Assembly: GCF_019139535.1 (NCBI RefSeq)
Contig: NZ_CP077073.1
Coordinates: 5,463,655-5,527,654 of the forward strand
DNA length: 64,000 nucleotides
Direction: 5' to 3'
Source: Pseudomonas muyukensis
Lineage (GTDB): Bacteria; Pseudomonadota; Gammaproteobacteria; Pseudomonadales; Pseudomonadaceae
Position numbers and translations under genes: made by a program. The number at the start of each line of letters is the position of its first letter. Position 1 is the first letter of the stretch. Under the pieces are notes generated by a model. It worked only from the letters and a program-made list of their open reading frames with translations. It had not been told where the DNA came from and made no database searches. This document shows positions 1 to 64,000 of this stretch, one piece after another.

Positions 1-2
1 AG

Positions 3-863
3 CGGAGGGCCCATGACCTGCGCACTGCTTTTCTTGAGATGAAGGGTTTTTCCCGGGCCAATCTGATGTATATGCGCGCCTTTGCCGAGGCCTGTCCGGA
101 TGCGACAATTGTCCAACAGGCGGTTGAACAAATACCTCGTGGACACAACCTGATGCTGCGGCCCCGACTGAAGGCCCCACAGAAGTACTTGGCCTATGCC
201 CAGAGCGCCATTGCGAACGGCTGGTCGCGCAATGTGCTGAACATCCACATCGAAACCCATCTGCTGGAGCGCAGCGGCACGGCTGTCACCAACTTCGATG
301 TCAGCTTGCCAAAGGCGCAGTCTGACCTGGCCCGCGAGTCGTTGAAAGATCCGTATCGCTTTGACTTCCTTGGCCTTCGCGATGAGGCGCAGGAGCGCGA
401 TATCGAATATGCCCTAGTCAAACACATCACCGAGTTTCTGTTGGAACTGGGCGCAGGCTTTGCGTTTGTTGGGCGGGAGGTGCTGCTGGACGTAGGCGGC
501 GATGAGTTCTTTATCGACCTACTGTTCTACCACCTTAGGCTACGCTGCTATGTGGTGATCGAGCTCAAATCCGGTAAGTTCAAGCCCGAGCACCTGGGAC
601 ACCTTGGGGTTTATATGACGGCAGTGGATCGCCAGGTCAAAGGCGTGCAAGACCACCCCACCATCGGTCTTTTGCTCTGCAAGACCAAAAATAATATGGT
701 TGCCGAATATGCGCGGGGCGATAAGACCCAGCCCATGGGCATTGCCGAGTACAAATTGCTCGAATCTCTGCCTGCAGAATTGCAAACCAGCTTGCCCAGC
801 ATTGAACAGATCGAACGTGAACTGGCAAGCAACGGCACCCTCATGAAGGACGAAGCACAGTGA
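3..863 (+). CDS. DUF1016 (YhcG-type) PD-(D/E)XK nuclease, 5' end beyond window
   Basis: The frame is already open at base 3, so the true start lies upstream. Only the C-terminal part of a DUF1016/YhcG-family protein is visible (about 287 codons). The end of the N-terminal DUF1016 helical domain is seen (EMKGFSRANLMYMRAF), followed by a PD-(D/E)XK nuclease fold with an FFIDLLFYH strand and the catalytic-type VVIELKSGKF. YhcG proteins often sit in restriction and other defence loci; the family's nuclease role is known, its role here is inferred. The stop TGA overlaps the GTG start of the helicase gene by 4 bp, so the two are translationally coupled. A methylase or other partner could lie just upstream, out of view. 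Confidence 0.85.
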   Translation, partial: RRAHDLRTAFLEMKGFSRANLMYMRAFAEACPDATIVQQAVEQIPRGHNLMLRPRLKAPQKYLAYAQSAIANGWSRNVLNIHIETHLLERSGTAVTNFDVSLPKAQSDLARESLKDPYRFDFLGLRDEAQERDIEYALVKHITEFLLELGAGFAFVGREVLLDVGGDEFFIDLLFYHLRLRCYVVIELKSGKFKPEHLGHLGVYMTAVDRQVKGVQDHPTIGLLLCKTKNNMVAEYARGDKTQPMGIAEYKLLESLPAELQTSLPSIEQIERELASNGTLMKDEAQ

Positions 864-2974
864 CGAACACTACCAACCCAACCAACAGCTACACAGTGCC
901 GTCGGTATCCATTACTACAGCGCACACTGGGGCATCCAGCAAAGCCAATGAGCTAGGCATGCGTACCATGCAGGAACGTGCCTATACCAAGCGCGGAGAA
1001 CAGTACCTGCTGATCAAATCGCCACCCGCATCGGGCAAGTCTCGTGCCCTGATGTTTATCGCTCTGGACAAGCTGAATAACCAGGGCCTGCAACAGGTCA
1101 TCGTCGTTGTGCCTGAACGCTCTATTGGCGGTAGTTTCGCCGATGAGTCGTTGAGCCAGTATGGTTTCTACTGGGACTGGCAGGTGGTCCCGCAGTGGAA
1201 CCTGTGTAATGCCCCTGGCATCGATGAGCCGCGCGTGGCCAAGTCCAAGGTAGATGCCGTGCGCGCCTTCCTAGACAGCCGCGACAAGGTGCTGGTCTGC
1301 ACCCATGCCACCTTCCGCTTTGCTGTAGAAGAGCTGGGCATCGACGTTTTCGATAACCGCCTGATTGCCATCGACGAGTTCCACCACGTTTCAGCCAACC
1401 CAGACAACAAACTGGGTAGCCAACTGAGCGCGTTTATCAACCGCGACAAGGTGCATCTGGTTGCTATGACCGGTTCCTACTTCCGTGGTGACAGCGAGGC
1501 CGTACTGGCTCCGTCGGAAGAAAACAAATTTGAGACAGTGACGTATACCTACTACGAGCAGCTCAACGGCTATCGCTGGCTCAAGTCGCTGGATATTGGC
1601 TACTTCTTCTACACCGGCAGGTACGTGGATGCGGTGGCCAAGGTGCTGGACCCGTCACTGAAAACCATCGTCCACATTCCAAACGTAAATGCCCGCGAGA
1701 GCCTCAAGGACAAGGAGCGCGAGGTTAACGAGATCATGAGTGCGCTCGGCGAGTGGCAGGGTGTAGACCCGACCACGGGCTTTCACCTGATCAAAGCCAA
1801 AGATGGCCGTACGCTGAAAGTGGCCGATCTGGTAGATGACAGCGACCCAGCCAGGCGCTCCAAAGTGCTAAGCGCACTGAAAGACCCTACTCAGAAGAAC
1901 AACCGCGGCAACGTGGATGTTGTTATTGCGCTGGGCATGGCGAAGGAAGGCTTTGACTGGATCTGGTGCGAGCATGCGCTGACCATCGGCTACCGTTCGA
2001 GCCTGACCGAAATCGTGCAGATCATTGGCCGTGCCACCCGCGACGCCGAGGGTAAGGAGCGCTCGCGCTTCACCAACCTGATCGCCGAGCCTATGGCCGA
2101 TCAAGCTGCCGTTGCCGAGGCGGTGAACGATATGCTCAAGGCTATTTCAGCCAGCCTGCTGATGGAACAGGTGCTGGCCCCGCGTTATGAGTTCACTCCG
2201 AAAGACACCGGGCCGAAAGAGGGTTTCATTTATAACGGTGGCGAGGGCTACCAATTAGGTGGTACCAACCTGGGCGTGAATGAAACCACCGGTCAGTTCC
2301 ATGTTGAGATCAATGGCCTGACCCCACCGCAGAGCACAGAAGCCACGCGCATCTGCAAAGAAGATTTGAACGAAGTAGTTACCAGCTTCCTGCAGGACAA
2401 AACCGTCTTGGAGCGTGGGCTGTTCGACAAGGAAAACACCTTGCCGGAAGAGCTGACCCAACTGCGCATGGGCAAGATCGTGCGCGAGCGCTACCCCGAC
2501 TTGAGCGAGGTTGACCAGGAAGCCATTCGCCAACACGCCATCGCCGCCATGAACATTACTCAACAGGCCAAACTGGCTCTGGCGCAGACAGATGCTAACG
2601 GTAGCGACAACGTGCAAGGCAGCGCAGCGCTTCTGGATGGCGTGCGCAAGTTCGTTAACGTGCGCGAGCTGGACATCGACCTGATTGACCGCATCAGCCC
2701 CTTCGATGCGGCCTATGCAGTACTGGCGAAGGCGATGGATGAAAGATCCCTACGCCAGGTGCAGGCCAGCATTGCGGCCAAGAAGGTGAGCATCCCCGAG
2801 GATGAGGCGCGAGATCTGGCCAAGCGTGCTTTGCAGTTCAAGAACGAGCGTGGCCGCCTGCCTGATATCAACTCAGCCGACGCCTGGGAAAAGCGCATGG
2901 CTGAAGGCGTAGCCGCGTTGGCACGCTACCGTGCCCAGGCCAAAGCGACGCAGGGGGAATCCGCCAATGGCTGA
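860..2974 (+). CDS. DExH-box superfamily 2 helicase of a defence-type operon
   Basis: This 704-residue protein starts at a GTG overlapping the previous stop (GTGA), with AAGGAC about 10 bases upstream. Visible helicase motifs are Walker A SPPASGKS (K60), motif II IDEFHH (D172, E173, H175), motif III-like MTGS near residue 203 and motif VI QIIGRATRD (from residue 387). Together they give a complete two-RecA-domain SF2 core. The C-terminal 250 residues have no motif I recognise. It resembles the helicase subunits of type I/III-like restriction or stand-alone defence operons. It probably supplies ATP-driven DNA translocation or unwinding for the flanking nuclease-like proteins. Its stop overlaps the next gene by 8 bp. 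Confidence 0.85.
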   Translation: MTNTTNPTNSYTVPSVSITTAHTGASSKANELGMRTMQERAYTKRGEQYLLIKSPPASGKSRALMFIALDKLNNQGLQQVIVVVPERSIGGSFADESLSQYGFYWDWQVVPQWNLCNAPGIDEPRVAKSKVDAVRAFLDSRDKVLVCTHATFRFAVEELGIDVFDNRLIAIDEFHHVSANPDNKLGSQLSAFINRDKVHLVAMTGSYFRGDSEAVLAPSEENKFETVTYTYYEQLNGYRWLKSLDIGYFFYTGRYVDAVAKVLDPSLKTIVHIPNVNARESLKDKEREVNEIMSALGEWQGVDPTTGFHLIKAKDGRTLKVADLVDDSDPARRSKVLSALKDPTQKNNRGNVDVVIALGMAKEGFDWIWCEHALTIGYRSSLTEIVQIIGRATRDAEGKERSRFTNLIAEPMADQAAVAEAVNDMLKAISASLLMEQVLAPRYEFTPKDTGPKEGFIYNGGEGYQLGGTNLGVNETTGQFHVEINGLTPPQSTEATRICKEDLNEVVTSFLQDKTVLERGLFDKENTLPEELTQLRMGKIVRERYPDLSEVDQEAIRQHAIAAMNITQQAKLALAQTDANGSDNVQGSAALLDGVRKFVNVRELDIDLIDRISPFDAAYAVLAKAMDERSLRQVQASIAAKKVSIPEDEARDLAKRALQFKNERGRLPDINSADAWEKRMAEGVAALARYRAQAKATQGESANG

Positions 2975-4157
2975 AATGAACGATGACGACCTGCTGGATG
3001 CGCTGGGGGTAGAAGTCCCCCCGCTCAAGACAGTCACTCGGACCCCTCGTGAAGAACGCATCATCGCTGGCTTCGAGGACATTCAGCGCTTCTATCAGAC
3101 ACACGACCGCGCCCCACTGCATGGCGAAGACCGCGATATCTTCGAGCGCTTGTATGCCGTGCGCCTGGATCAGTTGCGCAAGCTGCCGGAAGCCCAAACC
3201 CTACTGGAAGGCCTGGATACTCACGGCCTACTGTCAGGCACTGTGGTCGCCGCAGTAAATGTAGATGACCTAGATGAGGACGCCTTGCTCGCCGAGCTGG
3301 GCATCGGCAGTGAGTCCGTCGACCAGGACGACATCACCGTGCTACGACATGTACGTTCCAGCGCGGCAATCAAGGAGGCAGAAGAAATTGCCGCTCGGAA
3401 CCCATGTAAAGACTTCGAGAAGTTCAAGCCGCTGTTTGATGAAGTAGAAGCAGGCCTCAAGCAAAAACTCTGGGTGACCAAGCCCTTTGGCAAGAACGCT
3501 AGCATTGAGGCCGGGAATTTCTTCATTCTGAGTGGTCTCATTGCCTATGTCGCCGAGATCGGCGACACCTACAAAACGCCGAATGCAGAAACAAATGGGC
3601 GTTTGCGCGTGATTTACTCCAATGAGACGGAAAGCGATCTACTGCTACGATCCCTACAACGGGCGCTTTACAAGGACAGTGACGGTCGTGCCGGATCTCG
3701 GCTCATCAAGGTAGATTCCGGCCCACTGTTCAGCGACATAGCAGAGCCGGACGACATAGAAAGCGGCACTATCTATGTGCTGCGCAGCCAGTCCAGCCAT
3801 CCCTTCGTAGTCGAGCACCGCGAGCTGATCCACAAGATCGGCGTGACCGGTGGCAAGGTGGAAACTCGCATCGCCGGGGCGGATAAAGACGCTACATACC
3901 TGCTGGCTGATGTGGAGGTGGTCGCTACTTACAAGTTACACAACCTGAACCGAACAAGGCTGGAGAACATCTTCCATCGCCTGTTCGGCGCGGCGCAGCT
4001 AGACTTGACCATCGAAGACCGCTTCGGCCATCCGGTCAAACCTAGGGAGTGGTTCCTGGTACCGCTACATGTGATCGATGAGGCGGTTCAGCGCATTCGG
4101 GATGGATCGATTACCGATTTCGCATATGACCCGCAAACGGCTCGCCTGATCGGCTAA
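2967..4157 (+). CDS. GIY-YIG/T5orf172-type nuclease-domain protein
   Basis: I place the start at 2967 (MAEMNDDD), not at the first in-frame ATG at 2931. A GGGGGA box precedes it and the start overlaps the helicase stop (ATGGCTGA), giving 396 residues. The N-terminal 130 residues are acidic and helical. The last 140 residues carry a GIY-YIG-like core: GTIYVLRSQ, then HKIGVTGG with ETRIAGA, then LENIFHRLF and REWF. This arrangement is known from T5orf172/Mug113-type domains. Helicase and GIY-YIG gene pairs recur in bacterial defence loci (recalled, not searched). The third gene of the operon, it probably cleaves or binds the nucleic acid handled by the helicase. No further gene of the operon follows. 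Confidence 0.75.
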   Translation: MAEMNDDDLLDALGVEVPPLKTVTRTPREERIIAGFEDIQRFYQTHDRAPLHGEDRDIFERLYAVRLDQLRKLPEAQTLLEGLDTHGLLSGTVVAAVNVDDLDEDALLAELGIGSESVDQDDITVLRHVRSSAAIKEAEEIAARNPCKDFEKFKPLFDEVEAGLKQKLWVTKPFGKNASIEAGNFFILSGLIAYVAEIGDTYKTPNAETNGRLRVIYSNETESDLLLRSLQRALYKDSDGRAGSRLIKVDSGPLFSDIAEPDDIESGTIYVLRSQSSHPFVVEHRELIHKIGVTGGKVETRIAGADKDATYLLADVEVVATYKLHNLNRTRLENIFHRLFGAAQLDLTIEDRFGHPVKPREWFLVPLHVIDEAVQRIRDGSITDFAYDPQTARLIG

Positions 4158-4390
4158 AGCGCAGCTAAATCGGGATGATCAAATCCGGGCGGAAGCCAGT
4201 CTCTTCGCCCGGATACCCCTCGGATTACAAACTACACGGGGTGCCCGCTACGTCAAAGTTGACGGCGGGGTGCGAATGCCCACGCACCCATAGCGCCATC
4301 TCTGTCCGCCCCTATAAGGCTTTCCCAGCGATGGCATATGCGCATCCATGTGAGGCCGCCATGCAGGCTCGTGGACAATTTCAGCGCGAC
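4158..4390. other. Intergenic stretch between defence operon and gene remnant
   Basis: I see no convincing gene here. The plus-strand frame from 4175 to 4429 is low in complexity, lacks a good ribosome binding site and has no recognisable motif. An inverted pair (CCGGGCGGAAG near 4186, CTCTTCGCCCGG near 4200) just downstream of the GIY-YIG gene could act as a weak transcription terminator, but there is no T-run. Confidence 0.4.
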
Positions 4391-4590
4391 TTAACCTACG
4401 TTAGCCTCGACCAGTCGCAAAGGAGATGACGGTACATCCAGCATGTACTGCCTGGTCGCCATCTCTGCCGTAAGCCCGGTAGCTGTCAAAACCCGTTTCC
4501 AGGTACCGTAATCCAGGAGATTGATCGCCCTCTGTACCAGCATAGGCAACGCCATAGGGATCAACTCGTCAAACTCTTCGTGCTTCGTGA
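4391..4590 (-). pseudogene. C-terminal remnant of an unrecognised gene, cut by the IS66 element
   Basis: On the minus strand an open frame runs out of the left end of the insertion sequence and continues for about 66 codons to a stop at 4391, including ALPMLVQRAINLLDYGTWKR and a final LVEANVG. The composition looks protein-like, but I do not recognise the family. Its 5' part is missing: the codons upstream of 4590 belong to the IS terminus, and no matching N-terminal part is found on the other side of the element. This points to a gene truncated by insertion plus loss of the adjoining DNA. Confidence 0.4.
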
Positions 4591-4612
4591 GTAAGCGCTC
4601 CATGAACCCCAC
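4591..4612 (+). repeat. IS66 left terminal inverted repeat
   Basis: GTAAGCGCTCCATGAACCCC plus AC; complementary to the right terminus at 20 of 22 positions. Confidence 0.9.
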
Positions 4613-4675
4613 ATTCAAAGCGCTTAGCTGATCTCCGATGCTGTGCTCCCGATTTCTTTCTGGAGCCCGCACGCC

Positions 4676-5035
4676 ATGATGCGTCCCGACGCTAAAGTCG
4701 AAAAAGTCTATCTCTACCCCAAGCCAGTCGACTTCCGAAAGTCCATTGACGGTCTGGCCGCACTGGTTGAACTGGATATCAAAGTGGCGGTGTTCGACCC
4801 CGTGCTCTTCGTGTTTCTCAACAAAACGCGAAACCGCGTGAAGATCCTGTATTGGGAGCGAAACGGCTTCTGCCTCTGGCTCAAGCGTCTCGACTCGGAA
4901 CGCTTCAAAACATCGCCAGACCCCACCGACGAGGCCATTGTCCTGACCGTCCAGGAACTCAATTGGCTACTCGACGGCTTTGACCTCTGGCGTAACCGCC
5001 CACATCAAGTTCTGACGCCTCGCTACGTCGCCTGA
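4676..5035 (+). CDS. tnpB: IS66-family accessory protein TnpB
   Basis: This 119-residue protein has the hallmark TnpB signature KVYLYPKPVDFRKSIDGLAA near the N-terminus, then VFLNKTRNRVKILYWERNGF and a C-terminal LLDGFDLWR. The start at 4676 (ATGATGCGTCCC) follows a TGGAG box about 11 bases upstream. The longer in-frame start at 4643 lacks both a ribosome binding site and family similarity. TnpB is required with TnpC for IS66 transposition, although its biochemical role is not settled. It ends 18 bp before tnpC and looks full length. Confidence 0.92.
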   Translation: MMRPDAKVEKVYLYPKPVDFRKSIDGLAALVELDIKVAVFDPVLFVFLNKTRNRVKILYWERNGFCLWLKRLDSERFKTSPDPTDEAIVLTVQELNWLLDGFDLWRNRPHQVLTPRYVA

Positions 5036-5053
5036 TCCAGTATAATCCGCGGC

Positions 5054-6586
5054 ATGATTTCCATGCCCGACACCCTCCCTGACGATCCGGTTTTGCTCAA
5101 GCAACTGCTTGAGCAGATGATCAATGAGCGCGCGTCTGATAAGGGCAAGATCGTTCATCTGGAAGAAGAGGTGGCGCTGTTACGCCAGCGGTTGTTTGGC
5201 CGCAAGACCGAACAGACCAGCGATTCGGCTACGCCGCAACTCCCTCTGTTTGACGAAGCAGAAAGCCTGGCAGAACCGGCCGACGAGGCTTCGGAAGAAG
5301 AAGTTGTTGCACCAGGCAAACGCCGTGGCAAACGCAAGCCGCTGCCCAATGATCTGCCGCGTGTCGAGGTCATTCATGAACTGCCTGAGCATGAACTGAC
5401 GTGTGCATGCGGCTGCCGCAAGCATGCCATTGGCGAAGAAGTCAGCGAGCAGCTTGAAATCGTCCCGATGCAAATTCGGGTCATCAAGCACATCCGCAAG
5501 GTTTATGGTTGCCGCGACTGCGAGTCAGCGCCGGTGACTGCGGATAAACCCGCTCAGATGATCGAAAAAAGCATGGCCAGCCCCAGCGTGCTGGCGATGT
5601 TGCTGACCACCAAATACGTGGACGGCCTGCCACTTCATCGTTTCGAGAAAGTGCTCGGACGCCACGGCATCGATATCTCGCGTCAAACCCTGGCACGTTG
5701 GGTCATCCAATGCGGCGAGCACTTTCAGCCGCTGCTGAACCTGATGCGCGACAGCCTGTTGAATAGCCGCATCATTCATTGCGATGAAACTCGAGTCCAG
5801 GTTCTGAAAGAGCCTGATCGAGAAGCCAGTAGCCAATCCTGGATGTGGGTACAAACCGGCGGCCCGCCTGACAGGCCGGTGATTCTTTTTGATTACTCCA
5901 CCAGCCGAGCGCAGGAGGTACCGACTCGCCTGCTGGATGGGTATCGCGGCTATGTGATGACCGACGATTATGCTGGCTATAACACCCTCGGCGCGCAGGA
6001 AGGGGTCGAGCGCCTGGGCTGCTGGGCCCATGCGCGGCGTAAGTTCGTCGAAGCACAAAAAGTACAACCCAAGGGCAAGACCGGACGCGCTGACATCGCG
6101 CTGAACCTGATCAACAAGCTCTATGGTGTCGAGCGCGACTTGAAGGACAGCAGTGATGAAGATCGTAAGGCTGCCCGTATGGAGCGCAGCGTGCTATTGC
6201 TGAGTCAGCTGAAAAGCTGGGTAGAGAAAACGCAGCCTCAGGTGACGACGCAGAATGCGCTGGGCAAGGCCATCGGCTATCTGGCCAGCAACTGGAGCAA
6301 GTTGGAGCGCTACGTCGAGCATGGCTACTTGCCGATCGACAACAACGCTGCCGAGCGCGCCATTCGCCCGTTTGTCATCGGGAGAAAGAACGGGCTCTTC
6401 AGTGACACGCCAAAAGGCGCCACTGCCAGCGCACAGCTTTACAGCCTGGTCGAAACGGCCAAAGCCAACGGCCAGGAGCCCTATGCGTGGCTGCGCCACG
6501 CACTGGAGCGCCTGCCGCAAGCGTCATCAGTTGAAGATTACGAAGCCCTGCTGCCGTGGAACTGTTCGCCGCGATCACCTAGCTGA
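5054..6586 (+). CDS. tnpC: IS66-family DDE transposase TnpC
   Basis: This 510-residue transposase catalyses cutting and joining of the element's ends. In order: an N-terminal coiled-coil/leucine-zipper segment (about residues 10-55, ending in RLFGRKTEQ), a zinc-binding [17 protein letters not shown] block with a later GCRDC, and a DDE catalytic core. The core residues are D244 ([11 protein letters not shown]), D304 or D305 (MTDDYAGYN) and E434 ([11 protein letters not shown]). The C-terminal LPHAL-like domain ([11 protein letters not shown]) is also present. The frame is intact, so the copy may be active. It lies 18 bp downstream of tnpB. Confidence 0.95.
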
Positions 6587-6607
6587 TCCCAGCCCATCTT
6601 TGGTCAG

Positions 6608-6629
6608 GTGGGGTTTGTGGAGCGCTTAC
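6608..6629 (-). repeat. IS66 right terminal inverted repeat
   Basis: Read from outside inwards on the minus strand it begins GTAAGCGCTCCACAAACCCC. It abuts base 6630, the first base of an attC-like core site. Confidence 0.9.
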
Positions 6630-6715
6630 GCCTAAAAAGCGAGAACTCTACGGAAAAACGGGCTTCCAGAGGCTTCGGTGAGATTTAAAAGGTTTTCATA
6701 CAGAACCGGTTAGAC
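6630..6715 (-). repeat. attC-like cassette recombination site 1
   Basis: On the minus strand this 86-bp block begins with GTCTAAC (fits RYYYAAC, 6715-6709), which contains the TAA stop of the HEPN-like gene. It ends with TTTAGGC (6636-6630), one base off the GTTRRRY core. The arms are partly complementary (TTCTGTATGAAAACC against the complement of the right arm). Overlap of the stop codon with the outer core is typical of integron gene cassettes. The IS66 right end lies immediately next to the core. Assigned by architecture only. Confidence 0.5.
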
Positions 6716-7369
6716 CACATACGCGGACCGCCAAGCCGAGAGTTGTGCCTTGAATGGCTGCATCCGGAGGTATGCCCGCTTTGACAAGTCCAATTGGTAC
6801 TTTAAGCTCTTTCTAATCTCTGCGTGAATGTGTATCGCATTGCGCGCTTCATAGAACTCGATCAGCTCATCCTTGAGCCAAGGCTCAATCATTCCAAGCG
6901 CGGCAGCACATTCGGCTTTCTTGTCGAATCGGACCTTGGTGTCATCAGTCCTCCCAACGGCCTCATACGTAGGGATGATCTTCTTTCCATCGTGTTCAAG
7001 ATACTTCTCAAGCAACGCGAGGCTAGCCGGCGGAATTGAAATCTGCTTCTTCGTGGGGAACTCCGTAAGAGCGACAACTCGTGGTTCTGTACCAAGAAAA
7101 TCAAAGAGCAAGTAATGAAGTACTGCTTCGTAAATGGAAGCATATGACATTACTTGCAGCCGTATCTGTGATCGCAGCATCCAGTCATCGGCTTCAAGCC
7201 CTTCCAGGATTTTGTAGATATAGCGCGTAGAGATAAACTCCTCACCAAGGCGTTGAGCAAGAGTCGCGTCACCAATGAAGTCGAAGTACGCGGTATGCCA
7301 AGCCTCGTCGGCAACGTGCGCTGAAACATATGCATTAATAGTTTTCTGAATTTCTGCATCGAATGCCAT
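6710..7369 (-). CDS. HEPN-motif protein, probable cassette-borne RNase toxin or defence factor
   Basis: This 219-residue protein starts at ATG 7369 (MAFDAEIQ), preceded by AGGGAAAG. The upstream in-frame ATG would run into the recombination site. Near the C-terminus it carries EARNAIHIHAE (R176, N177, H180, H182). This fits the R-x4-6-H motif of HEPN ribonucleases, and the surrounding helices (LIEFYEARNAI) look like HEPN helix 4. Known HEPN proteins act as RNases in toxin-antitoxin and abortive-infection systems; activity here is inferred from the motif alone. The gene begins 18 bases after one attC-like core and its stop codon lies inside the next one. It has the layout of a single-gene cassette, without an obvious antitoxin. 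Confidence 0.6.
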   Translation of the reverse strand: MAFDAEIQKTINAYVSAHVADEAWHTAYFDFIGDATLAQRLGEEFISTRYIYKILEGLEADDWMLRSQIRLQVMSYASIYEAVLHYLLFDFLGTEPRVVALTEFPTKKQISIPPASLALLEKYLEHDGKKIIPTYEAVGRTDDTKVRFDKKAECAAALGMIEPWLKDELIEFYEARNAIHIHAEIRKSLKYQLDLSKRAYLRMQPFKAQLSAWRSAYVV

Positions 7370-7386
7370 GGACTTTCCCTGTTGTG

Positions 7387-7471
7387 GTCTAACGCTGGAG
7401 GTAGCCAGCGCGGGGGACACCCAATCGGCACAGCCGCTGGGCGTCCGCTTGATCGAAGGATTAGGTTAAAT
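7387..7471 (-). repeat. attC-like cassette recombination site 2 (best example)
   Basis: On the minus strand this 85-bp site runs from ATTTAAC (RYYYAAC) to GTTAGAC (GTTRRRY, a perfect core). In between, GGACGCCCA pairs with TGGGTGTCC, flanked by GCGG/CCGC and capped by an inner CGGC-TGT-GCCG hairpin. This is a long imperfect inverted repeat with non-pairing spacers, as expected of a folded attC. The stop codon of the upstream frame lies at its left core, and the HEPN-like gene starts 18 bases past its right core. Confidence 0.65.
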
Positions 7472-7859
7472 AGGCATAACCACCGAGCCGGGCAATTGTG
7501 AAAGCTACGAAATCTCCAACAACTCTCGGATCGTCAGTAGAAATTACGCCCTCGATCGTTAAGAGGCCACAATCGACGATGACGGGATTTATGGAAGCAA
7601 TTATTCCAAATATCCGATTTCGTCATCCACCCAACTGCTCGACTCCAACTTTCTGGCTTGGATTACCCGAAAAAATTTCGTCACAAGGCTCCTCATCATC
7701 AAGGAGCGGGCTAAATGCAAACTCGAAGTCAGCATCGGGACTTGGTATGTTTCTCTCGTCGACCCTGAACTCATTCTTTACACACAAACATGTGCTGTCA
7801 ATCTCAATTTTTGCTTCAAGACAAGGGCCATCAGTCGAAATAAAGCGTGCAAGAGGCAT
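7461..7859 (-). pseudogene. Small cassette gene of unknown family interrupted by an in-frame TGA
   Basis: From ATG 7859 (MPLARFISTDGPCLEAKIEI) the frame runs 78 codons to TGA at 7625-7623. It then continues in the same frame for 53 sense codons (RNRIFGIIASINPVIVDCG, then DFVAFTIARLGGYAYLT) to TAA at 7461. Both halves look coding: balanced composition, acidic first half, hydrophobic second half. The simplest reading is a 132-codon gene with one nonsense change, perhaps TGG to TGA after LGG. I do not recognise the family; size and tone recall small immunity-type proteins, but that is a guess. It sits between two attC-like sites, with the start about 10 bases after one and the stop inside the next. 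Confidence 0.5.
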
Positions 7860-7864
7860 AAGCA

Positions 7865-7949
7865 ACCTAACGATTAAGCTAAGGGATGGCGGAACGCCGC
7901 CTCAGCGAACGAAGTGAGCGATTTGAGCGATTTGAGCGATTTTTTATAC
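7865..7949 (-). repeat. attC-like cassette recombination site 3
   Basis: This 85-bp minus-strand block ends in GTTAGGT (perfect GTTRRRY, 7871-7865) and starts at GTATAAA (degenerate outer core, 7949-7943), which holds the stop of a 29-codon frame. The centre folds as GGCGG-CGTT-CCGCC. The outer arm is disturbed by three tandem copies of a 9-bp unit, so this site is less certain than site 2. Confidence 0.45.
7916..7942 (+). repeat. Three tandem copies of GAGCGATTT
   Basis: Exact 9-bp units at 7916-7924, 7925-7933 and 7934-7942, followed by TTTTTATA. They lie within the left arm of attC-like site 3 and probably arose by slippage. Confidence 0.9.
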
Positions 7950-8033
7950 ACTGCCGAGAATTTGAACTGTAGCTTGGAGCAAAATTGAAACTGCGGCGAA
8001 AAAGCACCGGCGGCATTCCATTTTAGCTTCCAT
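7944..8033 (-). CDS. Possible 29-residue cassette ORF
   Basis: Minus-strand ATG at 8033 follows AGGAG with a 9-base spacer and encodes MEAKMECRRCFFAAVSILLQ and nine more residues before TAA. It has a short basic, cysteine-containing head and a hydrophobic tail that could insert in a membrane. The stop lies in the outer core of attC-like site 3, mirroring the other two cassette genes. Too short to assign; it may be a chance frame. Confidence 0.3.
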   Translation of the reverse strand: MEAKMECRRCFFAAVSILLQATVQILGSV

Positions 8034-8056
8034 GGCACCGCACTCCTAATGAATTG

Positions 8057-8141
8057 AGCCTAGACACAAAGTCGCAGATAACTCACAGGACGGGCCTGAT
8101 GTATAACATTCCTTGTTCCTTTAGCTATCCGTGTCTAGGCT
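8057..8141. repeat. 85-bp element bounded by perfect 11-bp inverted repeats
   Basis: AGCCTAGACAC at 8057-8067 is exactly complementary to GTGTCTAGGCT at 8131-8141. The total span of 85 bp equals that of the attC-like sites, but the ends lack the AAC/GTT triplets. It could be a decayed recombination site or the ends of a tiny mobile remnant. Confidence 0.5.
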
Positions 8142-8581
8142 GAGGCTTTCAGCGTGCAGATGAGCGTATAAGGAAGCTATACACCACGCATGAGCAGCCA
8201 TGCTTGCTCGACCACACGTGGGAGTAAATTCGCCTGCGACATTACTCGATTCGAACCGAGCGTGTCTATTGCAGGTGGGTTACGTTGCGCGGCAGGAAAA
8301 GGTCCGTTTAGGTTGAGGCAGCTCATACGAATTTCGTAGTGTGTGCCTCCACCTTCACCAGTACTTAGCACCAGGGGTCTTCTGCTTTGATCCTGACCGT
8401 CAGCTTCTGGTGGTGCAGTACCTGAGAATTAAAGCCTAAGAGTTAACTGTCACCGTCACAGTCTTAGATTAGCCCGCGCATCGTGAAATCGGGCTCTCGG
8501 TATTCCATAACAACTTTTTGAACAGCGGCTTTTCAAAAAAAATCGGGGCTTAGCAAATCAATTCTGATCACCCCGGCCCAA
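8142..8581. other. Right edge of the accessory region, no confident gene
   Basis: A minus-strand frame (8177-8371, with open codons beyond) reads plausibly as protein, for example NLNGPFPAAQRNPPAIDTLG and VVEQAWLLMRGV. It lacks a good start and I do not recognise it; it may be a decayed gene. From 8380 to 8580 I see no gene, RNA or repeat. The transition to the GC-rich core occurs close to 8580. Confidence 0.35.
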
Positions 8582-8605
8582 TAAAAAGACGCCAATTGGC
8601 GTCTT
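8582..8605 (-). terminator. Rho-independent terminator of the nine-gene operon
   Basis: AAGACGCCAATTGGCGTCTT is a perfect 20-bp palindrome. On the minus strand it is followed by TTTTTAT. It sits 14 bases after the stop of the LysE-type exporter gene, closing the operon. Confidence 0.85.
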
Positions 8606-8618
8606 CCCAACACCCCCA

Positions 8619-9245
8619 TCAATCCAACGGCTTCCTCAACAAAATATCCACCGCAAACACCCCCAACACCGCCCCAGACACCCACCGCTGTGTCCGCATC
8701 GCCGCAGGCCGGGCGGTCAGGAAGCGGCTCACCCGCGCCGCCGCCAACACAATCAACCCATTAACCGTCACCGCAATGACAATCTGCACCAACCCCAGCT
8801 GCATGTACTGCTGCAAGGTCGACCCCACCGTCGGGTCGATGAACTGCGGAATCAACGCCGAGTACATCAACGCGATCTTCGGGTTCAGCAGGTTGGTCAC
8901 CAGCCCCATGGTGAACAATTTGCGCGGCGAATGCGGCGGCAGTTCCCGTGCCTCGAAAGGCGAGGCGCCGCGGACCATGTTCCAGGCCAGGTAACCCAGG
9001 TAGAAGGCGCCGGCAATGCGCACCACGTCATACGCCACCGGCACGGCCTTGAACAGCGCCGACAGGCCAAGCCCGGAGGCCACCAGGTAGCAGATGAACC
9101 CCAGCGCCACGCCGGCCAGGGAGATCATCCCGGCCAGGCGGCCCTGGGAAATCGCCCGGGATGTCAGGTAGACCATGTTCGGGCCGGGGGTCAAGACCAT
9201 GCCCAGGGCGATGATCGCCACACCTATCAAATTCTCCAACGGCAT
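8619..9245 (-). CDS. LysE/RhtB-family amino-acid exporter
   Basis: This 208-residue inner-membrane protein has about six hydrophobic segments and the family signature GMVLTPGPNMVYLTSRAIS near the N-terminus, then LVTNLLNPKIALMY. LysE/RhtB carriers export amino acids or small amino-acid-like compounds, usually by proton antiport. I prefer ATG 9245 (MPLENLIG, preceded by GGAG) to the upstream ATG at 9311, which would add a non-hydrophobic, low-similarity leader. It is the last gene of a long minus-strand operon, 99 bp after the second ATP-grasp gene and before a strong terminator. In this setting it probably exports the operon's product. Confidence 0.85.
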   Translation of the reverse strand: MPLENLIGVAIIALGMVLTPGPNMVYLTSRAISQGRLAGMISLAGVALGFICYLVASGLGLSALFKAVPVAYDVVRIAGAFYLGYLAWNMVRGASPFEARELPPHSPRKLFTMGLVTNLLNPKIALMYSALIPQFIDPTVGSTLQQYMQLGLVQIVIAVTVNGLIVLAAARVSRFLTARPAAMRTQRWVSGAVLGVFAVDILLRKPLD

Positions 9246-9344
9246 CTCAACATGCTCCTTCGCATGGCTGGGTGGCCCAACGGCGCTGCAAGGCAGCGCC
9301 GCGGCCGGCATCGTTCAATGTAGCCGGGGCGCGCGGCGCGGCCC

Positions 9345-10544
9345 TCATGCTTGCAGGCTCCAGGCGTGGGACAACTGCGCGAAGATCGACTCGACATCGC
9401 GCTCCAGCGCCTGGCGGTCGAAGCTGCGCAAGCGCAGCCGGGTCTTCGCCCCTTCATAAACACCGCTGGCACTGCGCTGCAGCTCCTGGGGCTGCGACCA
9501 ATACAGCGTGCCCAGGCCTGCGTCGGGCGTGCTGGCACGCCGGCCAATCACCCAGGCGCCGCGCTCGCCATGCAGCGGGCGGCCGTCGCGGCTGCGGCTG
9601 CGCGCCTGCTCGCGGTAGCGGCTGGACGCCTCGGTCTGCAACTCCCAGGCGATGCCCACCAGGTCGATGTCGCGCACCTCGCGCCAAAGGAAGGGGATTT
9701 CCGCGCCGCCGACGCGGGCGCCGATCTCGAGAAAGCGCAAGGTATCGCCGTCAGCGAACAGCTCCAGGTGAAAGACAATCTCGCGCCCTGGCGCGAACGC
9801 CGCCAGCAGCTCGGCAACGCGGCTGGCGATGCGGCGCTCGTCATCGCCTTCGGCAAGCTCGATGCTGCCCAACGGGCTGTCCGGGCCGAAGTCGGCGCAG
9901 CTGTTCACGTAGCGCGATGCGGTCAGCACCACCACCTGCTCGCCATCCCACCAGCCATCCACATGCAAAATCGGCGCGGCGCAGAACACTTGGACCATCA
10001 TCGGCTCTGGCTGCGCGTCCTGCAGCAGCGCCAGGTCCTGCGCCTGGCGCAGGATCCTGACGCCGCGGCTGGCGGTGCCGAAGCGGGGCTTGAGCACCAG
10101 TGGGTAGCCGTGGCGTTGCAGCAGCTGGCGCACCCCCTGCGCGTCGTCGGCGGCCACCGCCGGCAGCACGGCGATGGCCGTCTGCCGGTTGGCCACCGCG
10201 AGCATGCTGAGCTTGTCGCGAAAGCGCTCGACCCAGGCCGGCGCGTCGCCGTGGATGGCCCAGCGCTCGCGGATCGCGGCGGCATTGAGCAGGTCGCCTT
10301 CGTTCAACGCCACCACGCGCTCGGGCACGCCGTACTGGGCGATCACTCGCCCAGCCTCGGCCATGACCGCGTCGGCATCGTCCAGCGAGGCCAGCGTCGA
10401 GCTCGACGCCAGCCGCGCGGCCGGCAGCGAGCCGAGTGACTCGGGCGTGCAGATCGCCCGGATCACCCTGCCAGCGGGCAGCTCATACTCGTCGTAGAGT
10501 GCCTGGCGCCCTACCCAGCGATGCAGGCAGAGCACGTAGCTCAT
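9345..10544 (-). CDS. ATP-grasp ligase B (amino-acid/peptide ligase type)
   Basis: This 399-residue protein has an N-terminal pre-grasp region and a central ATP-grasp fold. The nucleotide-binding strand/loop is LVLKPRFGTASRGVRIL, and the C-terminal metal/ATP site includes FLEIGARVGGAEIPFL. Enzymes of this group activate a carboxylate as acyl-phosphate and join it to an amine, typically forming dipeptides or amides. The start overlaps the stop of ligase A by 4 bp (ATGA), so the two are co-translated. Its sequence differs markedly from ligase A, suggesting a different substrate or a second ligation step. Substrate unknown. Confidence 0.8.
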   Translation of the reverse strand: MSYVLCLHRWVGRQALYDEYELPAGRVIRAICTPESLGSLPAARLASSSTLASLDDADAVMAEAGRVIAQYGVPERVVALNEGDLLNAAAIRERWAIHGDAPAWVERFRDKLSMLAVANRQTAIAVLPAVAADDAQGVRQLLQRHGYPLVLKPRFGTASRGVRILRQAQDLALLQDAQPEPMMVQVFCAAPILHVDGWWDGEQVVVLTASRYVNSCADFGPDSPLGSIELAEGDDERRIASRVAELLAAFAPGREIVFHLELFADGDTLRFLEIGARVGGAEIPFLWREVRDIDLVGIAWELQTEASSRYREQARSRSRDGRPLHGERGAWVIGRRASTPDAGLGTLYWSQPQELQRSASGVYEGAKTRLRLRSFDRQALERDVESIFAQLSHAWSLQA

Positions 10545-11797
10545 GCCTGGGGCTCCTGGATGAAGTGCACGGCGGCGACCAGTTCATCGCCGATGCGCAC
10601 CGCGTCCTCGCGCGAGGTGCCGGTGGCCAGCACATAACCGGAAACGCAGTCGGCCACGGTGTCCAGCGGCGGGATCACATCGCCTTCGTGCTTCTGGATG
10701 ACCACCGCGCGCTCGGCCTCGCCCAGCTCGAACAGGAACGGCAGGAACACCAGCGGCGTCTCGCCTGGGCGGGTGTGGCGCACGTCGACGTCAGGCTTGA
10801 GGTCGAGCTCGACCTTGCGCACCTTGCCCGGGGTCGGCACGAAGAACTGGATCGCGGCGCCGGCCTTGGGCTCTGGCGACGCCAGCGGCAGTTCGTCGAT
10901 GCCCAGCGGCACGGTGAGGAACATGCGGTTCAGGTCCAGGCCGAAGGCGCGGCGCACCAGTTCCGGGGCGCCGGAGCCGGCCAGGCGGGCATGGGACTCG
11001 AGCACGCGCGGGCCCTTGGCGGTGAGGACGAACTCGCTGTGCGACGGGCCCTCTTCCAGCTCCACCGCATCGAGCAGGCGGCAGGTCATGTCCTTGAGCT
11101 CGGTGAGCCACTGCTTGGCGTCGGTGCTGGGGGTGCTGACTTCCCACTCGACGTACTTGTCGTTCATGCGGTACTGCGAGTAGCCGATCGGCAGGTGGCG
11201 GCGCTTGAAGGAGAACGAGTCGACGCTGACCACCGGGCCGTCCAGGTACTCTTCGATGATGATGTGGCGCACCTCGGCCTCCTTGAGCGCCTGCCAGGCA
11301 CGGGTGGCGCTGGCGGCATCCTCGCAGGGGTGGATGTGCAGGCTGGCGACGCCTTCGGCCGGCTTGAGCACCGAGCGGCCATGCTCGGCGACGAACGCGA
11401 TGGCGTCCTCGGCGCAAGTGACGTGGCGGAAGGCCACCGGGCTCAGGTCGTGCTTGGCCAGCAGCTCGCGCATGGCCACCTTGTCCTTGAGCAGGTGCGC
11501 GGTCTTGTAGGAAACACCGGTCAGCTTGAAGTGGTCGACCACCTTGCCGGTGGACTCGCCGGCCACCTCGGTGGTGGTGATGATGCGCTCGAACGGGCGC
11601 TCGCGGTGCAGCGGCTCGAGCACCTTGATGATTGCCTCGGCATCGTCGATGCGGGCATGCACCACGCGCTCGCAATGGCTGACGATCTCCTGCTCGTAGT
11701 CACCATCCTGGTGCACCAGCACGACATCGATGCCCATTTCCTTGGCCCCGTGGATAGGCGCCGGACGGCCACCGATAACTGCAATACGCTTGTTCAT
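10541..11797 (-). CDS. ATP-grasp ligase A (L-amino-acid ligase type)
   Basis: This 418-residue protein opens with a Rossmann-like pre-ATP-grasp segment (KRIAVIGGRPAPIHGAKEMG). The ATP-grasp core follows: SVLKPAEGVASLHI, HIIIEEYLDGPVVSVDSF and the metal-binding RVLESHARLAGSGAPE. The C-terminal domain resembles the BacD/YwfE-type L-amino-acid ligases used for dipeptide natural products. It is 39 bp downstream of the 2-oxoglutarate oxygenase gene and overlaps ligase B by 4 bp. It likely couples a modified amino acid to a partner using ATP; the substrates cannot be read from sequence. Confidence 0.82.
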   Translation of the reverse strand: MNKRIAVIGGRPAPIHGAKEMGIDVVLVHQDGDYEQEIVSHCERVVHARIDDAEAIIKVLEPLHRERPFERIITTTEVAGESTGKVVDHFKLTGVSYKTAHLLKDKVAMRELLAKHDLSPVAFRHVTCAEDAIAFVAEHGRSVLKPAEGVASLHIHPCEDAASATRAWQALKEAEVRHIIIEEYLDGPVVSVDSFSFKRRHLPIGYSQYRMNDKYVEWEVSTPSTDAKQWLTELKDMTCRLLDAVELEEGPSHSEFVLTAKGPRVLESHARLAGSGAPELVRRAFGLDLNRMFLTVPLGIDELPLASPEPKAGAAIQFFVPTPGKVRKVELDLKPDVDVRHTRPGETPLVFLPFLFELGEAERAVVIQKHEGDVIPPLDTVADCVSGYVLATGTSREDAVRIGDELVAAVHFIQEPQA

Positions 11798-11836
11798 GCA
11801 AACTCCTTGTTCGTCGTGAGATTTGTCAGCAAAGCA

Positions 11837-12793
11837 TCAGCTGCCGTAGACCCGGCGCAACCAGCGCGCCTGGCCATCGGGCAGGGGTTTGAACGCCTTG
11901 CGCCGATGCAGCACGCGGGCGTTCTTGAAAATGAAGAAGTCACCGGGCTGCAGCACCAGCTCTATGCCCTGGATATCCTTGAGCACCTGGCGCAGCAGGC
12001 TGAGCGCGGCCTGGGCGGGCGCGGCGCTGGCGCTGACGATGCCGTCGTCGAAGCGCAGCCGATAGCCGTTGGCGCCACGTTCGAGAATCGGCATCACCCG
12101 TTGCTCGCCGTCATAGCCTTCGTTGGAGGCCGGCGCGCCGAAAGCGAAGGCCGACTGGCTGAGTTCCTCGATGGCCCAGGCCGGCAGGCATGACAGCACA
12201 TGGTCGACACAGACGATGTCGGTGGAAGCCTGCTCGTGGTTACGCACGGCGATGAACGCCAGGTAGTTGGGCACGCTGCGGGCGACATCGCTGGCCTGGT
12301 CGTCGAATGGCCAGTTGGGGTTGTCGGTATGCCACGAGAAATCCACATCCGCGCCCCAGGAACTGGTGGTGCCTGCCGCTTGCGCCACCGGCACCACATT
12401 GCGCACCAGCTTGCCGTGGTTCTCGTACTCCACGGCGTGGGAGCGCACCCCCAGCAGGTTGAGCATGCCGAAATGCAGCAGGTCGAAATCCAGCACGCAC
12501 TGGGCATCGGGCAAAAACCCGTTGCTCGGCGACGGCACCGCGGTGGACAGCCCAATGCCGCGCAACAGCAGGGCCTTGTGGCTGCACCCGGCAAACCCGC
12601 GGATGCTCTCGACCAGGGTCGGGCCAAGCAGCGAGCGCAGCCAGTCGGCACCCACCGCGCCGACGTTGTCGGCGCGGTGCGGCATGCTGGCCAGGCGTTC
12701 GCGGCAGGCGGCCAGCCCGGACAGGTCGGCATCGCTCACGGTCAGCACCTGGACCACCGAGGCCTGGTGCACATCCAGCGCCATGAGGCTCAT
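11837..12793 (-). CDS. TauD/clavaminate-synthase-like Fe(II)/2-oxoglutarate oxygenase
   Basis: This 318-residue protein has the facial triad H155-x-D157 (DFSWHTDNPNW) and a distal H296 (NARVLHRRKAF), with an arginine near residue 310 suited to bind 2-oxoglutarate. Family members hydroxylate, desaturate or cyclise amino acids and related compounds. The carboxylate in HxD makes hydroxylation likelier than halogenation. ATG 12793 (MSLMALDV) overlaps the stop of the 38-residue ORF (ATGA), so it is preferred over the upstream start at 12913. A hydroxyl made here could be the acceptor for the neighbouring carbamoyltransferase (inference). Confidence 0.85.
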   Translation of the reverse strand: MSLMALDVHQASVVQVLTVSDADLSGLAACRERLASMPHRADNVGAVGADWLRSLLGPTLVESIRGFAGCSHKALLLRGIGLSTAVPSPSNGFLPDAQCVLDFDLLHFGMLNLLGVRSHAVEYENHGKLVRNVVPVAQAAGTTSSWGADVDFSWHTDNPNWPFDDQASDVARSVPNYLAFIAVRNHEQASTDIVCVDHVLSCLPAWAIEELSQSAFAFGAPASNEGYDGEQRVMPILERGANGYRLRFDDGIVSASAAPAQAALSLLRQVLKDIQGIELVLQPGDFFIFKNARVLHRRKAFKPLPDGQARWLRRVYGS

Positions 12794-12906
12794 GATTGGC
12801 GCTTCAGGTAGGACGTGACCTTGGGATCCGGACGATGGGCAAACCGCGCGCTGCGCCGGAACAACACACCGAGAGGCAAGATCAGGTAGAGCAGAACGTA
12901 TTCCAT
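12790..12906 (-). CDS. 38-residue membrane peptide of the carbamoyltransferase operon
   Basis: ATG at 12906 follows a strong AGGGAAGG box with a 6-base spacer and encodes MEYVLLYLILPLGVLFRRSA and 18 more residues ending in YLKRQS. One hydrophobic helix (residues 3-16) is followed by an arginine/lysine-rich tail, giving a predicted inner-membrane protein with the tail inside. Its TGA overlaps the oxygenase ATG, so translation is coupled, and the gap to the carbamoyltransferase stop is 28 bp. In saxitoxin-type loci the small proteins SxtJ and SxtK accompany O-carbamoyltransferases; this one occupies a similar place but I cannot show homology. Confidence 0.65.
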   Translation of the reverse strand: MEYVLLYLILPLGVLFRRSARFAHRPDPKVTSYLKRQS

Positions 12907-12934
12907 GTTGCACCTTCCCTAGTAGATGAAATGT

Positions 12935-14773
12935 TCAGTCCAGCGGCACGGTCTCGCGCCAGTCGACCGCTTCCTCGAACCGTGGCTGCTGGGCTTTCTC
13001 GAGGTAGAAATCGCCGATGGCCAATACGTCCATGTTGGTGCGCATGAAGCAGCGGTAGGCCTCGAACGGTGTGTTGACGATGGGCTCGCCACGCACGTTG
13101 AACGAGGTGTTGACCAGCGCCGGGCACCCGGTGCGCTGGTGGAAGCGTTCGAGCAAGGCGCGAAAACGCGGGTTGCGCTCGCTGTCGACGGTTTGCACCC
13201 GCGCCGAGAAGTCGACATGGGTGATCGCCGGCAGGTCGCTGCGCACCACCTTGAGCAGGTCGATGCCGGTCAACTGCGCCTGGTGCCCGGGCACGCTCTT
13301 GCGAATCGCCTGGGCCACCGGCGACACCACCAGCATGTAGGGGCTCTCCTCGACGATGTCGAAGCAGTCGGCCGCGCGCTCGGCCAGCACCACCGGGGCG
13401 AACGGGCGGAACGACTCGCGGAACTTGATGCGCAGGTTCATCGTCGACTGGGTGTCGGAGCGCCGTGGGTCACCGAGGATCGAGCGGTTGCCCAGCGAGC
13501 GCGGACCAAACTCCATGCGCCCCTGGAACCAGCCCACCACGCCGCCTTCCTCCATGCTCAGGATCACCCGGTGGTCGAATTCCTCCTGGCTCAGCTGCTG
13601 GTACACGGCGCCGCATTCATCCAGTTCGGCGCGGATCTGCTCGGCGCTGTACTGTGGCCCGAGCAGCGAGCCGCTCATGCCATCGACCGCTTCGGGCAGT
13701 TCGCGCTGGCTGACCTGGCGCTGCCGGCGATCGGTGAGCAACGCCGCCCCCAGCGAACCACCGGCATCACCGGCAGCCGGTTGAATCCACAGGCGCTCGA
13801 AGGTCCGCTCGCGAGACACCACGCCGTTGGCCACGCAGTTCAGGGCCACGCCACCGGCCATGCACAGGTTGCGCTCGCCGGTAAGCTCGCGGGCGGTCTT
13901 GGCCAGGCGCGAAACGATCAGCTCGGTGACTTTCTGCACCGAGGCCGCGAGGTCGAACTCACGCTCGGTCAGCGGCGCCTCGGGCAGACGCCGCGGGCCG
14001 CCGAACAAGCGCACGAAGGCTTCGCCGGTCATCACTTCACCGCGGATAAACTCGAACTTGGTCCAGTCCAGGCGGAAGCTGCCGTCGGGCTTCACATCGA
14101 TCAGCTCGGCGAGGATGCGCTCGGCGTACACCGGCTTGCCATAGGGCGCCAGGCCCATGAGCTTGTACTCGCCGGAGTCGACCTTGAAGCCGCAGAAGTA
14201 GGTGAACGCCGAATAGAGCAGGCCAAGCGAATGCGGGAACGAAAGCTCCGCGACTTTCTCCAGGCCCTCGGGCTTGCCGTGCCAGAGCGTGGTGGTGGCC
14301 CATTCGCCGACGCTGTCGATGCACAGGATCGCCGCCCGTTCGAAGGGGCTGGGGAAAAAGGCCGAGGCGGCATGGGAGGCATGGTGGCCATGCACCTCGA
14401 TGCGTCGGTCGGCGCGGTCGCCCATCTCCTTGAGGTGGCGCAGCACTTCTCGGTCCATGCGCCGCTTGGTGGTGAGCCAGTCGGCCAGTACCGGGGCGTA
14501 GGTGCGCACCGCCGACAGGCCAGCGACCGCCGCGGTGGACAGCACCCGGCGAAATTTCAGGGCCGGGTCCTCGTAGTAGGCCACGTGGTCGACCTGGTCC
14601 AGGCGCAAGCCGGCCTCGGCCAGCACGAAGGCAATGGCCTGGCGCGGGAACCCTGGGTCGTGGCGGATGCGGCTGAAGCGTTCTTCCTGGGCCGCGGCGA
14701 CGATGCGGCCATCGATCACCAGCGTGGCCGCGCTGTCGTGGTAGAAGGCGGAGATGCCGAGTGTGCAGGTCAT
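12935..14773 (-). CDS. O-carbamoyltransferase (NodU/CmcH/TobZ family)
   Basis: This 612-residue, full-length enzyme transfers a carbamoyl group from carbamoyl phosphate, via carbamoyl-AMP, to a hydroxyl. The N-terminal Kae1-like domain has LGISAFYHDSAATLV and HGHHASHAASAFFPSPF (metal-binding histidines). The C-terminal YrdC-like/Carbam_trans_C part has FQGRMEFGPRSLGNRSIL and CPALVNTSFNVRGEPIV. ATG 14773 overlaps the upstream stop (ATGA); the frame stays open upstream but only as an out-of-gene extension. Known relatives decorate Nod factors, cephamycin, novobiocin, tobramycin and saxitoxin. Here the acceptor is presumably the product of the neighbouring oxygenases. Confidence 0.92.
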   Translation of the reverse strand: MTCTLGISAFYHDSAATLVIDGRIVAAAQEERFSRIRHDPGFPRQAIAFVLAEAGLRLDQVDHVAYYEDPALKFRRVLSTAAVAGLSAVRTYAPVLADWLTTKRRMDREVLRHLKEMGDRADRRIEVHGHHASHAASAFFPSPFERAAILCIDSVGEWATTTLWHGKPEGLEKVAELSFPHSLGLLYSAFTYFCGFKVDSGEYKLMGLAPYGKPVYAERILAELIDVKPDGSFRLDWTKFEFIRGEVMTGEAFVRLFGGPRRLPEAPLTEREFDLAASVQKVTELIVSRLAKTARELTGERNLCMAGGVALNCVANGVVSRERTFERLWIQPAAGDAGGSLGAALLTDRRQRQVSQRELPEAVDGMSGSLLGPQYSAEQIRAELDECGAVYQQLSQEEFDHRVILSMEEGGVVGWFQGRMEFGPRSLGNRSILGDPRRSDTQSTMNLRIKFRESFRPFAPVVLAERAADCFDIVEESPYMLVVSPVAQAIRKSVPGHQAQLTGIDLLKVVRSDLPAITHVDFSARVQTVDSERNPRFRALLERFHQRTGCPALVNTSFNVRGEPIVNTPFEAYRCFMRTNMDVLAIGDFYLEKAQQPRFEEAVDWRETVPLD

Positions 14774-16875
14774 AGCAGCGACCTCATGGTTTCCTTGAAC
14801 TTGTCCAGCATGGTGTCCTCCCTGGGTGGATTGAGCGCGACGTATCCGGTACGGATACGCGCCCATAGTTCGTCGCGGTCGCGTGTAGAAAATGCGCTGA
14901 GGTAAGCGTCCAGGCTGGCGGCAGCCCAGGCGCTGTGGCCGGTGGAAATGTTGTCGATGGCGTTGTGCAGGTCGACGAACAGGGTCGGGTAGCCATAGGC
15001 GACCAACGCCTTGTGGGTGCGCCGGTAGCCACCGCCCACGCCGGACAACTCCATCGCCAGGTTGAGCCCGAGGATTTCCGGGCAGTAGCTCTGGGGATAG
15101 CGGCCGATGGCCAACCAGAACACCGGCAGCTCGAAGTCCTCGTCGGCGAAACACTCGGCAGCGGCGTAGCCTGGCGCGGCGGTGGCCGGTAGTTCGCCAT
15201 GCACCGCCCGCAGCAACTGGCGGTAGATCACGGGGTGGTTCTGTGCCTCGAGGCCGTTGCCCAGCTCGTCGTACAGGGTCTCGAACAGGCGGCTGCCAAA
15301 GGCCGAGGCCGCCAAAGACGGATGGGCGAAACCGGCCAGCCAGGCGCCGTCGATCATGGTCAGCGGCGCCAGGGCGACGATGTCGGCAATCACCTCTTCG
15401 CGGCTGGGCAAGTCCTGGGGCTGCTCCAGCGCCTGGTTGGACAACGCATGCTGCTGTTGCAGCCACTCGCGCAGCACGCCCGGGGCCCAGTGTTCGGGTA
15501 GCGGGCAGCGGCCCTTGGCCACTCCGCGGGCGGCCTTGACCAGCCAGCGGTTGACGTAGTGCCGGGCATGGTTCTGCTCGGCCGGGGTCAGCTCGACGTG
15601 CAGCAAGCGCGGGTAGGCTTGGCGCGGTGCCAGGCGAGTCGCCAGGATCGGCGCCTCGACCTCCTCGCCCAGCAGCCCGGCCAGCAGGCCGTCATCCTTC
15701 CACAGCGCGCGTGCCGGCTGTGGCTGAGGTTGTTCGGCGTAGGGCAGCCCGGCAATCCAGCGCTCGAGGATGGCCAGGTCGTCGCGGCTGAAGATGCGGA
15801 ACATCTTGCCTCGCGGCGATACCAGCGTGGTCAGCAACGGGCTGCCTTGCGGGTTGCCGGCGCGGACATAGGCGCTGGCGGCCAGATGCTCGAGAAACCG
15901 CAGCGAGTCATCCTCCTCCAGCAGCGAACGCATCGGCACTTTGTTCAAGCGGGTTTTTTCGTGGTACTGGCAGGCATCCGGGCGTCGCCGGCTGATCAGG
16001 TCACGGGCGGCCTCGCGGGGGTCGAGCCAGCGCTCCAGCACGGCGAGCAGCGCGCTGTTCGCCGACTCGACCTGCCAGCGCGCCCAGCAATACCCCTGGC
16101 GCATGCCTTGCTGGGCCGCGGGCCCGGCCTGGGCGAGGTACTCGCGTACCGCGGCCTCGGCCAGCGCCGCCAGGTCTTGCGCCGAACCGGACGGGTCGCG
16201 GCGCAGGTCGAGCAGGCGCTCGCGCTCAGGCTGCCCATCGGCGATGAAGGCGAACATCGGCAACACGCCACAGTGGCGCAGGTAGAGGTTGGCCCCGAGG
16301 ATCTGCGGCAACAGCGACTCGGGAAAATGCCCGAGCAGCACCAGCATCGCCGCCAGGTTGAACGCGCCGTCGCAGACGCCGGAATCGTCACCGATGGCCT
16401 GGGGATCCTCGCCGGCATCCGACGGCGCCAGCTCACGCATCAGCTCGCGATAACGCTGGATACGACTGGCGCCGGGCCGGCCACCGCCAACATCCAGCGC
16501 ATGGACCTGCAACATGGCCATGGCATAGCGCGCTTCGTTGTTCCAGCTGGCGCAGACGGCGTGGATCAGGTGCTGGCTGCCAAGCAACAGCGGCGCAGCC
16601 TCACGCACGGCCTTGGCGCGCAGCAGCTGGCCCTCGTGCTCGCCAAGACGCTGCTGCAGCCGCTGCCAGCCCTGGCCGATGGCCTGCAGGCGCTGGGCGG
16701 CGTCCGTGGCCAGGCCGGCCAGCTGCTGCGGGCAGGCGAAGTCGGTCTCGACCTGCGCGGCGCCGGGCGCGGCGGCGAGGCAGGCGCGCAGGCTGGCGGC
16801 TGAACACATCCGCCGGGCCTGGTCACCCGACTCGGCGCCGAGCAGGCTGGAAAATAACTGCCGATGGCTGTTCAT
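14770..16875 (-). CDS. Large heme-oxygenase-like diiron oxidase, apparently two-domain
   Basis: This 701-residue protein has a C-terminal half that fits the heme-oxygenase-like diiron oxidase (HDO) superfamily, PF14518-like. Candidate ligands are E537 and H547 (DELGNGLEAQNH, E-x9-H as in SznF), E609 (or E600), and H637, D641 and H647 (LHNAIDNISTGHSAW). The N-terminal half contains a similar but ligand-poor block (SLLPQILGANLYLRHCGVLP against YCPEILGLNLAMELSGVGGG), suggesting a duplicated, degenerate domain. Known HDOs perform N-oxygenation, olefin-forming decarboxylation or C-C cleavage of amino acids. It overlaps the 31-codon ORF by 1 bp and the carbamoyltransferase by 4 bp. Reaction unknown. 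Confidence 0.7.
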   Translation of the reverse strand: MNSHRQLFSSLLGAESGDQARRMCSAASLRACLAAAPGAAQVETDFACPQQLAGLATDAAQRLQAIGQGWQRLQQRLGEHEGQLLRAKAVREAAPLLLGSQHLIHAVCASWNNEARYAMAMLQVHALDVGGGRPGASRIQRYRELMRELAPSDAGEDPQAIGDDSGVCDGAFNLAAMLVLLGHFPESLLPQILGANLYLRHCGVLPMFAFIADGQPERERLLDLRRDPSGSAQDLAALAEAAVREYLAQAGPAAQQGMRQGYCWARWQVESANSALLAVLERWLDPREAARDLISRRRPDACQYHEKTRLNKVPMRSLLEEDDSLRFLEHLAASAYVRAGNPQGSPLLTTLVSPRGKMFRIFSRDDLAILERWIAGLPYAEQPQPQPARALWKDDGLLAGLLGEEVEAPILATRLAPRQAYPRLLHVELTPAEQNHARHYVNRWLVKAARGVAKGRCPLPEHWAPGVLREWLQQQHALSNQALEQPQDLPSREEVIADIVALAPLTMIDGAWLAGFAHPSLAASAFGSRLFETLYDELGNGLEAQNHPVIYRQLLRAVHGELPATAAPGYAAAECFADEDFELPVFWLAIGRYPQSYCPEILGLNLAMELSGVGGGYRRTHKALVAYGYPTLFVDLHNAIDNISTGHSAWAAASLDAYLSAFSTRDRDELWARIRTGYVALNPPREDTMLDKFKETMRSLL

Positions 16876-16970
16876 CAGTGCATTGGATAAATAGAGGAAT
16901 TGTTCTTTTTCTTGGACTTCTTCTTGCGTTTGAAGAGCGATCCGAGGGCCTGGCGAATACGTTTGAACAT
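16875..16970 (-). CDS. 31-residue polybasic peptide, possible precursor or scaffold peptide
   Basis: ATG at 16970 follows GAGGAAA and encodes MFKRIRQALGSLFKRKKKSK and 11 more residues (KKNNSSIYPMH). It has 11 Lys/Arg and no acidic residue. An amphipathic head (residues 1-13) leads into a lysine-rich stretch and a neutral tail. Its TGA shares one base with the start of the diiron oxidase gene (TGATG). Dedicated ribosome binding site and exact coupling argue for a real gene. It could be a membrane-docking peptide, an antimicrobial peptide, or a ribosomal precursor modified by the ATP-grasp and oxidase enzymes. None of these is shown. Confidence 0.6.
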   Translation of the reverse strand: MFKRIRQALGSLFKRKKKSKKKNNSSIYPMH

Positions 16971-16987
16971 GGTCTTTTCCTCACATG

Positions 16988-18037
16988 TCATTGCAGATGG
17001 TGATGAATGGCCTGCGCCACTACATCGTTTCCAAGGTCGGTAAAGTGCGCGCGGTCGACAAAGAACCATTCATCCGCCGGGCGCGCTTGCAACGCATCGA
17101 CCAAGTTGCTGAACGGGATGCCCAGGGCATGGCAGCCGCTGGCGAGTTTGTCCGCATACTGGGCAGCCACCGCCGGGTCGGAAATATCACCGTACAAGTG
17201 TTGCCACGTCCCCAGCCGAGAAATACGGTCCAGTTCGTCAAACAACTTCTGTTCTTCGGCGCAGGGCGAACGCACCCAGGTGGCCAAGGGTTGCATGACG
17301 AAGGAAAGTTCCGCACCCAGCGACTGCGCCAGGCACTTCCAGGTTTTCAGGCAGTTCAGCGTATCGGCCGTGGCCCGCGCCAGGGTCTGCGCCACAGGCG
17401 GCACCGCGGTGGTTTCATTGGGCCACTTGGGAAGTTTTGCCGGTGGCAGTTTCGCCCCATGCTCCTCGGCGATCTCGTCGAACTTCTCGTAATAGTCGCC
17501 GCAGAAATAAAACGCTGGCAGTTCACCGCGGACGAACTCTGGCAGGCGCGCCATCACCAGGGTGTTGAAGCCCCCCATGACCACGATCCGGTGGATTTTC
17601 GGCAGCCGGTGCATATGCAGCATGAACAGCGTCAGCTCTTGGGTGGCGTTGAAGCAGTGGCCGGCAAAATTCAGCCAGGGGGTGCCTTGCGGGTCATGCG
17701 CCGCCAGCCGGCTCACCACCGAGGTGGCATCGCTGGAAGCCCCGTACCCCAAGGCCGGCGACGCGCCGACAAGAATGTTTACCGGGCCATCGGCACAGGC
17801 TTGGAGCTGGCCGGCACTGATCGCCCGGCCTTGCTTGTCGTGGGCGAAACGAAAGCCCAGGCGGTCGGTGTTGATCGACGCCGATTGATAGCCCGCGGCA
17901 TTGAAGCTCATGACATAGGGCAGGTATTGCGAACGGCCGCGATTGGCGAAACGGTCGTAATCGAGCATTTGCGGCGTAAGTTTTACGCGCTCGAGCGAAG
18001 GATCATCAAGCGCAACGGGTTTGCGACTCTTGAACAT
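16988..18037 (-). CDS. SGNH/GDSL-like hydrolase, first gene of the operon
   Basis: This 349-residue protein has an SGNH-type nucleophile block (NILVGASPALGYGASSD), a central GGFNTLVMARLPEFVRG and the C-terminal D-x2-H dyad (FVDRAHFTDLGND). SGNH enzymes are esterases, lipases or acyltransferases. They recur next to O-carbamoyltransferases in several biosynthetic loci. There is no signal peptide, so it is likely cytoplasmic. I choose ATG 18037 (MFKSRKPV) with GGAG upstream rather than the TTG at 18043. The gene leads the nine-gene operon, 17 bp before the polybasic peptide gene. It may hydrolyse or transfer an acyl group during assembly or release. Confidence 0.65.
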   Translation of the reverse strand: MFKSRKPVALDDPSLERVKLTPQMLDYDRFANRGRSQYLPYVMSFNAAGYQSASINTDRLGFRFAHDKQGRAISAGQLQACADGPVNILVGASPALGYGASSDATSVVSRLAAHDPQGTPWLNFAGHCFNATQELTLFMLHMHRLPKIHRIVVMGGFNTLVMARLPEFVRGELPAFYFCGDYYEKFDEIAEEHGAKLPPAKLPKWPNETTAVPPVAQTLARATADTLNCLKTWKCLAQSLGAELSFVMQPLATWVRSPCAEEQKLFDELDRISRLGTWQHLYGDISDPAVAAQYADKLASGCHALGIPFSNLVDALQARPADEWFFVDRAHFTDLGNDVVAQAIHHHLQ

Positions 18038-18085
18038 GGTCAAGCCACTCCATTGGATTACAATTTATTCCATTAACGGCGCTGC

Positions 18086-18114
18086 CTTTATTACGAGCAA
18101 ACAATAGCCGTCAA
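18086..18114 (-). promoter_or_regulatory. Candidate sigma-70 promoter of the nine-gene operon
   Basis: On the minus strand TTGACG (18114-18109) is followed after exactly 17 bp by ATAAAG (18091-18086), about 48 bp before the SGNH gene start. The surrounding DNA is AT-rich. A candidate from consensus reading only. Confidence 0.45.
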
Positions 18115-18694
18115 AGTATCGATCTACTTTTTTCGAGCACCCAGTACTTGCCAACCCTGCCCCAGCGGGCACGGCAGACTAAGTTTCAGGCACGAGGCGG
18201 CCCCACGTCTTTTTGTGAAAAGTCAGTGGTCGCGCGATAAATGGGCAGGATTAACTAAAAGGCAGGGTGTGGCGAAAAGGAGGCGTGGTGAGCGGCTATC
18301 CGTGCAAGGAAATCCATACTGGAAGCAGTTGTTTTTATTTTCAGGTGCTGCCAAAGACATCCAAGCATTATCATTATCCCTTGTTATATTTTCTTCGGTT
18401 CCAACCGAAGCGACGCTCAGGCCACCGATTTTTGAGGAGCCTGCGGCAGCTGTCAATACGTGCAAAGTCGCATTTCATCGATTAAATAAAAAGTTCACGT
18501 TCAGTGCACAGGCGTAACCACTCAAATGAATAACATTGCGCTTGCGAAACACACCATTGATTAGCTAAAGCGCTCATGTAACATTCAGATGACATCACGC
18601 CTGCGGCAAAAGCATCAGTTCGCCACTATTGAATACGCCTGGCCTCGATGCTTGGCCACCGCCGTGACCCGCCCTTGCGAAGGAGCCCACCAGG
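18115..18694. other. 580-bp AT-rich spacer between the operon and a divergent hydrolase gene
   Basis: No gene with a credible start or family feature is seen on either strand. Overlapping frames at 18215-18517 (+) and 18223-18465 (-) look accidental. The DNA is clearly more AT-rich than its surroundings (for example around 18360-18420 and 18480-18560). It may hold control elements for the operon or be the left-over boundary of a horizontally acquired segment. Confidence 0.4.
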
Positions 18695-19690
18695 ATGCGC
18701 GTCAGCTGCACCGTAAAGACCTGGGGCATGGCCCTGCTGCTGAGCCTGTTCAGCAGCGTCACCTTGGCGGCGGCGCAAGTGCTGCAGCTTGGCCGGGCCC
18801 AACCCTACGACTTGCTTGCCTACAGCAATGCCGACCCGCTGCGCCCCGAGCTGGCCGAACGTGCCGTGGTGATCGTCCACGGCGTGCGCCGCAATGCCCA
18901 GGACTACTACGCTGGCGCGCAGCAGCTGCTGGCCAACGCCGGGCTCGGCGGCTCGGCCGTGTTGCTGATCGCGCCCAACTTCCTCAGCGCCGACGATTCG
19001 CCAGCCACCGAGGCCATGCCGCTATGGCCCAAGGACCAGTGGATGCAAGGCAGCGAATCGAGCGCCGGTCGCCGCGGCATCGCCACCTTCAGCGTGCTCG
19101 ACGACCTGCTGGCCTACCTGGCCGACAGCAGGCGCTTCCCGCGTCTCAAGGAGGTCGTGCTGATCGGCCACTCGGCCGGTGCCCAGCTCATGCAGCGCTA
19201 CGCCGTGCTGGGCAAGGCGGTCGCGGGCCTGCCGGTGCGCTATGTGATCTCCAGCCCGTCCTCGTACCTGTACCTGGACGCCAATCGGCCAACGCCCACG
19301 GGCTTCGCAGCGCTACCGGGCAAGCAGTGCCCGGGCTACAACCAGTATCGCTATGGCCTGGAGCAGCCTCCCGCCTACCTGGTCAGCCAAGGCCTGGATG
19401 CCAAGCAGTTGTTTCGCCGCTATGCGGCGCGCAACGTGACCTACCTGGTAGGTGCACGCGATACCCATGCTGCCAGCCGCATCATGGACCACAGCTGTGG
19501 GGCGCAGGCGCAGGGGCGCAACCGCGTCGAGCGCCAGCTCGGCTACCTGCGTTACGAGGGGTTTCTTTCGCGCGCCTGGGCTGTCGACATCGCTCATCGG
19601 CAGTTCGTGGTGCCCGGGGTCGGGCACAATGCCACGCACCTGCTGACCAGCCCGCAGGTGGCTCGCTGGCTGTTTCCCGGCGAGCGTTAG
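18695..19690 (+). CDS. Secreted alpha/beta hydrolase
   Basis: This 331-residue protein has a signal peptide (MRVSCTVKTWGMALLLSLFS, cleaved near ...TLAAA) and an alpha/beta-hydrolase fold. The oxyanion region is VVIVHGVRRNAQD, the nucleophile elbow is VLIGHSAGAQ and the catalytic histidine lies in VPGVGHNATHL. Start at 18695 follows AAGGAG. It probably acts in the periplasm or outside the cell on an ester or amide; the substrate is unknown. It stands alone between the AT-rich spacer and a repeat cluster. Transcription is divergent from the nine-gene operon, and a functional link to it cannot be excluded. Confidence 0.75.
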   Translation: MRVSCTVKTWGMALLLSLFSSVTLAAAQVLQLGRAQPYDLLAYSNADPLRPELAERAVVIVHGVRRNAQDYYAGAQQLLANAGLGGSAVLLIAPNFLSADDSPATEAMPLWPKDQWMQGSESSAGRRGIATFSVLDDLLAYLADSRRFPRLKEVVLIGHSAGAQLMQRYAVLGKAVAGLPVRYVISSPSSYLYLDANRPTPTGFAALPGKQCPGYNQYRYGLEQPPAYLVSQGLDAKQLFRRYAARNVTYLVGARDTHAASRIMDHSCGAQAQGRNRVERQLGYLRYEGFLSRAWAVDIAHRQFVVPGVGHNATHLLTSPQVARWLFPGER

Positions 19691-19735
19691 GGGGCCAGAT
19701 AGAAGGCCCCACCTGCGGCCTCGGTCCGTATGCTG

Positions 19736-19878
19736 GCGAAGCAGGCGACGCGGTGCCTGGCACCGGCTGCGCCGGTGTTCGCCGGCAAGCCGGCTCCTAC
19801 AACGCGTACGGCCTGCAACACCTGTAGGAGCCAGCCTTGCTGGCGAACCAGGCGACACGGTGGATGGCACCGGCGCAG
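19736..19878. repeat. REP-type palindromic repeat cluster, family A
   Basis: Several copies of the inverted units centred on gccggcaagccggc and gccagccttgctggc, separated by caccggctgcgccggtg. They lie between convergent genes (hydrolase and gabP), where such elements may help end transcription. Confidence 0.85.
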
Positions 19879-19880
19879 GG

Positions 19881-21266
19881 TCATGCTTGGGCGGCCACGC
19901 TACGGCCGTGGCCGCGGCTGGTGACGATGCCGAGGAACGAAATCACGATCGCCAGGCTCAGGGTGGCGGTCACCTCGGCGCGGTGCTCCTCGGTGAACAT
20001 CATCACCGCCAAGGCGCCGCTGATGAACAGGATCACCGCCCAGGTCAGGTAGGGGAACAGCCACATGCGAAACTTCAGGTTGGCGTTCTCGCGCTCCAGG
20101 CGCCCACGCATGCGCAGCTGCGAAATGGCGATCACCAGGTACACCAGCAAGGCGATGGCGCCGGAACTGGCCAGCAGGAACTCGAACACGCCCTTGGGCG
20201 CGAAGTAGTTGAGGATGGCGATGGCCGCGCCGATCAGCGTGCTGCCGAACACCGCCGCGCGCGGTACGCCAACCTTGGAGGTGTGCTTGAGCATGGCCGG
20301 GGCGTCACCACGCTTGGCCAGCGAATACATCATCCGCGAGGCGATGTAGATCGATGAGTTCATGCAGCTGGTCACCGCGATCAGCACCACGAAGTCGACC
20401 ATCAACGCGGCGTTGGGGATGTTCATGATTTCCAGCGCCCGCTGGTACGAACCCACCACGGCCAGCTGCGGATCGTTCCACGGCACCACCGAAATGATCA
20501 CGAAGATCGACAGGATGTAGAAGGTGCTGATGCGCCAGATCACCGAGCGGGTGGCCTTGGCGATGTTGCGCGCCGGGTCGCTGGACTCGGACGCCGCGAT
20601 GGTCACCGCCTCGGTGCCGATGAAGCTGAACATCACGGTGATGAACGCCCCCACCACCGCCGACCAACCCTTGGGCGCGAAGCCGCCGTGCTCATCCATC
20701 AAGCTGCTCAGGCCGCTGACCTCGCGCGCGGGCAGCCAGCCCATCAGCGCGGCGAAGCCCAGCCCGATGAAGCCGAGGATCGCGGTGACCTTGAGGATGG
20801 CGAACCAGAACTCGAACTCGCCGTACTTGGCCACGCTGAACAAGTTGGTGCAGGCCAGCAGCAGCACCGAGCCCAAGGCGAAGATCCAGCTGTCCACCTG
20901 GGGGAACCAGGCATTGAGCACATGCCCGGCGGCCAGCGCCTCGATGGGGATCACCAGCACCCAGAACCACCAGTACAACCAGCCGATGGTGTAGCCGGCC
21001 CAGCGGCCGATGGCCTGGTCGGCATAGGTGGAAAACGAACCGGTATCGGGGTGGGCCACGGCCATTTCGCCGAGCATGCGCATCACCAGCACCACCAGGG
21101 TGCCGGCCACGAAATAGGAAAGAATGGTGGCGGGCCCGGCGGCCGCGATAGCGTGGCCGGAGCCTACGAAAAGTCCGGCACCGATGATGCCGGCGATCGA
21201 CAGCATCGTTACATGACGTGGCTTGAAACCTTGTGCAAGGTTGCCATCAGTTCCCACGGTGTTCAT
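19881..21266 (-). CDS. gabP: GABA permease, APC-family amino-acid transporter
   Basis: This 461-residue transporter has about 12 membrane segments and closely resembles E. coli GabP from memory. Shared stretches include RHVTMLSIAGIIGAGLFVGS, DTGSFSTYADQAIGRWAGYT, IGWLYWWFWVLVIP and SSGAIALLVYLVIAISQLRMR. It should import 4-aminobutyrate (and perhaps related omega-amino acids) with protons across the inner membrane. No gabD/gabT genes are nearby. Start ATG 21266 follows AAAGAGAA. A related APC permease for another amino acid is possible. Confidence 0.75.
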   Translation of the reverse strand: MNTVGTDGNLAQGFKPRHVTMLSIAGIIGAGLFVGSGHAIAAAGPATILSYFVAGTLVVLVMRMLGEMAVAHPDTGSFSTYADQAIGRWAGYTIGWLYWWFWVLVIPIEALAAGHVLNAWFPQVDSWIFALGSVLLLACTNLFSVAKYGEFEFWFAILKVTAILGFIGLGFAALMGWLPAREVSGLSSLMDEHGGFAPKGWSAVVGAFITVMFSFIGTEAVTIAASESSDPARNIAKATRSVIWRISTFYILSIFVIISVVPWNDPQLAVVGSYQRALEIMNIPNAALMVDFVVLIAVTSCMNSSIYIASRMMYSLAKRGDAPAMLKHTSKVGVPRAAVFGSTLIGAAIAILNYFAPKGVFEFLLASSGAIALLVYLVIAISQLRMRGRLERENANLKFRMWLFPYLTWAVILFISGALAVMMFTEEHRAEVTATLSLAIVISFLGIVTSRGHGRSVAAQA

Positions 21267-21693
21267 TGATATTGTTCTCTTTTTGCGGACACAAGGACGG
21301 GATGGGCAGGCGTAGGCGAAACAGTATCTCCTTGAAAAGCAATAAGAATGACACGTCGCTCACGCTCTGTTGTTGACCTTGTTCACGCTTTCACAGAGCA
21401 ACGCACCGGCGATTTCGGGGTTCATTTAAGCCCCCCAGGCGGTGGGAAAATTGTTCGAGAACGTCCCATAGGTGCGCGATCACGACACCCCATGCTTGAT
21501 CGCGGCAGATGTCGCGTTCGGCTTGTCCATTTGCGTCAATCCGGGTCGCGCCAGGGGTTCCCTCGTCAAGAATGGCTGGCGATGAGCACGCTGCCGGCAC
21601 TGTCTCGGGGCAAGCCCGCCGCACAAAGCCTTACAGTTTTACAAACGCGCGGCAGGTAACGTTCATCCCACTTCACCGACAGCAAGGGATGCC
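21267..21693. other. 427-bp intergenic region between divergent gabP and acetyltransferase genes
   Basis: No credible gene was found; the plus frame at 21348-21659 lacks a ribosome binding site and protein-like features. The region must carry the promoters of both divergent genes. Confidence 0.5.
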
Positions 21694-22587
21694 ATGACCG
21701 TCATTCTCGATGACCCCAGCCTGCGCCTGGTCGAGCACTACCGCGACGACCCGCACCTGCGCGGCGCACTCAATGCCCTCACCCGGCAGACCTACGGCTT
21801 CGATTTCGAAGCCTGGTACCAGGCCGGCTTCTGGCCGGACGACCACCAGCCTTGCTCGCTGGTGCGCCAGGGCCAGATGCTGGCCAACGCCTCGAGCAAC
21901 CGGCTCGACTTCAGCCTCGACGGCCAGCACCTGCGCACGGTGCAGATCGGCACGGTGATGACCGCGCCCGAGGCCCAAGGCAACGGCTACAGCCGCTACC
22001 TGATGGAGCGCCTGGTGTCGCGCTGGGCCGAGCGCTGCGACCTGTTGTACCTGTTTGCCAATGGCACGGTGCTGGAGCTGTACCCCAAGTTCGGTTTTCG
22101 CCGGGTACTCGAGCATGAGCATTACCTGCCGTGGTCGGCCTCCCCGCGTGCCAGCAGCTTCAAACCGGTCGACCTCGATGACAACGATCAACGCCGCCAT
22201 TTCATGGCCACGGTCGCCAGCAGTTGTCCACAGGCACGCTTGAGCCTGCAGCCCCATGTGTCGCAGACCATGTTCTATTGCCAGGGCCCCTACCGCGAAG
22301 CGTTGCACTATTCGACGACGCACGACGCCTATGTGGTGGTGGAGCACGAGCAGGGGCAGATGCTGCTGGCCGAGGTGTACTGCGCGCGACCGGTGGTGTT
22401 GCTGGCGCTGATCGGGGAACTGGTGCGCGACACGACCCGCGAGGTGGTGCTGGGTTTCACCCCGTTGCAGGCCGACGGGTTCGCCACCCGGGTTGTGGAT
22501 AACGACGATGCGTTGTTCGTCTGGGGTTCGACCGCCACCGCCCTGGACGCGCAGCCGCTGATGTTCCCACGGCTCTCACATACCTGA
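21694..22587 (+). CDS. GNAT-family N-acetyltransferase with C-terminal extension
   Basis: This 297-residue protein has an N-terminal GNAT domain (about residues 1-150) with the acetyl-CoA loop APEAQGNGYSRYLMERLV and the following LFANGTVLELYPKFGFRRV, typical of the fold. The remaining 140 residues (from about SFKPVDLDDND) resemble a second, degenerate GNAT half and end in LFVWGSTATALDAQPL. The acetyl acceptor is unknown. It starts at 21694 after AGCAAGGGA. Convergent with the quinone oxidoreductase gene across a repeat. Confidence 0.75.
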   Translation: MTVILDDPSLRLVEHYRDDPHLRGALNALTRQTYGFDFEAWYQAGFWPDDHQPCSLVRQGQMLANASSNRLDFSLDGQHLRTVQIGTVMTAPEAQGNGYSRYLMERLVSRWAERCDLLYLFANGTVLELYPKFGFRRVLEHEHYLPWSASPRASSFKPVDLDDNDQRRHFMATVASSCPQARLSLQPHVSQTMFYCQGPYREALHYSTTHDAYVVVEHEQGQMLLAEVYCARPVVLLALIGELVRDTTREVVLGFTPLQADGFATRVVDNDDALFVWGSTATALDAQPLMFPRLSHT

Positions 22588-22596
22588 AGCGCTCCA

Positions 22597-22682
22597 CCTG
22601 TAGGAGCCAGCCTTGCTGGCGAACCAGGCGCCGCGGTGTCTGCCACCCGCCGCGCCGGTGTTCGCGGCCCGCTCCTGCAGGC
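22597..22682. repeat. REP-type repeat, family A
   Basis: Contains tgtaggagccagccttgctg followed by gcgccggtgttcgcggc. Located between convergent genes. Confidence 0.8.
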
Positions 22683-22729
22683 ATTGCGCCAGCAACGCCG
22701 ACAAGATCGCCCGCAAGCCATCTGCGGCA

Positions 22730-23740
22730 TCACCAGGTCAGGCAGATCTTGCCGAAATGCCGGTTGCTCTCCTGGTAGCGGAACGCCTCGACGATCTGCT
22801 CCAGTTCGAAGTGCTTGTCCACCACCGGCCGCAGGCCGTTGGCGTCGATGGCGCGGACCATCGCCTGCTGCTGCGCCCGGCTGCCCACCAGCACCCCTTG
22901 CAGGCGGATCTGCCGCACCAGCGCCTGGACCAACGGCAACTGCCCGGCAACACCGGTGAGGATGCCGATCAACGACACATGCCCACCGATGCGCGCGGCG
23001 ATCATCGATTGCTCCAGAGTGGCCGGGCCGCCGACTTCGATCACATGGTCCACGCCACGGCCGGCGGTGAGCTCTCGCACTTTCTCGCCCCAGGCCGGGG
23101 TGGATTGGTAATTGATCAGGTGGTCGGCGCCCAGCGCCTTGAGGCGCTCGAGCTTGGCATCGCTGGACGAGGTGGCGATCACCGTGGCACCGGCCAGCTT
23201 GGCGAACTGCAAGGCAAAGATCGACACGCCGCCGGTGCCCTGCACCAGCACGCTGTCACCCGGCTTGAGGTGGTCATCGCTCATCAGCGCGCGCCAGGCG
23301 GTCAGCCCGGCGGTGGTCAGGGTCGCCGACTCGGCATGGCTGTAGCCCCGGGGTGCATGGGTGAAGGAGGTGGCGCGGGCGGTCACCTGCTCGCGGGCGT
23401 AGCCGTCGATGCCATCGCCCGGCACGCTGGCAAAGCCTTCGACCTGGGCCTGGCCGTCGAGCCAGTCGGGGAAGAAGGTGCTGACCACCGCGTCGCCGAC
23501 CTGGAACTCGCTGACACCCGCGCCCACCGCGATGACCTCGCCGGCGCCGTCGGCCATGGGGATACGTCGCTCACTGGGGCCCCACATGCCGCTGACCACG
23601 GCGAAGTCGTGGTAGTTGAGGGAGCTGGCGTGCAGGCGCACGGTGATCTCACCGGCCTTGGGCGCGGCGGCCTCGCTGGTGCCGACCTGGACCTTGTCGT
23701 AGCCGCCGCCTGGTTGGATGTAGATGGCTTTGCTGCTCAT
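22730..23740 (-). CDS. Zinc-lacking MDR-type NAD(P)H-dependent oxidoreductase
   Basis: This 336-residue medium-chain dehydrogenase/reductase starts at MSSKAIYIQPGGG (ATG 23740). An N-terminal GroES-like domain contains SSLNYHDFAVVSGMWG, and the Rossmann domain has VLVQGTGGVSIFALQFAKLA and GVDHVIEVGGPATLEQSM. The catalytic-zinc cysteine of true alcohol dehydrogenases is absent, as in quinone oxidoreductases and related reductases. Likely a cytoplasmic NADPH-dependent reductase of quinones or enals. The frame is open further upstream but runs into repeat DNA, so those starts are rejected. Confidence 0.8.
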   Translation of the reverse strand: MSSKAIYIQPGGGYDKVQVGTSEAAAPKAGEITVRLHASSLNYHDFAVVSGMWGPSERRIPMADGAGEVIAVGAGVSEFQVGDAVVSTFFPDWLDGQAQVEGFASVPGDGIDGYAREQVTARATSFTHAPRGYSHAESATLTTAGLTAWRALMSDDHLKPGDSVLVQGTGGVSIFALQFAKLAGATVIATSSSDAKLERLKALGADHLINYQSTPAWGEKVRELTAGRGVDHVIEVGGPATLEQSMIAARIGGHVSLIGILTGVAGQLPLVQALVRQIRLQGVLVGSRAQQQAMVRAIDANGLRPVVDKHFELEQIVEAFRYQESNRHFGKICLTW

Positions 23741-23839
23741 GAGAGGCGTCTCCATCGGGGGGAAAGGTGCAGTGCAGCTTAGACAGGTCTTCAGCCTGGT
23801 GTGCGGCCATCGCCAATGGCGAACCGGCACGGTCCCTGG

Positions 23840-24275
23840 AGGAGCGGCTTTAGCCGTGAACACCGGCATAGCCGGTGCCATCCACCGCGTCGCCTGGTTC
23901 GCCAGCAAGGCTGGCTCCTACAGGTATTGCAGGTCGCAGACGGCGTAGGCGCCGGCCTTGCCGGCGAACACCGGCGCAGCCGGTGCCATCCTCCGCGTCG
24001 CCTGGTTCGCCAGCAAGGCTGGCTACAGGTGTTGCAGGCCGTACGCGTTGTAGGAGCCGGCTTGCCGGCGAACACCGGCGCAGCCGGTGCCATCCTCCGT
24101 GGCGCCTGGTTCGCCAGCAAGGCTGGCTACAGGTGTTGCAGGCCGTACGCGTTGTAGGAGCCGGCTTGCCGGCGAACACCGGCGCAGCCGGTGCCATCCA
24201 CCGCGTCGCCTGGTTCGCCAGCAAGGCTGGCTCCTACGGGTATTACAGGCCGAAAGCGTTGTAGGCGAACACCGG
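23840..24275. repeat. Tandem array of about 104-bp units built from family A REP sequences
   Basis: The block gccggcgaacaccggcgcag recurs at 23960, 24064 and 24168, an exact 104-bp period, with a diverged first unit near 23853 and a broken last unit near 24267. Each unit contains two opposed palindromes (gccggcttgccggc and gccagcaaggctggc). It lies between the oxidoreductase and the HAD gene, both on the minus strand. Confidence 0.95.
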
Positions 24276-24293
24276 CGCCAGGAAAACCCAGTG

Positions 24294-24893
24294 TCACTGA
24301 GCGTCCAGCAGCAACCCCTTCAGCGCCCGGCAGTCCGCCGCATGCCAATCGGTCAAATGCGGCCAGGGATTGTCCGGCAGATTCACCAGCACAGTGCGGG
24401 TGCCAGCGGCGCGGCCGCAATCGAGGTCGAAGCGGTAGTCGCCGACCATCACCATCTCGCCAGGCGCCACGCCCCAGGCCCGGGCAATCTGCAGCAGCCC
24501 ATCCGGGCTGGGCTTGGGCGCGGCCTCGTCACGGCCAAGAATCTGCTCGACCGGGAAGCAGTCGGCCAGGCCGATGGCTTGCAGGGTCACGTGGGCCAGC
24601 TCGCGGGCGTTACGGGTGAGGATCGCCAGCCGGCAATCGCGCGCGGCCAACTCACGCACCAGCTCCACCGCCCCGACCGCAGCCTGCGAGGCCAGCGCCA
24701 GGTCGCGCTCGTGCTCCAGCAGCCAGGCATGCTTGGCCGCCGCCTCGTCCGCCGGCAACGCGGCCAGGTGGGTGAGGATGTCGTGCGCGGCCGGGATGCC
24801 CAGGGCTTGGCGAATGGCCGCGAAATCATGCACGGCCACGGTCAGGGTGCCGTCCATGTCGAACACCCAGTGACGGATATCGCCCAGGCTCAT
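24294..24893 (-). CDS. HAD-superfamily phosphatase (Gph/YfnB-like)
   Basis: This 199-residue hydrolase has motif I HWVFDMDGTLTVAVHDF (nucleophile D, acid/base D two residues later), motif II LAILTRN, motif III lysine in AAPKPSPDGLLQ and motif IV MVMVGDYRFDLDCGRAAG. Phosphoglycolate phosphatase-like sugar-phosphate hydrolases are the nearest match; the exact substrate is unknown. ATG 24893 overlaps the tesB stop by 4 bp, so it is co-translated with the thioesterase. Confidence 0.82.
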   Translation of the reverse strand: MSLGDIRHWVFDMDGTLTVAVHDFAAIRQALGIPAAHDILTHLAALPADEAAAKHAWLLEHERDLALASQAAVGAVELVRELAARDCRLAILTRNARELAHVTLQAIGLADCFPVEQILGRDEAAPKPSPDGLLQIARAWGVAPGEMVMVGDYRFDLDCGRAAGTRTVLVNLPDNPWPHLTDWHAADCRALKGLLLDAQ

Positions 24894-25759
24894 GCCCAGT
24901 CCTGGCGATGGCGGATCAGCCCTTCCTGGGTCGACGAGGCCACCAGCTGCCCGGCGCGGTTGAAGATGCTGCCGCGGCAGAAACCACGGGCATTGCCGGC
25001 CCAAGGGCTGTCGGTGGCGTACAGCAGCCATTCGTCGGCGCGCAGGTCGCGGTGGAACCACAGCGAGTGGTCGAGGCTGGCGATCTGCATGTCCTTCTGC
25101 CACACCGAGCGGCCATGGGGCAGCAGCGAGGTGGTCAGCAGGCCGAAGTCCGAGGCGTAGGCCAGCAGGTACTTGTGCAGCGCGGGGATGTCCGGGAGCG
25201 TGCCGTCGGCACGGAACCAGGCGTACTTGACCGGGTCGCCCGGCTTGGGGTCGAACGGGTCGCGCTCGGTCACCGGGCGGATCTCGATGGGCTTGGCGCA
25301 TAGCACCTTCTCGCGGATGCGTTCGGGCAGCTTGTCGGCCAGCTTGTGGGCCAGCTCGACCTCGCTGGGCAGGTTCTCCGGGCCAACCACATCAGGCATC
25401 TGCGCCTGGTGCTCGAATCCCTCTTCGTCGTACTGGAACGACGCGCTGCAGGTGAAGATCGGCTGGCCCTTCTGGATCGCCGTCACCCGCCGGGTGCTGA
25501 AGCTGCCGCCATCGCGCACGCGGTCCACCGAGTAGACCACCGGCATGCTGGCATCGCCTGGGCGCAGGAAATAGCCATGCAGCGAATGTACATGGCGCGC
25601 GTCCTCGACCGTCTGGCTGGCCGCCGACAACGACTGGCCGAGCACCTGGCCACCGTACAGCTGGCGAAAGCCCAGGTCCTGGCTGCGTCCGCGGAACAGG
25701 TTCTCCTCGATGGACTCGAGGCTCAGCAAATCGACCAGATCGTCGAGTACATGGCTCAT
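24890..25759 (-). CDS. tesB: Acyl-CoA thioesterase II
   Basis: This 289-residue double-hotdog thioesterase hydrolyses medium- and long-chain acyl-CoA to free acid and CoA. Family features are the N-terminal LYGGQVLGQSLSAASQTV, HSLHGYFLRPGD, and the C-terminal hotdog IASLDHSLWFHRDLRADEWL followed by GNARGFCRGSIFNRAG. Length matches E. coli TesB (about 286). Start ATG 25759 (MSHVLDD) has AGGAG six bases upstream. First gene of a two-gene unit with the HAD phosphatase. Confidence 0.92.
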   Translation of the reverse strand: MSHVLDDLVDLLSLESIEENLFRGRSQDLGFRQLYGGQVLGQSLSAASQTVEDARHVHSLHGYFLRPGDASMPVVYSVDRVRDGGSFSTRRVTAIQKGQPIFTCSASFQYDEEGFEHQAQMPDVVGPENLPSEVELAHKLADKLPERIREKVLCAKPIEIRPVTERDPFDPKPGDPVKYAWFRADGTLPDIPALHKYLLAYASDFGLLTTSLLPHGRSVWQKDMQIASLDHSLWFHRDLRADEWLLYATDSPWAGNARGFCRGSIFNRAGQLVASSTQEGLIRHRQDWA

Positions 25760-25849
25760 GGGCATCTCCTGGCAAGGCGTCACGGTGCTGTTATGTCGGC
25801 AAATGATACAAGGTTTGTCATACAACCCGTCGATTGGATGGCCCTGCAC

Positions 25850-26419
25850 TCAACCGCGCTGGTTCTCCTGCCAGCAGGCGCGGTCAATGCGGTACAGCAC
25901 ATGCGGGCGCAACGGGTCCCCCGCCGGCAGGCGTGGGTGTTCGAAGCTGCCGGCCGGGTCATGGCGCATGCCGATGGCTTGCATGACTTTCTGCGAGGGC
26001 ACGTTGCTGGCGGTGGTGAACGACACCACCTCGTCCAGCTGCAGCTGGGCGAAGGCGCAGCGCAGGCAGGCCCACGCCGCCTCGCTGGCAAAGCCCAGGC
26101 CCCAATGGCGACGGGCCAGGCGCCAGCCGATCTCCACGGCCGGGGCGAAGGCGGCGTCGAAATTGACGTTAAGCAGCCCGGTCATGCCGATGAAGGCGCC
26201 AGTGTCCTTGCGCTCCAGGGCCCACAGGCCGAAGCCGTATTCGTTGAAGTGGCCGCGGATCCGACCGATCAGCGCGGCGGCCTCGACCCGCGTCATCGGT
26301 GCCGGGAAGTAGCGCATCACCTGCGGGTCGGCGCACAGCGCGGCGAATTCGCGCAGGTCGTCGTCCTGCCATTGGCGCAACACCAGGCGCGGGCTTTCCA
26401 GTTCGAGGATGGGGGGCAT
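25850..26419 (-). CDS. RimJ/RimL-type GNAT acetyltransferase
   Basis: This 189-residue protein has the RimJ/RimL-like opening LESPRLVLRQWQDDDLREFA, the middle strand YGFGLWALERKDTGAFIGMTG and the acetyl-CoA loop ARRHWGLGFASEA. It presumably acetylates a protein N-terminus or small amine; the substrate is not predictable. Stands alone between tesB and a divergent phosphatase gene. Confidence 0.82.
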   Translation of the reverse strand: MPPILELESPRLVLRQWQDDDLREFAALCADPQVMRYFPAPMTRVEAAALIGRIRGHFNEYGFGLWALERKDTGAFIGMTGLLNVNFDAAFAPAVEIGWRLARRHWGLGFASEAAWACLRCAFAQLQLDEVVSFTTASNVPSQKVMQAIGMRHDPAGSFEHPRLPAGDPLRPHVLYRIDRACWQENQRG

Positions 26420-26592
26420 CGCAGGGCTCCAGAATCGCAGTGCGCCAGTGTACAGCGTAGGCCGATCCGCGCGCCCGTACCCAGAGCGATGCTTTTTTCA
26501 CATCGGCTTCACCGCCCTCCGACAGCCGGCTGCGCAGAATGCCGGCAGACACCGCGGCCACCGTCGACGCCGCACTGCCATCGGAGTGACGC

Positions 26593-27279
26593 ATGCTTCC
26601 CAGCAACACCTTGCCCAACCCGGCCATCCTGGCCCGCCCTCGGCGCCGCCGTTCGCCCATGACCCTCGGCGCCGCCTTCGGCCTGGTTCTGGCCCTGGTC
26701 GGCGGCGGGGCGTGGCTAGCGACGAGGACACCCATCGTGAACCTTGGCAACGAGCAACAATTGAGCGACAGCGGCCTGCTGCAAGCCTGGAAGGACGGCG
26801 CGGTGATCGTGATGATCCGCCACGCCGAGCGTTGCGACGCCGCCCCCGGGCCGTGCCTGGCTGAACCCGACGGTATCACCGTGGCCGGCAGCCAGGCGGC
26901 GCAGCGGGTCGGCCAGGGGCTGCACGAACTGGGGCTCAACGGCGCCGACCTGCTCAGCAGCCCCAAGCTGCGCACCCGCCAGACCGCGCATTTCATTCTC
27001 GGCCAGGCGCTGGCCAGCGCAGACTGGCTGGGCACCTGCGACCCGCAGTTCCCCGCCGAAGCCATGGCCCACAAGCGGCCGGGGCACAATTTGGTGCTGG
27101 TGACCCACAACGGCTGCATCGACCATTTCGCCCGCCAGCAGCATGTCCCCGGTGGCGAGCGTGCAAGCGGCTATGCCAGCGCGCTGTTCGTTTCGCTGGA
27201 TGGCAGCGGCAAGGCGCGTATTCTCGGGCGCCTGAACGAGCCGGACTGGCAGCGGGTGCTGGCCTCCAGCGGCCGCTGA
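26593..27279 (+). CDS. Membrane-anchored histidine phosphatase (PmrG/Ais-like)
   Basis: This 228-residue protein has a basic N-terminus (ARPRRRRSP), an uncleaved signal anchor at about residues 23-43 and a histidine-phosphatase domain. The catalytic VIVMIRHAERCD carries the phospho-accepting His, and the second histidine region is LVLVTHNGCIDHF. Ais/PmrG enzymes remove phosphate from lipopolysaccharide core heptose; the RHAERCD context resembles them, but the substrate is inferred. GGAG precedes ATG 26593. Confidence 0.7.
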   Translation: MLPSNTLPNPAILARPRRRRSPMTLGAAFGLVLALVGGGAWLATRTPIVNLGNEQQLSDSGLLQAWKDGAVIVMIRHAERCDAAPGPCLAEPDGITVAGSQAAQRVGQGLHELGLNGADLLSSPKLRTRQTAHFILGQALASADWLGTCDPQFPAEAMAHKRPGHNLVLVTHNGCIDHFARQQHVPGGERASGYASALFVSLDGSGKARILGRLNEPDWQRVLASSGR

Positions 27280-27289
27280 GCTCACCTCC

Positions 27290-27376
27290 CCTGTAGGAGC
27301 CAGCTTGCTGGCGAGCCCCTCGACGCGGCGGGTAGCACCGGCTGTGCCACTGTTCGCCGGCAAGCCGGCGCCTGCC
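27290..27376. repeat. REP-type repeat, family A
   Basis: tgtaggagccagcttgctgg followed by gttcgccggcaagccggcg, the same pair of opposed palindromes seen at other family A sites. It lies between two plus-strand genes. Confidence 0.8.
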
Positions 27377-27448
27377 ACGCTCGATTGCATTGGCATCGGC
27401 GCCAGCAATACTGGCAAGATCGGCACTCGCCCTCACCGCGCCGACACC

Positions 27449-28363
27449 ATGCCCCTGCCGCTGATCTACCACGACGACTACAGCCCTGAATTTCCCCCCG
27501 ACCATCGCTTCCCGATGGACAAGTTCCGCCTGTTGCGCGATCACCTGGTGGACAGTGGCCTGACCACCGATGAGGCCTTGCTGCGCCCGCAGGTCTGCCC
27601 CAATGACATCCTCGCCCTGGCCCACGACCGCGGCTACATCGAGCGCTACATGAATGGCGAGCTGTCCCGCGAGGACCAGCGCCGCCTGGGCCTGCCCTGG
27701 AGCGAAGCCCTGGCCCGGCGCACCGTGCGCGCGGTCGGCGGCTCGCTGCTGGCCGCCGAGCAGGCGTTGCAGCATGGCATCGCCTGCCACCTGGCCGGCG
27801 GCACCCACCATGCCCATTACGATCACCCCGCAGGCTTCTGCATCTTCAATGACCTGGCGGTGATCAGCCAGTACCTGCTGCAGGCCGGGCGGGTGCAGCG
27901 GGTGCTGATCTTCGATTGCGACGTGCACCAGGGCGACGGCACCGCGCGCATCCTCCATGACACCCCCGAGGCGGTGACCGTGTCGCTGCACTGCGAGCAG
28001 AACTTCCCGGCGCGCAAGGCCCACAGCGACTGGGACATCCCCCTGCCGCGCGGCATGAACGACCAGGCCTACCTCAAGGTGGTGGAAGACGCGCTGAACT
28101 ACCTGCTGCCGCTGTACCAGCCCGACCTGGTGCTGTACGACGCCGGGGTCGACGTGCACCAGGACGATGCCCTGGGTTACCTGCAGTTGACCGACGCGGG
28201 CCTGGCCGCCCGCGACGAGCACGTGCTGCGCCAGTGCCTGGGCCGCGACATCCCGGTGGTGGGGGTGATCGGCGGTGGCTACAGCAAGGACCGCCTGGCC
28301 CTGGCCCGGCGCCACGGCATCCTCCATCACAGCGCCGCGCGGGTCATGGGTTGTTCACAATGA
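27449..28363 (+). CDS. HDAC-like deacetylase (AcuC/AphA superfamily)
   Basis: This 304-residue zinc-dependent deacetylase shows the metal and catalytic motifs of the histone-deacetylase superfamily: the His dyad in GGTHHAHYDHPAGFCIFND, the zinc ligands in LIFDCDVHQGDGTA and the later DAGVDVHQDDALGYL. Bacterial relatives deacetylate acetylpolyamines, acetoin-related or acetyl-lysine substrates. ATG 27449 (MPLPLIYHDDY) is chosen; the upstream open frame is repeat DNA. Cytoplasmic. Probably followed by its own transcription end before the flavoprotein gene. Confidence 0.88.
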   Translation: MPLPLIYHDDYSPEFPPDHRFPMDKFRLLRDHLVDSGLTTDEALLRPQVCPNDILALAHDRGYIERYMNGELSREDQRRLGLPWSEALARRTVRAVGGSLLAAEQALQHGIACHLAGGTHHAHYDHPAGFCIFNDLAVISQYLLQAGRVQRVLIFDCDVHQGDGTARILHDTPEAVTVSLHCEQNFPARKAHSDWDIPLPRGMNDQAYLKVVEDALNYLLPLYQPDLVLYDAGVDVHQDDALGYLQLTDAGLAARDEHVLRQCLGRDIPVVGVIGGGYSKDRLALARRHGILHHSAARVMGCSQ

Positions 28364-28513
28364 CTGTGGAACCGCCTGTGGATAACCTGCGGGAAAGCCG
28401 CGCCAGCCCTTTAACTACCTGAGCTGCAAAGGCTTGATCATTTTTTGAGCAGTACCTGGGCAGGGCGCGCTGGGGTAGAATGCGCGCTCTTTTCCACAGC
28501 CTGTCGCCCCGCC

Positions 28514-29755
28514 ATGAACGATCCCCGCCCCAGCTCCCGTCCCCTTGTCGCCGTGATCGGTGGCGGCCCTGCCGGCCTGATGGCCGCCGAGGCCCTGGCC
28601 CGACGCGGGGTGGCGGTCGAGGTGTTCGATGCCATGCCTTCGGTGGGCCGCAAGTTCCTGCTGGCCGGGGTCGGTGGCATGAACATCACCCATTCCGAGC
28701 CCTACCCCGCCTTCATCGGCCGCTACGCCGAACGCCAGGGCGACATCGACGCGCTGCTGCGCGGCTTCGACGCCCAGGCCCTGCGCCAGTGGATTCACGG
28801 CCTGGGCATCGAAACCTTCGTCGGCACCTCGGGCCGGGTGTTCCCCCGCGACATGAAGGCCGCGCCGCTGCTGCGCGCCTGGCTCAAGCGCCTGCGCGAG
28901 GCCGGGGTAGTTATCCACACCCGTCACCGCTGGCTCGGCTGGAACGCCGACGGCACCTTGCAGATCGCTTATCCACAGGGTGAATTGCAGCTGCGCGCCG
29001 ACGCCGTGGTACTGGCCCTGGGCGGTGGCAGCTGGGCGCGCCTGGGGTCGGACGGCGCCTGGGCGGCGCTGCTGGCCGAGCGCGGTGTGGATATCTCGCC
29101 GTTGCAGGCGAGCAACTGCGGCTTCGAGGTGGCGGGCTGGAGCGACCTGCTCAAGCACAAGTTCGCTGGCGCGCCGCTGAAGAACATTGCCCTGGCCGTG
29201 CCGGGCAGCGCGCCGCGCAAGGGTGAGTTCATCCTCACCGCCCAGGGCGTGGAAGGCAGCCTGGTGTATGCCTGGTCGGCGCCGTTGCGCGAGGCGATCA
29301 ATCGCGACGGCCAGGCGACCTTGCTGCTCGACCTGCTGCCGGACCGGCCTGTGGACAAGATTGCCCAGGCCCTGGCCAAGCCCCGGGGTTCGCGGTCGAT
29401 GGCCAAGCACCTGCAAGGCCAGCTGGGTATCGACGGGGTGAAGGCTGCGCTGTTGCGCGAGCTTACCGACCCGGCGACCTTCGCCGAGCCACAGCGGCTG
29501 GCGGTGGCGATCAAGGCATTGCCGATCACCCTGGTGCGCGCGCGGCCGCTGGACGAAGCGATCAGCAGCGCAGGTGGCGTGCGTTTCGAAGGGTTGGACC
29601 CAGGCTTGATGCTGACGGGCTTGCCCGGGGTGTTCTGCGCCGGCGAGATGCTGGACTGGGAGGCGCCGACCGGCGGGTACCTGCTGACGGCGTGTTTCGC
29701 CAGTGGTTTGCGCGCGGGAAATGCCGCGGCGGATTGGCTGATGCGCCCGGCGTAA
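28514..29755 (+). CDS. HI0933-family NAD(P)/FAD-dependent flavoprotein (TIGR03862-like)
   Basis: This 413-residue flavoprotein begins with a dinucleotide-binding VAVIGGGPAGLMAAEALARR. The family-specific GRKFLLAGVGGMNITHSE follows, then LALGGGSWARLGSDG, and a C-terminal GVFCAGEMLDWEAPTGGYLL closes the FAD site. The function of HI0933-like proteins is poorly known (putative reductases). ATG 28514 is chosen because the preceding in-frame codons lack similarity. Convergent with rhlE across a short repeat. Confidence 0.88.
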   Translation: MNDPRPSSRPLVAVIGGGPAGLMAAEALARRGVAVEVFDAMPSVGRKFLLAGVGGMNITHSEPYPAFIGRYAERQGDIDALLRGFDAQALRQWIHGLGIETFVGTSGRVFPRDMKAAPLLRAWLKRLREAGVVIHTRHRWLGWNADGTLQIAYPQGELQLRADAVVLALGGGSWARLGSDGAWAALLAERGVDISPLQASNCGFEVAGWSDLLKHKFAGAPLKNIALAVPGSAPRKGEFILTAQGVEGSLVYAWSAPLREAINRDGQATLLLDLLPDRPVDKIAQALAKPRGSRSMAKHLQGQLGIDGVKAALLRELTDPATFAEPQRLAVAIKALPITLVRARPLDEAISSAGGVRFEGLDPGLMLTGLPGVFCAGEMLDWEAPTGGYLLTACFASGLRAGNAAADWLMRPA

Positions 29756-29759
29756 GGCC

Positions 29760-29822
29760 CTGTTCGCCAGCAAGGCTGGCTCCTGCGCAGTCACCTGCAG
29801 GAGCCAGCCTTGCCGGCGAAGC
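29760..29822. repeat. REP-type inverted pair, family A, between convergent genes
   Basis: gccagcaaggctggctcctg is followed by its mirror caggagccagccttgccggc, forming a long potential hairpin between the flavoprotein gene and rhlE. Confidence 0.85.
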
Positions 29823-29825
29823 GCT

Positions 29826-31157
29826 TCAGGGCTTGCGCTTGCCCGGCTTGGCGCCGAAGCTCGGGACCTTGCGCACCGCTTTCACCGGCGGCTGCGCAGC
29901 GCCGCCCTCGGCGCTGTCCATCCAGCGCCCCAGGCCGCGCTTGGCGCTGTTCTCCTTGGGCTTTTTCGGCTTCTTCGGTTTCTTCACCACCTGGCCGCTG
30001 GCGTCGATCTGCGGCACCCGGTGGTCGGGGATGAAGTCCGGTTCTTCATGGCGCGGCAACTGCTGGCGAATCAGCGTCTCGATCGAGGCCAGCAGGTTCA
30101 CCTCATCGGCGCACACCAGCGAAATCGCCTCGCCCTTGTTGCCGGCACGGCCAGTGCGGCCGATACGGTGCACATAGTCCTCGGCGACAATCGGCAGATC
30201 GAGGTTGACCACCAGCGGCAGATCGTCGATGTCCAGGCCGCGGGCAGCGACATCGGTGGCCACCAGCACCTGGATTTCACGGGCCTTGAAGCTGTCCAGC
30301 GCCCGCTGGCGAGTCGCTTGCGGGCGGTCGCCGTGGATGCCGTCGGCATTCACGCCCTCGGCCAGCAGGCGCTCGACCAGTTGGTCCACGCCATTGCGGG
30401 TCTTGGCGAACACCAGCACCTGCTTCCAGCGCTGCTTGCGCATCAGGTGGATAAACAGGTCGGCCTTGCGCTTTTTATCCACAGGCACCAGCCACTGCTT
30501 GACCGTGGTCGCGGCGGCGTTGCGTGGGCTCACTTCGATGCTCAGCGGATCGTTCAGCGCAAGGCCTGCGAGCAGGCGGATCTGCTCGGAGAAGGTGGCG
30601 GAGAACAGCAGCGTCTGGCGCTTGCGCGGCAGCGCGGCGTACACCGCCTGCAACTCTTCGGCGAAGCCCAGGTCGAGCATGCGGTCGGCTTCGTCGAGCA
30701 CCAGGGTCTGCACCTGGCCGAACTTGATGGCGTTCTGACGGAACAGGTCGAGCAACCGCCCTGGGGTGGCCACCAGCAGGTCGACGCCACGACGCAGGCG
30801 CATCATCTGCGGGTTGATGCTGACCCCGCCGTATACCGCATAGGTGGACAGCGGCAGGTTCTCGGCATACTCGCGCACATTGGCGTGCACCTGCTCGGCC
30901 AGCTCGCGGGTCGGCACCAGCACCAGCGCGCGGATCGAATTACTGGCCACCTTCTCCCCTTCCAGGGCCAGGCGCTGCAACACCGGCAGGGCGAAGCCGG
31001 CGGTCTTGCCGGTGCCGGTCTGGGCCGCGGCCATCAGGTCGCGGCCGGCGAGCACGGCGGGAATGGCCTTGGCCTGGACCGGGGTGGGGGTGGTGTAGTC
31101 CAGCGTCTGCAGGGTGCGCAGCAGCGGTTCGATCAGGCCGAGTTGGGCGAAGTTCAT
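29826..31157 (-). CDS. rhlE: DEAD-box ATP-dependent RNA helicase RhlE
   Basis: This 443-residue RNA helicase has all DEAD-box motifs in order: Q motif (TPVQAKAIP), Walker A AAAQTGTGKT, Ia PTRELAEQ, II LVLDEADRMLDLGF, III FSATF, and VI HRIGRTGRAGN. The basic tail is rich in KKPKKPKKPK and ends PGKRKP, as in RhlE proteins that act on ribosome assembly and RNA turnover. The start MNFAQLGL matches the family. Monocistronic. Confidence 0.9.
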   Translation of the reverse strand: MNFAQLGLIEPLLRTLQTLDYTTPTPVQAKAIPAVLAGRDLMAAAQTGTGKTAGFALPVLQRLALEGEKVASNSIRALVLVPTRELAEQVHANVREYAENLPLSTYAVYGGVSINPQMMRLRRGVDLLVATPGRLLDLFRQNAIKFGQVQTLVLDEADRMLDLGFAEELQAVYAALPRKRQTLLFSATFSEQIRLLAGLALNDPLSIEVSPRNAAATTVKQWLVPVDKKRKADLFIHLMRKQRWKQVLVFAKTRNGVDQLVERLLAEGVNADGIHGDRPQATRQRALDSFKAREIQVLVATDVAARGLDIDDLPLVVNLDLPIVAEDYVHRIGRTGRAGNKGEAISLVCADEVNLLASIETLIRQQLPRHEEPDFIPDHRVPQIDASGQVVKKPKKPKKPKENSAKRGLGRWMDSAEGGAAQPPVKAVRKVPSFGAKPGKRKP

Positions 31158-31212
31158 GGCAATACCGTCAGGGGGTTCAGCGAAGGCGGCAAGTTTACCG
31201 CAACGTCCCTGC

Positions 31213-32133
31213 CTACTTGCACATTTCGCCTTTCAACGCTGCCGGCGGCTGCGGCGCCTTGCGCCATTGCGGCAGGCCGATCAGCACCACCGCGCCGATG
31301 ATCACCGCCATGGCTACGCACTCTTCGGCGCCGATCTGCTCGCCGGCGAACACAATCCCCAGCAGCACCGCCACCGCCGGGTTGACGTAGGCGTAGCTGG
31401 TGGCCGCCGCCGGGCGCACGTGCTTGAGCAGGTACAGGTACGAGCTGAACGCCAGGATCGAGCCGAAGAACACCAGGTAGGCCAGCGCGCCCCAACCGGC
31501 GGCGGTGGGCATCTGGGTCAGGCGTTCGCCGCTCACCGCGCTGCCGATCAGCAACGCGGCGCCGCCCACCAGCATTTGCGCGGCGCTGGCCATGGCGCCC
31601 TGGGGCAGCGGCAGGCTCTTGCTCCACACCGAACCGAAAGCCCAGGCCGCCGCGGCGAACAGGATCAGCGCCGCGCCCATGGGGCTGGCCTGCAGGTTGG
31701 AGCCCAGGTTGAGCAGGCCGATGCCGACCAGGCCGAGGACGATCCCCGCCCACTCCAGGCGTGAGTTGCGATGGCCGAACAACAACCCGAACACCAGGGT
31801 GAACAGCGGCACGGTGGCCACCGCCAGGGCGGCCACGCCCGAGGCCACCCCAGCGTGCTCGGCCAGGGTCACGCCGCCGTTGCCGCAACTGAGCAGCAAG
31901 AAGCCAATGGCCCCGGCCGCACGCCATTGTGGCCAGGTCGGCGCCGGCGCCCCGCGCCAGCGCAAAAAGCCATAGAGCAGGCTGCCGGCGATGACGAAGC
32001 GCACCCCGGCCATCAGCAGCGGCGGCCAGGACTCCACGCCGATGCGAATGAACAGGTAGGTCGAGCCCCAGACCAGGTACAGGGCAAGGAAGGCACCGAT
32101 AAGCAACAGTGGAAAGCGACGAGAGGCAGGCAT
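31213..32133 (-). CDS. yedA: DMT/EamA-family exporter YedA
   Basis: This 306-residue protein has ten hydrophobic segments and two EamA repeats. It aligns by eye with E. coli YedA: ALYLVWGSTYLFIRIGVESW, PPLLMAGVRFV, VATVPLFTLVFG and SYAYVNPAVAVLLG. It is a predicted inner-membrane exporter of metabolites or drugs. The Lrp-type regulator gene lies divergently 154 bp away and may control it. Confidence 0.85.
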   Translation of the reverse strand: MPASRRFPLLLIGAFLALYLVWGSTYLFIRIGVESWPPLLMAGVRFVIAGSLLYGFLRWRGAPAPTWPQWRAAGAIGFLLLSCGNGGVTLAEHAGVASGVAALAVATVPLFTLVFGLLFGHRNSRLEWAGIVLGLVGIGLLNLGSNLQASPMGAALILFAAAAWAFGSVWSKSLPLPQGAMASAAQMLVGGAALLIGSAVSGERLTQMPTAAGWGALAYLVFFGSILAFSSYLYLLKHVRPAAATSYAYVNPAVAVLLGIVFAGEQIGAEECVAMAVIIGAVVLIGLPQWRKAPQPPAALKGEMCK

Positions 32134-32287
32134 GGAGAAGGGCTCGAAATCCGTTTACGGGTGACTTAGTTTAGAAAGGGTCACCGGCAAACTTAAGTTA
32201 CAAAACGGCTTTAAAACACCAAAACACTTTTAAATGAATGGTTGTGCACGCGCTTTACCATCGATTGCAAAGCCACCAGGAATCGCC

Positions 32288-32743
32288 ATGGACAAATATG
32301 ACCGCATGCTCCTCGCCGCCTTGCTGGAAAACGGCCGGGCCACCTACGCGCAGCTGGCGCGCCAGGTCAACCTGTCGGCCCCGGCAGTGGCCGAGCGGGT
32401 GGCCAAGCTTGAGGCCAGCGGGGTGATCAGCGGCTACACGGCCAAGGTCGACCTGGAGAAGATCGGCCTGCCGATCCAGTGCGTGATCGAATTGCGCCTG
32501 GCCAGCCATGGCAACCAGCAGGCCTACGAGGCATTGGAGAAGATCCCCGAGTTGACCGAGTGCCACCGGGTAACGGGCGACCCCTGCGTGATCATGCAGG
32601 CGGCGGTGGCGTCGATGGGTGAGCTGGAAGCCTTGATCAACCGGGTGTCGCAACTGGGCTTCAGCAAGACCTCGATCATCCTCTCGAGCGCGGTGCAGCG
32701 GCGGGTGCCGCTGGGGCATCTGGACAGCAAGTCGAGCCGATAG
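32288..32743 (+). CDS. Lrp/AsnC-family transcriptional regulator
   Basis: This 151-residue regulator has an N-terminal helix-turn-helix (RATYAQLARQVNLSAPAVAE, then LEASGVISGY) and a C-terminal RAM ligand-binding domain (ECHRVTGDPCVIMQAAV). ATG 32288 (MDKYDRML) fits the family start; the upstream ATG at 32234 does not. Divergent orientation to yedA suggests that it regulates the exporter gene in response to an amino acid (inference). Confidence 0.88.
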   Translation: MDKYDRMLLAALLENGRATYAQLARQVNLSAPAVAERVAKLEASGVISGYTAKVDLEKIGLPIQCVIELRLASHGNQQAYEALEKIPELTECHRVTGDPCVIMQAAVASMGELEALINRVSQLGFSKTSIILSSAVQRRVPLGHLDSKSSR

Positions 32744-32769
32744 GCGGTGCCGTCGAGGGTGATAGCGCG

Positions 32770-32899
32770 GCGCCTGCTTCGCCAGCAAGGCTGGCTCCTA
32801 CGGGCCAGGCCGGTCGCACGCCCCGTAGGAGCCGGCCTTGCCGGCGAACACCGGCGCAGCCGGTGCCATCCTCCGCGTCGTCTGGTTCGCCAGCAAGGC
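32770..32899. repeat. REP-type repeat cluster, family A
   Basis: gccagcaaggctggctccta, then gccggccttgccggcgaaca and gcgcagccggtgccatcctc, then another ttcgccagcaagg: essentially one 104-bp unit of the 23.8-kb array. It lies between convergent genes and is the rightmost family A site in the window. Confidence 0.85.
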
Positions 32900-32905
32900 A
32901 GGGGG

Positions 32906-33382
32906 TCAGCGCAGCAGCAGCTTGCCCTCGATCGGCACGTAGCGGCTGGCCGCGCGAATCACCGACAGCGCGGTCAACCCCGGCACGCCGTACACCACGG
33001 TTTCCACGCCATGGCGCTGCATCGCCCGCTCCAGCAACAGGTCGAAGTCACCGTCGCCGGAGGCCAGCACCACCTGGTCGACCCGCGCCGCTGCCTCGAT
33101 CACATCCAGGGTGATGCCGACGTCCCAGTCGCCCTTGGCCGAACCGTCGGCACGCTGGATATAGGGCTTGAGGCGCACCTCGAAGCCGAGGTTGCGCAAG
33201 ATCTGCTGGAACTGTTGCTGCTTGCTGTCGCCACGGTCGATGGCATAGGCCAGCGCCTCGACGATCTGCCCTTCGCGGCTGACCTCGGCCCACAGCGCGG
33301 CATAGTTGAAGTGGCAGCCATGGCCCTGGCGAACCGTGTAGTAGAGGTTCTGCACGTCGGCGAACAGCGCGATTTTCTTCAC
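32906..33382 (-). CDS. NYN-domain (LabA/DUF88-like) protein
   Basis: This 158-residue protein is a PIN-like NYN domain with the acidic active-site pattern: KIALFADVQNLYYTVRQG (first Asp/Asn), GDWDVGITLDVIEA, and VVLASGDGDFDLLLERAM. The family comprises predicted metal-dependent RNases (LabA, MARF1-type). The GTG start at 33382 (GTGAAGAAAATC, preceded by AGAGAG) gives the canonical N-terminus. RNA target unknown. Confidence 0.85.
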   Translation of the reverse strand: MKKIALFADVQNLYYTVRQGHGCHFNYAALWAEVSREGQIVEALAYAIDRGDSKQQQFQQILRNLGFEVRLKPYIQRADGSAKGDWDVGITLDVIEAAARVDQVVLASGDGDFDLLLERAMQRHGVETVVYGVPGLTALSVIRAASRYVPIEGKLLLR

Positions 33383-33462
33383 GTGGGCTCTCTCTGGCGG
33401 TGGAGCAGTATCGCCGGGCAAGCCACTGCCCCGCGATCTGGACCGGCAGTATGCCAGAGCCC

Positions 33463-34206
33463 TCAGACGTAGTCGTCGTCCGAGAAGAAGCCGCCGCCGT
33501 CGCCACTGTAGTCGCTGTCGGCGAAACCGCCCTGGTCACTGCCCCAGCCACCGTTGTCGGCCACCTGGCGCTGGCTGTCCTGGTCGTTCCAGGCGCTTGG
33601 TTCGCTGGCCGGTGCCGGCTCTTGCTTGATCACCTCGACCACCTCTTCAGGCTGCGAGTGATGGTTGAACAGGCTGCTGATGCCCTGGGCCAGCAACACA
33701 CCACCGGCCACCCCCGCGGCGGTCTGCATGGCGCCGCCGAGGAAGCTGCTGGCCCCGCCGCGCGCCGGCGCGGGCGCCGCACCGAACCCTTGTGGCGCAG
33801 CTGGCGGGGCATAGGCCTGGGGCGCCGGCTCACGCCAGCCACCGCCGGTGGATGAGGTCGGCGCCACCGCGCGCTGCGGCTCTGGCGCCGGGCTGCGGGC
33901 GCCGGCACCGAAGATGCTCGAAAGGAAACCGCCACCGCCACTGGGGCTGCTGGCGCGGGTCGCCTCGAGCTGGGCACGGGCCTGCTTGAGCTCGGCCTCG
34001 AGCTGCTTGTTCTGTTCGTCCAGGCGCTTGATCGCCGCTTCCTGCACCAGGATCGCCTGGGCCATGTAGTAAGGCGCGGCCGGCTGCTCGCGCAGGTGCT
34101 CCTCGATCCGCGCCTGGGCCTGGGCATCGCGCGGCTGGGCCGGATCCTCGGCGTGCTTGAGACGGCCGAACAGGCCATCGATCAGGGTTTGTTCTTCAGT
34201 GTTCAT
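33463..34206 (-). CDS. DUF2076 family protein
   Basis: This 247-residue protein has the DUF2076 N-terminal helical segment MNTEEQTLIDGLFGRLKHAE with YYMAQAILVQEAAIKRLDEQ. A coiled coil (about residues 55-85) follows, then a glycine/proline-rich linker, a hydrophobic stretch (AAGVAGGVLLAQGISSLF) and an acidic Asp/Gly-rich tail ending SDDDYV. Probably a periplasmic or membrane-associated protein of unknown role. ATG 34206 is chosen on family similarity. Confidence 0.8.
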   Translation of the reverse strand: MNTEEQTLIDGLFGRLKHAEDPAQPRDAQAQARIEEHLREQPAAPYYMAQAILVQEAAIKRLDEQNKQLEAELKQARAQLEATRASSPSGGGGFLSSIFGAGARSPAPEPQRAVAPTSSTGGGWREPAPQAYAPPAAPQGFGAAPAPARGGASSFLGGAMQTAAGVAGGVLLAQGISSLFNHHSQPEEVVEVIKQEPAPASEPSAWNDQDSQRQVADNGGWGSDQGGFADSDYSGDGGGFFSDDDYV

Positions 34207-34363
34207 CGGGGCAACCTCGTGGGCCGAACAGGACATCGGACAGCGTCAAAGATGGGGGCCGGGAGCCGGCGTTGCAATTGCCTGGGCCATGAAACTTTTT
34301 TCAGCAAGAGGGCCGACTGGGCTACAGTTACGCCCTGCTTTTTCTGCCATGCGATGTTGACCG

Positions 34364-35020
34364 ATGAATCCGCTGAGCGTTCTGCGCGACTCCCTGTACT
34401 TCTTCCGCCGCCACCTGGCGAGCATCCTCCAGCTGTGCCTGCCGCTGGTGGTGCTCGAGGCCCTGGCCAGCCAACTGCTCTACCGGCAACTGGGCGAACA
34501 GGCCTCGCCGGCCTACGGCATGCTGGTCAGCCTGCTGTTCTACCCGCTGTACAGCGCCGCGCTGATCCTTTACCTCGATACTCGCAGCAACGGCCAGAGC
34601 ATCGCCAAGCGCGACCTGTTCGCCCGCGCCTTGCAGCTGTGGCCGGCGCTGGCGCTGCTGGTGGTGATCAGTTCGCTGCTGATCATGGCGGGCCTGGCGT
34701 TGTTCATCTTCCCCGGCGTGTGGATCATGGTGAACCTGGTGTTCGCCGAGTACCTGCTGATACTGCGCGGCCTGCCGGTGATCGAGGCGATGCGCACCAG
34801 CGCACGCATGACCACCGGGCACTTCCTGCGCATCATGGTCTGCATGCTGTCGGTGCTGGCGCCGCTGTGGCTGCTCGAAGGCCTGCTGCTGGGCCTGTTC
34901 CCCGAGCCGCAGCCCGGCGTGCAACTGGCGCTGGACAGCCTCAATGGCTTCCTGCAGTTGTTCAGCACCGTGGTGCTGTATCGCCTGTTCATGCTGCTGG
35001 AGAGCGAAGCGAGCGCCTGA
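34364..35020 (+). CDS. YciC-family inner-membrane protein
   Basis: This 218-residue polytopic membrane protein has five or six predicted helices and the YciC/UPF0259 character: SVLRDSLYFFRRHLASILQL at the start, then VVISSLLIMAGLALFIFPGV, RMTTGHFLRIMVCMLSVLAP and a final YRLFMLLE. The function of the family is unknown; a role in envelope organisation has been proposed. Divergent from the DUF2076 gene. Confidence 0.75.
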   Translation: MNPLSVLRDSLYFFRRHLASILQLCLPLVVLEALASQLLYRQLGEQASPAYGMLVSLLFYPLYSAALILYLDTRSNGQSIAKRDLFARALQLWPALALLVVISSLLIMAGLALFIFPGVWIMVNLVFAEYLLILRGLPVIEAMRTSARMTTGHFLRIMVCMLSVLAPLWLLEGLLLGLFPEPQPGVQLALDSLNGFLQLFSTVVLYRLFMLLESEASA

Positions 35021-35039
35021 GCCCCCGGGCCATGCAGGG

Positions 35040-37568
35040 TCAAGTCCCCCGCGGCTTGGCCCGGGCAGTGGCCTCGGCCACCAGCGGGTCATCCGGCCAG
35101 TAGTGCTTGGGATAGCGCCCCTTGAGGTCTTTCTTCACCTCGGCATAGGTGGTGCGCCAGAAGTTGGCCAGATCCTGGGTCACCTGCACCGGGCGGCGCG
35201 CCGGTGACAGCAGGTGCAGCTTGACCTGCTGGCGACCGTTGGCGATGCGCGGGGTGTCGGCCAGGCCGAACAGCTCCTGCAGGCGCACCGCCAGGATCGG
35301 CGGCTGCTCGCTGTAGTCCAGGCGAATGCTCGAGCCCGACGGCACGCTCAGGTGCGCGGGGGCCAGTTCGTCCAGGCGCTGGGGCAGCGGCCAGGGCAAC
35401 AGGTTGCGCAGCAGCGCCGGCAGGTCCAGGGCGGCGAAGTGGCTCAGGCGCGAAACCTTGCCCAGGTAGGGTTGCAGCCAGTCTTCCAGGTTGGCCAGCA
35501 AGGCGTGGTCGCTCAGGTCTGGCCAGGGGCTGTCGCTGTCCTTTTCCAGGTCGAGCTGGCGCAACAGCGCAACCCGGGCCTGCCACTGGCGCAGTTCGGG
35601 GGTCCAGGTCAGCAGGTTCAGGCCCTTGCGCCGCACCAGGCCAAGCAATGCCTTGGCCCGCGCCTGGTCATCCAGCCCAGGCAGGGGTTCGCGGCTGAGC
35701 ACCAGTTCACCGACCTTGCGCTGGCGCTCGGCGCGCAGCACTTGCTCGCGATCATCCCAGTCGAGCAGGTCGAGCTGTTCGACTTGCTCGGCCAGTACAT
35801 CGTCGAGCAACGCCGGGTCGAACTCGGCGGCCAGGTAGATACGCTCCTCGCGCTGGCCCTGCCGGCTGCCCAGGTCGGCAATCACCAGCCATGGGCTTTT
35901 CATCAACGCGTCGACTTCACCGAACAGCGCCGCACGGCCATTGGCCAGGCGGTACTCGGCACCGCCTGGGCGACGCTGTTGCGCCACCCGGTCGGGATAG
36001 GCCAGCGCCAGCAACGCCCCCAGCCAACGGGGATGGTCAGGCTCGGCCACCGGGCTGCGCGGTTGACCGCGCAGTTGCCCGCGATACTGCCGGGCCAGTT
36101 GCCGGGCGCGCTGCACGCCGCCCTGGCCGCCCCGCGAAGCGCGGGCTTCACCGCTGAGCAGGGCCAGCCGGCTGTGCAGGTCGGCGCCGCCACCGCGCAG
36201 GATGTCACGCTCGCCAAGCAGCGCGGCGAGGTCGCAGGCCATGTCGGCCAGGCCCAGGTCTTGCCCGCGCAACAGCAGGTGGGCGATGCGCGGATGTGCC
36301 GGCAGTTCGGCCATGGCCTGGCCGTGAGCGCTGAGGTTGTCGCGGCTGCCCGGCTTGAACGCGCCAAGCCGGGCCAGCAGGTCCTGGGCCTGGGCGTAGG
36401 CGGTGGCCGGCGGCTGGTCGAGCCAGCTCAACTGCTCCGGCGGAACGCCCCAGCGCGCCAGTTGCAGGGCCAGCCCAGCCAGGTCGGCCTGGAGGATCTC
36501 GGCGCTGCCGTGGGCCGCCAACTGCTCGTGCTGGGCCTCGGACCACAGCCGGTAGCACACCCCCGGCTCCAGGCGCCCGGCCCGGCCGGCACGCTGGGTG
36601 GCGCTGGCGCGGGAGATACGCTGGGTGTCCAGGCGGGTCATGCCGCTGCCGGGGTCAAAGCGCGGCACCCGCGCCAGCCCGGCGTCGATGACCACACGCA
36701 CGCCATCGATGGTCAGGCTGGTCTCGGCGATATTGGTCGCCAGCACCACCTTGCGCTGGCCCTTGGGCGCCGGCTCGATGGCGGCGCGCTGGGCGTTGAG
36801 GTCAAGTTCGCCATGCAGCGGGCACAGCAGGATGCCGGGGCGCTCGCCGAGCGCTTCCTGCAAGGCTTGGTGCACGCGGCGAATCTCGGCCTGGCCCGGC
36901 AGGAACACCAGCAGGCTGCCGCTTTCGTCGGCCAGGGCCTGGAGCACGCCATCGACCACCCGCGGCTCGACGAACTCACCGGGCTGGAACGGCCGCCCCC
37001 AACGGATATCCACCGGGTGCATGCGCCCCTGGCTGCTGACGATCGGCGCGTCGTCGAGCAAGCGCGACAGCCGTTCGCCCTCCAGCGTCGCCGACATCAG
37101 CAGGATCTTCAGCGGCGGCTCGTCACGCAGCAGGGCCCGGCCATTGAGGCTCAGGGCCAGGGCCAGGTCGGCATCCAGGCTGCGCTCGTGGAACTCATCG
37201 AAAATCAGCAAGCCCACCCCTTCCAGCGCCGGATCGGCTTGCAGGCGGCGGGTGAGGATGCCCTCGGTGACCACCTCGATGCGCGTGTTCGGGCCGACCT
37301 TGCTGTCCAGGCGGATGCGATAGCCCACGGTCTGGCCGACCTTTTCGCCCAGCTCGCTGGCCAGCCGCTCGGCGGCGGCGCGGGCGGCCAGGCGCCGGGG
37401 CTCGAGCATGAGGATGGTCTGCCCGGCCAGCCACGGCTCGTCGAGCAGCGCCAGCGGCACGCGGGTGGTCTTGCCGGCGCCAGGCGGCGCCTCGAGCACC
37501 GCTTCGTCACGGGCGCCCAGGGCCAGGCGCAGGTCGGACAGTACGGCATCGATCGGTAATGAAATCAT
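35040..37568 (-). CDS. hrpB: ATP-dependent RNA helicase HrpB
   Basis: This 842-residue DEAH-family helicase has Walker A EAPPGAGKTTRVPLALL, motif II LLIFDEFHERSLDADLAL, motif III LLMSATLEGERL, the NIAETSLTIDGV block and motif VI ATQRAGRAGRLEPG. An HA2-type domain and the HrpB C-terminal region follow, ending with KDLKGRYPKHYWPDDP, which is typical of HrpB. Likely cytoplasmic RNA helicase, non-essential in E. coli. Length fits the family (about 810-850). Confidence 0.92.
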   Translation of the reverse strand: MISLPIDAVLSDLRLALGARDEAVLEAPPGAGKTTRVPLALLDEPWLAGQTILMLEPRRLAARAAAERLASELGEKVGQTVGYRIRLDSKVGPNTRIEVVTEGILTRRLQADPALEGVGLLIFDEFHERSLDADLALALSLNGRALLRDEPPLKILLMSATLEGERLSRLLDDAPIVSSQGRMHPVDIRWGRPFQPGEFVEPRVVDGVLQALADESGSLLVFLPGQAEIRRVHQALQEALGERPGILLCPLHGELDLNAQRAAIEPAPKGQRKVVLATNIAETSLTIDGVRVVIDAGLARVPRFDPGSGMTRLDTQRISRASATQRAGRAGRLEPGVCYRLWSEAQHEQLAAHGSAEILQADLAGLALQLARWGVPPEQLSWLDQPPATAYAQAQDLLARLGAFKPGSRDNLSAHGQAMAELPAHPRIAHLLLRGQDLGLADMACDLAALLGERDILRGGGADLHSRLALLSGEARASRGGQGGVQRARQLARQYRGQLRGQPRSPVAEPDHPRWLGALLALAYPDRVAQQRRPGGAEYRLANGRAALFGEVDALMKSPWLVIADLGSRQGQREERIYLAAEFDPALLDDVLAEQVEQLDLLDWDDREQVLRAERQRKVGELVLSREPLPGLDDQARAKALLGLVRRKGLNLLTWTPELRQWQARVALLRQLDLEKDSDSPWPDLSDHALLANLEDWLQPYLGKVSRLSHFAALDLPALLRNLLPWPLPQRLDELAPAHLSVPSGSSIRLDYSEQPPILAVRLQELFGLADTPRIANGRQQVKLHLLSPARRPVQVTQDLANFWRTTYAEVKKDLKGRYPKHYWPDDPLVAEATARAKPRGT

Positions 37569-37686
37569 GGTGGTCCTCGAACAGTCGTCCGAGTATAACG
37601 GCGAACCGAGGCTGGCCTAACATGGTCTTAAGCTCAGGCGCGGACGTTTGCCGCGCCCTTGCAGTGCTACCTTCCCGGAGATTTAC

Positions 37687-38106
37687 ATGCGCATCCCTTC
37701 CCGCGTCATCGGTGGCGTCCTGATCGCCACCCTGCTGACCCAACTGACGGCCTGCGGCACCCTGTTCTACCCGGACCGCCGTGGTCAGATCGAAGGCAAG
37801 ATCGACCCCGTCGTCGCGGCCATGGACGCCATCGGTATCCTGTTCTACGTGCTCCCTGGCCTGATTGCCTTCGGCATCGACTTCGCCACCGGCGCCATCT
37901 ACTACCCCGGCGGCAAGACCGCCCAGGTCGATCCGGCCAAGCTTGCCCCTGCGGTGGACGCCAACGGCCAGGTCGACAGGCTCAAGCTGCAGGCGATCCT
38001 GGAAACCGAACTGGGCCAGCGCCTGCCGCTGAACGACCCACGCCTGATCCAGCAGCGCGGCAGCGTCGAGCAACTGGCCAGCCTCGGCCTGGTGCCGGCG
38101 GCCTGA
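37687..38106 (+). CDS. Small predicted lipoprotein, conserved in Pseudomonas
   Basis: This 139-residue protein has a short signal peptide ending in the lipobox LTAC-G (QLTACGTLF), a hydrophobic middle segment (GILFYVLPGLIAFGIDFATG) and a C-terminal soluble part with RLPLNDPRLIQQ. ATG 37687 is chosen because it gives the signal peptide. No function known to me. It lies 25 bp before the CDF transporter gene, so the two are probably co-transcribed. Confidence 0.7.
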   Translation: MRIPSRVIGGVLIATLLTQLTACGTLFYPDRRGQIEGKIDPVVAAMDAIGILFYVLPGLIAFGIDFATGAIYYPGGKTAQVDPAKLAPAVDANGQVDRLKLQAILETELGQRLPLNDPRLIQQRGSVEQLASLGLVPAA

Positions 38107-38131
38107 TCCCCTCAAGGAAGACACCCAAGGC

Positions 38132-39001
38132 ATGACCACCTCGGCCGAACACCAACGCCTGCTGCGCCTGGCCACCCGCGCCTCGCTGACGGTGGCCAGC
38201 ATCCTGGTCCTGAGCAAGGCCGTGGCCTGGTGGCTCAGCGGCTCGGTCAGCCTGCTGGCCGGGCTCACCGACTCGGCGCTCGATGCGGTCGCCTCGTTGC
38301 TCAACCTGCTGGCGGTGCATTACGCACTGCGCCCGGCCGACGACGACCACCGCTTCGGCCATGGCAAGGCCGAGGCCCTGGCCGGCATCGCCCAGGCCCT
38401 GTTCATCGGCGTCAGCGCGGTGCTGATCGGGGTGCAGGCGGTGCAGCGCCTGCAAGCGCCAGAGCCGTTGGGCGATACCGCCGCGGGCATCGCGGTGATG
38501 CTGCTGTCACTGGTGCTGACCGTGGCGCTGCTGGCGTTGCAGCGCAAGGTCGTGCGCCTGACCGGCTCCACCGCGGTACGGGCCGATTCCCTGCATTACC
38601 GCTCCGACCTGCTGCTCAATGGCAGCATCCTGCTGGCGCTGCTGCTGGCACGGTTTGGCTGGCCGCAGCTGGATGCGCTGTTCGGGCTGGGGATCGCCTT
38701 GTACATCCTCTGGAGCGCGGTGCAGATTGCCCGGGAAAGCACGGCGATCCTCATGGACCAGGAGCTGCCGACGGATGTCAGCGAGCGCATGCGCGAACTG
38801 GTGCTGGCGATCCCCGGGGTGCAGGGCGCGCACGACCTGCGCACGCGGGTATCGGGCAGCCACTGGTTCGTGCAGTTGCACCTGGAGTTGCCGGCGCAGT
38901 TGCCGCTGCACGAGGCCCATGCGTTGTGCGTGCAGGCGTCGCAGGCGATTCGGGCGCGCTACCCACGGGCCGATGTGATGGTGCATGCCGACCCCGTGTA
39001 A
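38132..39001 (+). CDS. Cation diffusion facilitator (FieF-like)
   Basis: This 289-residue CDF transporter has six membrane segments and resembles E. coli FieF: AWWLSGSVSLLAGLTDSALD (metal site A, with D in place of one ligand), PADDDHRFGHGKAEALAGIA, AVRADSLHYRSDLLLNGSIL (second metal-binding segment) and the cytoplasmic ferredoxin-like domain GVQGAHDLRTRVSGSHWFVQ. It exports Zn2+, Fe2+ or similar divalent cations by proton exchange. Metal choice is not certain from sequence. Confidence 0.85.
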   Translation: MTTSAEHQRLLRLATRASLTVASILVLSKAVAWWLSGSVSLLAGLTDSALDAVASLLNLLAVHYALRPADDDHRFGHGKAEALAGIAQALFIGVSAVLIGVQAVQRLQAPEPLGDTAAGIAVMLLSLVLTVALLALQRKVVRLTGSTAVRADSLHYRSDLLLNGSILLALLLARFGWPQLDALFGLGIALYILWSAVQIARESTAILMDQELPTDVSERMRELVLAIPGVQGAHDLRTRVSGSHWFVQLHLELPAQLPLHEAHALCVQASQAIRARYPRADVMVHADPV

Positions 39002-39009
39002 CGACGGCG

Positions 39010-39822
39010 TCAGTGAGTGCTGTACCCCCGCCCGCTCAAGCATGCCGCCAGTGCCCGCCGGTAGTTGCCCGCCACATTCGCCGGCGGCGCATAGCTGGCC
39101 GTGGCCGGGTCGAACCCCGACTGGCTGACCGCCCAGCGGTGGCACTGGAAGCGGTCCTGCTCCTGCTGCTCCGGCCCCTGCCCGTACATCGGGTAGGCCA
39201 CCACGTCATAGCCCTGGGGCTGCTGCGCAGGCGGCGCAGGCGCCAGCGAGGGTGGGTTGACCACCACATAGTCGCGGCTGTCGGCCTGGTACTGGTAGTA
39301 GGTGTCCGCCATCAGGAAGAACAGTGCCCCATCCAGCCACACCTCGCGGGCATAAGGCGGCAAGTAGCCGATCCTCACCCCATAGGGCGGCGTGACCACC
39401 ACATAGCCGCCGCTGTGCGGGCGATACCAGTAGCCGCCGGAATAGTAATAGTCCTGCCCACGATAGGGCACCTTCCAATGGCGATCCGGGAAGTGTTCGA
39501 CCTGGTGCCCCGGATGGTATTGCGGCCCCGGCCCCCAGCCATTGCCATGGCCGTCCGGCCGGCCCGACCAGTCTCCGCCCGGACGCTGCCCTGGGCCGCC
39601 GGCCTGCCAGTAACGGTTGTCGCCATAGCGGCGGGGGATGTCCTGGTAGTAACCCTGGCGCGGCGGCTGGGTCTGGCGCACTTCGTCGCGTGAGGTAAGC
39701 GGCGAGCCGCGTTGCGCGCCTTGGCCGTCATGCCCTGCCCCGGGCTCTTGGGCCAAGGTGCCCAGGCTGATGCCCATGCCCAGCAAACCAACGCCGGCCC
39801 ACTGCCAGATGCGCAACCTCAT
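39010..39822 (-). CDS. DUF6515-family secreted protein
   Basis: This 270-residue exported protein has a signal peptide (MRLRIWQWAGVGLLGMGISL, cleaved near LAQEPG). A Gly/Pro/Gln-rich region follows, then the Tyr-rich block YYYSGGYWYRPHSGGYVVVT, PPYGVRIGYLPPYAREVWLD and YYQYQADSRDYVVVNPP. The C-terminal 60 residues (RFQCHRWAVSQSGFDP to LAACLSGRGYSTH) contain two cysteines likely to form a disulphide. Function unknown. Divergent from the MFS pseudogene across a dyad. Confidence 0.72.
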   Translation of the reverse strand: MRLRIWQWAGVGLLGMGISLGTLAQEPGAGHDGQGAQRGSPLTSRDEVRQTQPPRQGYYQDIPRRYGDNRYWQAGGPGQRPGGDWSGRPDGHGNGWGPGPQYHPGHQVEHFPDRHWKVPYRGQDYYYSGGYWYRPHSGGYVVVTPPYGVRIGYLPPYAREVWLDGALFFLMADTYYQYQADSRDYVVVNPPSLAPAPPAQQPQGYDVVAYPMYGQGPEQQEQDRFQCHRWAVSQSGFDPATASYAPPANVAGNYRRALAACLSGRGYSTH

Positions 39823-39926
39823 GATCTTCCTCTCGATGAAAACACTTGCCCTTGCAGGCCCACAGTCTACCGCGAGCGCCCATACCAACAGATGAAAGTG
39901 ACGACAGCAACGGCTGGCTTGCAGCC

Positions 39927-39974
39927 TTTACATACATAGCGTATGAATACTTAATCATACGGAATGAATGTAAA
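39927..39974. promoter_or_regulatory. 48-bp interrupted dyad, candidate operator
   Basis: The segment from TTTACATACATAGCGTATGA to CATACGGAATGAATGTAAA reads nearly the same on both strands (about 19 of 24 positions). The inner core CGTATGA-(8)-TCATACG and the outer TTTACAT...ATGTAAA are both perfect. It ends 12 bases before the MFS start, between divergent genes. It looks like a binding site for one or two dimers of a TetR-like repressor; no such gene is nearby. Confidence 0.6.
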
Positions 39975-39986
39975 GGAATCCCGCCC

Positions 39987-41180
39987 ATGCCCAACCCTTA
40001 TCGCGCGTTATTTGCCCCCGCCGGCACCCGCGCCTTCACCGCCGCCGGATTGCTGGCGCGCCTGCCGCTGCCCATGAGCGGAATCGGCATCATCACCCTG
40101 CTGGCCCAGGCGCGTGGCAGCTATGCCCTGGCCGGGTCGGTGGCGGCGACCTTCGTGCTGGCCTACGCCCTGCTCTCGCCCCAGGTCTCGCGCCTGGTGG
40201 ATCGCCTGGGCCAGCGCCGGGTGCTGCCGCCGGCCGCCTTGCTGAGTGTGCTGGGCCTGCTGCTGATGGCCGCTTGCGCCGGGTTGGGCAGCGCCAGCTG
40301 GATGCTGTTCGTGGCGGCCCTGCTCAGCGGCTGCATGCCGAGCATGTCGGCCATGGTCCGGGCGCGCTGGACCCAGCTGTATCGCGGCCAGCCGCAGTTG
40401 CAGAGCGCCTATTCGCTGGAGACCGTGCTCGACGAAGTCAGCTTCATCACCGGGCCACCCCTGGCGGTCGGGCTCAGTGTCATGCTCTGGCCCCAGGCCG
40501 GCCTGCTGGCCGCCGCCACATTGCTCGCCGTGGGTACCACCGCGCTGGTGCTGCAGACCGCCAGCGAACCAACGCCTGCGGCCAGCGCCCCCTCGACCCC
40601 GCTGCCCGCGGCTTGGCGCCTGGCCAGCGTGCGCCGGCTGAGCCTGCTGATGGCGGCGATGGGGCTGATCGTCGGTACGGTGGATATCGTCAGCGTGGCC
40701 TTCGCCAGCGAACAGGGCCAGCCGGCTGCCGCCAGCCTGGTGCTGTCGGCCTATGCCGCGGGCTCGTGTAGCGCCGGGTTGCTGTTCGGCGCCCGGCGCT
40801 GACCGTTGCCCTTGCCGCGGCAACTGTTGCTCGGCGCCCTGGCCACCGCCCTGAGCACCTTGCCGTTGCTGCTGGCGAGCAATCTCGCCTGGCTTGGCGT
40901 TAGCGTATTGCTGGCCGGGGTGTGCTTCGCCCCGACCATGATCGTGGCCATGGCCCTGGTCGAGCGCAGCGTGCCGGCCCGGCAATTGACCGAAAGCCTG
41001 ACCTGGCTACTGGCCGGGCTGAACGTCGGCGTGGCGATCGGGGCGGCCAGCGCCGGGCAGTGGCTGGACCTCGCCTCGCCGCGCAGTGCGTTCTGCATTG
41101 CGCTGGTCGGCGGGCTGCTGGTGCTGCTGGTCGCCGCATGGGCACGCAGGCCTGCGCTGGCGGTGAATCTGGCGCAATAA
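39987..41180 (+). pseudogene. MFS transporter split by an in-frame TGA
   Basis: The frame starts at MPNPYRALFAPAGTRAFTAA and encodes a typical 12-helix MFS protein: motif-A-like LVDRLGQRRVLPPAALLSVL and LDEVSFITGPPLAVGLSVML. After LLFGARR it meets TGA at 40800-40802. The same frame then continues for 126 codons with the remaining helices (PLPLPRQLLLGALATALSTL ... LTWLLAGLNVGVAIGAASAG) to a stop at 41180. A single TGG-to-TGA change would explain it. The first part alone lacks the last four helices. A sequencing error or rare readthrough is possible. Confidence 0.8.
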
Positions 41181-41182
41181 AA

Positions 41183-41206
41183 AAGGGAGACCTGATGGTC
41201 TCCCTT
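41183..41206 (+). terminator. Intrinsic terminator after the MFS gene
   Basis: AAGGGAGACC-TGAT-GGTCTCCCTT is a perfect 10-bp stem starting 3 bases after the stop codon. It is preceded by AAAA and followed by CTGC, so it may work better in the opposite direction. Confidence 0.7.
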
Positions 41207-41492
41207 CTGCAATTGTCGTCCGTGCTCGGCGCTTGTGACACCGGCTCACCTCGCGCCGTCTTCTGGACGGTGCGTAGCCCGGGGGCCTGGCGGATCCTGT
41301 TGGATGGCTGGCCGCGACCGCCCGCCTAGGGCGCGTCGCCGTGGACTGATGTCCGGGCAGTGATTCTGTTGATAAAGATAGGCCAGGCGCCGGGGCAGAG
41401 GATTGCGAAGATTGCTCTGATAAATAGCGCTTGCGCAATTTTTCACTCAGGATCGATAATTCGCCGCAATCCGAACAGAAAAGGCCTTTTCC
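41207..41492. other. 286-bp spacer before the Lrp-type regulator gene
   Basis: I see no gene. The last 100 bases are AT-rich (ctgataaatagcgcttgcgc and following) and probably hold the promoter and, as is common, autoregulatory sites of the Lrp/AsnC gene. Confidence 0.4.
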
Positions 41493-41969
41493 ATGAGCAA
41501 GCTCGACCGCTACGACCTGAGCATCCTCGCCGAATTGCAGCGCGATGCGCGCATCTCCAACCAGGAGCTGGCCGAACGTATTGGCCTGTCGCCGTCGCCC
41601 TGCTCGCGCCGGGTCAAGCAGCTCGAGGACGATGGCTACATCTCGCGCCAGGTGGCGCTGCTGGACCGCAAGAAGCTCGGCCTGAGCCTGACCGCCTACG
41701 TACTGATCGGCATGGACCGCCACACCCCCGAGCGTTTCGAGACTTTCGAGGCGGCGATCCGCAGCCTGCCCCAGGTGCTCGAGTGCAGCCTGGTCACCGG
41801 GATGGACGCCGACTACCAGCTTAAAGTGGTGGTGCCAGACATGGACCACTACCAGAAACTGCTGCTCGGCAGCCTGACCCGTATCGAGGGGGTGACCAGC
41901 GTGCGTTCGAGCTTCGTGCTCAACCAGGTGCTGGCCAGCACCGAGCTGCCCTTGACCCACCTGCGTTGA
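41493..41969 (+). CDS. Lrp/AsnC-family transcriptional regulator
   Basis: This 158-residue protein has the N-terminal winged helix MSKLDRYDLSILAELQRDAR with ISNQELAERIGLSPSPCSRR and a C-terminal RAM domain including VLECSLVTGMDADYQLKVVV and the closing RIEGVTSVRSSFVLNQV. It probably senses an amino acid and controls its transport or breakdown. No target gene is adjacent: upstream is the MFS pseudogene (same strand, after a terminator) and downstream a DUF2788 gene. Confidence 0.9.
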   Translation: MSKLDRYDLSILAELQRDARISNQELAERIGLSPSPCSRRVKQLEDDGYISRQVALLDRKKLGLSLTAYVLIGMDRHTPERFETFEAAIRSLPQVLECSLVTGMDADYQLKVVVPDMDHYQKLLLGSLTRIEGVTSVRSSFVLNQVLASTELPLTHLR

Positions 41970-42022
41970 ATCCCTGCGCGCCCGGCGTATGATCGTGGGC
42001 TCAATCTGCCTGGAGTGAACCG

Positions 42023-42226
42023 ATGGATCCCGCAGTATTCGAAGAATGGATGATGATCATCCTCGTCACCGTGCTGATCGCCTTCATGGGCTTCATCGTC
42101 TGGGACCTGGCGAAGAAGTCCAAGGCTGGACGCTTCGGCACGCTGATCCTGTTCTTCGTGCTGGGCCTTGGCGTGCTGGCGTTCATCATCAAGAGCGTGG
42201 TGGTGGGGTTTCTGGAGGGCGTTTAG
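42023..42226 (+). CDS. DUF2788 small membrane protein
   Basis: This 67-residue protein has two hydrophobic helices (MIILVTVLIAFMGFIVWDLA and LILFFVLGLGVLAFIIKSVV) joined by a basic loop KKSKAGRFG; this is the DUF2788 pattern. A TGGAGTG box precedes ATG 42023. Function unknown. Convergent with the lytic transglycosylase gene across a family B repeat. Confidence 0.85.
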   Translation: MDPAVFEEWMMIILVTVLIAFMGFIVWDLAKKSKAGRFGTLILFFVLGLGVLAFIIKSVVVGFLEGV

Positions 42227-42258
42227 GTACCTGCCTCGCGCGCCCTGGCAAACACTCA

Positions 42259-42309
42259 TCTTGTAGGAGCGGCCTTGTGTCGCGAAAGGGCCGCGCAGCG
42301 GCCCCAAAA
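42259..42309. repeat. REP-type repeat, family B (single copy)
   Basis: tgtaggagcggccttgtgtc followed by gcgaaagggccgcgcagcgg. It sits between convergent genes and is the leftmost family B site in the window. Confidence 0.85.
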
Positions 42310-42312
42310 TGC

Positions 42313-43629
42313 TCAGCGCGGACGCAGGCTGTCGAGCAGCTTGTGCGTCGGATAGCCATCGGCCGGCCAGCCCTGGGCCTGCTGCGCATTGCGGATGGCC
42401 TTGCGGGTATTGGCGCCGATGATCCCATCGGGGTTGCCCGCCTCGTGGCCGCTGGCGTTGAGCAGGGTCTGCAGTTCGATCCGCTCGCTGCGGCTAAGCG
42501 GCAGGTCCTCTTTTGGCCAGCTGCCAGCGATGAAGCCCCAGCCCGAGAAGCGATCGCCCAGCAGGCTCACCGCCAGCGCATAGGACGACGAGTTGTTGTA
42601 CTTGAGGATCGCGCGGAAGTTGTCCAGCACCAGGAACGCCGGGCCACGGGCGCCGGCAGGCAGCAGCAGGGCGGCGGACAGCTGGTTGCTGCCGGCCGGC
42701 AGTTGCGTGCCGGTGGGCAGCTTCACGCCCAGTTGCAGCCAATCGCTGACGCTCTTGCGTTGGCTGCCATCGGCCAGCCACCAGTCGAACCCGGCCGGTA
42801 CCTGCACCTCGAAGCCCCACGGCTGGCCACGCTTCCAGCCGGACGCCTGCAGGTAGTGCGCGGTCGACGCCAGGGCGTCGGCGGTGCTGTTCCAGATATC
42901 GCGGCGCCCGTCGCCGTCGAAGTCCACGGCGTGGGTGAGGTAGGTGGTGGGGATGAACTGGGTCTGGCCCATGGCGCCAGCCCACGAGCCGCGCATGGCC
43001 TCGGGCTGGATGTCGCCGTTCTGCAGGATTTGCAGGGCGGCGATCAGCTGGTCCTGGGCGAACTGCGGGCGACGGCCCTCATAGGCCAGGGTGGCCAGCG
43101 AGCGGATCACCGACTTGCTGCCCTGGAACTGGCCAAAGTTGCTCTCCATGCCCCACACCGATACCAGCACCTGGCGATCGACCCCGTAGCGCTGCTCGAT
43201 GCGGCTGAGCAACTCGGCATTTTGCTCCAGCAGCTTCTTGCCGTTGCGCACGCGCAGAGGCGACAGGGCGCCGTCGAGGTATTCCCAGACCGGGCGGGTG
43301 AATTCGGGTTGGCTGCGGTCGGCCTTGATCACGTCCATGTCCGGGGTGACGCCGAGGAAGGCGCGATCGAACAGGCTGGGGCTGATGCCGGCTTGCAGGG
43401 CTTGCTGGCGGAAATTCGCCTGCCATTGGGCAAAGGTCTGCAGGGGCTGGATTTCATTGCTGGTATCGACGCTGGCGGACGGCAGCGTGACGACCGGGGC
43501 GGGCTGGGCGGGTGCCAGCGGCAAGGCGTCGGCGGCGGTGGGTTTCTCGGCGCAGGCGACGAGCAGGATGAAGCTGGTGGCCGCGATCAGCTGGCGAGGT
43601 TGCCAGCGTAGAGTGGGACGAGAGGGCAT
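42313..43629 (-). CDS. Lytic murein transglycosylase (MltB/SltB type) with C-terminal peptidoglycan-binding domain
   Basis: This 438-residue enzyme cleaves peptidoglycan glycan strands with 1,6-anhydro product formation. A signal peptide ends in a lipobox (FILLVACAEK), pointing to membrane anchoring. The SLT_2 catalytic domain has the acid ESN in VSVWGMESNFGQFQGSKSVI, then MGQTQFIPTTYL and YNNSSSYALAVSLL. A C-terminal PG_binding_1 domain follows (LQTLLNASGHEAGNPDGIIG). P. aeruginosa has several such paralogues, so no gene symbol is given. Confidence 0.9.
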   Translation of the reverse strand: MPSRPTLRWQPRQLIAATSFILLVACAEKPTAADALPLAPAQPAPVVTLPSASVDTSNEIQPLQTFAQWQANFRQQALQAGISPSLFDRAFLGVTPDMDVIKADRSQPEFTRPVWEYLDGALSPLRVRNGKKLLEQNAELLSRIEQRYGVDRQVLVSVWGMESNFGQFQGSKSVIRSLATLAYEGRRPQFAQDQLIAALQILQNGDIQPEAMRGSWAGAMGQTQFIPTTYLTHAVDFDGDGRRDIWNSTADALASTAHYLQASGWKRGQPWGFEVQVPAGFDWWLADGSQRKSVSDWLQLGVKLPTGTQLPAGSNQLSAALLLPAGARGPAFLVLDNFRAILKYNNSSSYALAVSLLGDRFSGWGFIAGSWPKEDLPLSRSERIELQTLLNASGHEAGNPDGIIGANTRKAIRNAQQAQGWPADGYPTHKLLDSLRPR

Positions 43630-43691
43630 GCACAGATCCAGAATTGCAGGTCAGGTGCCGACCATACCATGCTTGCGCCTTTCATGCCTTT

Positions 43692-43856
43692 TCAGGCCGC
43701 CATAAAGCAGGAAGCCTCCCAATCTCTCGATTGGAAGGCTTCGCGGCGGTAGCTGCCTTTGCCTTTTTCGGCCCGTTCCTGGCGGCAGCGGAACAGGGGT
43801 TGGGCGATGATCGACTTGGCCTTGTTGGGGCCGTGCTTTTTCGGCTTTTTGCTCAT
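43692..43856 (-). CDS. arfA: Alternative ribosome-rescue factor ArfA
   Basis: This 54-residue protein (MSKKPKKHGPNKAKSIIAQP, then QERAEKGKGSYRREAFQSRD, ending CFMAA) matches ArfA. ArfA recruits release factor 2 to ribosomes stalled on mRNAs without a stop codon, as back-up for tmRNA trans-translation. The start at ATG 43856 is fixed by family similarity; the upstream open frame is unrelated. A strong hairpin lies inside the 3' coding end, the known device that yields truncated, non-stop arfA mRNA so that ArfA is made mainly when tmRNA fails. Confidence 0.93.
   Translation of the reverse strand: MSKKPKKHGPNKAKSIIAQPLFRCRQERAEKGKGSYRREAFQSRDWEASCFMAA
43711..43742 (-). promoter_or_regulatory. 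Hairpin inside the arfA coding end (RNase III/terminator type)
   Basis: On the minus strand GAAGCCTTCCAATC-GAGA-GATTGGGAGGCTTC forms a 14-bp stem with one G-U pair, ending 16 bases before the stop codon. In known arfA genes such a stem is cut or terminates transcription, giving a non-stop message controlled by tmRNA. Confidence 0.85.
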
Positions 43857-43944
43857 GGTGGGGGTCCCGGTTGGGTTGGATTCGGGGCGGACTTTAGGCC
43901 TTGGGGCAATGTAGGGCCAATTGATTGTGTTTATGGCTGAGATC

Positions 43945-44052
43945 CTGGGGCCGCTTCGCGCCCCTTTCGCGACCCAAGGCCGCTCCCACAGGGACGCACG
44001 CACTCCTGTGGGAGCGGCCTTGTGTCGCGAAAGGGCTGCGAAGCAGCCCCAG
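43945..44052. repeat. REP-type inverted pair, family B
   Basis: tttcgcgacccaaggccgct then, inverted, gggagcggccttgtgtcgcg with gaaagggctgcgaagcagcc. It lies between arfA and the holA stop. Confidence 0.85.
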
Positions 44053-45090
44053 CTATTGCGAAGGAAGCCCCAATCGCTGGCCAGCCATCAACAGCGACAG
44101 CCGCGCCAGGCTGGTCCAGGGCGAGCCTTCGGCCTGGCCCTTGATCTGGGCATCGATGCGCTGGGCATCCTGCAGCAGCATGGCCCAGCGCTGCGCCGAG
44201 AGGCGTTGCAGGGCCTTGCTGACCAGCGGCCGGCGTTTGTCCCACACCGGCGGCCGGGCCTGGCTGAACGCCTTGTCCAGCGGCACGCCCTGGCTGAACT
44301 GTTGCGCCAGCCCGGCCAGCAGGCGCAGTTCGCGGGCCAGTGCCCAGAGGATCACCGGCGGTTCGACCCCCTCGCCACGCAGCCCTTCGAGCATGCGCAA
44401 GGCATGCGCGGCCTCGCCGTTGAGGATGGCATCGACCAGGCCGAAGACATCGAAGCGGGCGCTGTCGGCCACGGCCGCCTGCACCGTCTCGACAGTGATC
44501 TGGTTGCCTTCGGCGAGCAGCTTGAGTTTCTCGATCTCCTGGGCCGCCGCCAGCAGGTTGCCCTCGACCCGCGCGGCGATCAGGTCCACGGCGTCGCGCT
44601 GGGCCGACAGGCCCGCCTGGGACAGGCGCTGGTTGATCCATTGCGGCAACTGCTGGGCGTCCACCGGCCAGATCTGGATGAACTGGCACTGGCCACCCTC
44701 GATCAACGCCTTGCCCCACTTGGTCTTCTGCGCGCTGCCATCGAGCTTGGGCAGGCTGATCAGCAGCACGGTGTCCTCGGCGGGCTTGGCGCAGTATTCG
44801 ATCAGCGCGGCTGCGCCTTTGTCACCGGGCTTGCCGGAGGGCAGGCGCAGCTCCAGCAGGCGGCGCTGGGCGAACAGCGACAGGCTGGCGCCGGCCAGCA
44901 GCAGGTTGCCCCAGTCGAAGTTGGCGTCGGCGCTGAACACCTGGCGTTCATCGTAGCCTTGCTGGCGCGCCGCGCCGCGAATGGCGTCGGCGGCTTCCTG
45001 GCACAGCAGCGGGTCGTCGCCGCTGACGATATAGACAGGCGCAAGCGTGCCTTGCAGGTGCTTGTTGAGTTGGGCGGGGGCGAGCTTCAT
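44053..45090 (-). CDS. holA: DNA polymerase III delta subunit
   Basis: This 345-residue clamp-loader subunit opens the beta sliding clamp. Typical features are the N-terminal MKLAPAQLNKHLQGTLAPVY with IVSGDDPLLCQEAADAIR, VFSADANFDWGNLL, and the helical LEGNLLAAAQEIEKLKLL-like stretch VEGNLLAAAQEIEKLKLLAE. Length agrees with E. coli HolA (343). It is the third gene of leuS-lptE-holA, the conserved order in gamma-proteobacteria, 37 bp after lptE. Confidence 0.95.
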   Translation of the reverse strand: MKLAPAQLNKHLQGTLAPVYIVSGDDPLLCQEAADAIRGAARQQGYDERQVFSADANFDWGNLLLAGASLSLFAQRRLLELRLPSGKPGDKGAAALIEYCAKPAEDTVLLISLPKLDGSAQKTKWGKALIEGGQCQFIQIWPVDAQQLPQWINQRLSQAGLSAQRDAVDLIAARVEGNLLAAAQEIEKLKLLAEGNQITVETVQAAVADSARFDVFGLVDAILNGEAAHALRMLEGLRGEGVEPPVILWALARELRLLAGLAQQFSQGVPLDKAFSQARPPVWDKRRPLVSKALQRLSAQRWAMLLQDAQRIDAQIKGQAEGSPWTSLARLSLLMAGQRLGLPSQ

Positions 45091-45100
45091 GGCGAAGGGC

Positions 45101-45119
45101 GGGGCACCTCAGGTGCCCC
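45101..45119 (-). other. Hairpin between lptE and holA
   Basis: GGGGCACCT and AGGTGCCCC form a 9-bp palindrome in the 37-bp gap; no T-run. It may moderate read-through from lptE into holA. Confidence 0.5.
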
Positions 45120-45127
45120 GTTCGGGC

Positions 45128-45733
45128 TCAGGGAGCCGGGATTTCCAGCGGCGATTGCTGCGGCGTCTCGTCCTGGACGCGCTGGGCTTCGCGCAGGGCG
45201 CGGGCCTCGGCCTCGGCGCGGGCGTTGGCCTTGCGTTGCAGGTCGTCGAGATGGGCAGGAGTCAGTTGCTGCAGGCGGGCCATCATGCCTTGCACCAGGT
45301 CACGACGGATTTCTTCGCGAACCTGGATGGCTTCCTGGCCGGAGCCGTTGATGTTGTTGCCGTCGTACACGTAGTACTTCTGCACTTGCAGCTTGTCTTC
45401 GAGCAGCAGGGTGTCGTTCTGGCCTTGCAGTGCGTAGTTCAGCACGGTGGTCAGTTCGTATTCCGCCGAACGGGTGCCGCCGGTATAGCTCGCGGCGCGC
45501 TGGGTTTCCTGCTCGTTGGTCAGCACCAGCTTGTAGGGGGCCGAGGCATACACCTTGACGCCGCTGCTTTCCAGGCTGCGACGCAGTTGCATCACGGTGG
45601 CGCCGTACTGGTTGCGGGCGCTGAGGTCCAGCTCCTTGATGCTCAGTTCGTTGGTGCCGGTGCCGCGCAGCTGGAAACCGCAGGCGCTGAGCATGACGGC
45701 CAGGCCCATTACCAGCAGATTGCGTTTGATCAT
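45128..45733 (-). CDS. lptE: LPS-assembly lipoprotein LptE
   Basis: This 201-residue outer-membrane lipoprotein plugs the LptD barrel and helps insert lipopolysaccharide in the outer leaflet. It has a signal peptide with lipobox LSACGFQLRGTG, the signature FQLRG start of mature LptE/RlpB proteins, then LEDKLQVQKYYVYDGNN and a charged C-terminal helix (QRKANARAEAEARALREAQR). It sits between leuS and holA as expected. Confidence 0.93.
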   Translation of the reverse strand: MIKRNLLVMGLAVMLSACGFQLRGTGTNELSIKELDLSARNQYGATVMQLRRSLESSGVKVYASAPYKLVLTNEQETQRAASYTGGTRSAEYELTTVLNYALQGQNDTLLLEDKLQVQKYYVYDGNNINGSGQEAIQVREEIRRDLVQGMMARLQQLTPAHLDDLQRKANARAEAEARALREAQRVQDETPQQSPLEIPAP

Positions 45734-45760
45734 GTTGTTGCTCCCTCGTGGACCGATTAC

Positions 45761-45789
45761 GCCCGCCTGCGCTTTGCGCCGGCGGGCGT
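45761..45789 (-). other. Hairpin between leuS and lptE
   Basis: CGCCCGCC and GGCGGGCG frame an inner GCGC-AAA-GCGC stem, a strong GC-rich hairpin with no T-run, possibly lowering transcription of lptE-holA relative to leuS. Confidence 0.5.
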
Positions 45790-45794
45790 TGCCA

Positions 45795-48617
<2,823 letters not shown>

Positions 48618-48639
48618 TTACCTTCAATGAGGTGAACGG

Positions 48640-48954
48640 ATGGGAGAGTCGCAGCTAACCACGAGCAAACCGGAGCTTTACGAACGCCTGATCGACCGCC
48701 TGGGCCTGGCGCTGGAAGTGGCCAGGACCTCGGTCAGATTGCGCGACGAGATGCCCGCCGAACTGGAGTTGCGTGGCCTGAGCCATGCCGAGTTCGAAGT
48801 GATCAAGGCCTACCTGGAATCCCTCCCGGAGGGCCGTTTTGCCAGCGCCGGTGCTTATCCGCAGCCGCAACCGTCCTCGGCCAGAATCGTCTGGCTCAAG
48901 GACCGCAAGCGTTCCGCCGCCCCAGCAAGCGCGCGGACACTGCCGTCCCGATAG
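48640..48954 (+). CDS. Conserved-looking small hypothetical protein
   Basis: This 104-residue soluble protein begins MGESQLTTSKPELYERLIDR after GAGGTG at good spacing. The first 70 residues are predicted helical (LALEVARTSVRLRDEMPAEL, SHAEFEVIKAYLESLPEGRF). The tail is basic and proline-rich (QPQPSSARIVWLKDRKRSAA). I do not recognise a family. It is divergent from leuS and upstream of the YdcF gene. Confidence 0.6.
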   Translation: MGESQLTTSKPELYERLIDRLGLALEVARTSVRLRDEMPAELELRGLSHAEFEVIKAYLESLPEGRFASAGAYPQPQPSSARIVWLKDRKRSAAPASARTLPSR

Positions 48955-49069
48955 TCGATCAGGGTTGTAGCCGCTGGTACTTCACAGTTGTCGCTATCGA
49001 TCGGCGCCGGTTGCCCTTGAGGCCCGGTGCCGATCCTCTTAGGCTGCACGCCTTCCATGGAGGTGTGTG

Positions 49070-49831
49070 ATGCCGTTTCGCTTTTTTCTCAAACAATGGC
49101 TGATGCCGCCCGGCGTTCTGTTGCTGTTGCTGCTGGCTGCCTGGTGGTGGCGCCGGCGTCGACCACGGTTGGCGGCGGCCTGCTTCGCCCTGGGCCTGGG
49201 CGGCTTGTGGCTGATGAGCTTGCCGTGGGTCGTGGAGCATGCCGCCCGGGCGCTTGAAACCGAGCCGGCGTTGCGCGTCGATGACTGGGCGAACCTGGCG
49301 TCCAGGGCCGATGCCATCGTGGTGCTCGGGGCCGGGCGTGATCGCGGTGACCCGGCCTGGGCCGATGCCGACCAGCCGAGCTACATGGCGCTGGAGCGCA
49401 TGCGCTATGCGGCCCAACTGGCCAAGGCCTCGGGCTTGCCGGTGCTGACCAGCGGCGGCCTGCACTACGGCACGCCGCCCAGCGAAGCGCAGTTGATGGC
49501 CGAGCGCCTGCAGGCCGATTTCGGCGTGCAGGTCGCCTGGAAAGAGCAGGCCAGCCGGACCACCTGGGAAAATGCCGCGTTCAGCGCCAAGTTGCTGCAG
49601 CCCCTGGGCATCCGCCGCGTGGTGGTGGTGACCCAGGCCTGGCACATGCAGCGCTCGCGCTGGAGCTTCGAGCGGGCGGGCCTGGAAGTGGTGCCCGCGC
49701 CTGTCGGCTTCCTCGGCCGCGACCACGCCCGCCCATTCGCCGGCTTGCTCCCGGAAAGCCGGGCGATGTGGCAGAGCGGGCAGTTGCTCAACGAGGCGGT
49801 GGGGTTGCTGGGGTATCGGTTGTTCTATTGA
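49070..49831 (+). CDS. YdcF/ElyC-family (DUF218) envelope protein
   Basis: This 253-residue protein has two N-terminal membrane helices (about residues 8-25 and 33-52) and a DUF218 domain: ADAIVVLGAGRDRGDPAWAD, LPVLTSGGLHYGTPPSEAQL, SRTTWENAAFSAKLL, VVVVTQAWHMQRSRW. ElyC is linked to peptidoglycan and lipid-carrier homeostasis in E. coli. GGAGG precedes ATG 49070 by 6 bases; the GTG just upstream is less well placed. Convergent with lnt. Confidence 0.85.
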   Translation: MPFRFFLKQWLMPPGVLLLLLLAAWWWRRRRPRLAAACFALGLGGLWLMSLPWVVEHAARALETEPALRVDDWANLASRADAIVVLGAGRDRGDPAWADADQPSYMALERMRYAAQLAKASGLPVLTSGGLHYGTPPSEAQLMAERLQADFGVQVAWKEQASRTTWENAAFSAKLLQPLGIRRVVVVTQAWHMQRSRWSFERAGLEVVPAPVGFLGRDHARPFAGLLPESRAMWQSGQLLNEAVGLLGYRLFY

Positions 49832-49849
49832 TGTCCAGCGTACAGGGCC

Positions 49850-49972
49850 CCTGTAGGAGCAGCGATCGGAAAGGGGGGCGAAGCACCCCCAGGATTTGTG
49901 CATCGGCTGGTATCGCCGGGGCCGCTGCGCGGCCCTTTCGCGACACAAGGCCGCTCCTACAGGGGTATCTTC
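49850..49972. repeat. REP-type inverted pair, family B, between convergent genes
   Basis: A diverged left unit (tgtaggagcagcgatcggaa) and an inverted complete unit (ggccctttcgcgacacaagg ccgctcctac) separate the ydcF-like gene and lnt. Confidence 0.85.
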
Positions 49973-49974
49973 GC

Positions 49975-51492
49975 TTAGACGGTCCTGGCGATTCGCCCGG
50001 CCAGCAGCGCCCAGCCCAGCAGCAGCGCGCAGACGATCGCCAGCGGCCACGAACGCCATTGCAGGTAGGGCGTCAGCTGTTGCATCGGCACCACTTCGCC
50101 GTACAGCACCGCGCGCTGGAACTGCGGGACCTGAGCGGTGATCCTGCCGAACGGGTCGATCAGCGCGGTCACGCCGTTGTTGGTGGCGCGGATCATCCAG
50201 CGTCCGGCCTCCAGGGCACGCATCTGGGCCATCTGCAGGTGCTGCAGCGGGCCGATCGAGGTGCCGAACCAGGTGTCGTTGCTGATGGTCAGCAGCAGGT
50301 CGCTGCGTGCGGCAAGGCCGGCGGCGAACTCCGGGTAGACCACTTCGTAGCAAATGTACGGGGCAACCTGGTAACCCTTGGCCTGCAACAGTGGCTGGTC
50401 CTCGGGGCCGCGGGCGAAGTCCGACATCGGCAGGTTGAAGAACTCGATCAGCCCGCGCAGCATGTCCTGCAGCGGCACGTATTCGCCGAACGGCACCAGC
50501 TTCTGCTTGAGGTAGGTGCCGTCGCCTTCACCGCTGACGGTGACGCCGTTGTAGTAGCGGCGCTGCTGATGCACCACCTGGCGTACCGGCACCCCGGTGA
50601 TCAGCGCCGAATGCCGCTCGGCGGCAAAGGCGCCCATCATGTCGATGTAGCCCTGGGCCTGGTCCTTGAGCACGGGCACGGCGGTTTCCGGCCATACCAG
50701 CAGGTCGACCGGTTTCGAGCTGAAGCTCATGTCGCGGTACAACGCCAGTTGCGCGTTGACGTGCGCCGGGTCCCATTTCAGATCCTGCTCGACGTTGCCT
50801 TGCAGGGCGGCGACCTTCAGCGGGTCTCCGGCGGGGACGGTCCAGGCGTGGTCCTTCAGGGCCAGGCCGACAGCCCAGGGCGCCAGCAACAGCAGCACGC
50901 CCACGGCCAGGAACGCGCGACGCTCGCGCAGGCGGTACAGGTTGCACAGCAGGGCGGCGCTCAGGGCCAGGGCGAACGACACCAGCCACACGCCGCCCAG
51001 CGGGGCAAGCCCGGCGAGCGGGCCATCGAGCTGGCTGTAGCCGGCGTAGAGCCAAGGGAAGCCGGTGAGGAACCAGCCGCGGAACGCCTCCTGCAGCAGC
51101 CACAGGGCGGCGAAGCACAGGGCGTCGGCCAGCGGCGCTTCGTCCCGGCGCAGCCAGCGCGCCCAGAGCCAGGCGGGCAGGGCGAAGAACAACGCCAGGC
51201 AGGCGAAGAACGCCAGCAGCAGCAGGATCGCCAACAGTGGCGAGGCGCCACCGTAGGTGTTCATGCTGACGTAGATCCACCAGGTGCCGGCGCCATACAG
51301 GCCGAAACCGAAGCACCAGCCACGGCCCAGGGCCTGGCGCGGGGTCAGTGTGCGCAGGCCGGCGTAGAACAGGGCGATGGACAGCAGCGCCAGCGGCCAG
51401 ATGTCGAACGGCGCCAGGGCCAGGAGGGTGGAGGCGCCGGCCGCCATGGCCAGCAGGTTACCGGGCCAGCCGGGGCGGGTGATCCAGCGCAT
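49975..51492 (-). CDS. lnt: Apolipoprotein N-acyltransferase
   Basis: This 505-residue inner-membrane enzyme adds the third acyl chain to lipoproteins. About six N-terminal helices precede a nitrilase-like periplasmic domain with the catalytic Glu in LLVWPETAVPVL, the lysine region TYLKQKLVPFGEYVPLQDML and the nucleophilic Cys in VAPYICYEVVYPEF. A final C-terminal helix follows. Downstream of corC with an 8-bp gap, in the conserved ybeZ-ybeY-corC-lnt order. Confidence 0.95.
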   Translation of the reverse strand: MRWITRPGWPGNLLAMAAGASTLLALAPFDIWPLALLSIALFYAGLRTLTPRQALGRGWCFGFGLYGAGTWWIYVSMNTYGGASPLLAILLLLAFFACLALFFALPAWLWARWLRRDEAPLADALCFAALWLLQEAFRGWFLTGFPWLYAGYSQLDGPLAGLAPLGGVWLVSFALALSAALLCNLYRLRERRAFLAVGVLLLLAPWAVGLALKDHAWTVPAGDPLKVAALQGNVEQDLKWDPAHVNAQLALYRDMSFSSKPVDLLVWPETAVPVLKDQAQGYIDMMGAFAAERHSALITGVPVRQVVHQQRRYYNGVTVSGEGDGTYLKQKLVPFGEYVPLQDMLRGLIEFFNLPMSDFARGPEDQPLLQAKGYQVAPYICYEVVYPEFAAGLAARSDLLLTISNDTWFGTSIGPLQHLQMAQMRALEAGRWMIRATNNGVTALIDPFGRITAQVPQFQRAVLYGEVVPMQQLTPYLQWRSWPLAIVCALLLGWALLAGRIARTV

Positions 51493-51500
51493 GGTGTTCC

Positions 51501-52340
51501 TTAACGGTTGATCGGGGTCAGACGCAGCAAGTGTATCCGCCGGCTGTCGGCGTTGAGAATACGGAAGCGGTAGCCGCCGATCTCGGTGGTCTCGTTGCGC
51601 TTGGGCAGGTGGCCGAAGGCGCTCATCACCAGGCCGCCGACAGTGTCGAACTCGTCATCGGAGAACTCGCTGTCGAAGAACTCGTTGAAGTTCTCGATCG
51701 GGGTCAGCGCCTTGACCAGGAAGTCGCCACTGGGCAGCGGCTTGATGTAGCTGTCTTCCTCGACGTCGTGCTCGTCCTCGATGTCGCCGACGATCTGCTC
51801 GAGCACGTCCTCGATGGTCACCAGGCCCGCCACGCCGCCGTATTCGTCGATGACCACGGCCATGTGGTTGTGGTTGGCGCGGAACTCGCGCAGCAGCACG
51901 TTCAGGCGCTTGGACTCGGGCACGAAGGTGGCCGGGCGCAGCAGGTCCTTGATGTTGAAGCTGTCGCCGTTTTCCTTGAGGATCAGCGGCAGCAGGTCCT
52001 TGGCGAGCAGGATGCCGAGCACATCGTCATGGCTCTCGCCGATCACCGGGTAGCGCGAGTGCGCGGCGTCGATCACCGCCGGCAGGAACTCGCGTGGCGA
52101 CTGGCTGGCCTTGATGCTGATCATCTGCGAGCGCGGCACCATGATGTCGCGCACCTGCAGGTCGGCGACCTGGATGGCGCCTTCGACGATGGTCAGCGCT
52201 TCGCTGTCGAGCAGCTTGTTCTGATGGGCTTCGCGCAGCAGCTCGAGGAGCTCCTGGCGGTTTTTCGGCTCATGGGCAAAAGCCTGGGTCAGTTTACCCA
52301 GCCAGGACTTTTGCCCGTTGCTCGATCGATCTTCGCTCAT
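51501..52340 (-). CDS. corC: CorC/YbeX CBS-domain magnesium/cobalt efflux protein
   Basis: This 279-residue cytosolic protein has paired CBS domains (VRDIMVPRSQMISIKASQSP, SRYPVIGESHDDVLGILLAK, HNHMAVVIDEYGGVAGLVTI) and the C-terminal CorC_HlyC domain (EFDTVGGLVMSAFGHLPKRN). CorC is linked to Mg2+/Co2+ efflux and, in this operon, to ribosome and envelope maintenance. Between ybeY and lnt. Confidence 0.93.
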   Translation of the reverse strand: MSEDRSSNGQKSWLGKLTQAFAHEPKNRQELLELLREAHQNKLLDSEALTIVEGAIQVADLQVRDIMVPRSQMISIKASQSPREFLPAVIDAAHSRYPVIGESHDDVLGILLAKDLLPLILKENGDSFNIKDLLRPATFVPESKRLNVLLREFRANHNHMAVVIDEYGGVAGLVTIEDVLEQIVGDIEDEHDVEEDSYIKPLPSGDFLVKALTPIENFNEFFDSEFSDDEFDTVGGLVMSAFGHLPKRNETTEIGGYRFRILNADSRRIHLLRLTPINR

Positions 52341-52367
52341 GGCGGTTACTCGTGATCCTTGCAGTGT

Positions 52368-52841
52368 TCAGTGTGTGATTGAATCGGTTTCGTCGTCGGC
52401 GTACGGGTCCGGGTGACCCAGTTCCGCAAGCAATTGCCGTTCCAGCGCTTCCATTTCCTCGGCTTCCTCATCGTCAATGTGGTCGTAGCCGAGCAGGTGC
52501 AGGCAGCCATGGATGACCAGGTGCGCCCAGTGTGCCTCCAGGGTTTTTCCCTGTTCGGCGGCCTCGCGCTCGACCACCGGCACGCAGATGACCAGGTCGC
52601 CCAGCAGCGGGATATCGAGCAGGTCGTCGGGCACATCGGCGGGGAAGGACAACACGTTGGTGGCGTAGTCCTTGTGCCGGTAGGTGTGGTTCAGCTCGCG
52701 GCCTTCGGCTTCGTCCACCAGGCGGATGGTCATTTCCGAGTCGGCGCTGCGCTGGCGCAGGGCCAGCTCGCACCAGCGGCGGAAGGCGGCGTCATCGGGG
52801 GCAGCGGCGTCGGTGGCCCGTTGCAGGTCGAGTTCAAGCAT
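52368..52841 (-). CDS. ybeY: Endoribonuclease/rRNA maturation factor YbeY
   Basis: This 157-residue protein has the zinc site [15 protein letters not shown] (H-x3-H-x5-H) and the upstream [20 protein letters not shown] typical of UPF0054. YbeY acts in 16S rRNA 3'-end maturation and ribosome quality control. The ATG overlaps the ybeZ stop by 8 bp. Confidence 0.95.
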
Positions 52842-53832
52842 CTTTGCCGGGCGCCTCGGGCTTGGCCTGACGGGCGTCGAAGCGGTCGTAGGCTTCGACG
52901 ATGCGCTGTACCAGCGGGTGGCGCACCACGTCCTTGGGCTGGAAATGGGTGAAGCTGATGCCCGGCACGTCCTTGAGCACCTCGATCACATGGGCCAGGC
53001 CCGACTTGGTGCCGCGTGGCAGGTCGACCTGGGTGATGTCGCCGGTGATTACCGCGGTCGAGCCGAAGCCGATGCGGGTGAGGAACATCTTCATCTGTTC
53101 CAGCGTGGTGTTCTGGCTTTCGTCGAGGATGATGAAGCTGTTGTTCAGCGTGCGACCGCGCATGTAGGCCAGCGGGGCGATCTCGATCACCTGGCGCTCG
53201 ATGAGCTTGGCCACGTGCTCGAAGCCGAGCATTTCGTACAGCGCGTCATACAGCGGGCGCAGGTACGGGTCGATCTTCTGCGCCAGGTCGCCCGGCAAGA
53301 AGCCCAGTTTCTCGCCCGCCTCGACCGCCGGGCGCACCAGCAGGATGCGCCGCACCTGCTCGCGCTCCAGCGCGTCGACGGCGCAGGCCACGGCCAGGTA
53401 GGTCTTGCCGGTACCGGCCGGGCCGATGCCGAAGTTGATGTCGTTGGCCAGGATCTCCTTGACGTAGCGCTGCTGGTTGACGCCGCGCGGGCGGATGTTG
53501 CCCTTGCGCGTGCGCAGCGAGACGCTGACTTCATTGACGGCGGGGTTTTCGAGGGTCTCGACCGTCGATTCCTGGAGATACAGGTGCACGGTTTCCGGCG
53601 ACAGGTCGGTGGCCTTGGTCTCGCGATAGAGGCGGCGCAGCAGCTGTTCGGCGGCGGAGGTGGTTTTCGGTTCGCCAATCAGTTCGAACTGATTGCCGCG
53701 GTTGCGGATTTCGATGGCCAGGCGCTGTTCGATCAGGCGCAGGTGCTCGTCGAACTGGCCGCACAAGTTGGCGAAACGGTGGGCCTCGAAGGGTTCGAGG
53801 ATGAAACGATGGGGTTGTATGGGTGCGTTCAA
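52834..53832 (-). CDS. ybeZ: PhoH-like ATPase YbeZ
   Basis: This 332-residue PhoH-family NTPase has an N-terminal KH-like region ([20 protein letters not shown]), Walker [21 protein letters not shown] and Walker [21 protein letters not shown], then [20 protein letters not shown]. YbeZ partners YbeY in RNA processing. It is the first gene of ybeZ-ybeY-corC-lnt here. miaB, which precedes ybeZ in E. coli and P. aeruginosa, is absent from the 183 bp upstream. Confidence 0.93.
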
Positions 53833-53930
53833 GGTCGTTTTTAGCCGCTCGACGGCAATGAATGTGAACTCAAGAATAACCCTTGCGTGGCAGTGGCGAA
53901 AGCACTGAAACGATCAAGGGTTGCTGCGTG

Positions 53931-53956
53931 CCTGTCGCCGGCAAGCTGGCGACAGG
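53931..53956. other. Perfect 9-bp stem upstream of ybeZ
   Basis: CCTGTCGCC and GGCGACAGG flank an 8-base loop in the short space between the SEL1 gene and ybeZ. It has REP-like sequence (gccggcaagctggc) and may be a terminator or a repeat relic. Confidence 0.5.
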
Positions 53957-54015
53957 GCCGGAACTGGCAGCATGCATGGCTTGCTTTACACGGATGTGTC
54001 GGTCGCTGAGGCAGG

Positions 54016-54561
54016 TCAGGGCAGGGGCGAGAACGGCGTGCGCCCTTCGGCGTTCTGCAGTTCCAGCAGGTATTTGCGGAAGATCTGGCCGAGTACCTGG
54101 GTGGCGTGCTCGAGCTCGTCGCGGGGCATCTGCTCGGTGACCTCGTCGGCCATGTCCAGGGCATCCTCGGCGCCGTTGACCGCGGCGATCTTCAGCAGGA
54201 TATAGGCCTGCACGTTGTTGGCCTTGACCCCTTCGCCATGGAAGAACATCGAGCCGAGCCGGTACTGGGCCTGGGCCTGGCCTTGCAGCGAGGCTTTTTC
54301 GAACCACTTGAGGGCGTTGTCCAGCTGCCGTGGCGTGGCGCTGTAGTAGAACTCGCCGAGTTCGTACTGGGCTTCGGCATCCCCGCTTTGCGCCGCTTGC
54401 TCACAGGCTTGCAGCGCGCTCTCCCGGTCCTCGGGCGCAGCATCGAGGGTGCAGCGGCCCGCCGCCGGAATCAGCAACGAGTTACCGCCCTCCGCCAGGG
54501 CCAGCAGGGGCTGAAGAAGCAACAGGCAGCCCAGGGTCAGGGCGCGGCCGGTGCGGTTCAT
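54016..54561 (-). CDS. SEL1-repeat (TPR-like) exported protein
   Basis: This 181-residue protein has a signal peptide (MNRTGRALTLGCLLLLQPLL, cleaved after ALA). A Cys-containing segment and two or three SEL1-like repeats follow (SGDAEAQYELGEFYYS, QGQAQAQYRLGSMFFHGEGV, KANNVQAYILLKIAAVNG). Such proteins mediate protein contacts in the periplasm. Position between hemL and ybeZ matches the hypothetical genes found there in P. aeruginosa. ATG 54561 gives the signal peptide. Confidence 0.8.
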   Translation of the reverse strand: MNRTGRALTLGCLLLLQPLLALAEGGNSLLIPAAGRCTLDAAPEDRESALQACEQAAQSGDAEAQYELGEFYYSATPRQLDNALKWFEKASLQGQAQAQYRLGSMFFHGEGVKANNVQAYILLKIAAVNGAEDALDMADEVTEQMPRDELEHATQVLGQIFRKYLLELQNAEGRTPFSPLP

Positions 54562-54710
54562 GGGGATCGACTTACCTCTGCAAAGCTGCGGCCAATGTCT
54601 CTGGTGGCACATTATGGGATAAGCAGCGCCTACCTTACAAAGTTTTACTCAGATTTCTACTTGGCTGGGGACGTCAGCGGGTTGTGCATGGGTACTTATT
54701 GCCTGTACTG

Positions 54711-54838
54711 GCCCCTGTGGGAGCGGCCTTGCGTCGCGAAAGGGCTGCACAGCAGCCCCAGCAATCCATGCATTTTTGCTGAAATCCTGGGGCCGCTCTG
54801 CGGCCCTTTCGCGACGCAAGGTCGCTCCCACAAAGGCG
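54711..54838. repeat. REP-type inverted pair, family B
   Basis: gggagcggccttgcgtcgcg then, inverted, ggccctttcgcgacgcaagg. It lies between hemL and the SEL1 gene, both on the minus strand. Confidence 0.85.
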
Positions 54839-54850
54839 CGGTGCAGCGAC

Positions 54851-56134
54851 TTACTTCAGGGCAGCAAAAGCCTTTTCGGCTGCATCCAGGGTGATCTGCA
54901 GCTCCTTGTCGCCGTGGGCGATGGAGGTGAAGCCAGCCTCGAACGCGCTTGGCGCCAGGTACACGCCACCTTCGAGCATCAGGTGGAAGAAGCGCTTGAA
55001 GCGCTCGGCATCGCTGGCCATCACGTCGTCGAAGGTGACGATGTCGTCGGCACCGCTGAAGTACAGGCCGAACATGGCGCCGGCTTGGGTGGTGACGAAC
55101 GGCACGCCTGCAGCATCGGCACGCTGTTGCAGGCCGTCGAGCATGCGGCTGGTGAAGGCACTCAGCTCGTCATGGAAGCCCGGGCGGCTGATCAGCTTCA
55201 GGGTGGTCAGGCCGGCGGCCATGGCCAGCGGGTTGCCCGACAGGGTACCGGCCTGGTAGACCGGGCCGAGCGGGGCGATGCAGCCCATGATCTCGCGCTT
55301 GCCGCCGAAGCAGCCGACCGGCATGCCGCCGCCGACGATCTTGCCGAAGGTCGACAGGTCCGGGGTGATGCCGTAGTAGCCCTGGGCGCCGCCCAGCGAC
55401 ACACGGAAACCGGTCATCACCTCGTCGAAGATCAGCACCACGCCATGCTTGTCGCACAGGCTGCGCAGGCCTTCGAGGAAGCCTGGCGCCGGCGGCACGC
55501 AGTTCATGTTGCCGGCCACCGGCTCGACGATGATGCAGGCCACGGTCTGGCCGACCTCGGCCAGGGTCTTCTCGACCGCGGCGATGTCGTTGAACGGCAG
55601 GGTCAGGGTGTGCTTGGCGAAGTCCGCCGGCACCCCGGCGGAGCTCGGCACGCCCTGGGTCAGCAGGCCGGAGCCGGCCTTGACCAGCAGGCTGTCGGAG
55701 TGGCCGTGGTAGCAGCCTTCGAACTTGATGATCGCGTCACGGCCGGTGTAGCCACGGGCCAGGCGGATGGCGCTCATGGTGGCTTCGGTGCCGGAGCTGA
55801 CCATGCGCACCATTTCCATCGACGGCACGATCGAGCAGACCAGGTCGGCCATCTCGGTTTCCATGGCGGTCGGCGCGCCATAGGACAGGCCGTGTTCCAG
55901 CTGCTTGCGTACCGAATCCAGGACCTGTGGATGGGCATGGCCGAGGATCATCGGGCCCCAGGAGCCGACATAGTCGACATAGCGCTTGTCGTCTTCGTCG
56001 ATGACATAGGCGCCTTCGGCGTGCTTGAAGAACAGCGGCGTGCCGCCGACGCTCTTGAAGGCGCGGACCGGCGAGTTGACGCCGCCGGGGATGTGTTTCT
56101 GGGCTTGGGCGAACAGGGCTTCGGAACGGGACAT
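54851..56134 (-). CDS. hemL: Glutamate-1-semialdehyde 2,1-aminomutase
   Basis: This 427-residue PLP enzyme forms 5-aminolevulinate for tetrapyrrole synthesis. Family features are [77 protein letters not shown] and the Schiff-base lysine in [20 protein letters not shown] 56134 ([12 protein letters not shown]) is chosen. Neighbours thiE and thiD match the PAO1 order PA3975-PA3977. Confidence 0.96.
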
Positions 56135-56151
56135 GGGATTTTCTCTCGAAA

Positions 56152-56775
56152 TCAGCAAGCGAACAGGGCGTTGAAGGCGCGGGCGCGGCGGGTGACTTCC
56201 TGCGCGCTGTCGGCACCGAACAGGCCGTGGATCACCGCCAGCAGGTCGGCACCATGGGCGACCAGCGGGGCGGCGTTGTCGAGGGTGATGCCGCCGATCA
56301 CGGCGATCGGCAGCTTGACCTGGGCGCGGGCTTGCTCGAGCAAGTCGACGCCGGCAGCCGGGGCGCCCGGCTTGGTCACGGAATTGAAGAAGCGGCCGAA
56401 GGCAACGTAGCTGGCGCCTTCGCTGGCGGCCTGCTGCGCAAGCGCCAGGCTGGCATGGCAGGTGGCGCCGATGATCGCCTGGCGGCCGAGCAGGGCGCGG
56501 GCCGGCGTCAGCGGACCATCGGTCTGGCCCAGGTGCACGCCGACGCCCAGGCGCGCGGCCAGCTCGGCGTCGTCGTTGATCAGCAGCTGGGTGCCGTAGC
56601 GCTCGCAGAGCTTGCGCAGCGCTTCGCCCTCACGCAGGCGGCGGGCCGCGTCGTCGCTCTTGTCGCGGTACTGCAGCAGGCAGACGCCGCCCTCCAGCGC
56701 CGCTTCGACATGGGAGAGGAAACGGCCGGCAAGCAGCTGGCTATCGGTGATCGCATACAGACCGCGGAGCGTCAT
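56152..56775 (-). CDS. thiE: Thiamine-phosphate synthase
   Basis: This 207-residue TIM-barrel enzyme joins HMP-PP and thiazole phosphate to thiamine phosphate. Motifs seen are [38 protein letters not shown] with QTDGP, and the thiazole-side [16 protein letters not shown] and [15 protein letters not shown]. It lies 14 bp after thiD and 17 bp before hemL, a probable operon. Confidence 0.95.
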
Positions 56776-56789
56776 GGGGTGGCCTCGTG

Positions 56790-57587
56790 TCAGGAGCAGA
56801 AATCCAGGGGCAGGCGGCGCGGCACGTACTGGCCCTTGCCCAGCTGCTCGGCGTCACGCAGGGTGCGCCAGGTGTAGTCCAGGGCGCTGCGCACCGCGCT
56901 GCTCAGCGCCTCGCCCAGGGCCAGGCGGCCGGCCAGGGCGCTGGCCAGGGTGCAACCTGAGCCGTGGTAGCTGCCCGGCAGGCGCTGGCAGGTCCAGGTG
57001 TGCTGCTGGCCGTCGCGGCTGTACAGGCGGTTGTGGATTTCCACTTCGTCGCCGTGACCGCCGGTGATCAGCAGGTGTCTACAGAACGGCAGGAGCTTCT
57101 CGGCGCACTGGTCTGCGGTGCCTTCGGGCAACTCGGCGAGGATGCGTGCTTCCGGCAGGTTCGGCGTGGCAATGGTGGCCAGCGGCAACAGCCGTTCGCG
57201 CAGCGCATAGCCAACCTCGTCCTTGCCCAGTCGACCACCGCCGCCGGCACGCAGCACCGGGTCGCAGACCAACGGCAGGTGCGGGTGGGCGGCCAGCAGT
57301 TCGGCGACGGTGTCGACCATCTTGATCGAGCCGAGCATGCCCAGCTTGACCGCGGCCACCGTGGAGTCGGCCAGCACGGCGTTGGCCTGGGCCAGCACCC
57401 ACTCGCGGTCGAGCACGCGGAAGTCGGAAACGTTGACGGTATCCTGCACGGTCAGGGCGGTCACGGCGGGAGCGGCGTGGCAACCTTGGGCGATCAGGGC
57501 TTCGATATCTGCCTGCAGCCCGGCGCCACCACTGGGGTCGTGGCCGGAGAGACAGAGGACAACGGGGCGGGAGCTGTAGGTATTCAT
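56790..57587 (-). CDS. thiD: Hydroxymethylpyrimidine (phosphate) kinase
   Basis: This 265-residue ribokinase-fold enzyme phosphorylates HMP and HMP-P for thiamine. Motifs are [58 protein letters not shown] and the C-terminal anion hole [21 protein letters not shown] 57587 ([11 protein letters not shown]) is chosen. First gene of thiD-thiE-hemL; divergent from the sensor kinase gene. No THI-box riboswitch was recognised upstream. Confidence 0.95.
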
Positions 57588-57852
57588 GGTCGGCGAGCTT
57601 ATCACCAAACCTTTTTGCGCGGATCAGCCACGCGGGGTTAATTCCTGATCGAGTGGTCAAAAGGTGTTGGTGGTTGACTCTGTAATGCCCGTGCTAGAGC
57701 CTTTCATGGCAAAAATGATGTGGCCTCTGGTCGGGCTGGAAAGCTATGCTAGAGTGCTCGGATAACTCGATGAACGGCACTGCCGGATCACGTCGTCTCA
57801 AATGGACAGGAGGCAACCGCGACGCGACCGTGACAGGCCAGGCTGGGGCTGT

Positions 57853-59844
57853 ATGCGCTATTTGCTGATTGTGCTGCTGGGCTGTGTGCCCCTGTTCGCT
57901 GGGGCGGTCGCTTTCGACGACAGTACCGGGCGTCTGCCGTTGGGCCGGTTCATGCAGGTCTATGAAGACCACGACGGCAGCGCCAGTATTGCCCAGGTCA
58001 GTTCGGCCGCGTTCGCCAACCGCTTTCAGGCCCATGAGCACGAGGTGCTCAATGCCGGCTATTCGACCTCGGTGTTCTGGCTGAAGGTCGACCTGGCCTA
58101 CGCCGCCGCCCCCTCCGCCGCGCCGCGCCAATGGTTGCTGGAACTGGCCTACCCGCCGCTGGACCACCTCGAACTCTACCTGGCGGACGCCCAGGGCGTG
58201 TACCGCCTGGCCGGGCGCACCGGCGACGCGCTGCCCTATGCCAGCCGGCAGATCCAGCAGAACAACTACCTGTTCGAACTGCCCCTGCACCCAGGCCAGG
58301 CCACCACCGCCTACCTGCGCCTGCACAGCCAGGGCTCGATCCAGGCGCCGCTGACCCTGTGGTCGACCGAGGCCTACCTGCAAGACCAGCCCACCCGCCT
58401 GTACCTACTGGGCATGATCTACGGCGTGCTGCTGGTGATGCTGGTGTACAACCTGTTCATCTACCTCAGCGTGCGCGACACCAGCTATCTCTACTACATC
58501 CTCTATATCGGCGCGTTCGGGCTCTACCAGGTGTCGGTCAACGGCGCCGGCATCGCCTATTTCTGGCCCAACAGCCCCTGGTGGGCGAATGCCGCGACGC
58601 CGCTGTTCATCGGCGCCGCCGGCGTGTTCGGCTGCCAGTTCGCCCGCCATTTCCTGCAACTGGGGCGCCTGAGCCGCGGCTTCGATCGCCTGCTGCTGCT
58701 GCTGATGGCGGCGGGCGCGCTGGTAATGCTGATGGCGCTGACCCTGCGCTACGGCGTGGCCTTGCGCATGGCCACGCTGCTGGCGCTGCTGTTCACCGTG
58801 AGCATCTTCAGCGCCGGGCTGTACGCCTGGTGGCGTGGGGTGCGGGTGGCGCGCTGGTTCATCATCGCCTGGACGGCGTTTTTGCTCGGCGGCCTGGTCA
58901 ACACCTTGATGGTGCTGGGCTACCTGCCCAATGTATTCATCACCATGTATGCCAGCCAACTGGGTTCGGCGCTGGAGGTGGCGCTGTTGTCGCTGGCCCT
59001 GGCCGACCGCATCAACAGCCTGCGCGAGCAACAGGCGCAAACCCTGCGCGACACTGGCCGCACGCTGGAGCAACTGAACCTGCAACTGGCCCGCAGCAAT
59101 CGGCTCAAGGATGAGTTCCTCGCCACCGTGACCCACGAACTGCGCACGCCGATGAACGGCGTGATCGGTTCGCTGGAGCTGCTGCATACCCTGCCGATGA
59201 GCGCCGAGCAGGCGCAATACCATCGCACCGCCACCGGCTCAGCCCAGGACATGATGGCGATGGTCGACGATATTCTCGTGCTCACCGAACTGCAGGCTGG
59301 GCGGTTGCGTAGCCATGGCGTGCCGTTCAGTCTGCGCCGGTTGCTCCAGGAACTGCGCGCCGGCTATGCCGGGCAGGCCCTGGCCAAGGGCCTGTACCTG
59401 AGCCTGGACATCCCCGCCGAGCTGCCCGACAACCTGCTGGGCGATGCCCAGAAACTGGCGCGCTGCCTGGCCTGCCTGGTGGACAACGGCTTGAAGTTCA
59501 CCCACCAGGGCGGCGTCACCGTGCAGGCCCGGGGGCGGCGGACCGGGCCCGACACCCTGGCCCTGAGCCTGACCGTCAGCGACAGCGGGATCGGTTTCGA
59601 CGACCTCGACCAGGCGCTGTTGTACCAGCGCTTTTCCCAGGTGGACGGGTCGATGACCCGGCGCTACGGCGGCCTGGGGATCGGCCTGTCGATCTGCCGG
59701 CAGCTGAGCGAGTTGATCGGCGCGAGCTTGTCTCATGAATCCACGCCCGGGCTGGGCAGCCGCTTCGAGTTGAGCCTGGTCCTTGCCGTGGCGCAGGTGC
59801 AGGTAGCACCGACGCCTGTCGCATCGGGCCTGGAGCGCTTCTGA
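57853..59844 (+). CDS. LadS-like 7TMR-DISM sensor histidine kinase lacking a receiver domain
   Basis: This 663-residue inner-membrane kinase has a signal peptide (MRYLLIVLLGCVPLFAGAVA). A periplasmic DISMED2-like sensor domain follows (SVFWLKVDLAYAA, WLLELAYPPLDHLELYLADA), then a seven-helix DISM membrane domain (about residues 180-385). The HisKA domain carries H428 (ATVTHELRTPMNGVIGSL) and the HATPase has DNGLKFTHQGG, VSDSGIGFDD and RYGGLGIGLSIC. Next to thiD it occupies the ladS (PA3974) position. LadS of P. aeruginosa feeds Gac/Rsm and calcium-linked biofilm control and carries a C-terminal receiver; here the protein stops about 25 residues after the HATPase. Confidence 0.82.
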   Translation: MRYLLIVLLGCVPLFAGAVAFDDSTGRLPLGRFMQVYEDHDGSASIAQVSSAAFANRFQAHEHEVLNAGYSTSVFWLKVDLAYAAAPSAAPRQWLLELAYPPLDHLELYLADAQGVYRLAGRTGDALPYASRQIQQNNYLFELPLHPGQATTAYLRLHSQGSIQAPLTLWSTEAYLQDQPTRLYLLGMIYGVLLVMLVYNLFIYLSVRDTSYLYYILYIGAFGLYQVSVNGAGIAYFWPNSPWWANAATPLFIGAAGVFGCQFARHFLQLGRLSRGFDRLLLLLMAAGALVMLMALTLRYGVALRMATLLALLFTVSIFSAGLYAWWRGVRVARWFIIAWTAFLLGGLVNTLMVLGYLPNVFITMYASQLGSALEVALLSLALADRINSLREQQAQTLRDTGRTLEQLNLQLARSNRLKDEFLATVTHELRTPMNGVIGSLELLHTLPMSAEQAQYHRTATGSAQDMMAMVDDILVLTELQAGRLRSHGVPFSLRRLLQELRAGYAGQALAKGLYLSLDIPAELPDNLLGDAQKLARCLACLVDNGLKFTHQGGVTVQARGRRTGPDTLALSLTVSDSGIGFDDLDQALLYQRFSQVDGSMTRRYGGLGIGLSICRQLSELIGASLSHESTPGLGSRFELSLVLAVAQVQVAPTPVASGLERF

Positions 59845-59869
59845 CGAGTGATGGCGGTCACGCGTTCCC

Positions 59870-59995
59870 GGTAGGAGCGGCCTTGTGTCGCGAAAGGGCC
59901 GCAAAGCGGCCCCGGCGATCTTTGTTTCATGCTCGATTCTGGGGCCGCTGCGCGGCCCTTTCGCGACACAAGGCCGCTCCTACAGGGGCAGTGCA
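59870..59995. repeat. REP-type inverted pair, family B
   Basis: gtaggagcggccttgtgtcg and the inverted gcggccctttcgcgacacaa form two opposed units about 35 bp apart, downstream of the ladS-like gene. Confidence 0.9.
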
Positions 59996-60116
59996 GGGTT
60001 TGAGGGGGCGGTCAGGGCGCGAAGCGCCCCCATGTAGTCCGTTTTGTCACTTTGACTGACCGGCCTGCGGTGCTTCACTGGGTTATCCAGGCATGAGCGG
60101 ATCCAGGAGGCCCCCG

Positions 60117-61769
60117 ATGAACCTGCACCAGTTCGCCGAAACCCACGAAGTCACCAACCAGCCACCGCCCCTCGACGGCGCCAACCTGTATCGCCTCGAC
60201 CTGCCGCTACAGGCGTGGTCGCGGCGTTTCGGCGCTGGTTGGGCCGAGGCGCGGATCGACGCCTATGGCGCGCTGGCCGGTGGTCCATTGATGGCGGCGG
60301 GCTTCCTGGCCAATGCCCACAAGCCCGAGTTCAGCAGCCATGACCGCTATGGCCGGCGCATCGACCTGGTGGAGTTCCACCCCGCCTACCACGAGCTGAT
60401 GCGCACCGCCGTCGAGCATGGCCTGCCGTCGCTGCCCTGGGCCGAGCCGCGGGCCGGCGCCCATGTCGCCCGGGCCGCGATGACCTACCTGCACAGCCAG
60501 GCCGAAGCCGGCACCGGCTGCCCGTTGACCATGACCTTCGCCGCCGTGCCGGCCCTGCGCCTGCAACCGGAGCTGGCGGGCTACTGGCTGCCGAAGATCC
60601 TGGCCCGCGAGTACGACCCGCGCAATGTCGGCGACCGGCACAAGGCCGGGGTGACGATCGGCATGGCGATGACCGAGAAGCAGGGCGGCACCGACGTGCG
60701 CGCCAACACCACCCGCGCCTACCCGGTGGGTGCGCCGGGGCCGGGCCAACCCTACGAGCTGGTGGGGCACAAGTGGTTCTGCTCGGCGCCGATGTGCGAT
60801 GCCTTTCTCACCCTGGCGCAGACCGACAAGGGGCTGAGCTGCTTCCTGCTGCCGCGTCATCGGCCGGACGACCAGCGCAACCAGTTCTACATCCAGCGCC
60901 TGAAGAACAAGCTCGGCAACTGCTCCAATGCCTCCAGCGAGGTGGAGTTCCGTGGTGCCTTGGCCTGGATGGTGGGCGAGGAGGGCCGTGGCGTGCCGAC
61001 CATCATCGAGATGGTCGCCATGACCCGTTTCGACTGCATGGTCGGCTCCAGCGCCCTGATGCGCCAGGCCCTGACCCAGGCCGCGCACCATTGCGCGCAC
61101 CGCAAGGTCGGCGGGCGGGTGCTGGCCGAGCAGCCGCTGATGCAGAACGTGCTCGCCGACCTGGCGCTGGAAAGCGAGGCCGCCCTGGCCCTGAGCCTGC
61201 GCATGGGCCAGGCGCTGGACCAACTGGACGATCCGCAGCAGGCGCACTTCGCCCGGCTGGTGACAGCCGTGGGCAAGTACTGGATCTGCAAGCGCGCCCC
61301 GGGGATGATCAACGAGGCCGCCGAGTGCCTGGGCGGCGCCGGCTATGTCGAGGACAGCATCCTGCCCCGGCTGTACCGCGAGGCCCCGGTCAACTCGACC
61401 TGGGAAGGCTCGGGCAACGTGCAGTGCCTGGACGTGCTGCGGGCCCTGTCGAAGGAGCCCGGGGTGCTCGAGGCGTTGTTCGTCGAACTGGGCGATGGCC
61501 ATGGCGACCCACGCCTGGCGGCGTTTATCGGCAACCTCAAGGGCGCGTTCGCCGATACCGACGACATCCAGTACCGCGCACGGCAACTGACCGAGGACAT
61601 CGCCGTGGCGCTACAGGCCAAATTGTTGCTGGAGGCGGGCAACGCCACGGTGAGCGATGCATTCATCGGCAGTCGCCTGGGCGCCGGCGGGCGGGTGTAT
61701 GGCGCCTTGCCGCGCGGGGTGGATGCCGTGGCGCTGGTGGCCAGGGCCACGCCTGTCTGGGCGGGTTGA
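60117..61769 (+). CDS. AidB-like acyl-CoA dehydrogenase
   Basis: This 550-residue flavoprotein has the AidB-type N-terminal extension (THEVTNQPPPLDGANLYRLD, YHPAYHELM-like EFHPAYHELMRTAVEHGL) and the ACAD core: GMAMTEKQGGTDVRANTT, GHKWFCSAPMCDAFLTLAQT, NKLGNCSNASSEVEF and APVNSTWEGSGNVQCLDVLR. E. coli AidB is an FAD- and DNA-binding protein of the adaptive response to alkylation; many homologues may be true dehydrogenases. ATG 60117 lies after CAGGAGG. Monocistronic, 106 bp before amn. Confidence 0.85.
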   Translation: MNLHQFAETHEVTNQPPPLDGANLYRLDLPLQAWSRRFGAGWAEARIDAYGALAGGPLMAAGFLANAHKPEFSSHDRYGRRIDLVEFHPAYHELMRTAVEHGLPSLPWAEPRAGAHVARAAMTYLHSQAEAGTGCPLTMTFAAVPALRLQPELAGYWLPKILAREYDPRNVGDRHKAGVTIGMAMTEKQGGTDVRANTTRAYPVGAPGPGQPYELVGHKWFCSAPMCDAFLTLAQTDKGLSCFLLPRHRPDDQRNQFYIQRLKNKLGNCSNASSEVEFRGALAWMVGEEGRGVPTIIEMVAMTRFDCMVGSSALMRQALTQAAHHCAHRKVGGRVLAEQPLMQNVLADLALESEAALALSLRMGQALDQLDDPQQAHFARLVTAVGKYWICKRAPGMINEAAECLGGAGYVEDSILPRLYREAPVNSTWEGSGNVQCLDVLRALSKEPGVLEALFVELGDGHGDPRLAAFIGNLKGAFADTDDIQYRARQLTEDIAVALQAKLLLEAGNATVSDAFIGSRLGAGGRVYGALPRGVDAVALVARATPVWAG

Positions 61770-61875
61770 AAACCGCTCGGGCAAGCAATTGCACGGCACC
61801 GACACTGGGGGTGTATTTGCCTGGCAACGCAGGCAAGATGGCTGGCATGCATGTTCCCAAGACAGGAAGCCCAGC

Positions 61876-63339
61876 GTGAGCCAAGCGTTTGAAGTCGTAG
61901 CTACCCCCGAACAGGCCGTCGACCGACTGGCGGCCTTGCATGCACAGGCCACCGGGGCCCTGAGCCAGGCCCTCAAGCGTTACCTCAAGGACCGCACCGA
62001 ACCGGGCGACGACGAGCGGGCATTGTTCCGCTACCCGGCGCTGCGCCTGACCTACTTCAGCCAGGGCGAAGTCGCCGCTACCACCCGCGCCTATGCCAAG
62101 GTCCAGGTGGCCGGCACCTACAGCGTCACCGTGACCCAGCCCGCGGCGTTTCGCAGCTACCTGCTTGAGCAACTGCGCCCGCTGATGCACGACTACACCG
62201 TGACCGTCGAAGTCGGTGTCAGCGAGCAGAACATTCCCTACCCCTACGTGGTCGACCAGGGCGACGAACTGGCCGGCAGCGGCATCACCGCCGCGCAACT
62301 GGCGCGGGTGTTCCCCAGCACCGACCTGTCGGCAGCCACCGACAACATCGCCGACGGCCTGTACGACTGGGAAAGCGCCCAGACCCTGCCGCTGGCGTTG
62401 TTCGATGCTGCCCGCGTCGACTTCTCGCTGCGCCGCCTGGTGCACTACACCGGCAGCGACTGGCGGCATGTGCAGCCGTGGATCCTGCTGACCAACTACC
62501 ACCGCTATGTCGACCAGTTCATCGCCCATGGCCTGGAGCAACTGCGCGACGACCCGCGCTTCGTGCGCATGGTGTTGCCGGGCAACGTGATCATCGACAA
62601 GGGCATGGACAACGGCGAGGCCCAGGCCCTGGTGGCCGGGGTGGTCTGGCACCGCTACCAGATGCCGGCCTACCACCTGATCGCCGCCGACGGAGATGGC
62701 GTGACCCTGGTCAACATCGGTGTCGGCCCGTCCAACGCCAAGAACATCACCGACCACCTGGCCGTGCTGCGCCCGCACTGCTGGTTGATGATCGGCCACT
62801 GCGGTGGCCTGCGCCAATCGCAAACCATCGGCGACTATGTGTTGGCCCACGCCTACATGCGCCGCGATGGTATTCTCGACCGCGTGGTGCCGCCGAACAT
62901 CCCGATCCCGGCCCTGGCCGAAGTGCAGCTGGCGCTGCAGGAGGCTGCGGCCCAGGTTACCGGCCAGCGTGGCGACCAGCTGAAGAAGCGCCTGCGCACC
63001 GGCACCGTGCTCACCTACGACGACCGCAACTGGGAACTGCGCTGGGCCCAGGAACGGCCGTTGATCAACCTGTCCCGCGCGGTGGCGGTAGACATGGAAA
63101 GCGGCACCATCGCGGCCCAGGGCTATCGCCTGCGGGTGCCGTACGGCACCTTGCTGTGTGTTTCGGACAAGCCGCTGCACAGCGAGATCAAGCTGCCTGG
63201 CTCGGCCAACGCCTTCTACAACCGCGCGGTCAGCCAGCACCTGAAGATCGGCATTGCCGCCCTCGACCTGCTGCGCACCGAGCTCAACTCGCTGCACTCG
63301 CGTAAACTGCGCAGCTTCGATGAGCCGCCGTTCCGCTGA
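61876..63339 (+). CDS. amn: AMP nucleosidase
   Basis: This 487-residue enzyme hydrolyses AMP to adenine and ribose 5-phosphate. The N-terminal AMNp domain includes VGVSEQNIPYPYVVDQGDEL. The C-terminal nucleoside-phosphorylase fold includes VNIGVGPSNAKNITDHLAVL, WLMIGHCGGLRQSQTIGDYV, LAHAYMRRDGILD and AVDMESGTIAAQGYRLRVPY. The GTG start at 61876 (preceded by AGGAAG, 6-base spacing) gives the canonical MSQAFEVV; the upstream open frame overlaps the previous gene. The following pseudouridine synthase gene is 6 bp away, so the pair is likely co-transcribed. Confidence 0.95.
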   Translation: MSQAFEVVATPEQAVDRLAALHAQATGALSQALKRYLKDRTEPGDDERALFRYPALRLTYFSQGEVAATTRAYAKVQVAGTYSVTVTQPAAFRSYLLEQLRPLMHDYTVTVEVGVSEQNIPYPYVVDQGDELAGSGITAAQLARVFPSTDLSAATDNIADGLYDWESAQTLPLALFDAARVDFSLRRLVHYTGSDWRHVQPWILLTNYHRYVDQFIAHGLEQLRDDPRFVRMVLPGNVIIDKGMDNGEAQALVAGVVWHRYQMPAYHLIAADGDGVTLVNIGVGPSNAKNITDHLAVLRPHCWLMIGHCGGLRQSQTIGDYVLAHAYMRRDGILDRVVPPNIPIPALAEVQLALQEAAAQVTGQRGDQLKKRLRTGTVLTYDDRNWELRWAQERPLINLSRAVAVDMESGTIAAQGYRLRVPYGTLLCVSDKPLHSEIKLPGSANAFYNRAVSQHLKIGIAALDLLRTELNSLHSRKLRSFDEPPFR

Positions 63340-63345
63340 GGATCC

Positions 63346-63975
63346 ATGTCCCTGCCCCCCCGCAACACACCGCGCCGCCCGGCGGCGCGTCCTGCCGGCC
63401 CGCGTCGCCAGCCCAAGGCGCCGCCGGCCGAGCCGCGCCTGATCCTGTTCAACAAGCCGTTCGATGTGCTCACCCAGTTCAGCGACGGCGAGGGGCGCGC
63501 CACGCTCAAGGACTATATCGACATCCCCGGCATCTACCCGGCCGGGCGCCTGGACCGTGACAGCGAAGGCCTGTTGCTGCTGACCAACGACGGCCGCCTG
63601 CAGGCGCGCATCGCCGACCCCAGGCACAAATTGGCCAAGACCTACTGGGTACAGGTGGAGGGCGAGCCGAGCGCCGAGCAGTTGCAGCGCCTGCGCGAGG
63701 GCGTCGAGCTCAACGACGGGCCGACCTTGCCGGCCGAGGCGCGCCTGCTCGACGAGCCAACGCTATGGCCGCGTAATCCGCCGGTGCGCTTTCGCAAGAG
63801 CGTGCCGACTGCCTGGCTGGAACTGGTGATTCGCGAAGGGCGCAACCGCCAGGTGCGGCGCATGACCGCGGCGGTGGGCTTGCCGACCTTGCGCCTGGTG
63901 CGGGTGAGGATTGGCGACTGGACCCTCGAAGGGCTCGACCAGGGCTGCTGGCGCGAAGTGCCGGCCAAGCTCTGA
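63346..63975 (+). CDS. rluE: 23S rRNA pseudouridine(2457) synthase (RluE type)
   Basis: This 209-residue RsuA/RluB/E-family enzyme isomerises uridine in 23S rRNA. The N-terminal 28 residues are basic and proline-rich ([20 protein letters not shown]). The catalytic domain has [20 protein letters not shown], the active-site [20 protein letters not shown] and the terminal [20 protein letters not shown]. The S4 domain of RsuA is missing, as in RluE. Tightly linked to amn. Confidence 0.9.
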
Positions 63976-63989
63976 ATCGCACGCGCGCC

Positions 63990-64000
63990 CCGTGTAGGAG
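63990..64000 (+). repeat. Start of another REP-type repeat, cut by the window edge
   Basis: cgtgtaggag matches the first bases of the repeat units seen elsewhere. Confidence 0.5.

Follow-up and report, generated by a model that had tools for sequence, protein, structure and literature searches.

Which kind of molecule is made by a nine-gene operon of Pseudomonas muyukensis that encodes an amino-acid exporter, and does the operon belong to a known family of clusters? The locus spans positions 8619..18037 of the window, i.e., the whole 64,000-nt stretch analyzed here (NZ_CP077073.1, 5,463,655-5,527,654). All nine ORFs were found on the minus strand, in the order and with the overlaps originally described (TGATG at 16875 between B and C; 4-nt ATGA overlaps at 14770-14773 between C and F, 12790-12793 between G and the 2OG gene, and 10541-10544 between L1 and L2). 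Its reading as one operon with no NRPS or PKS inside also stood, as did the terminator, whose hairpin (z = -3.46) was matched by none of 200 shuffles; the hairpin is absent from the output of a consensus terminator scan. The region upstream of the operon contains two promoter-like sites versus 1.3 expected in shuffles. Pfam supports Haem_oxygenas_2, both carbamoyltransferase domains, TauD, ATP-grasp with LAL_C2, and LysE. The SGNH gene may start at TTG 18043 or at ATG 18037, the latter being the start proposed originally, and the true start of the LysE gene probably lies downstream of 9311, at about 9245.

Table 1. Features of the operon and its flanks, in window coordinates and in order of transcription.
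Feature	Position	Strand	Basis or remark
Promoter-like site upstream of operon	18428..18456	-	10/12 consensus positions; consensus match only
SGNH hydrolase (A), GvgA homologue	16988..18043	-	Catalytic Ser and Asp-His blocks kept
31-aa lysine-rich microprotein (B), GvgB homologue	16875..16970	-	Cationic part and C-terminal IYPMx tail
701-aa tandem haem-oxygenase-like diiron oxidase (HDO; C), GvgC homologue	14770..16875	-	Pfam and alignment
NodU/TobZ/GdmN-type O-carbamoyltransferase (F), GvgF homologue	12935..14773	-	Pfam, tree
38-aa membrane-type microprotein (G), GvgG homologue	12790..12906	-	Sequence
Fe(II)/2-oxoglutarate (2OG) oxygenase, kin of VioC/OrfP/GntD/clavaminate synthase	11837..12793	-	HxD..H and Arg kept
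ATP-grasp L-amino-acid ligase (L1)	10541..11797	-	LAL_C2 over Pfam cut-off
Second, divergent ATP-grasp ligase (L2)	9345..10544	-	Sub-threshold hits
LysE-type amino-acid exporter	8619..9311	-	Pfam
Rho-independent terminator, hairpin and T tail	8582..8605	-	Fold versus shuffles

The original prediction left the operon unassigned and knew of no characterized cluster with this combination of genes. The first statement did not hold and the second was incomplete, since the SGNH-microprotein-HDO-carbamoyltransferase-microprotein series is the gvgA-B-C-F-G core of the cluster for the natural herbicide 4-formylaminooxyvinylglycine (FVG); i.e., five of the nine genes belong to a core for which knockout phenotypes have been published (PMC8067088). 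Homologues of gvgA, gvgB, gvgC, and gvgF all occur together here, as in the gvg-like variants ("at least eight") described in 2021, which likewise carry other accessory genes and for which different products, perhaps amino acids, have been predicted; the terms "ATP-grasp" and "dioxygenase" are absent from the main text of that report (PMC8064604). With the FVG cluster of P. fluorescens WH6 (PNP-1 of Pantoea ananatis BRT175), the operon shares the A-B-C-F-G order, LysE export, and the lack of NRPS/PKS genes. It differs in having a pair of ATP-grasp ligases alongside a 2OG oxygenase, in a B microprotein that ends in H rather than F, in the absence of gvgR, gvgH, gvgI, and gvgD from the window, and in its A, C, and F proteins, which share about 35-58% identity with their counterparts at gvg-type loci. 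An assignment to the FVG cluster proper was rejected, as searches of the window returned no match for the MocR-type regulator gvgR or the formyltransferase gvgI and, for gvgH, nothing beyond a 24% match to a different gene that lies at 55-56 kb, about 37 kb off. The seven-gene cluster of Pantoea agglomerans Eh318 is reported to share homologues of pnp1B, C, and D (A, C, and F), an ATP-grasp protein, and a transporter, with a sulfotransferase and an aminotransferase where the operon has the 2OG gene and the second ligase (PMC4010436). In the literature searched, no product was found for the 2OG/two-ligase subtype.

The operon is a conserved gvg-like subtype: to the A-B-C-F-G core it adds LysE, an oxygenase of the 2OG type, and a pair of ATP-grasp ligases. 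Of 397 further genomes from the genus, 7 have this nine-gene set, both microproteins included, in identical order, with protein identities of 67-94% (down to 55% for G). The operon is also present in RIT623, a close relative grown in the laboratory. The neighborhood comparison suggested with the original prediction thus confirmed co-occurrence, and this recurrence argues against a chance assembly. The subtype is further supported by the 80 top-ranking of 117 relatives that a single pattern scan gave, named loci that partly overlap those of the genus: 2OG, L1, and L2 lie beside the core in 25 of the 80, never with gvgH, at score thresholds set by us. The core is retained across phyla amid differing neighbors, which in other loci include, by Pfam, an SDR, a ThDP enzyme, a Leu/Phe-tRNA transferase, and carAB, with no known product. 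FVG biosynthesis is unsolved, and its essential microproteins have been given no role there (PMC8067088, PMC8064604). A second, widespread subtype whose tailoring genes differ separates the shared A-B-C-F-G module from product-specific genes and makes the FVG question testable by comparison.

Genetic data exist for the sister pathway. In WH6, antibacterial/herbicidal activity is lost when gvgA, B, C, F, G, or H is knocked out, gvgH encoding an aminotransferase required for FVG (PMC8067088 Table 1), and insertions in carB and the carbamoyltransferase gene of Pantoea BRT175 impair production of an antibiotic (PMC4010436) later shown to be FVG (PMC6039020). Carbamoyl phosphate and both microproteins therefore matter in that pathway, with the proviso, framed by the authors themselves, that carB and purL mutants could act via general metabolism (PMC4010436).

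The SGNH protein has no match in Pfam and is 38-42% identical to the A proteins of nine gvg-type loci (L041-L049). Across 13 aligned homologues it retains G-x-S-x-x-x-G and DRxH, which we take to be SGNH motifs. The HDO scores 54.5 bits against Pfam Haem_oxygenas_2 (cut-off, 28.9); its C-terminal domain carries the candidate metal ligands and its N-terminal copy is degenerate. In an alignment of 13 sequences, E537, H547, E600, E609, D635, H637, D641, and H647 are invariant, E600 and E609 being two glutamates near each other in sequence. The criterion for 3H/4C N-oxygenase-type HDOs is an extra glutamate ligand in space. A PDB search with the HDO profile returned no credible relative.

Arginine, lysine, and enduracididine hydroxylases are the nearest relatives of the 2OG enzyme, which falls below the curated NCBIfam cut-offs for GntD (68.9 versus 345 bits) and VioC (50.3 versus 418.6 bits); by these scores, it is a member of the superfamily only and not a VioC/GntD beta-hydroxylase equivalog. 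L1 qualifies as an L-amino-acid ligase by its LAL_C2 domain (30.5 bits; cut-off, 29.4), which exceeds the cut-off in L1 only; ATP-grasp matches of L2 are all below threshold. The presence of two ligases suggests a peptide product.

The original expectation of a small exported, carbamoylated or oxidized amino acid or peptide is upheld as probable from gene content. A small peptide with a carbamate or an N-O group is the most likely product, and this exported amino-acid peptide is predicted probably to differ from FVG. From the observed gene content, order, homology, conservation, and co-occurrence, and from the tail motif described below, we infer the order of steps, the substrate, the product, and the roles of B and G as follows. 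The 2OG enzyme would hydroxylate a free or ligated amino acid, and F, aided by the C-terminal tail of B and by the membrane microprotein G, would carbamoylate a hydroxyl. The HDO might then oxidize the nitrogen of the carbamoyl group or a neighboring position, with A transferring or cleaving the acyl group so that an N-O or carbonate-type function remains. One or two further amino acids would be joined by L1 and L2, and LysE would export the resulting molecule, probably an antimetabolite directed at enzymes that use amino acids. For a gvg-like subtype that operates this particular pathway, our confidence is evenly divided. The suggestion that gvgA and gvgC are also regulatory (PMC8067088) counts against the proposed pathway.

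The IYP[M/L]x C-terminus of microprotein B is a new element reported here. A peptide with such an end occurs in 78 of the best 80 of 117 loci, spanning several bacterial phyla; this is the informative figure, as the search patterns demanded Y and P (one of them also I) and the invariance of those letters is partly built in. A terminal His as the mark of the 2OG subtype was rejected, because the tails at 2OG loci of Streptomyces, Reinekea, and Mariprofundaceae have F as their last residue. B belongs to no Pfam family at E 0.01 and so has no DUF5989 match, and searches of open-licence papers found no literature on the tail motif or on DUF5989. The tail nonetheless resembles the FIYTLF tail of DUF5989 (PF19451), a neighbor of related carbamoyltransferases. 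Like B, DUF5989 is a microprotein adjoining a carbamoyltransferase, in this case of a neighboring clade, and has a C-terminal IY-x-x-F type tail; B likewise combines a tail of the IYxxF type with a position next to a carbamoyltransferase of the clade, the window's own copy ending in H. Unlike B, DUF5989 has a hydrophobic, membrane-type middle, and full-length homology was rejected (hhalign probability 8%, not significant). Against the B profile, none of 9851 background C-termini reached the score of the DUF5989 tail; this test is post hoc because DUF5989 came under consideration only after the tail had been seen. A search of 199 genomes from the genus, among them that of the window, gave no DUF5989, with controls silent there as well; the family was found in other genomes.

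Neighbor counts and a tree indicate that the tail motif tracks a carbamoyltransferase clade. In two sets hand-chosen from one list, a tail-bearing microprotein adjoins 44 of 50 close carbamoyltransferases (40 by pattern, 2 with FLYTLF tails, and 2 window-type loci, the window and G083, in which B falls beyond the sequence fetched) versus 0 of 20 distant ones (4 on stretches shortened by contig ends); 6 of the 50 showed no such neighbor, which counts against the proposed role of B. Some places enter the tree twice: of its 89 core sequences 86 are distinct, as are 33 of the 40 on the DUF5989 side, where L233, L238, and L241 showed no tail-bearing neighbor. On these counts, B is probably a partner of the carbamoyltransferase. 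The tail and the DUF5989 parallel suggest that a single clade of carbamoyltransferases works with a very small protein that annotation may overlook; in the GenBank record of WH6, neither gvgB nor gvgG is annotated (PMC8067088). If true, this would help explain the need for small ORFs in such pathways and would matter for antimetabolite mining in Pseudomonas and actinomycetes.

B could instead be a covalent carrier or sacrificial ribosomal peptide whose tail (Ser/Thr, Tyr) is carbamoylated by F and, with the group still attached, oxidized by C, the group then being moved to the substrate by A. A conserved C-terminal tail with synonymously varying codons and a cationic, leader-like part fit this idea, gvgB is essential in WH6 (PMC8067088 Table 1), and the self-sacrificial HDOs CtCADD and NePabS are reported to cleave a protein-derived tyrosine (PMC13108848). 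We nevertheless consider it improbable: among 84 distinct tails, the serine is replaced by Thr in 4 and by Glu in 2, and similar DUF5989 tails stand beside carbamoyltransferases in 20 of 20 stretches examined, all lacking an HDO of the GvgC family. The tail is thus not specific to HDO chemistry, and B as a tail peptide exclusive to HDO clusters was rejected. Quite improbable, too, is the broader proposal that GvgB-type microproteins are carrier peptides for N-O chemistry (F loading a carbamoyl group on the IYP[ML]x tail, the tandem HDO oxidizing it there, and the SGNH enzyme passing the activated N-O or carbonate unit to a small molecule), with a tail derived from or converged with the membrane-anchored DUF5989 tail and a peptide cofactor used by the whole clade. 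An FVG-like oxyvinylglycine, with formylation alone missing, would account for the common core genes, and the gvgI mutant still yields an active precursor, for which aminooxyvinylglycine has been postulated (PMC8067088); the lack of a gvgH counterpart in the window, apart from the 24% match, the mutual exclusion of gvgH and the 2OG gene in the best 80 of 117 relatives, and the two ligases, which suggest a peptide, make this outcome improbable.

The core might also make a carbamate or cyclic carbonate in the absence of N-oxidation, the HDO acting on carbon by desaturation or cleavage. We judge this unlikely, as FVG, to our knowledge the only known product tied to the full core, contains an N-O bond. 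Other points speak for it. Aldgarose bears a cyclic carbonate and contains no nitrogen. Homologues of gvgA, C, F, and G are reported in the aldgamycin/chalcomycin cluster (PMC8064604), and HDOs are described as also performing desaturation and C-C cleavage (PMC13108848). Finally, A, B, and C could be mainly regulatory, leaving a pathway of F, 2OG, and ligases only, given that gvgA and gvgC knockouts alter hundreds of WH6 transcripts (PMC8067088). The candidate ligands of the C-terminal HDO domain, invariant in 13 aligned sequences, the catalytic blocks of A, preserved in 13 aligned homologues, a core kept across phyla with varying neighbors, and feedback by a cluster product, which the same authors also propose (PMC8067088), render that possibility very unlikely.

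Two further arrangements among the relatives bear on the proposed pathway. Counting against it, Actinomadura locus L096 holds C and B with neither A nor F nearby and no close F in the assembly. In its favor, 10 of the best 80 of 117 loci have carA- or carB-like genes no more than 10 kb from the core (one member per cluster checked by Pfam), a proximity that may be positional chance.

The nine genes that the original prediction had read as one operon are present on a single strand, with the gene overlaps and terminator hairpin described there, in the final 64 kb of a 5.53-Mb genome assembled as one contig. Its further claim that the cluster was unassigned fails. The five upstream genes (A, SGNH hydrolase; B, lysine-rich microprotein; C, 701-aa haem-oxygenase-like diiron oxidase [HDO]; F, carbamoyltransferase; G, membrane-type microprotein) match gvgA, gvgB, gvgC, gvgF, and gvgG in the order of the 4-formylaminooxyvinylglycine (FVG) cluster. 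The FVG gene table lists an SGNH protein, a lysine-rich small ORF, a haem-oxygenase-like protein, a carbamoyltransferase, and a small ORF with a membrane segment, respectively (PMC8067088). Counterparts of gvgR, gvgH, and gvgI were not found in the 64-kb window. Davis et al. 2021 apply the term "gvg-like" to clusters with the gvgA, B, C, and F core and left nearly all of the at least eight variants uncharacterised (PMC8064604); its main text contains neither "ATP-grasp" nor "dioxygenase". The nine-gene operon is a conserved subtype of this gvg-like family.

Features of the operon, its flanks, and core variants in other loci (window positions unless a locus is named)
Feature	Position	Strand	Remark
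Two ORFs downstream of operon	4643-6586		
Synteny with Pseudomonas sp. RIT623	8570-26686		94-97% DNA identity
Terminator	8582-8605		strong hairpin
Nine-gene operon	8619-18043	minus	arranged as one operon
C	14770-16875		tandem HDO
Promoter-like site	18428-18456		
Leu/Phe-tRNA-protein transferase homologue	L110:17028-17885		downstream of A-C-F core
Core variant	L091:14797-17388		
Core variant	L107:15506-17218		Saccharopolyspora spinosa

Synteny with RIT623 covers the operon and its upstream flank and ends just beyond the terminator, between it and the two downstream ORFs. Judged by their sequences, these ORFs resemble the TnpB and TnpC genes found in IS66-type transposons.

A search of 398 genomes of the genus with the 701-aa oxidase returned a long, close match in 22, the window's own included. 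Seven others (L034-L040) carry all nine genes in matching order; nine (L041-L049) are gvg-type, all with gvgR- and gvgH-like genes and eight with a formyltransferase, the ninth locus ending at a contig end; four (L051-L054) are arranged C-LysE-F-A-B, and L050 is arranged differently again. A scan of named genomes kept the best 80 of 117 relatives. Among these 80 loci, the Fe(II)/2-oxoglutarate oxygenase (2OG) and both ATP-grasp ligases (L1, L2) occur together in 25, among them loci from Pseudomonas, Reinekea, a Mariprofundaceae MAG, Streptomyces, Nocardiopsis, and Herbidospora, and a gvgH-type aminotransferase in none of the 27 with a 2OG gene. A common core thus seems to be combined with either of two tailoring programmes, the 2OG-ligase set or the aminotransferase. 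Carbamoyl-phosphate synthase genes lie by the core in 10 of the same best 80, and an SDR lies beside it in some loci besides the window's own.

The nearest PDB entries to F are decarbamoylnovobiocin carbamoyltransferase, GdmN, and TobZ. The two halves of C align as homologues (hhalign probability 99.6%, E 1.4e-24, from an alignment of 84 relatives that excludes the window's own sequence), and the oxidase family is an internal duplication. The C-terminal half retains invariant His, Glu, and Asp residues (13 sequences aligned); the N-terminal half has no matching histidines in the 84-relative alignment and lacks most candidate metal ligands. The available portion of an HDO review (PMC13108848) yielded no comparable tandem. 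W-H-[T/S]-D, the distal His, and Arg are all retained by the 2OG enzyme across the 23 listed sequences. Its nearest relatives are arginine, lysine, and enduracididine hydroxylases, and it scores far under the equivalog cut-offs. Pfam identifies L1 as an L-amino-acid ligase (nearest PDB relative, BL00235), and L2 is its divergent relative.

What is new is that microprotein B bears a C-terminal tail with a parallel in DUF5989. Behind a cationic N-terminal part, B ends in SIYPMF in 65 of the 80 named loci (best 80 of 117), the others including SIYPMH (5), SIYPMY (2), TIYPMF (3), TIYPMN (1), and EIYPLF (2). A strict pattern recovers the tail in 72 and a relaxed one in 78 of these 80; L104 and L108, where it is missing, also have no A or F nearby. 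At the final position, loci of the Pseudomonas nine-gene type have H or Y, and L050-L054 have R. The tail is conserved as a peptide, since its I, Y, and P codons vary synonymously (84 distinct cases, under a pattern that itself demands I, Y, and P). G, a membrane helix plus a conserved part (e.g., R..DP..TYW or AWD), follows 73 of 84 F genes as judged by eye (7 none, 4 spurious picks).

Of 299 genomes searched in the phylum, 54 contain DUF5989 proteins (52 above cut-off). These end in FIYTLF or similar, and FIYTLF outscored all 9851 background C-termini on the B-tail profile in a post hoc test; full-length homology with B is not supported. A carbamoyltransferase related to F lies in 24 of 25 short and 20 of 20 longer DUF5989 loci; the latter include no oxidase of the C family and four weakly detected SGNH proteins. 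Among carbamoyltransferases picked by the analyst from a list covering the 299 genomes, 44 of 50 close ones have a tail-bearing microprotein, versus 0 of 20 distant. In a tree with some places entered twice, 89 core enzymes form one clade (support 1.0) and 40 DUF5989-side enzymes a separate one (0.635), together excluding the 20 distant sequences (0.924). The tail tracks one carbamoyltransferase clade. Counting against the link are the six close enzymes without such a neighbour and L096 (Actinomadura rudentiformis), a locus with C and B that lacks both A and F and whose assembly yielded no close F.

This parallel points to a specific role, open to testing, for small ORFs that are essential yet unexplained. 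In the sister pathway, knockouts of gvgA, B, C, F, G, and H abolish activity (PMC8067088, Table 1), and insertions in the carbamoyltransferase gene and carB impair the BRT175 antibiotic (PMC4010436), which is FVG (PMC6039020). In the route we propose, the 2OG enzyme would hydroxylate, F would carbamoylate with B and G as helpers, C would oxidise, A would transfer or cleave an acyl group, L1 and L2 would ligate, and LysE would export. Known HDOs are N-oxygenases, desaturases, or C-C cleaving enzymes (PMC13108848), so N-oxidation by C is the favoured reading, not a demonstrated one. A carbonate-type outcome is possible because aldgamycin homologues of core genes exist (PMC8064604).

Near the oxidase, L104 and L108 (Actinomadura) have a cluster gene that looks NRPS-like by eye, and no carbamoyltransferase, SGNH, or B in the surrounding stretch. 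L110, L097, and L103 also look NRPS-like by eye and share the Leu/Phe-tRNA-protein transferase homologue, assigned from a scan of the L110 member. The L091/L107 variant, its genes named from a scan of L091 members, combines a ThDP enzyme, a DUF6917 protein, ATP-grasp ligases, and a single reading frame that joins an asparaginase II to a HAD hydrolase.
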